NCBI GenBank assembly: GCA_943704525.1 | Contig: CALSCQ010001451.1 | Location: 1-33,966, forward strand | From: Pigoraptor vietnamica | Lineage: Eukaryota > Opisthokonta > Filasterea | Direction: 5' to 3' | Length of the DNA stretch: 33,966 bases | Shown: positions 1-33,966 of the stretch, piece after piece | Layout of the letters: each line of letters begins with the position of its first letter | Numbering within the stretch: position 1 is the stretch's first letter | The notes under the pieces: model-generated | What the model saw: the letters and a program-made list of their open reading frames with translations, nothing else | Databases searched by the model: none | What the model was told of the DNA's origin: nothing | Made by a program: the position numbers and the translations under genes

Positions 1-151
1 ACACACACACACACCCCCTTTTCCCTCTTCCTGAATTGTGTTGATTTCCGTGTTCGCGTGCGTAGTGCCATTTCTCCACCGACCCCCAGTTACTGTTATG
101 GTTTTTCTGAACTTTTCGTTGTCCCTTGATTGACCCCTTCTCCGCGTGCAG
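1..151. other. Intron (partial) upstream of the first visible kinase exon
   Basis: The stretch begins with a short (AC)7 run and ends in a cag acceptor at 149-151, followed directly by kinase coding sequence. I see no coding signal in it, so I read it as the 3' part of an intron. Confidence 0.6.
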
Positions 152-2188
152 ACGATGATGGACCTCAAGCACCCGAACATTGTGAATCTCGTTGGCGTTG
201 TGACAAAGTGAGCGCATCCCTTTTTTTGCTCTGCGAAATTGCGGAAGTGCCAAGTCCCCTGAACAAGATCTGAGTGGCAGTCGTGTTATTAATCTAGTCG
301 CCTTCCGCGACTTGCAGGAGCGATCCGATGCTGTGGGTGAACCAATCCATCCGGCCACACTACCCGCGCGCCTCAGAATGCGGCGTGCTCCTGGCCTCCC
401 ATATTCGTGCATCCCCACTCTGTAACGCACGCGCACGCGCGATCTCGTCCTGCTTTTCTTTTTCCACTTACGCTGCAATTTAACGCTTACATGCTAGGGA
501 TCTAAATTTTTTTCATATTGCTGCAGCATCATTCTCGAGTTTGCGCCGCACGGTTCCCTCAAGTCCTTCCTCGCTCGGCTCGTCCCGTTCCGCCAAACGA
601 ATCCCGACAGCAACTTTGAGACCATGTTCGGATGGATAGCGCACTCCCTCGCCGAAGGCATGGCGTACCTGGCGGGTCGAGGCATCGTGCACAAGGTATG
701 TCGTTCACTGCTGCCGTGTGTGTTTTGTCCTGCTCGTCACGTGTAGACTCTGACGGTTCGTGAACTCGCCCTTGCAAAGGTGTGAATTCGAGCTGCTTTT
801 TTTTTTACGTTTCAGCCGTCCCATTCTTATTTTTCTCTATAAATAGGATCTCGCGGCGCGCAATGTCATGGTGTCGACCGACCCTTTCGGAGAACCACTG
901 GCTAAGGTGAGTCAAACGGTTCTTCGGTTCGTGCACATGTGCGACTGGAGTCAGTTCGATTTCCTACAATTGAGAAGCTTTCATGTTCGCGTTTCTTTGT
1001 GTGCCAATGTGCTATAATAGCTGAAACATGAGGATGTGCAGGTGGCCGATTTCGGTCTCGCTCGCGCTACCGCTGATAAGGGGTACTATCGACGCTCAAA
1101 GAGTGGGTGTCCGCACTGTCGACCGCATGTGAACTTTTCCCGAATATCTTATGTTGTGGCCCTTATTTTATTCATTTCTCTCACTTGTCCCTTTCTCCCT
1201 CAATGACAGAGTCCGCCGTTCCGATCAAGTGGACGTCGATCGAGGCGCTGCAGGAGGGCGTGTTCTCGGAGAAGAGCGGTGCGTTTGGAGTGTGTTCGGG
1301 TGTGAATTATTACTGCGGGCGAATGTCCGAATGGGCAAATCTTAATAATTATGAATTGCACCGGCTCACGCTTCAAATTATTTCATCGCGCGCAGACGTG
1401 TGGTCCTTCGGCATCGTTCTGTTTGAAATGTGGACATTTGGACAGGTGGCGTCTTCGTCTCGTCTGAACAATGCCATCCGATAACATTGCCCCATTTAAT
1501 ATACTTCTTCGTTCTTTTTGTTGTTTTCTTGGAGCCGTATTGATGTTGTTGTGATTTCTGACATAGCCTCCGCTTGCAGATTCCCTACGCAAGTATCCCC
1601 AACACCGACGTTCTCGAGTGGATCTCCCGCGGTAACCGCCTAGCGCGTCCGGACGGCTGCCCTGAACACGTCTACGAGACGATGCAGTCGTGCTGGCAGA
1701 TAGAGCCGAGCCAGCGCCCGTCGTTCGCGACGCTTGCCCGCACTTTCCACCAGCGAACTGAGCTTTCTGCTGAGAACGACGTGTCGGTGCCGGCAAACAT
1801 CGCCTCTCTGTCCCTGTCGGTCGCCGGGACATCGGTATCGAGGGGACGCGCTCGGACTCTCTCGCGCGGCGCCGAGTACGCAAAAGCGCTAGCGCGCGCA
1901 ACTATAACTGCAGGACCGTGCTCTGCGGATTTTTCGGTGGAGAGCAACAAGAGTTCCACGTCGTCTTGCGACAACTTTCCGGTTCGCGACATCAGTTCCA
2001 CGTCGTCGTACGACATTTTTCCGACCGCGACCATTCTCGAACTTGCCGTAGTCGAGGAAGACCATCGCGAGGCCGCCGACCACTGTCATCATCCCTCGAG
2101 TGCGCCTGGTCACCAGCAGGACGCTGGGGATGCAAGCACCATCTGTTCGCCGTACCTGGAGGTCGGCATTGCGGAAAGTCACGTCTGA
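152..2188 (+). CDS. Protein tyrosine kinase, C-terminal part (5' end outside window)
   Basis: Spliced model: exons 152-207, 318-332, 527-695, 847-906, 1042-1102, 1210-1278, 1396-1445 and 1580-2188. All join in frame with GT-AG introns of 107-194 bp and give 362 residues up to the TGA. The product phosphorylates protein tyrosines. Visible in order: end of helix C and beta4 (KHPNIVNLVGVV), hinge (ILEFAPHGSL), catalytic loop HKDLAARN, DFGLAR, an activation loop with two adjacent tyrosines (KGYYRRSK), the tyrosine-kinase P+1 stretch PIKWTSIEAL, DVWSFGIVLFE, and the final CW...RP motif. The catalytic loop reads HKD instead of the usual HRD. The ATP-binding lysine, the helix-C glutamate and any extracellular or SH2/SH3 part must lie to the left, so receptor versus cytoplasmic type cannot be decided. 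After the kinase fold comes a tail of about 130 residues, low in complexity, with an imperfect tandem repeat (SSTSS, then C or Y, then D). DLAARN and PIKW are diagnostic of tyrosine rather than serine/threonine kinases. Confidence 0.92.
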
Positions 2189-2371
2189 GTAATGTCAATT
2201 TACGTCTGCGTCGGCGTCGCGCGTCGCCCAATGAACATACTTTCGCTAGGACACGCGTCGTCTCGGTTTACGCGAATATGAAACCAACAATGGTCAACAT
2301 GATGTAACAGTCCACACGACTGTATTGATGCATCGCGCAATTTTAAACGGCAAACGACACGCAGCAAAAGC

Positions 2372-2409
2372 CGCACGCACACGCACACGCACACGCACAC
2401 GCATACGCA
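2372..2409. repeat. CACACG microsatellite
   Basis: Short-period run of CACACG/CACG units in the 3' flank of the kinase gene, with CA on the plus strand. Confidence 0.85.
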
Positions 2410-2417
2410 GACGGGAA

Positions 2418-2423
2418 AATAAA
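2418..2423 (+). terminator. Poly(A) signal AATAAA, kinase gene
   Basis: A canonical AATAAA lies 230 bp after the kinase stop codon, on the same strand and before the convergent polycystin gene ends. It is the obvious candidate for 3' end formation of the kinase transcript. Confidence 0.55.
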
Positions 2424-2482
2424 GCGAGAGGGGCACACCTCACAGACCCCAAACTCATGCTGAAGCACGCAGACGCAGACGA

Positions 2483-2507
2483 TTTTTCCAACTTTAAGTT
2501 GGAAAAA
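2483..2507. repeat. Perfect inverted repeat, 12-bp arms
   Basis: TTTTTCCAACTT at 2483-2494 is exactly mirrored by AAGTTGGAAAAA at 2496-2507 with one base between. It sits 24 bp beyond the polycystin stop codon and 60 bp after the kinase poly(A) signal, so either transcript's 3' UTR could fold it. A function is inferred from position only. Confidence 0.8.
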
Positions 2508-2530
2508 GAGAGCGGAAGGAACGCACACGA

Positions 2531-5500
2531 CTAACGCGAGACAATCGAGTTCATGCGCTGTTCCGCAGAGTCGAGCCGCGAGAGAATGCGGTCAAGACGT
2601 CCCTCGACCGTCTCGGGCACTTCGGACGACGACGCCGTCTTCAGCGACGCCGAGTCGACTTCGGGGATCGCCGGATCAGACGGCGTGCGGCGCGGACTCG
2701 TGGCATCCCCCTTCGCTACAGACTTGCGCTTCTTGACCTTCTTCTTCGGCGGGGCCGACGACGCGCCGTCGGGCTCAGGGGGCTTGCGCAGGGCAGCGAC
2801 CGCCGGCGGCGTGTTTGGGGCATCTTGGTGGTCCGCGTCGCCGATCGTCTCCTTCGCAAACGTCCCAACGGTGTCGGCCGAGTCCTGCGCCCCTTCGACG
2901 GGTCGTTCGCCCATGACCTCACGGATGAACTTGACGACAATCTGGAAGATGCCGTCCTCGTTCTGCGCGCTGTCCCGGATGTAGATGATCGTGTACGTCT
3001 CGATGAGAATGGCGATGAAGACCGTGAAGCCGACAAATAGGACGATCGAGTTGAACGACACGAAATAGAGGGGGCCGAGCAGGCGGTACTGGGTCATCAG
3101 CTCGTCGATTTGGAACACGCCGAGGATGATGTTGAGCTGCGTGAAGATCGCCTGGCCGACCGACCGGTACTCGGGCAGCGTGCGACCGAAGAGGAGGAAG
3201 CCGACTTGCGCGTAGGCCATAAACACGATGAAGAACATGAACGTGTACTGGAAGAGGTCGCGGCCGGCCACCGCGAACGCGCGGATGATGAGGCGGAGCT
3301 CCTTCGTGTGCCGCAGGAACCGGAACAGCAGCAGGACGGTGCAGAAGAGCGAGAACGCCAGCACAATCTCGCACACGGCGTCGGCGTAGCTGGCCGTGCG
3401 GAAGTCCGGGAAGCTCAGAGGGTTGCGTCGGTACGCGTCCAATGCCTTGCGCGCCTGGTAGAAGCGAACGCCGAACATGATGATAGCGACGACGTAGAGC
3501 AGATTGACGACGAGGTCGGCAATGTTCGCAATGTCGCGGAAGTACGGGAAAAAGCCCTCGCGGCGCACCCCGCGCACCTGAAGGGCGAAACGCACGCCCA
3601 CGGCGATCACAAAGCACAGCTCAAAGAAGAGGACGAGGTAGTCGGTCGGCGTCTTGTACAGCAGCAGCGTCGTCGACATGATCTCGTACGACGGGTGCGC
3701 GCCCCCGGACGGCGGGAATTCGACCAGCAGCGTCGCGACGAGGAACACGTCGGCGTTGGCGTTGTACGCCGTAAACTCGACAAACACGGCGCGCGTGTAC
3801 CCATCGAGGAATAGGTTCTGGCGCATGTTGCTGACAATGTCGGTCGACTGGTCGTAGGTGGGGCCGAGATTGACGATGAAGCCGCCGCCATGGTAAGTCG
3901 TCAGTCCGCCCCAGAACGAGCTGCCGCCATTGAACTTTTGCGGCGTGTAGACAAACGACGTGTGGTTCGGACCGCCAAACGGCGCAACGTCCTCGTTGTC
4001 GCTGTTGAAGGGTCCGCGACACGTGGAGACCTTGTCGCGGAAGTGCTTGTTGACGACGCACGTGCCTGAAGGAATGACGGAAAGGGGGGGGGGGGGTGAG
4101 CCTGCGCCTCCGAACAACATGCAAAGCCGAACCTCGAGCAAGATCGCACAGCCAACTCCAACCCTCAGCCCAACCAGTACGGAAGCGCACCTTCTCGCAC
4201 GCGCAGCTGTCTGAAGCGCGCGACCCCGAGCAGCTTCGCGTTGAAGTTTTCTAAAGGCTTGTGGTAGTCGTCGCCGTTGATGGTCGGCACGAGCACGTTC
4301 GACGCCCAGTCGAAAAATTCTTCCTGGGAGCTGATCTCCATGAACGACGATCCGTTGATCTCGGTCGTGACGAGCGACTCGCTGAACGCCTTGTTGACGT
4401 GGTACGGCTGCATTCCCCGGTCGATGTAGATGAGGACAAGCAGCAGCACGAGCACGGCCGCGTACACGCACAGCTCGCGCAGGACGCGGAGGTAAAACTT
4501 CTCCTTCGGCGTCCGCTCCTTGACCTGGTTCTCGTCGAGAAGCGACGTCAGCGAGCGGTTCATCTCGGAGAGTTTCTTCTTGGCGGCGGCGCTCACGACC
4601 ACCGCGCGGCTGTGGAGGTCGGCGAGGCTGCCAAAGTCCATCCGCACCGTGTGCTTGTCGCGCTTGATGACAATCGCCGCAAAGAACGCGAGGAAGAGCA
4701 CCTTGAGGGGCTGCGTGAGGAGGAGCGACTCGAGCAGCGAGAACATGATCGACCGCACCCACGCCGTCGCCTTCTCCCGCCCAAAGCTGAAGCCGTAGAG
4801 GACAATGACGTACGCCGCAAACGCCGAGACGAGGTAGCACCCGGTGTAGGCGATGTAGACCACCCAGTGCGGGAACTTGCGGATGCGGCGGCGATAGTAC
4901 GACACGACAATGGGGTCGACGCGGTGCTCCGCCTCCACCTGGCTGTTCTGCAGCGTCGAAATGTGCGTGGGGTCCAGCTTTCGCGTCGGCTCGTACCACT
5001 CCTGCACCGACTGCCACGCCGTCTTGCGCTCGAGCATCACGGGCTCGTGCAGGGCGGGCGCCGCGGCCATCTTGAGGGGCGACGTCGGTTCAGCGGGCCC
5101 ACCGGCGCCCGCGGCAGAATGGCCGTTCGAGCCGTTACCGGTAGCCGCACCGGCGCCGTCGTTGACGAGGAAGTCGCGCCAGTTGTCGAGAACGGACCCG
5201 CGCTTTCCGCGCTTGGCGTCGGGAAGCGACTCCATTGCGTCGAAGGCTGGGGGAGGCGGCGCGGGGCCCGTCGCAGCGGCATCCGGGGCTGGGGCCACCT
5301 TCATGGTCGCCTGCTTGACCTTGCTGTTGCGGAAGAGGAAGACAAAGAAAATGTTGATCGGGAACGCGATGAGTCCGGACACGACGCCGACGTAGACGTC
5401 CTGGGCCGAGAACGCAAAGGCCTCGGACGTGTCCGTGCGCGAAGTCTCGTAGAAGGCCATGTTCACCGCCATCACGCTGAGGAGCAGCGAGAGACAGCAC

Positions 5501-8500
5501 GTGATGCGCTGCACGCGCGTGAACCGCGACCGCTCCGGCTTGCCGTACACCGAGAACCACAGGTGCTGGTCGCTGAAGTCCGACTTGGTGTTGTAGATGA
5601 TGCGCGTCGTAAAGCGGTTGTACTTCTCCTCAGTCGAGCGGGGCACGTCGCGAATGGCGCGCTCGTTCACCTCGAGGCCCGCGCTGGACATCCACCCGTT
5701 GCACAGAAAGTACCACACCATCCCGGTCGCCTTGTTCCGCACAATCACGCGGTCCACGTTCCACGTCCGCTTCGTCCCCGAGCGGTCGAGGCCCAGCCGC
5801 ACCTTCGTCAGGTCGCCGAGGTCGTTGCGCGTCGACACGAGGAAGCGGTCGACCGCCCCGCGCTCAAAGTGCTTGACGAGGCCCGTGTCCAGACAGCGCG
5901 TCGCAGAGGACCCGTTCTCGCCAAACAGTGCAATGCTGACGCGGCAGTCCGTGCCAGAGCCCGGCCGAGAGCTCGTGTGGATGGCGACCTCGTACTTGTG
6001 CCAGTCCTTCGGCGTGCGGTCGTCGCGCGGGGGCAGGAAACCCACGCGGATGCGGTCGAGGTTGTCGTAGCGGCGCGCGATGATCACGGCGATAATGTAG
6101 ATGCCGAAGGCCGTCATGATCATAGCAAAGCACACGGGGTTGTCCGCGAGGTGCGTGAACGCCACGGCGTCGTCGATCAGGTCAATCTTGTTCGGCGCGA
6201 CGACGAACTCGCCCGCAAACGACGTCAAGTGGTCGCAGAGACACACGGTCGCGTTGTACGCCGACTCTTCCGAGACCGTGCAGCCGTCCGTGAGCCACGC
6301 CTGGGCCTTCGCCGACCAGAAGCGGCACGAGAGTCGCACGACGGCGTACGAGTACTCGACGGCGACCGCGTTGGCCGTATTGTCGAGAACCATTTGCCAC
6401 TCGCCCTCGCCAGGCACCGTGATGATGAAGCTCGCGGGGTCCGAGTCCGAGTAGGGCCGCGAGGGGGACAGGTCCACGGTCGCCATCTGGTCGTTGTCCG
6501 TGGCCGAGGGCTGCCGTCCGTGCGCAACGTACGCCTTGACGAGAAGCGCAGAGTCCGTCGCGTTCGCCTTCTGCTGGTCGGCCTGCTGGGCGTCGGCGCG
6601 CTTCACGGGGCGCAGCCACACGCCCCACGATGACCCGTGGTAGCTGGACGGCGCCCAAAAAGTGTGCTTCACGCGCGACGACGCGGGAATCGTCTTGTTC
6701 CCGTCAAAGTCCTTGTCATTTGTCGGACGGGGAATGACGAGCACAATCGGATCCGCGACGCCAGACACGTTCAGGTGCACGCCGGCGGGCCCAAACAGCG
6801 TGTACGAGATGATCCAGGGCCCAAGGCCGGACGCCGTCGCAGCAAAGTCAAAAGGATTCGTCTTGAACGACACGAGCGACGCGTCCACAGTGTCGTACGA
6901 CACGCCGCCAAACAGCGCCGACGAGTTCGCGGGCAGGCTCACGGCGGCGCCGGACGACGTGTACGAGTCGCCGAGGTCGTCCGCGCCGTGCTTGGTCGCG
7001 ACAATTTCCATGATTTCCGTCTTGATCGAGACGTCCTCGCCGGGCTCGCGGTTCGACAGGATGCCCACGGACATGGAGTCGACCGCCGCCGTCGTCTTGT
7101 CTGCCACGATGCGCTGGGTCGCCGCAGCTTCGCGGCGACGGCGCGTGTTGGGGTTCGGCCCTGTTCGGACGACATAGCGAACCAGGTTTGCGGAGAGCAC
7201 GTTCGAGATGCCGTCTGCAAGCAAATTCGCAGTGTTGTCGGTGAGGCCATTAATGCCTGCCAGGGACAGCTTCGCGATCGAGTCGATCGCCGCCGTCTGT
7301 CCGGACCCCGTCAGCTCGTCCGGATTCGACGTCACTTGCGAGATGAGGTTCGCAAACTGGTTGATCTGGCTTTCGTCCGCCGACTGCACGACCTGCGTGA
7401 TCGACTGCACGCCCTGCAGCAGCGCCGTGCGCAAGTCCGCGCGCTGGTTGGCGTCCACCTCCGTCGAGTTGCTCGCGGCGACGCTTGTGAGAACGGAGAC
7501 GGCGACCGACACGAGGCCCACGGCGTCGTCGGTGCTGCCGGACTGCACGAGCTGCGTCAGCTGGCTCGAGTTACCGACGGCGAGATTGGTGAGCGTGGAG
7601 AAACTGTTCGCGACCGACAGCTCCTTCACGACCGCTCTGAGCGGCGTCGGGTCCGTCTGCGCGCCGAACCTGTCCTCGACAGTCACGGCGAGGTCCACAG
7701 TGTAGTTGCGCGACGAGTCGCCGACAGGGAGGAACGTCGACGCCGTGTTCTTCTGCGTGCGAGAGAAGCTCACGGTCTTGCCGCCCGACGTGTACGAGAA
7801 CGTGTATGTGAGGGGCATGTCCGTCGGGTCGTCCGTGAAGTTGTCGCACGTGATCACAAACTGCGTCGACAGGACCACGCCCTCCGTCGGCGATATCAAG
7901 CACCCGCCCACGATGGGCGGAGTGTTGACCACCTTGGCCAGCTGCGCAGTGCCCGTCGCACCCGCCAGCGTCACCCTGACGCCGAACACGTACGTCTCGC
8001 CCGGAATAAGCACGTTCTCGCGAACCACGAACGTGTCTGACGACGCGCCCGTCACGGAAAAGGCGGTGCCCTGCAAATCCACGCGGCGCGGCTGACCCTT
8101 GCCGTCGTTCACGAACCACCGGTACGTCGGCTGCACCTGCTTCGTCCCGCAGTTCGCGCTGCACACCGCACGCAGGCGCAGGCGCGTGTTCGGGGAGGCC
8201 TTCTCGGGACAGTCGCCGGTGCAGTCCACAGACACAATCGGCGGCGATCCAGCCACTGCGACCACAATCGTGGACGTCGAAGCCGAGCGCCCGTCGGCGG
8301 TCGTCACGTTCACACCAAAGAGATACGAGCCGACGGACGTGAGCGCAGCGGGCGGCACGGACAATTGCGCGGAGCGGCCGTTATCAGAGAGGACAGAGTC
8401 GTCACCGAAGCAGCTGCCGGCAGCCTCTTGGTCGATCGGCGTGCACGACCACTTGTAGAGCAGCTGCGTCGAGGGATCGTCCGGATCCGACGAAGACGCC

Positions 8501-11500
8501 GCGTTGAGGGCGAAGGCCGTGTCCCACGGAACAGTGCGCGACGTGCCTCCCGCAATCCGCGCCACGAGGGGGCTGCCGACAATCGTGACGTACGTGAACG
8601 TCGTGGCATAAACAAGGGGACTGGAGCCGACCATCTCGCCATACACCTCCACGCGGACGGTGCCAGCCGGCAGCGACCGCGCAAGGATAGTCAGCGTCTG
8701 GAGTCCAGTCGCGCCGTTCAACTTGACGGTGTCGCCGGCGGCATTCGTCACGCGCCACTCGTACCGCAGGCGGTTGCTGCTCGTGCAGTTCGTCTTGGCC
8801 GATGCGGTGAGAGCAAATCCAACCGACCGCAGGAAGGTGTTCGAGGCCACCGCAATGCTGAGGACGGGCGGAAAGCAAGGAGCTGTCTGGACAAAGGCGA
8901 CCGTCTGCGTCCGGGCGGCGCTAACCGCGTTCGATGCCACCGCGCTTATCACGTACGAACCCTCCGACGCAAACGTCCCCGACAGCGAAACGCCCGACGC
9001 TGTCGTCTCGCGCCCGCTCTCCGAGAACGCGCGCTCGGCGGGAAGTTCAAACGTGAAGTTGGCGGGGAGGCTGGCCTTCGCGTCGAACGTGATCACGGAA
9101 TTCGGCAGCGTGGGTCCCGTGTTCGTCAATTTCAACGACACGCACCCGGGCGACTTTGCCCACTGCACGCACACCGACGTCTGCGACAGCGCAACCACCG
9201 ACGCGGATGTCGTGTGAGTCGCGTTGACGCCGAGTCCGCCGAGAATGGACACCTTTGCCGTGAACGCCCCGTCCACAAGATAGCTGTGGGCCAATTCGAC
9301 GTTATACGGAGTGACCCCAGGCCCCTCCTCCTTCTGTGTCACGGGGGGAAGCGTCCTGAGAGTGGGCACGTCGCCATCGCCCCAATCAACCGCAACATAA
9401 AGCGTCACCGGCGCAGGCGCAATGAACAGCGGCAAGCGCACGGTGCGCCTCGTCACGTCGGGCGACGCCGAGGGAGACACGAAGCCCAAAAAGAAGGACG
9501 CCGCCTGCACCGTCGTGCTCACAGACTGGCTGCTGATGTCGTTGAAGACGGTCAGGTTCACCGCGGCGGGGCCGGGGCGCAGGAACGCGACTGTGGGCGA
9601 CTGCGCGGTCGACGTCGCCGGGGAGCCGTTGGCAAAGGACCACGCAAAGCGAAGGTTTGTCCCGGTAGTCGTCGCGGTGAAGCTGACGGGAAGTCCGATC
9701 GTTACCGAGGTAGGGGTGGCAATGGCCGCCTGGCCCACACGCGTCTCGACGAGCACCGTGTACGTCAGCGCCGCAAAAACAAAGCCCGCAAAGTCGTACA
9801 GTGAGACGGTGACGTTGTAGGAGCCGGCCGTCTCGTACACGTGCGTCTGCGTCATGGCGGTGGACGGGGCAGAGCCGCTCTTGTCGCCATAATCGTATGA
9901 GAAGAAGACATTGGGCACCGACTGAAGGCTCGAGTCCTTGACGACCGCAATGTTGACGATGCTTCCAGTAGCGACCGCTTGGATGGGGGACAGCGTGAGG
10001 AGGGGCGGGTACGGCGGAATTTGGAACCCCGCCCACGCAGACCTCGACGACACGTTGTTGTACGCGATTACCGAGACGTTGTAGAGGTCGATCTTCGTGA
10101 AGAGGACGAGGGTGTTGGGCACCGTCGTGTTGACATACTTTTTCCCATTGACGAACCACGCGAAGACCCCCGCGACGCCCGACACGACGGCGTTGCACTG
10201 CGCGGGCACGCCGGGCTGCCCCGAAGTCCCGTTGCAGGTGAGCGTCACAGACTTGATCGCATCCTCCACGACAAAGGCGGCCCTCGCCGAAGCGGATCCG
10301 ATTGGGTTGCTCGCGTTGACCGTGACGACGTATTGGCCGGGATTCGAGTAGGCGTGCGATAGCCCAAACACAGACGCGTTGTTGCCCAGCACGTTCGGGG
10401 TGGTGAGATCACCCCAGTCAATCGTGTACACAATGTTCGGTCCGCCCTTCGCCACCTCGGCAAACACGAGCGCGCGCGATCCGACCTGCACGAACGCAGT
10501 CGTCTGCGATGGCGAACCGACGCCGACCGAGAGGCTTGTCGGAGGGGAGCCCGCGTCAAACTCGAACCGCACCGTAACGGCGGAGACGTCGTTGCTCGCC
10601 GTGACGGACCCGTGGACGTGCGCAACGCTGAAGAACGTGCGCTCCGGCTTCTGTCCGGACACCTTGCCCCCTTCCGCGTCGTCAAACGACCAGTCGTACG
10701 TCACATTTGTTCCAGTCGCGATCGTCGCCTGCATCGTCACGGGCACGCCGACGTCAATCGTGTTCGGGTACGACACCGAGAGGCCCGAGATGCGCTCTTC
10801 GACCACCGCCACCGCCCTCAGCACGCGAGTCTCAAACGGCGTGGTCACCGTCACCTTGACGTTGTAGACGCCGGCGGTCGAAAACAGGACCACGTGGAAC
10901 GGGCTGTTCGTGAGGAAGGGGCTCGCTTCGTCGCCATCCACCTCAAACAGGAAGCTCTCCACGTGACCCGCGCTCACCGTCACGGTGATCGGCCACGAGT
11001 CGCCTGCAGCCACCGTCGGAATCGTGGCAATCTGGCCGACGAAGGGCTCGATGACCGCCACACTCAGAGTGTCGTTCGAGGACGAGACGCGGTTGGAGCA
11101 CGTGACCGTCACGTCGTAGTTACCGGCGGCCCGGTAGAGGTGCGAAACAACAAAGCCAGTCGCTTCTTCGTCGTCCCCAAACTCCCACACACAGTGCGTC
11201 GTCGTCGCGTCCACTGCCGAAACCGTGAACGTCGCCGTCGTGTTCAGGGCAATGATGCGTCCGGACACATCCGCGGTAACCGGGTCCACGCGGCGCTCCA
11301 CCGCGACCGTCTGCCGCGACTGCAGCTGCCCGGCCAGGTTCGACGCCGTCACCAAAATCTCGTACGTGCCCTGCGCCCCGTAAATGTGGGCCACGTCCTT
11401 GACGACAGCGCGGGTGGCACCAATCTCGCCGTCCCCAAAGTTGACGACATACGACACATTGGATCCGGCGCCGACGGTGGCGGTGACGAGGACTGGGTCG

Positions 11501-14500
11501 CCTAGCGCAACCACGGGCGGCGCGACGCCAATGTCCACCGACGAGATGGGAACGACCACAAAGAAGTTCCACACGAGCGACACTGCAGAGACGTTGTTGG
11601 CGGCCGTCACGCGCGCCCACTGCCATCCAAAGGGGCCCTCCTCGCCAACGGAGCGAGTCACGGTCGCGACGTCGGAAAACACCGCGCCGTCGGAGAATGT
11701 GTACGTAAAGCGCGGGCGGGTCCCGTCGGCGGTCACAGACAGCGTGTAGGGCACGAGCGGGATGACCGTGTCAAAGTCCGGCCTCGACACGGACACGCCG
11801 CGGATCCGTTCTTCGACGTGCGCCAACAAGTATGTCGCTGCACTGGAAACGGGGTTCACCACCTCCACCGTGATGTTGAAATCGCCCACGGACTCGTATT
11901 GATGCGTGCTAAACAAGCTCGTGGAAGGGTCGGAAAACCCGTCGCCCCAACGAACATCCACACCGACGTCCGTGCCCGTCGCAATCGTCACGGTAAGGTT
12001 GACGGCGTCGCCGAGCGCGCAGAACGCGGGCGTGACTACAGCGCGCATCCCGGAAATGGCGTCAAAGACATTGACCGACAGCGTCGTCGATTCGGTCGAA
12101 ATGGCGTTGGAAGCCGTCACCGTGACAAGGTACATGCCGATCTCGGTGAACGCGTGCGCTGCATCAGGGCTCGACGACTCGTCCGCGCTCGTGCCGTCGC
12201 CCCAATCAAAGCGGTACGTCACATCCGTCCCTTCGACAATCCTCGCGTTGAGAATAAGCGCAAAACCCGTCGTCGCCTCCGGGGCCGGCCCTTGGAGCAC
12301 GGTGAGCGACGACACGGGAACCATTACGTGGACCGTAAACGTGATTTGCGTCTCGCTCACGAAATTGTAGGCGGTGACATTCACGGAATACGTCCCCGGG
12401 TTCTCGTACATGTGCGACGCGCGAACCGACTCCGTTTTCGAGTCGGTCGTGTTGTCGCCCCAATTCCAACGGAACGAGGGCTCCGTGCCCTCAGCGAGGC
12501 CGACTTCCACCGCAGCGACGTGACCATGCGCCACGTTCACGACCCCCTCCAACGCGAACAGTCCGGACACGGGCACTTGCACCACCGCGTCCATGGTGAG
12601 AAACGCCCGACTGACGTTGTTACTTGCCGTTACGTTCGCGCTGTAAAGGCCCGACTGCGCGTACGTGTGCGTCGCCGACGGTACGTCCGTGGTGGCCGTT
12701 TCGCCGTCGCCAAAGTCCCACAAGAACGTCAGATTCGTGCCAGATAGCAGCGCGACGGAGAAGGCGTACGGTGTCGCCACACGTGCCATCACCTCTCCGC
12801 CCAGCAGAGCGATCGTAACCCGCTCCATCACGCTCACGGGCATCTTGGCGCTGGCCGCACTGATGTTGTTCGACGCCGTCACGTTCACGACAAACACGCC
12901 GACCGAGGCGAACGCGTGCAGCACGCTCGGGCTCTCCGACTGCAGCGCGTCCGTGCCATCGCCAAAGTCAAACAAGTACGACACGGCCGTCCCCTCGCCC
13001 AACGTGACCGAGAGCGGGAAGAACGCGCCTTTCGCCGCATACAAAACGCCGGCCACGGACGGCGCAAGCCTTTCGACAGGCTCGAGCACACTCACGGCGA
13101 TTGCGATGCTTTCTGAGCTCACGCTGTTGACCGCAGACACGTTCACGTAGCGCACGCCGACGGTCGCGTACGTGTGCGTGGCGCTGGGCGTCGAAACAGT
13201 TGTCAACTCGCTCCCGTCCGCCCATGCAAATCCGTAGGTGACGTTCGTCCCTGCGTCAATCGACACGTTGAAAGTGAAGGGCACGTTGCGCCGAATCGAG
13301 AGGACGTCCCCGTATCCCGACGACAGCCCGGAAACCTTGTTGAGCACGCTGACGCTGAAAATGACCATCTGCAAGGTCACGTTGTTGTACGCCGTGACAT
13401 TGCCAACGTAGTAGCCAACGTCCGCGTACGTGTGATTCACGGCGAGCGTAGACACGGACTCGGCGGCGCTTCCATCGCCCCAGAACCACCGGAACGTGAC
13501 GTCACTTCCCGAAAGCAGCGTCGCCGCAAACACGGTGGGTACTCCGCGCACGGCGAGCTTGGGCGAGGCAAACGTCAGCGCCGTCCCCGTGATCCGCTGC
13601 GAGACAGTGACGCCGACGAGCGTCCACACCGAGCTGACGTTGTTGTACGCCGTCACGTTCATGTAGATGATGCCTTGCGTGACCGCGTGGTACACGTGGC
13701 CGAGGGTGCCGTTCGCCGGATCGAGCACCGTCCCGTCGCCAAAGTCCCAACGGTACGTCACGTTCGTGCCGGCGGCGAGCGACGCGGAGAACGTGAACGA
13801 CACGCCCATCGAGAGCGCAAGGGGAAATTCGTACGGGAACGTGAGGCCCGACACCTTTTCGATGGCGCTCACAAAGATTTCCTTGGACGAGTGACTGATG
13901 TTGTTGGAAGCCGCCACGTTGATGGTGTAGAGGCCCACCGCCGTGTAGGCATGCGTCTCGACGTTGTGCGTGCTCGTGGTCGTCGTGTTGTCTCCCCAGT
14001 CCCACGTGAACGTCACGTTGGTGCCCGAGGGAATCGAAACAACGAACGACAGGGCCGTGTTGAGGGGTAGCGAGACCAGGCTCGGATACGCCGCCGTCAT
14101 CACCCCAATTCGCTGGATGACGCTCACCGCATACACGAGGCTGACCGCACTGATGTTGTTGTACGCCGTGACGTTGACCGACACAACGCCCAACTGCGTG
14201 TACGTGTGCGCCGGCGAGACGTTTGTGTAGTTCTCGGAGACGCTCCCGTCGCCCCAGTCCCATCGATACGTCACGTCCGTCCCCGTCGATATGTGCGCGG
14301 CGTGGCTGATTCCCACGTTCTGCGGCAGCGAGCGCGGGTTCCCGTAAGGCACCGTGAGGTTCGTAATCCTCTCCATGACGCTCACTCCGACGAGCACCGT
14401 CTCGGAGCTGATATTGTTGTACACGGTGACGTTCAGGTAGCGAAAGCCGATGGCCCCAAACGTCAGCGGCGTGACCGACGAGGAGCCGACGACAACGTCA

Positions 14501-17500
14501 TTTTCGCCGTCGCCATACACCCACACAAACGTCGTGTTCGTGCCCCCCGTAAGGGACACCGCGAATGTCGTCGCTTCGTTGAGCGGCACAGAGACGGGGA
14601 ATGGGTAGTTGGCCGTGAGACCGCCGACGCGCTCCATAACGCTGACGGCGACGGAGGCCGTCGACGTGCTGACGTTGTTGTGCGCAGTTACGACGACATT
14701 GTAAAGCCTTGCCGACGTGAAAGTATGGCTCGCCGTCGCCCCCACGTCCACCGAAGTCTCGCCATCGCCCCAGTCCCACGTGTACAGGAGGTCGCTGCCG
14801 GTGATGACGCTCACGGAGAACGCGAAGGGCTCGTTGACGGCGATGGACAGCGGGTTATCATACGCCATGGACGCGCCCGACACCGCCTCGTACGAGCGAA
14901 CGACAATGTAGGTCGACTCGGTACTGACGTCGTTGCCCGCCGTCACGTTGATGGCCCACATCCCGACGGAATTGTACGCGTGCGACTGCGACGGGTCCGT
15001 CCCGTTCACCGGAGCGCTCCCGTCGCCCCAATTCCAAATGTACAGCAGGTCGCTGCCGGAGGTCGTTGACACCTCAAAGTTGAACGGGTTCCCGACGGCG
15101 ACCGGCACGGCGTTCACGTACGACGACGTCAAGCCCAGCACGGGGCTCTCCACGTGCGCCGAAATGTAGGCATAGTCGAAGCTGACGTTGTTGTACACGG
15201 TGACCGTGATGGAAAACCTGCCGGGGGCGGTGTACGCGTGCGTTGCCGCACCCTCCGCCACATCCGTGCTGTCGCTGCCGTCGCCCCAGTCAAACGAGTA
15301 CCGCACGTAATCGCCGAGGGCGATCGAGACAAGGAACGTCGACGGGGCGTTCGTGCGGAGGACGACGTCGCCATTGTACGGGGCATAGGCGCCGACGACC
15401 GGGTCCAGGATAACAATGGGGAACTGCAACCAAACCGCGCTGATGTTGTTGAAGGCCGTCACGTTGATGATGTAATAACCGTGCAGGGTGTACCGGTGCG
15501 TGGCCAGCGTCTCGGTTCCCGAGGACGACACACCGTCGCCCCAGTCGAACGAGTAGTACACGGGCGTTCCCGTCGACACCGCCGTCGATATAGTCACGTC
15601 CGTGTTGATGGCAGCCGCGGCCGCCGGGCCGAGCGAGTTGACGAGATTGCTCACGGGCTCCTCCACGTAAAAGTTGTTCCACGTGTGGTAGGGATCCGTC
15701 GTGTTGACGTTGCTTATCAGGCGGTACGCAAGGTTGTAAGCGCCGGGGCTCCCGAACGTCTTGCTGACAGACCCGCTGCGAATGCCATCCTCGATGGTAT
15801 ACGCCACGGGGTCCTCGCCGTCGATGCCCCACGAAACAATGACCTTCACGGACGTGCCCGTGTCGTAAGCAAAGAAGAAATCGACCGTCATGGTGTCCCG
15901 GCGCTGCGCAAACATCGCGCCATAGCCCGTCGGGAGGTACTCGTCCGCGCGCACCACCATCTCCGCCGTCTCACTATCGCCCAGCGGATTCGTCAACGTG
16001 ACGGTGGCAACGTAATCGCCGGCCTGCGTGAAGACAACAGTCCCCTCATACTCGGTCCGCTGGACGTCCGCAGGCCCCGTGAACGACCACGTGTAGGAGA
16101 TGAACGAGCCTGTCGCCTCAAAAAGGAGATTGACGGTATCCCCGACGCCCACGTGCACGACGTCATCCACTTCGAGGCCGGAGAGCGTCTCCACCGCGGT
16201 GAACGAGCTGGTCGACTCCGCATTAACGTCCCCCTGCGTGACGTACGCCCGCGCCGTCCACGTGCCGCTCCGCGATGGCGTAAACTGGAACGGCTGCAGA
16301 GACGCTGCGTCGACGTCATCCACCTCAAACGTCTCCTCATACCCAGACTGGTGCGTGAAGGTCCAGTAGATTGTTACGTCACCCACGGCGTCCGTGCTGA
16401 CCGTAACGTTCGCGGGGGAGCCCATGCGAACGTAGCCGGCAACGCCAACCGAGACTGTCGTGAGGCTCGCTTCGATATCGACGTACGCACTGGCGGACAC
16501 TGTGTTGTCGTCCACGAGGAGATTTGTCGCAGTGACGCTGACAAGAAAAGTTCCCGTGACACGCGCCGAATACCGCAGCACCAAGACGACGTCGCCGTCG
16601 ATGCACATCGCCGCCGCCGCTTCGTCGCTAGCAAAACAGTCAACGGCGCTGTCGACGCAACTCAATGAAGGGTTCACGCACACCCCCTGTCCCTGATCGC
16701 ACGAGGCCGCCGGGCAGTCTTGCACGTCGACAATTCCGGCGGGGTCGCCCTCAACAGCAAACGAGGCCGTAAAGTTCGCGCCGGCGCCGCCCGCAAGCGT
16801 CGTGGCGATGTACGCGAACCCACTCGCCGACGAGTCAAGCGCCGGCTCCGACAGCGAGTCGAAGGCAACCGCGGCGCTGTAGACAATCGTCGCCAAACGC
16901 GACGTGAGGTCGTTAAAGACGCGCAGCGTCGCCTCCAAATTCGTTCCCTTCCCAGTGGGGATGAAGCTCAGTCCGCCTGCGCGAGGGCTTGCAATCGTCG
17001 CGGAGAGCCCCAGGCCGACGGCGGCGGCGTTGCCGGGATTGACCGAGACGCGCACACCAATCTCCGTCACAGAGTCAATGTCCGCGATAACGACGTAGGC
17101 GCCGGGTTCCGTGTAGAAGGGGTCGTTGTACGCCCTCACGACGGCCGTGGACGTATGCGTGAAACCGATCAAGTCGCCCGCCTTAACGCTAATGTGGTAG
17201 ATGGGGTCGAGGTTCTCGGTATACACCTCATTGAAACCGGCGTTGCTCGTCACCTGGGACTGGCCAACGAGCTCCAGGAGGAAGGGCCCGCCGCTGGTGG
17301 GACCGCACGTGTAGCCGTTGATGCGGCACTCCATCGTGCGCGGGCAGTACGTGTAGCCGCTCGAGCACGACATTCCGCACACGGGCTCGCGCGGGTCCGC
17401 GCAAACCTTCGCGCTGGCACAATACGTGCTCGCGGTGCACGTCGACTGCACTTGCACGCAGTCTTCCTCAGCGACCACGCACACCGCCGAACTGCCGGGG

Positions 17501-19049
17501 CCGTTCCAGTTTGTGCAGAGGTACGGCGTTTCGTCCGGACACACGCGTCGCCATACTTGCAGGTAGACGAGGCCCGATCCGGCGGCGCGGAGGGACCATG
17601 ACGTCAGAAACCCGTCGTCCTGGATGGCGTCCGTGACGATGAACGTCATTAGCGAACCCGCGTTCGTGTTGCACCGCGCCGAAGGGCCGACGCCAACAGT
17701 TGAAACAGGCGAATCTGCGGAGGGAGAAGCAGGAAGTGAGCGACGCACGGCGATGACATCTCAAACAAACGGCTTAAGAATTCGTTTTCAGGTTAACAGA
17801 AAGCCTGTGAGTTACAGACGGTGCCCCCACCCATGATGTTTTTCGCCAGCGTAGCACCGTCGTACGACAGTTCCGCCTGTACGGCAGTCCCCGAACTGAG
17901 ATAGTAACTCAGCGTCGTCGGCACTCCGACCACGAACTGGTTCGCTAGCAGCGACAGAACGGGATTAGAGGGCCGCACAATGACGGTAATTCGGCCAATG
18001 TAAATGGACGTGCGCGTGAGCGACGCCGACGTCGTGTGCGCCATCACCAGGACCTCGTAGCTGCCGGTCGTCGCATACGTGTGGGAGAGTGTGATGTCGT
18101 CCATCTGATCGGCATCGTCCACGACATCGGAAGCGCCGTCGCCGTAGTACACCTCCACGAGCCTGAACGCCGCCGGACGCGCCGGCAACAACAGCTGCGC
18201 CTGCGCGACGCCGTACTCGACGACGCTATCGTGTTCCACCGTGAGCCCCTCCACGTAATCTTGCGTGGTGACGACAGCGGTGTAGCCCAAGCCGCCAAAA
18301 TCCGACGCCGTCTTTGCTCCCGTGAGCAGGCAGTGCGACGTCGCCACCCTCGCCGAACCGCCGGGCGACTCGTCCAAGCAGAGGCACGTGACGCCGTCGA
18401 GCATCCCGGCGAAGTCGAAGCCGAGGGCGCCGCAGCGCGCAGTGCACACGCGAACGCTCAAAAACAGCGAGTCGATCATCAACAGCGGGTTGACCGCATT
18501 TTCGGGAAAGCAGCCGACGTACATCGAATTGTACGCGCGCAAGCTCCACTCAAAGTGGCTGCTGTTGCGCAAGATGTAAGGGTTGTCGCTCTCGACGCGC
18601 GTGCACGCCTCCTCAGAGTGAAGGAAGACGGTCATGGCCGTGTGCCCATAAGAGAGCAGCGCGGTACCGCGGTACACGACGGCGCTGTCGCTGTCGAGAA
18701 AGTCGAGCTTGATGCGGTGCGGCAACACGAGACAGCGCAATTTGTACGTCACCGCGCCCCGAGCGTCGTCAAACGTCGCAACGGCCTCCTTCGTCGACGA
18801 GTCCATGACGAGGCTTATGATGTCCACGAAAGTTCTCGGGTTTACCGTGGGCGAATTCTCCGACCCAACCCACTGGCCAGCAATGGTCGAAGGGCACGGG
18901 CTCGTGCCGCTGATGGCGCCCATGCCGCAACCGGTCGCGTCCGCACACGCAACAAACGCCACGGCGAGAAGGAAGAGGCGAACGAGAGCGGCATGCGAAA
19001 AGCGCGCGACGGCGAGACGCGGCCGCTGTCGTACGCTAGTCGCACGCAT
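2531..19049 (-). CDS. Polycystin-1-like receptor/channel (WSC, PKD array, REJ, GAIN/GPS, PLAT, PKD channel)
   Basis: Exons 19049-17816, 17714-4191 and 4065-2531 (introns of 101 and 125 bp) join in phase and give about 5430 residues. Seen in order: signal peptide (1-38, hydrophobic core LVRLFLLAVAFVA); WSC-like cysteine domain (about 175-262); a first PKD repeat (about 275-358); a cysteine-rich stretch (about 470-550); an array of about 28 PKD repeats (about 830-3230) with the W-WGDG motif; a REJ module; a GAIN region ending in a GPS with intact CDHLTSF (about 4240); TM1; a cytoplasmic PLAT domain (about 4318-4420); TM2-TM6; the polycystin extracellular (TOP) domain; and six-helix channel segments to about 5280. 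The tail has a polybasic cluster and a final coiled coil. It resembles animal PKD1 (about 4300 residues, 11 TMs), but I see no LRR, C-type lectin or EF-hand. A surface sensor paired with a PKD2-type subunit is the expected role. The start is chosen for the signal peptide. Domain identity is sure; exact repeat count and boundaries are approximate. Confidence 0.95.
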
Positions 19050-19104
19050 CCTCTCCTCTGTTGAGCGCCCCGCGGGCGCGCGAAGGTGTTGTTCTCAGCC
19101 GCGG

Positions 19105-19110
19105 CTTATA
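19105..19110 (-). promoter_or_regulatory. TATA-like element upstream of the polycystin gene
   Basis: The minus strand reads TATAAG about 55 nt before the polycystin ATG. It is plausible as a core promoter, but the motif is short and the transcription start is unknown. Confidence 0.3.
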
Positions 19111-19365
19111 GCAGAAATCACTCGTAGCGTGATGTGCGCATGGCGCCGGACGAGTTCTCACCCAGTGAATAGAAACAATATTGCACAAGCGCACTCAGAG
19201 AAAAAGTAGCGAAAAGCACAAACGCGCGAGTTTGACAGTCGCACGAGATGTGCGTATGTTGTGGTTACGCCTTTTTCGAAAGACGTCTGCTTCAAAGCAT
19301 ACACACACACGCACAACGTTACCCAAGCAGGGACAAAGGGCACACGGACGCGTATGTCCCAGGTA

Positions 19366-19414
19366 CGCACACACACGCACACACACAGGCACACACGCGC
19401 ACGCACACACGAAC
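19366..19414. repeat. CA-rich microsatellite
   Basis: Interrupted (CA)n run with CACACG and CACACAGG variants, CA on the plus strand. Confidence 0.85.
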
Positions 19415-19503
19415 GCAATGCCCGCCAGTCATCGGCCACAGCCGTCGAAAGTGGCCGTGTCCACCAAGACAGGTTATTTCCAAATTAAGAAAGACTTTCC
19501 GAA

Positions 19504-19649
19504 GTGCCGCAAAAATAAATCACACGGTCCATACATTTTCTATAATGAATAATGAGCTTTAATAAATCCCCCTGGAAACTGCGGGGAATGTGACGTAAAT
19601 AGATTTTACGACATAACGGAAAATTGTCGTAAAATTTTGGGGTGCCGCA
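19504..19649. mobile_element. Candidate small MITE-like insertion with 8-bp flanking repeats
   Basis: GTGCCGCA occurs at 19504-19511 and again at 19642-19649, bracketing 130 bp that are much richer in A+T than the surroundings. Inside is a hairpin with perfect 10-bp arms (ATTTTACGAC at 19603-19612, GTCGTAAAAT at 19626-19635). An 8-bp target-site duplication would fit a hAT-like non-autonomous element, but the terminal inverted repeats are weak at best. A chance pair of 8-mers around an AT-rich spacer is the alternative. Confidence 0.3.
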
Positions 19650-19726
19650 CCAACAAAAACTGGCGTCGCCATTCGCCCTTTAGCCTTCATTTTGCGCTTT
19701 GTTCCCGCACAACTACCGCTGTCGTC

Positions 19727-21256
19727 ATGTCAGACCTCGAACCTCCGTCTCCCGAGTCCGATCATGACGATGGCGAAGCGACAGGGTCGGAGGAAGAGTA
19801 CGGAAGCCCGTACGAGGCCTGATGGCTCAAAGACCCGACCATCGAGTCTGTCCGCGAGGCAGCCGCGACAGGTGCGAACGATGACGAATGCATCTTCGTT
19901 GCAGCGTGCTGCATGGGTGAGGCGGACGTCGCCGGGAGCATGATGCGCCGCGACAAGAGGGCGGCCGAGTGGGCGCGCAGTGGCGAGGCTTTGTAGCCGC
20001 TGTGTGCGGGCAGGGCGAGGTGATTACGCGCCTGCTGTCCCTGGGCGCGGAACACAGGCTTTTTAAAACGTGCGGATGGCGGTACTCGCTGGCGGTACTC
20101 GCCGCCGGCTGTCGAGCTACGCCCCCCCCCCCCTGAGACTCTGATGGCTGGAGCCTTGTTCCTGGCGTCGAGGAGGGGGCGGCAGCAGCCGGCGGTTGAC
20201 GCTGCGAGCGACTCTGACGACATACAGTGGTACCGTATGGAGAATGCGGGTCGTGAGGTCGCCGCCGCCGTTTGCTACCTCGCGGAGCGCGGCGCCGACT
20301 TCTCCGTGCGTCACAAAGGTGGTACGAGAGTGTTGAAAATGGCGGCTCGGTCACCCGTACTGGCCCCCTACTGATTTGGATGTGCCTGGAGGCGCCGCAC
20401 TTGCCAACGCGGTCGTTGATGACGGGAACACACCACTTCATGTCCTGTGCTCCCACTACTTGGCAAACCGCGAACGCGCCTGCAGGATACTGCTGGCACA
20501 CGGGGCCGACGTCAGAACGCCGCAAACAGTAGTGGCGCGACGCCGGCTCTGTGGATGTGTTGCGCGGGCGGACTTGTTGACACCGTTCGTCTGTTACTCG
20601 ATACTGGGGCGGACGTCCACGCGACGAATTGCGGCGGTCTTACGGGGCTTCACGTCGCCGCGCAGTTACGGTATTCGGCGGAGGAAATCGTGCCCCTTCT
20701 TCTGGATGCCGGCGCGGACGATGTCTGGACAGACACCACCGTCGACCTCGCCATGTCCAAGGGACTGGAGAACAACATTGCGCCTTCGCCAACGCGGTGC
20801 GCAGGTGGGCGGGGCGGGCGCAGGCGGAGGGGGAGTGACGCCGGACGGGTTCGCGCAGATGGAGCTCTTCTCGGCGTGCGAGGAGGGCGATCTCTGGAGT
20901 GCGCTGCAGTTGCTGGACAAAGGGGGCGTTCTGCGGAAGTGCCTGGCGGTAGGCACCCGCGCGGAACGACGCCGTTCTTGCTGTTGGCGGCTCAGAACAT
21001 CGCGTCCTTCAACGCCGACGACGACGACGGAGCGGACGCAAGGGACGGCGAAGGGCCGCCGAGCGAAAGCGGGGATGAAATGGACGCGGCGGACGTCAGT
21101 AGTGAGGACGAGGACGTCGCGGGTGGAAATGATGTTGAGGATGTTGAGATGGAGGGCGGCAACGCCAACGCCGACGGCAGCGAGGGATCGGAGGACGATG
21201 AGGGCGATTCGGTGGGGGGTGGGGACTCCGTTGGCCGGACAGTTTCGACTGACTGA
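19727..21256 (+). pseudogene. Decayed ankyrin-repeat protein gene
   Basis: The frame opens with an acidic N-terminus (MSDLEPPSPESDHDDGEATG) and meets TGA at 19820-19822, yet the same frame continues with ankyrin-like helices (DPTIESVREAAATG). Further pieces lie in changing frames: FVAAVCGQGEVITRLLSLGA (about 19992-20051), REVAAAVCYLAERGADFS (about 20250-20305), GNTPLHVLC...ILLAHGADV (about 20415-20515), TPALWMCCAGGLVDTVRLLL onward (about 20540-20760), MELFSACEEGDLWSALQLL (about 20860-20915) and TTPFLLLAAQN (about 20970-21005), then a very acidic tail to the TGA at 21256. The join near 20510 (GADV then NAANSSGATP) is a clean frame change with no splice signals. I count one in-frame stop and about six frame changes, so this is most likely a pseudogene. 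Sequencing errors are the alternative: the spacing of hydrophobic repeat residues is still good. Confidence 0.75.
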
Positions 21257-22447
21257 CGCGGCGGGGACTCACTGAACTGACGAGTACTGACGAGCCACTG
21301 GCGGAACGAGGCGTCAGTGATTGGCTATCTCGTGCTGACACAGAAGGCGGCGCACATGGCCGCAATGGCCTTTGCGTGACGAATAAGTAAAGCATGTGTC
21401 ATGCTCAGTGATCACCCGGCCGGCGGTTTTCATTCAATTGCAAACTGAAAGGACAGTCAGTCACGGACGCGAGTCAGGCTGACAGTGTGACCGGTGGGCG
21501 GCCTCAGCGTCGGCCGGCGCCGGGAGAGGGAGAAAGGAGAGGGGCAAAAACACCTGGATGCCATACATGGCTGAAACGAAGACGCGGCCGCCGCGGGAGG
21601 CACGCGCCAACAAGAAATGCGTGAGCCGTGGCAGATCTAGAAATGCGCACCGACTGGCGGCGGACGTCACTGTCGCATGCCATGCGCTGATGGAAAGTGA
21701 GGGACGAATCGAATAACTGCACGTGTTTACGCGTACTTGCAGTCGCACGGCACGTGCACACTCGCTTCGGGTTTGAATCCATACACGCGATCTCCCACAC
21801 AACTGATTCTCGGTCACGGAACTCTGACGGCTCTTCGCAGGCACAGTTAAAAAAACTAGCGGACTGGTCACAGTCAGCGGGACCATGACGAAGCTGAGCC
21901 TGCCGGGCAGGGCCCGGGCGCGCTGGCGCTGCTCCTTGACGCAAAAGAAATGAGAAAGAAACTATTATATATTCCGACGGCATCAAAAAAAAAAGTCGTC
22001 ATCTCAGTGGCCGTCAGGTGAGGCTTCAAAAATGGATGTCCTCCTGTGTCTGGACTTTAAGTGCGGACATTTGCAAAAGTGTTGACCTGCTGGGCAACCA
22101 ATAAACCTACTCGACTGGTGCTATTCGGAGGATTGTATTATGTCACGTTTTTCGGCGTCCTTCCATACTGAGCTGATACAGAGCCGCAGGGAGTCCCCAA
22201 CCGCATTGATAGTAAATGGAATGTGAGTATAGATCGGATAAGTAGGCATTACATCATTCGCGCCTTTGTAATGCGGCGATTGGGCGGCGCCTCCGATGGA
22301 ATTATTACACTATTTTCAATTTCATACATTTTTCATAATGAACGGTGTTTTATTATCTGAGCAAGGCGAGTGGGGTCATCCGGGGTGAGAAGAGCGCGTT
22401 GCCACACGTCTTCGTTCTTTCCCTCCACATGTGCACAGCTGGGCACA

Positions 22448-22448
<1 letters not shown>

Positions 22449-22513
<65 letters not shown>
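22449..22513. repeat. Pure (CA)32 microsatellite
   Basis: Uninterrupted CA dinucleotide run of about 64 nt on the plus strand, ending about 40 bp before the TATA box of the bZIP gene. Confidence 0.97.
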
Positions 22514-22514
<1 letters not shown>

Positions 22515-22519
22515 ACAGA

Positions 22520-22561
22520 GGGGGGCGGAGGAAAATTTTGCGAAATCTCAGCCTATATATA
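22520..22561 (+). promoter_or_regulatory. GC box and TATA box of the bZIP gene
   Basis: GGGGCGG (about 22520-22528) precedes TATATATA at 22554-22561, followed by a pyrimidine-rich stretch suited to an initiator. The first possible coding ATG (22840) lies about 280 bp downstream, leaving a 5' UTR of roughly 250 nt. The (CA)32 run lies just upstream. Confidence 0.55.
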
Positions 22562-22839
22562 CAGCCTCCCTCCTCTCCCATCCCATCCTCATCACACACA
22601 AAACCTCAACCTCGCAAATGTTCTGAAAACCCAACCGCTCTCTCGAGCCCCAAGCGCCAACTACCGTCCCAGCGACGTGTGCAAATGCTTCGAACACCCC
22701 GGTGACACGAACCAGCCCTTCTTAATACCAGTCGTTTTGCGGGTCGTGCGACACACGACACGCTAAGATGGCTGAGTAGCGGGAGTGTGCGCGACACCCC
22801 GTTCTTCTCGACCTCTCTCCTCCAAGGAGATCTTTAATC

Positions 22840-24168
22840 ATGGCGTGAGTATCCTTCTTCGTTTCAGGTGGACGTCCGCAGTGGGGCGGCCACGTGGGAT
22901 GTGACGTGTGCAACACCGTGTTCGTCGCTGCGAATGCATGCGTTGATAATGAAACTTTAAAGTGAGCCTCGTCGCTGACGACCGCCCTTGCGTTTTGACG
23001 CGCAGCCCCGCATGTGTGGTTGCCTCTGGTGCGTACGCCGAGTTCCGCTCTCGAGGTTTCCCGTCCTATCACGCCCAGTCCAGCATACGGCGCTGTTGAT
23101 GCTTCCCTCCACGCAACACGCGCTCCGACAGCACTACTGAAAAAGACCCGACTACTTTGCGCGCTACTTTCGATACGTTTACGAGATAATTGACGAAGAA
23201 CTTTCCTCTACGACTACTACCGCTTGCGATCCTGCGGCGCCCGTTTTGACGCCGCTTTACGCACAAGAGAACAACACGACGACTCGAGGCGAACTCGAGG
23301 ACTTTGGAGTGGTGTGGCCGTCGCCTGCGACTGCCGCACACTCCGTATTCGAAGCGAAAATGATGACCGATCCGATGCTGGAGAACGCGACCGTCGAGTC
23401 GCTGTTCTCTGGCTTTGAGAACGTCGCCGACAGCTTTGTGCCTTCCGGTGAGTTGCGGACGCGCGAGAGTGGTTGCAGCTGTGACCTCTATAGACTAACG
23501 CGAGTCTGCGTGCGCAGGCTTTGAGTTTACGCTCGGCGCGGACCTTCTCGGCCTGCCGATGGACGAGGCTGTGGGCAAGACGACCCCTGCGACCGTCCCC
23601 GCCGTCCCGATCAAGCTCGAGGTGCCCCTGACGGGCGGCTGGATGGAGCGCTCGATTGCGCTCGGCGTGCTGGACGCCGAGACTATCCTCGCCGCGTCGT
23701 CGGCGTCTTCGCAGACGCTGAGCGTGCCGCAGTCGCCCCTGCCTTCGGTCGATCCCTCGGAGTCTGTGTACGGCGACGCTTCGTCGACCCGGCGGCGGCC
23801 CGGCAAGCGCCCGCTGGACACGGACGACGACAAGCTGGCGAACAAGCGCATGCGCAACCGTCTTGCCGCGCAAAAGTGCCGCATGAAGAAGGCGCAGGAG
23901 AGCATGAGCCTCGAGAAGCGCGCCGGCGAGCTCAAGCGCGAGAACACGGACCTCCGCGATCGGCTGTCCAAGATGCAGGCCGAGGTCGAGTACCTCAGGT
24001 GAATATTTTTGAATGTCTGCCGAGCCATACAATGCCTTGCGTTGACTTGTCTTGCGTTGACTTGTCCTTGTTAGTTCTGACATTACTTGGGGGGTGTTTG
24101 GCCACTGACGTCGTTTTGCATGTATGCTGTGCAGGAACCTCATCAAGGTCGCCGTCCGCAAGGATTGA
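22840..24168 (+). CDS. Jun/GCN4-like bZIP transcription factor
   Basis: Secure exons: (23360-)23447, 23518-23998 and 24135-24168, joined in phase across introns of 70 and 136 bp. Starting at the ATG at 23360 gives 200 residues. The basic region reads NKRMRNRLAAQKCRMKK, closest in memory to Jun (RKRMRNRIAASKCRKRK). The zipper has heptads L-L-L-M-L ending in VEYLRNLIKVAVRKD, then stop. The N-terminal part is acidic and proline/serine-rich, as in activation domains. It should bind AP-1/CRE-type sites as a dimer in the nucleus. The frame is open upstream of 23360 back to 23146. An aag acceptor there pairs in phase with ATGGC followed by GTGAGT at 22840-22844, adding 73 residues (MA then PDYFARYFRY...). 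That 5-nt coding exon makes a 273-residue protein and is my preferred but unproven start; its acceptor has a poor pyrimidine tract. Confidence 0.85.
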
Positions 24169-25188
24169 GCTTTGCCTCGATCCAATACGAGAGGCTACTC
24201 GCGCTGCCGTCGTCGCGTTCTGCTCTTCGCTTTTCCGTCGCTTCGTGCGTTGCTCCGCTGAGCGCTGTCGTTCCGTGCCTTCGCCGCGAGGCGACCGTAG
24301 CGTGAACTCTTCTTTGGTGTGTGCGCGCGTGGTTGGACAATTGATGTGCCTGCGCCCGAGCTGCCCCGTGAGGGGTAGCACCGGTTGAAGCGGCTGTCGA
24401 TGCCCATCCGCTGCTGTGCCCCCATTGATTGCGCTCTCTTACTTTGGTCCACGTCGTCATTTCTAGTCGTCGCTGAACTTTTCATCGACACTTATGTCTG
24501 TTTGCGCATCGTTTTTTTGGCGCGTCTTTGCTTTTTCGGAGTCTTTTCCCGTTTGCCGTCGTCTTCTACTATTTCGACCCCTCCCGCTCTCTCATGGCAT
24601 GCACCTGCTATGGTGCGCCGCGTTTTCGTCATTGCGTGTTGGGCACTTGAGCGCCGTTTATTTCGTGCTTGCTCGTGTCCATGCGCTTTGCGGCGACGCG
24701 CTTTGTCGCGAGTGTGCGATGCACACGGTGGAAGGCTCATTTCTTTCATGGCGAATAAATGCAAGCCTCTCAACGCGAAACTTGTGAACGCCCAAGTGTC
24801 TCAAAGTGGAAAATTCGAAAGGGCTTTGAACCCTCACCCTACCTAACAATCGGATCTTTGCGCTCCTCAATACAACGTCTAACCCTCACCACAGGTTCCA
24901 ATTGATTGGTTTACCCGGTTAACGAAAACTCGCACTCATTAATTTGAATACTTTATATCTTCTCACAAGTTTTCGACTAATTTGCAGTCTAATTGTTCGA
25001 GCGAGTCCCACTGACGACAACGGTGCGCGTGGTCGCCGGACAACGCCGCTCCTTCTCTTACAACTTATCTTCGCAAACACAACCTTTTTTAAGCGCCAAC
25101 TTTTAAAGTGCGTCGCGTGTACACATTCTTTTCCAGTGCTCCATTCTCTCTCTCACCTTCTTTCGAGCCCTGACTATTTTCTTTTGCC
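24169..25188. other. 3' UTR of the bZIP gene and intergenic spacer
   Basis: About 590 bp of apparent 3' UTR run to an AATAAA at 24754-24759, then about 430 bp of AT-richer spacer lead to the next ATG. I found no supported exon or RNA gene here. Confidence 0.5.
24754..24759 (+). terminator. Poly(A) signal AATAAA, bZIP gene
   Basis: It is the first canonical AATAAA on the coding strand after the bZIP stop codon, about 590 bp downstream. Confidence 0.5.
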
Positions 25189-26032
25189 ATGGGCATTGGA
25201 GATGCGGTTAAGTATGGAATTTCGCGCGACCATAATTCGAGTCACAGCGCAACGGTAAAGGCGCCCGTTGTGGCCCCGAGGCCAGTGAAACCAATGTGAG
25301 TGTTGCTGAAGAGCTGCTCCCTTTTGCGCTTTTTCGTATACGTGGGCTGGAATCCGCAATTTGTTATCACCCGCTGTTAAATCGCTTGTCGTTTGCGAGG
25401 GAATTGTTGGGTCGTGTGTGTGTGCGCAGAATGTATCGGCTGTGCTTGCTGGTGTCTTTGTCCGAGTCTGCCAGTGGGTGCCATTCCCGCAAATTTCTTT
25501 TGTCATCATTTCCGCCTCCGTTGCCTTCTCCCCAATATCAATTGGAGATTTCGCAAAAGGAGTTTACATTCGTGTTTCATATTTTTTTTTTTTTCTTGCC
25601 CATTCTTTTCGTTATTTATTGCGCCAACATGAAGCATTCTCATCCATTTTACTCTCAAAGTATGTATGGTTTATTTCTCTGCCATTCCTTTCTCCTTCAA
25701 GCATTGCCGTTACTCGTATTTTGTTTTTCCGGACCTGTGCTATTGATACCCTTTTCTCACGCACTCTCTCTCTTCTCACGCGATGCAGCAGCCCCGCGCC
25801 GCTCTCGATGGGCTCTCAAAATGCGGCGAGGAACGAAATATTGGAAATTCTCCAGTCGTGCGATCCCAAGCACTCTGTCGTTCTGGGTTCGAGTCCCCCG
25901 GCACGCGCTTCGAACCCCGTCGCCCAAAACTCTCCGTTTTGCAGCGACGCCGGCGCAATGGGCGGTGTGGAACTCGGTCTTCTGACGCCGTCTCCGCCGC
26001 CGTTGCACAAGCGACGGGTGGCGACCAACTAG
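25189..26032 (+). CDS. Two-exon gene for an unrecognised 116-residue protein
   Basis: Exon 1 (25189-25295) starts at an ATG in good context (GCCATGGG) and ends at GTGAGT. Exon 2 (25789-26032) follows a long pyrimidine tract and a gcag acceptor and ends in TAG. Both are phase 2, so the join is in frame. The product begins MGIGDAVKYGISRDHNSS and includes NAARNEILEILQSCDPKHS (a probable helix) and HSVVLGSSPPARASNPVA. It ends in a proline-rich, basic stretch (PSPPPLHKRRVATN). There is no signal peptide, TM segment or family I recognise. Gly2 after Met could in principle be myristoylated. The 493-bp intron is long for this window. The open frames crossing the intron are not part of the gene. The matching phase and splice signals support a real gene, but homology is needed to be sure. 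Confidence 0.6.
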
Positions 26033-26674
26033 CGTCTTGGCGTGTTTGAGTTTTGCGTGCGAGCAATGCTGCGTTCGCGCGTGACTGGGGATGGGCGTGT
26101 TCGATTTGCGTACGGTTGCAACTGCGCGGTCGATGTCTTATTTCTTTAATCGCCTCGTTTTTCTCATTGTTTTTGTACATAAGTTTTGGTCATTGAGTTG
26201 ACGCTTTTCTTTGTTATTCGAATGATGCCTGTGTGTGCATGTCTCTCGCGGGCATGCACATGTATATACTCTCCTAGGAATCGAAATGAAGAATGTACAT
26301 ATGCGACTTTGCGCCTCGTATGTACGCTGCCAGACACGTGCGACACAGCGACACGAAGGAACCAGGGGTTCAGTACCCGGCTGGGTGCGCATGGAAGCGA
26401 GATTTCGAAACTTATTTTCCGAGTTCTCGCAATAATTAGCGTCATCAGAATGACACTTACCGAATGTCGGCATCCGACGCACACACGAGCACACGCACGC
26501 ACACGCACACACACACAACGTCGTACAAAAGGAGGCGCACGTGTGAATTAGATACATGCAAACCTTCAAGCCTACTTTCGACTCACTGCGAACAATAAGT
26601 GAATCATTGTCCTTGCTCCTCTCTGCGAAACGAGAGTCAGATTCAACCCTCCAACACCCAAACACTCGCTTTCG
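26033..26674. other. Intergenic region upstream of the NET-PRL gene
   Basis: It contains a weak TATATA (26263-26268) and a CA/CACG microsatellite (about 26480-26519). The long minus-strand ORF through here is antisense to the phosphatase and to CA repeats and is not supported as a gene. Confidence 0.5.
26480..26519. repeat. CA-rich microsatellite
   Basis: Interrupted CACG/CA run, CA on the plus strand, about 155 bp before the NET-PRL start codon. Confidence 0.85.
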
Positions 26675-27707
26675 ATGGGCACGACTACCGCCGCCGCACA
26701 GTCCGAGGCCGACCGCATTTCGCGAGACTCGCGCGAGGACGTGACCGCAAACGAAGCGCTGGGACCGCTTTCTTTTGACGAGAAGTACCAGCTCTCGATT
26801 GACATTTGCAAGCTCCCCGTCGCCGAACTCAACGAAATTGTCTCCATCATACGCGAATGCGCGCCTTCGTACCGCGGTCTCAAGAGCGACTCGCCCGGGA
26901 ATGCGCACAACGCGGACGAAATTGACGTCAACCAGCTCGATGATGCCACCCTTCGCCGCATCCAACAGTACATTCGCACGACGCTCGTCGACTATGGCGG
27001 CCTCCGCATTGTTATTATGGACTCGCCCAAGGCGAACAACCTCGCGAGTTACATCGAGCAGGTCTTCAAGAAATACAACGTAACGGACGTCGTGCGAGTG
27101 TGGGTAGCTGTGGAATGGCCGGCGCCTCGATGTGTTTGTCTCTTTTCCATAACACCCGTTCGCCTTGTCCACAATTTAATTCCAAGTCCGTGTGCTTCTC
27201 TTTGCGTCCTGGCATTGCGCCTTATTGTCCACGCCACACGTTTCACTAACAGCGCATCTCTCTCGTCCACTGTGCAGTTGCGACGCGCGTTACAGCCTCG
27301 GACAGGTCGAGGCACATGGCATCCGCGTCCACGAGTGGAAGTTCAAGGACGGCGAAATCCCGTCGAAGGAAATCGTCAACAACTGGATCGATCTCGTCGC
27401 GGATCGCTTCGATGCATCGCTTCGTAAGGCGAAGGAGGGGGATGGCAAGTCGTCCGCGCCTGAGTCGCCGTCTACGCGGCGCCCCTCGATTGCAGTGCAC
27501 TGCGCGGCCGGACTTGGACGTGCGCCTGTCCTCGCGTGCGTGGCTCTGATCGAGTTGACGGGGATGGACAACGCCGCGGCGGTGGAGTACATGCGTAACA
27601 TGCGGCCGGGCGCGATCAACAAGGCGCAGCTCGAGTGGCTGTTGGATTACAAGAAGCGCGGGAAGAGCACGTTTCTTACGCGCACGCTGCGCAAGATATT
27701 CCGATAG
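26675..27707 (+). CDS. NET domain - PRL (PTP4A) phosphatase fusion
   Basis: Exons 26675-27099 and 27278-27707 (178-bp intron, phase 2) give 284 residues. Residues about 31-102 form a NET (extra-terminal) domain as in BET proteins: LSFDEKYQLSIDICKLP, then EIVSIIRECAPS, then ADEIDVNQLDDATLRRIQ. From about 105 on the protein is a PRL phosphatase: DVVRVCDARY, WKFKDGEIPS with the likely general acid Asp166, and the active site HCAAGLGRAP with nucleophile Cys217 and Arg223. The Ala after Arg is the PRL signature. Cys143 matches the redox-regulatory cysteine of PRLs. Both domains are coded in frame within exon 1, so the fusion does not depend on splicing. A serine-rich insert of about 20 residues (190-211) precedes the active site. 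The protein ends in LRKIFR and has no CAAX box, so the usual membrane anchor is missing. NET domains bind short basic peptides of chromatin and viral proteins. A nuclear, peptide-targeted phosphatase is inference. Confidence 0.95.
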
Positions 27708-28019
27708 TGTCTGTGCCTCTTCTGTGTCTGTGCGGTGGCTGGTCGCCTGCGTCGGCGTGCGCGTATCTGGTTGGCTGAAAAATGAAGCGAATCTCATTGG
27801 ATGAAGGGAAAGTTTCGCTCACAAATATACATTATAAACACATGCCCACGCACGTACCCACACACACACTCTCTCTCTCTCCCTCTCTCCCACTCTCTCT
27901 TTCACACACACACACACACTCTCTCTGTCTCCCACACACACACGGTGACAACAGCGCATAGTCACCTCTAATGCGCAAGTTATATTTTGCACGCACGCAC
28001 ACGCATAGCAACAGCAGCG
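27708..28019. other. Convergent intergenic region, NET-PRL / STAND gene
   Basis: The spacer between two 3' ends is dominated by mixed CA and CT microsatellites (about 27838-27945). No AATAAA was found for either gene, and there is no coding signal. Confidence 0.5.
27838..27945. repeat. Mixed CA/CT microsatellite
   Basis: Alternating (CA)n and (CT)n blocks on the plus strand, in the shared 3' flank of two convergent genes. Confidence 0.85.
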
Positions 28020-31000
28020 TCAACGACGATGGGACGCCGGCGGCCGAGCAATCTCCTCGGCGATGGCCTCGCACATTTCGCGGCGTTTCTGCGCCTCTTC
28101 TGCCTTCCGCAAGCTGCGGTGAACTTGAGAAGACTGTTGCATCACCGCCACGTAGCGCGGGTGGTTCTCATCAACGAAGCGGGACAACATCTGCGCGGCA
28201 CTGGCCAAGAGCGACGCGGCGCCGACCAGGTCATTCTGTGCGGCGCGCACCTTTCCGATTCGGAACAGCGTCTCTGCTACGTCCGGGTGCGATTCCGCGA
28301 CGCCCCTGAAGGCCGCAAGCGCTCTGTCGTATTCTCTCAGAGCCTCCCCCAGCATGCACTTCGCCGCGAGCACGTCACCGATGACGCGGCGTGCCTCTGC
28401 GACTTCCGGATGGCTCTCACTCCGGATGTTCGTCAGCGCCGTGAGCGCCTCGCGGCATGTCTGAAGGGCGCTGTCGTAGTCCCGGCGGAGAAGCAGAAGG
28501 CGACCATACTGCACCTTCAGGAGGGCCATGTCGGGGCCGTCCGCAGGGTGTGCTTTAGTCTCGAGCGCGAACGCATCCAAAAGGGCAGTCTTCGCCTCAT
28601 CGAGCAATCCCTGTTCCAGGCGGATCTTGCCGATCAGCAGCTTCGCGGCAAAATCGCCCCCGCCGTCGTCCACGTCGGCTGGCAGGGCGCGGCAGATCGA
28701 GAGCGCGTCCTCCGCGAACCGCAGCGCGCCGTCGTAGTGGGCCAGGCGATATTCGACCTCGCCGATTGAGAGAAGCGACCACGCAACCTGGGCGTTGTCG
28801 TCGCCGTTCTGCGCCTTGCGGTCGATTCGCAGTGCACTCTCAAAGTTCGCCTTCGCTTTGACGTACTGCCCCAGCGCGAGATGCCCGAGACCCAGCTCGT
28901 GGTGGATCTCGGCGAACGAAGGGTGCTCCGTGTCGCCGTTCCTGACGATTCGCATGATCCGGAGGGACTTTTTCACAGTCGCCATCGATTCGGAGAGCCG
29001 CCCGACCGCACGCAGCGCGCCGCTGAGGCTGGTGAGCAAGCACGCGACCTCACTGTCCTCTCCTTTCAACTTCCGCCGTATCGCCAAGGCGCTCTCGAAA
29101 GTCGCGATCGCCTGCGCATACTCGTGGCGACACGCGTGCATGTTCCCTTTGTGATGGAGCACTTCGGCGATGATGACGTGTTCGTCGCCGTGCAGCTTGC
29201 GGTATATCTGCAGCGAGGCGTCGAAATTCGCCAGGGCATCCGCATGCATGCCGCGTTCTTCGTAGGCGTCGCCCAGCAGTGACAGTGCCAGGGCGACGTC
29301 TCCGCTCTCCGCGTCGACCGTGCGGCAGAGAGAGAGGAGTCCCTGCAGCCGAGCAATCGCCGCGTCGTCGCTCTCGTCCGTCAGAATGTGACGCGAAAAG
29401 AGCATTCTGATGGCGTACTGCAGCAGAGGGTGCGAGGCGGGCACCAGCGCGCAGACGCTGTCCACGTGGGGCACGGCCACTTTCGCGCGCGCGCACGACG
29501 CCGCGTCATTCCGTTCGAATTCGAAGACGTCCTCGAGCTGCTCAAGCGTCGTGTCCAGCCACGCGTTCCACTCGTCCGTCGCCGCCTTCTTCGTGCGAAC
29601 GACACTCTGCACAAGCCTGTTGAGGTCGATTGTGGGACCCCATGGCCGCTTTTCCGAGTCCTCGCAAGCGACGCCCTCCGCGCCGGCGACATCGACCATG
29701 CCGTACGCGCGGAGCAGCGACAAGCCGACGCCGGCCGGGTCGGCGAGCTTCGTGACCCATTCCACGGGGATGTTCTTGTCGCAGAGCTGGGCGCACACGC
29801 AGAGCGCGTCCAGTGCCTCTTTGCCACCATCGCTCTCGGCGCCGATGCAGTCGAGCGCGATATCCCACCGATTCGACGTGCTCGCGCAGTAGTCCGTGGG
29901 CCTGTACGCGTCCCGGTCGCCGTCCGCATGCACAGCGATGGTGCCCTTCATCTTGGCAACGTACCCCGCGGGGCTCATCCCGACGACCGACGCGATGTGC
30001 CTCGCCGCGCCCGACAGCAGCAGCGGGGACCCGCAGCACTCCCGCACGATGTCCGCGACGGCCTCTCTGTCCCTCTGCGTCTTGGCGTCAAAGAACTGCG
30101 CGGCGGTGGCGTCGCACATACCCTCCAACTTGAAGGGCACAAAGTGTTGAGTGCGCGTGGTTGCATCCGCAAAGCAGCTCGTTACGATCACGTGCCCGCC
30201 GTGGGAAGGCAGGTACTCGGTCCAGGGAAATCGCGCGTCGCGGCTGCGGCTGTCGGCACCGTCCACGATGACCAGCCACTTTCCCTCGAGGCCACGTAGC
30301 CACGCACGCACCGCGGTGGCGACCGCAGCAGCCCGCTTTTCCCGCCCTCCAAAGTCGTCGTAGATGGAATTCACGACAGGCGAGAGACCGGCGCGCGCGG
30401 CAACATCGGCGAACGAGTCGGCGAGCTTTGCCGCGGCAACCTCGAACACCGCAACGTATTCGCGGCAGTAAAGCCGCGCAAACTCCCTCGCGAGGGCCGA
30501 CTTGCCGTAGCCCGGCAGCGAATGGATCCAGAGCGTCCCGACGTCGGAAGGGAGCGACGCGTGCTGGAGCGCCCGGTGCATGTCTTTCAGCTGCGCCTCT
30601 CTGCCAAAGAAGCGGACGCCCTTTCGAGGGCCAATGTCGACGAAGCTTGTCGCTGCTGCACGGCGATGGCACGCCGGTCAAGGATGCATGTAAACGAAAA
30701 ACCGGGGCTTACGGCAAGTGTGATGTAAATGGCCTTGGTGCTCACCTTGCGTGTTATGCGGCGCAATGAGTTTCACGGGTTCTGCTCCGTGGGCAATGTT
30801 GGCGACTATCCCCCCGACCCTTGCGTGAACGCCTTGAGGGATGCCTCGCACGTCCATCGAGTGCGCGTTTGCGTTTCCCACATCAGGCCCGTGCGCGGCT
30901 TCGGCAAACTGGCCGTTGAGGCTGCGGGTAACAGCGCGCACGCGGGGCGCGCGATCTTGGGCGTCGTCCACTTCACAGATTTGCCGCTTGGTGCGCACTT

Positions 31001-31136
31001 CGGACGTATGATCCGTCGTCGCAAATTCGCGCGTGTGACCTTGAGCTGCGTGCGGCCGGGTCGTGTTCCCGTCAGCGTCGTCGTTCGAATGGTGCATGGC
31101 AGTGTCGCCGCGAACCGTCCCCGGACCCGGCGCCAT
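28020..31136 (-). CDS. STAND NTPase with C-terminal TPR array (NLR-like)
   Basis: Exons 31136-30746 and 30655-28020 (90-bp intron, phase 1) give about 1008 residues. The N-terminal 130 residues are His/Gly-rich and unrecognised, ending in GVHARVGGIVANIAHGAEP. Then comes FVDIGPRKGVRFFGREAQLK, the usual lead-in of STAND ATPases. The P-loop is SLPGYGKSAL (about 176-185) with Ser where a first Gly is usual. Walker B is LVIVDGAD (about 258-265). After a winged-helix-like region, about nine kinesin-light-chain-type TPRs follow (about 582-990; for example ALSLLGDAYEERG and AQAIATFESALAIRRKL). Such proteins are nucleotide-switched sensors that oligomerise on ligand binding, typically in defence or cell-death pathways of fungi, plants and bacteria; a role here is inference. 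The start is uncertain: ATGs at 31181, 31136 and 31097 are all in frame, and the ORF further upstream is only CA-repeat translation. Exon 1 rests on splice phase and motif continuity. Confidence 0.88.
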
Positions 31137-31507
31137 AGTGGTTGGCTGGTAGCCACTGCTGAAAGGGTGCGAGCGCAGCATGCCCGGGCGAGCGGGTCTT
31201 GACGTCGGCGAACTCCAAACGCCTGAATGCGGTGGACTGTAAGTACGGTTCCCGCCAATTTGTGGGGACTTACGAACCAGTGTCCGGACTCGGCTGTTTG
31301 GTCTGGTACCCGCACACACACACGCATACACACATACGCGCACACACACGCGCGCTTGCTTTCCCTTCTTAATTGAGACATTGCTTCGCCACGCAACATC
31401 GATTTCACACGCTGTTCTCACTGCCGCACCGTCAGAGGACGCTCGCGGAGGAAGCGGTCGAAAATGGCGGGTTCCGGCGTGCGGTGACGCCTGATAATCT
31501 GTGTGTC
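31137..31507. other. Divergent promoter region, STAND gene / LamG-like gene
   Basis: About 370 bp separate two divergent start codons. It contains a CA-rich run (about 31309-31351) and no clear TATA box on either strand. A shared bidirectional promoter is plausible from spacing alone. Confidence 0.4.
31309..31351. repeat. CA-rich microsatellite
   Basis: Interrupted CA run, CA on the plus strand, between the two divergent genes. Confidence 0.85.
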
Positions 31508-33793
<2,286 letters not shown>

Positions 33794-33966
33794 GTGGGCG
33801 CAGTTGTTTACGAGGCTACTGCGCGAGCGCCTGTTTCTTTTTGCTCTTCGTCCCGCTCTCTCGCCCTCAAGGGCGTGTTTGCGTGCATGGACTTCTTGGA
33901 CGCAATGGGCATTTGGCTGACCCGAACGTTTCTTTCCCCAACCCCAACCCCAACCCCAACCCCCCC
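33794..33966 (+). other. Intron (partial) at the right edge, with CCCCAA repeats
   Basis: It follows the GTGGGC donor at 33794. It ends with four CCCCAA units and a C run at about 33938-33966, a likely assembly break at a simple repeat. Confidence 0.5.

Follow-up and report, generated by a model that had tools for sequence, protein, structure and literature searches.

Phosphatases of the PRL/PTP4A family (PRL-1, -2 and -3) are single-domain proteins, recognized by an Ala that directly follows the catalytic Arg in the P-loop and by a C-terminal prenylation motif (PMC10040874). Nearly all related phosphatases have at this position a Ser or Thr, which aids hydrolysis of the phosphocysteine; PRLs, with their Ala, form a long-lived phosphocysteine intermediate (PMC10040874). 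The CDC14 phosphatases are described in the excerpted text of the same article as closely related to PRLs. In the excerpts of PMC5427921 the PRL3 mutant R138E is deficient in binding CNNM3, an effect that is worded there both as 'moderately impaired' and as 'strongly affected', and the CNNM Asp is also contacted by the Arg110 and Asp72 positions of PRL. The tumour effect of animal PRL-3 has been tied to CNNM binding (preprint PMC12132575, in excerpt), and there is debate as to whether PRLs work enzymatically or are pseudophosphatases that bind CNNM (PMC5427921, PMC12132575, PMC10040874).

PRLs are otherwise small membrane-anchored phosphatases, and the NET (or ET) domain is otherwise a peptide-gripping module of chromatin proteins. 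Both domains are well known; their combination in the gene described here was not met in the literature searched. The author of the initial annotation likewise knew of no described NET-PRL protein. The search result applies to the matches listed from the open-licence PMC literature and does not imply absence from print.

Structure of the fusion gene

The window (the whole stretch of DNA analysed, 33,966 nucleotides) is contig C596 of a 32.5-Mb assembly of 1395 contigs from the filasterean Pigoraptor vietnamica. The fusion gene is predicted to have a single intron and to encode 284 residues, with the following features.

26675-27099, forward strand: exon 1, with the start Met, a leader of about 30 residues at the N-terminus, the NET domain and the beginning of the PRL-like domain
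26765..26986, forward strand: NET/ET domain (residues 31-104) with the three-helix fold of ET domains
27100-27277, forward strand: predicted intron of 178 nt, GTGGGT...GTGCAG, not a multiple of 3
27278-27707 including the stop, forward strand: exon 2, with the remainder of the PRL-like domain, the P-loop and a basic tail
Landmarks of exon 2: Cys143 (C49 position), the EWKFKDG loop, about 20 inserted residues, the P-loop HCAAGLGRAP, Pro252 (R138 position) and the end KIFR

The coordinates, the single intron, the length of the product and both motifs were as first annotated, the splice sites being predictions. Exon 1 is indeed one open frame that runs uninterrupted from the NET domain into the PRL-like stretch, and HCAAGLGRAP lies in exon 2. 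The PRL-like stretch begins at about residue 103-105 and continues in exon 1 to residue 142, the codon of which is split by the intron. Since the boundary between the two domains falls inside exon 1, a misread intron was rejected as the cause of their joining. The third-position GC content reaches 0.72 for NET and 0.79 and 0.80 for the two PRL pieces, compared with 0.54 in the intron, 0.44 in the 300-base 5' flank and 0.52 in the 3' flank when these are read in the same way. The closest in-frame stop upstream is located at 26600, and the product includes no Met between residues 1 and 115; a start at residue 115 would cut the PRL fold because this residue is already inside the PRL-aligned stretch. 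By eye, the donor and acceptor sites resemble those of the two inferred introns of the stand-alone PRL gene of the same genome (GTGCGT...CTGCAG and GTGGGT...GCGCAG).

The NET domain

Pfam analysis matched residues 31-101 of the product to PF17035 (BET/NET) with E 1.6e-11 (44.5 bits, cut-off 24.5), and a PDB sequence search identified the BRD3 ET domain (E 3.7e-8). The best structure model of exon 1 had a mean pLDDT of 59.9 and the other four ranged from 42.6 to 45.1. This low-confidence model matched solved ET domains with the three-helix ET fold in a search that covers approximately residues 25-110. A structural match to NET had been set beforehand as a test of the annotated NET identity, which is upheld by these three lines of evidence; a chance match was rejected on the Pfam E value together with the fold match. 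The ET domains of BRD2/3/4 are 34-39% identical to the fusion NET domain among the best 10 fold matches, and that of Taf14 is well below them. We know of no phosphatase in Taf14. The fusion product shares the NET/ET sequence and fold with BET proteins (BRD2/3/4 and the BET gene of this genome) but includes no bromodomain by Pfam at E <= 0.001, and therefore it is not a BET protein; it represents an ET domain outside this group, joined to an enzyme domain.

The peptide-binding pocket was mapped by hand, combining a sequence alignment with the contact residues named in the excerpts of PMC5701133. Six of the ten helix pocket residues are identical (K615, S619, I622, L630, V634 and I637) and the other four are changed (Y612 to F, K616 to Y, N623 to C and V633 to I); the K616 position reads R in the reference chain of the alignment. 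In the strand, E653, I654 and D655 are kept, while I652 and F656, two positions at which the fusion differs from BET proteins, are Asp and Val, and E657 is Asn. The acidic D650 and E651 align with no acidic counterpart in the fusion. The loop preceding the strand is longer, and the register of the alignment is therefore uncertain at this point. As a consequence of these changes and of the longer loop, the pocket may have another specificity or none; likely it is altered but working.

The PRL-like domain

Residues 103-272 match chain C of 8ct8, named PRL-1 phosphatase, with E 1.9e-29 and 106 bits, in agreement with the PRL identity proposed initially. The match to CDC14B2 was far weaker (E 1.7e-8, 38 bits, best stretch residues 211-264), and CDC14 membership was rejected on the difference in score; the Ala after the catalytic Arg is also of the PRL type. 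The general phosphatase models of Pfam gave lower scores, with Y_phosphatase at 26.1 bits (above its cut-off of 20.9) and DSPc at 31.9 bits (short of the 33.5 that it requires), and an NCBIfam search returned 0 families. Exon 2 modelled alone gave poor structures, the best with a mean pLDDT of 55.0.

In the PRL3 numbering used in the excerpts of PMC5427921, which we mapped onto the fusion sequence ourselves, Cys217, Arg223, Ala224, Cys143 and the Asp of WKFKDG occupy the positions of C104, R110, A111, C49 and D72. The P-loop HCAAGLGRAP has the PRL form HCxAGLGRAP, with Ala224 directly after the catalytic Arg223. Several features set the fusion apart from the PRL/PTP4A proteins in addition to the leading NET domain. 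The WPD-like loop reads WKFKDG in place of the WPFQDG of the genome's own PRL, a change that might affect activity. About 20 extra residues are inserted before the P-loop. Pro252, just before GAIN, occupies the position of PRL Arg138, and the surrounding loop is MRPG as opposed to RRRG in the own PRL. The product ends in the basic tail KKRGKSTFLTRTLRKIFR, of which TRTLRKIFR is followed by the stop. This C-terminus, as predicted from the two-exon model, includes no CaaX prenylation box; the net charge of its last 18 residues is +8, and a tail of such charge might keep the protein membrane-bound even if it is not prenylated. With a similarity to PRLs above that to CDC14 and with the Ala, and at the same time no prenylation motif and more than one domain, the protein can be considered PRL-like and PRL-derived rather than a canonical PRL. 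The label 'growth-linked' that was given initially to the phosphatase had been carried over from animal PRL-3; it is doubtful here because, in the excerpts of PMC12132575, the PRL-3 effect is tied to CNNM binding, and the corresponding residues of the fusion are changed.

Parental families in the genome

Scans of the assembly (G000) identified genes for both parental families and for the PRL partner CNNM.

2533-5001 of locus L012 (contig C1008), reverse strand: BET gene, with bromodomain stretches and an intron-split NET domain
About 53354-52519 of contig C814 (locus L011), reverse strand: stand-alone PRL gene with the CaaX box CVIS and two inferred introns
876-2872 of locus L015 (contig C1048): CNNM gene, the stronger of two CNNM matches, Pfam CNNM E 2.5e-31

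PF17035 gave three matches in two genes, the fusion gene and that of C1008. The frames that precede the C1008 NET domain (E 1.2e-17) include two bromodomain stretches in one (E 1.2e-22) and a partial one in the next (E 1.2e-9), and this region thus reads as a BET gene. An intron interrupts its NET domain; that of the fusion has none. With the PRL part as query, the matches at E <= 0.1 numbered seven: two belong to the fusion gene, three are the exons of the C814 PRL and two are weak matches elsewhere (E about 0.02). The joined C814 product ends in CVIS, and its introns are found at positions that differ from that of the fusion. The C1048 frames would form one CNNM gene, judging from their order. 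Within a downstream frame, a stretch of 66 residues is matched by CBS-pair structures of CNNM2 (E 1.2e-25) and includes the sequence DPFY, which from its spacing is taken as the Asp426, Pro427 and Tyr429 contacts of CNNM3 described in the excerpts of PMC5427921. Pfam searches with the two downstream pieces alone gave 0 families at E <= 0.001. The second CNNM-family match (C129:11251-11688, locus L014) has one in-frame TGA.

Over 168 aligned columns the fusion shares 42% identity with the own PRL, and its NET domain is 35% identical to the other NET of the genome. These values, together with an intron position that differs from those of the own BET and PRL genes, point to an old paralogue as opposed to a recent or artificial join, and a joining of those two genes by the assembler was rejected on the same grounds. 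As the genome also holds BET, CaaX-bearing PRL and CNNM genes, the fusion can be regarded as a diverged, extra paralogue. The initial annotation mentioned neither these separate parental genes nor the lack of a CaaX box and the Pro at the CNNM contact.

The same architecture was searched for in viral contigs (29 pattern matches for exon 1 and 16 for exon 2) and, with exon 1, in prokaryotic genome contigs (310 pattern matches), and none of these matches was confirmed. Since the collections are viral and prokaryotic, these results have no bearing on its occurrence in other eukaryotes.

Possible function of the fusion protein

The product of the predicted splicing carries both domains in one chain and keeps the catalytic residues, with the CaaX box missing and the Arg at the CNNM contact changed to Pro. 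The reading that we favor, with moderate confidence, is that of a PRL-like phosphatase or binder released from the membrane and positioned by its NET domain, a release that probably extends to CNNM. The absence of the membrane anchor suggests a relocation of the enzyme within the cell. The NET domain would dock short basic-hydrophobic peptides in its pocket, as in BRD3 and BRD4, an activity expected by analogy with these homologues. The bound peptides would set the position of the phosphatase (or phosphate-trapping binder), and the PRL-like site would act on partners or neighbours of the NET ligands, plausibly in the nucleus; that the protein is located there or at chromatin is conjecture. From the retained Ala, which underlies the burst kinetics of PRLs, turnover of the phosphocysteine would be slow, and the change at the R138 position would weaken CNNM binding. 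A more specific version, in which the paralogue lost the CaaX box and the CNNM-contact Arg and exchanged the membrane/CNNM magnesium pathway for the transcription machinery, where its NET domain recruits it to proteins that are ET ligands, is tentative. If true, it would represent a natural separation-of-function PRL and would show PRL catalysis without CNNM. A protein that has the catalytic residues and neither the anchor motif nor the CNNM-contact Arg, in a genome that also encodes a CaaX-bearing PRL and CNNM, offers a natural test in the debate over PRLs as enzymes or pseudophosphatases.

It is also conceivable, although unlikely, that the fusion is still a PRL of the membrane/magnesium pathway, one that continues to bind CNNM, has its basic and possibly amphipathic tail in place of prenylation and uses its NET domain in the cytoplasm for docking or dimerization. 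The charge of the tail would fit such a role, as would the DPFY of the genome's CNNM and the conservation of the catalytic Cys and of the Arg110 and Asp72 positions, the CNNM Asp contacts of PMC5427921; the excerpts of that paper moreover call R138E 'moderately impaired' in one place and 'strongly affected' in another, and its change is to Glu and not to Pro. However, the CaaX box is missing, the R138 position is Pro within a loop that reads MRPG (RRRG in the own PRL), and the CaaX-bearing PRL of the genome already fits the role. Slightly less probable still is a phosphatase part that serves mainly as a pseudoenzyme, binding phosphopeptides or acidic loops with little turnover while tethered by NET. 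The retention of Ala where most relatives have the hydrolysis-aiding Ser or Thr (excerpts of PMC10040874) and the altered WPD-like loop are consistent with this explanation, while the nucleophile Cys, the Arg and the Asp72 position, all of which are kept, argue against it.

That the fused protein is never made, the gene being dead, an assembly join or a stretch of DNA that gives rise to two transcripts, is very improbable. The finding of the architecture in one genome only, with this assembly and the viral and prokaryotic collections searched, speaks for it; against it stand the position of the boundary, which lies in a single open frame and is flanked on either side by third-position GC of the coding type, the lack of an internal Met before residue 115, and identities to the own NET and PRL that are too low for a simple assembler join of those genes.

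Other genes in the window

The window carries genes with introns and eukaryotic domains, and searches of it with Rfam and ARAGORN found nothing. The other genes and gene parts are as follows.

1107-2185, forward strand: kinase-domain parts in two frames, PK_Tyr_Ser-Thr profile positions 172-204 and 202-257
2534-19049, reverse strand: polycystin-1-type candidate in three adjoining frames, with WSC, 20 PKD stretches, REJ, GPS, PLAT, polycystin and PKD channel domains
20447-21253, forward strand: ankyrin repeats, Ank E 4.3e-9
23559-23999, forward strand: exon of a bZIP transcription factor, bZIP_1 E 5.1e-11
28023-30581, reverse strand: frame of 853 residues with many TPR repeats (seven stretches of TPR_12) and a start, LPGYGKSALA, that looks NTPase-like by eye

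The two kinase frames are probably exons of one gene. The three frames of the polycystin-1-type candidate would also belong to one gene, because the polycystin profile is split between two of them (2-56 and 57-198) and because of the order of the frames; together they would have the full animal-like domain order.
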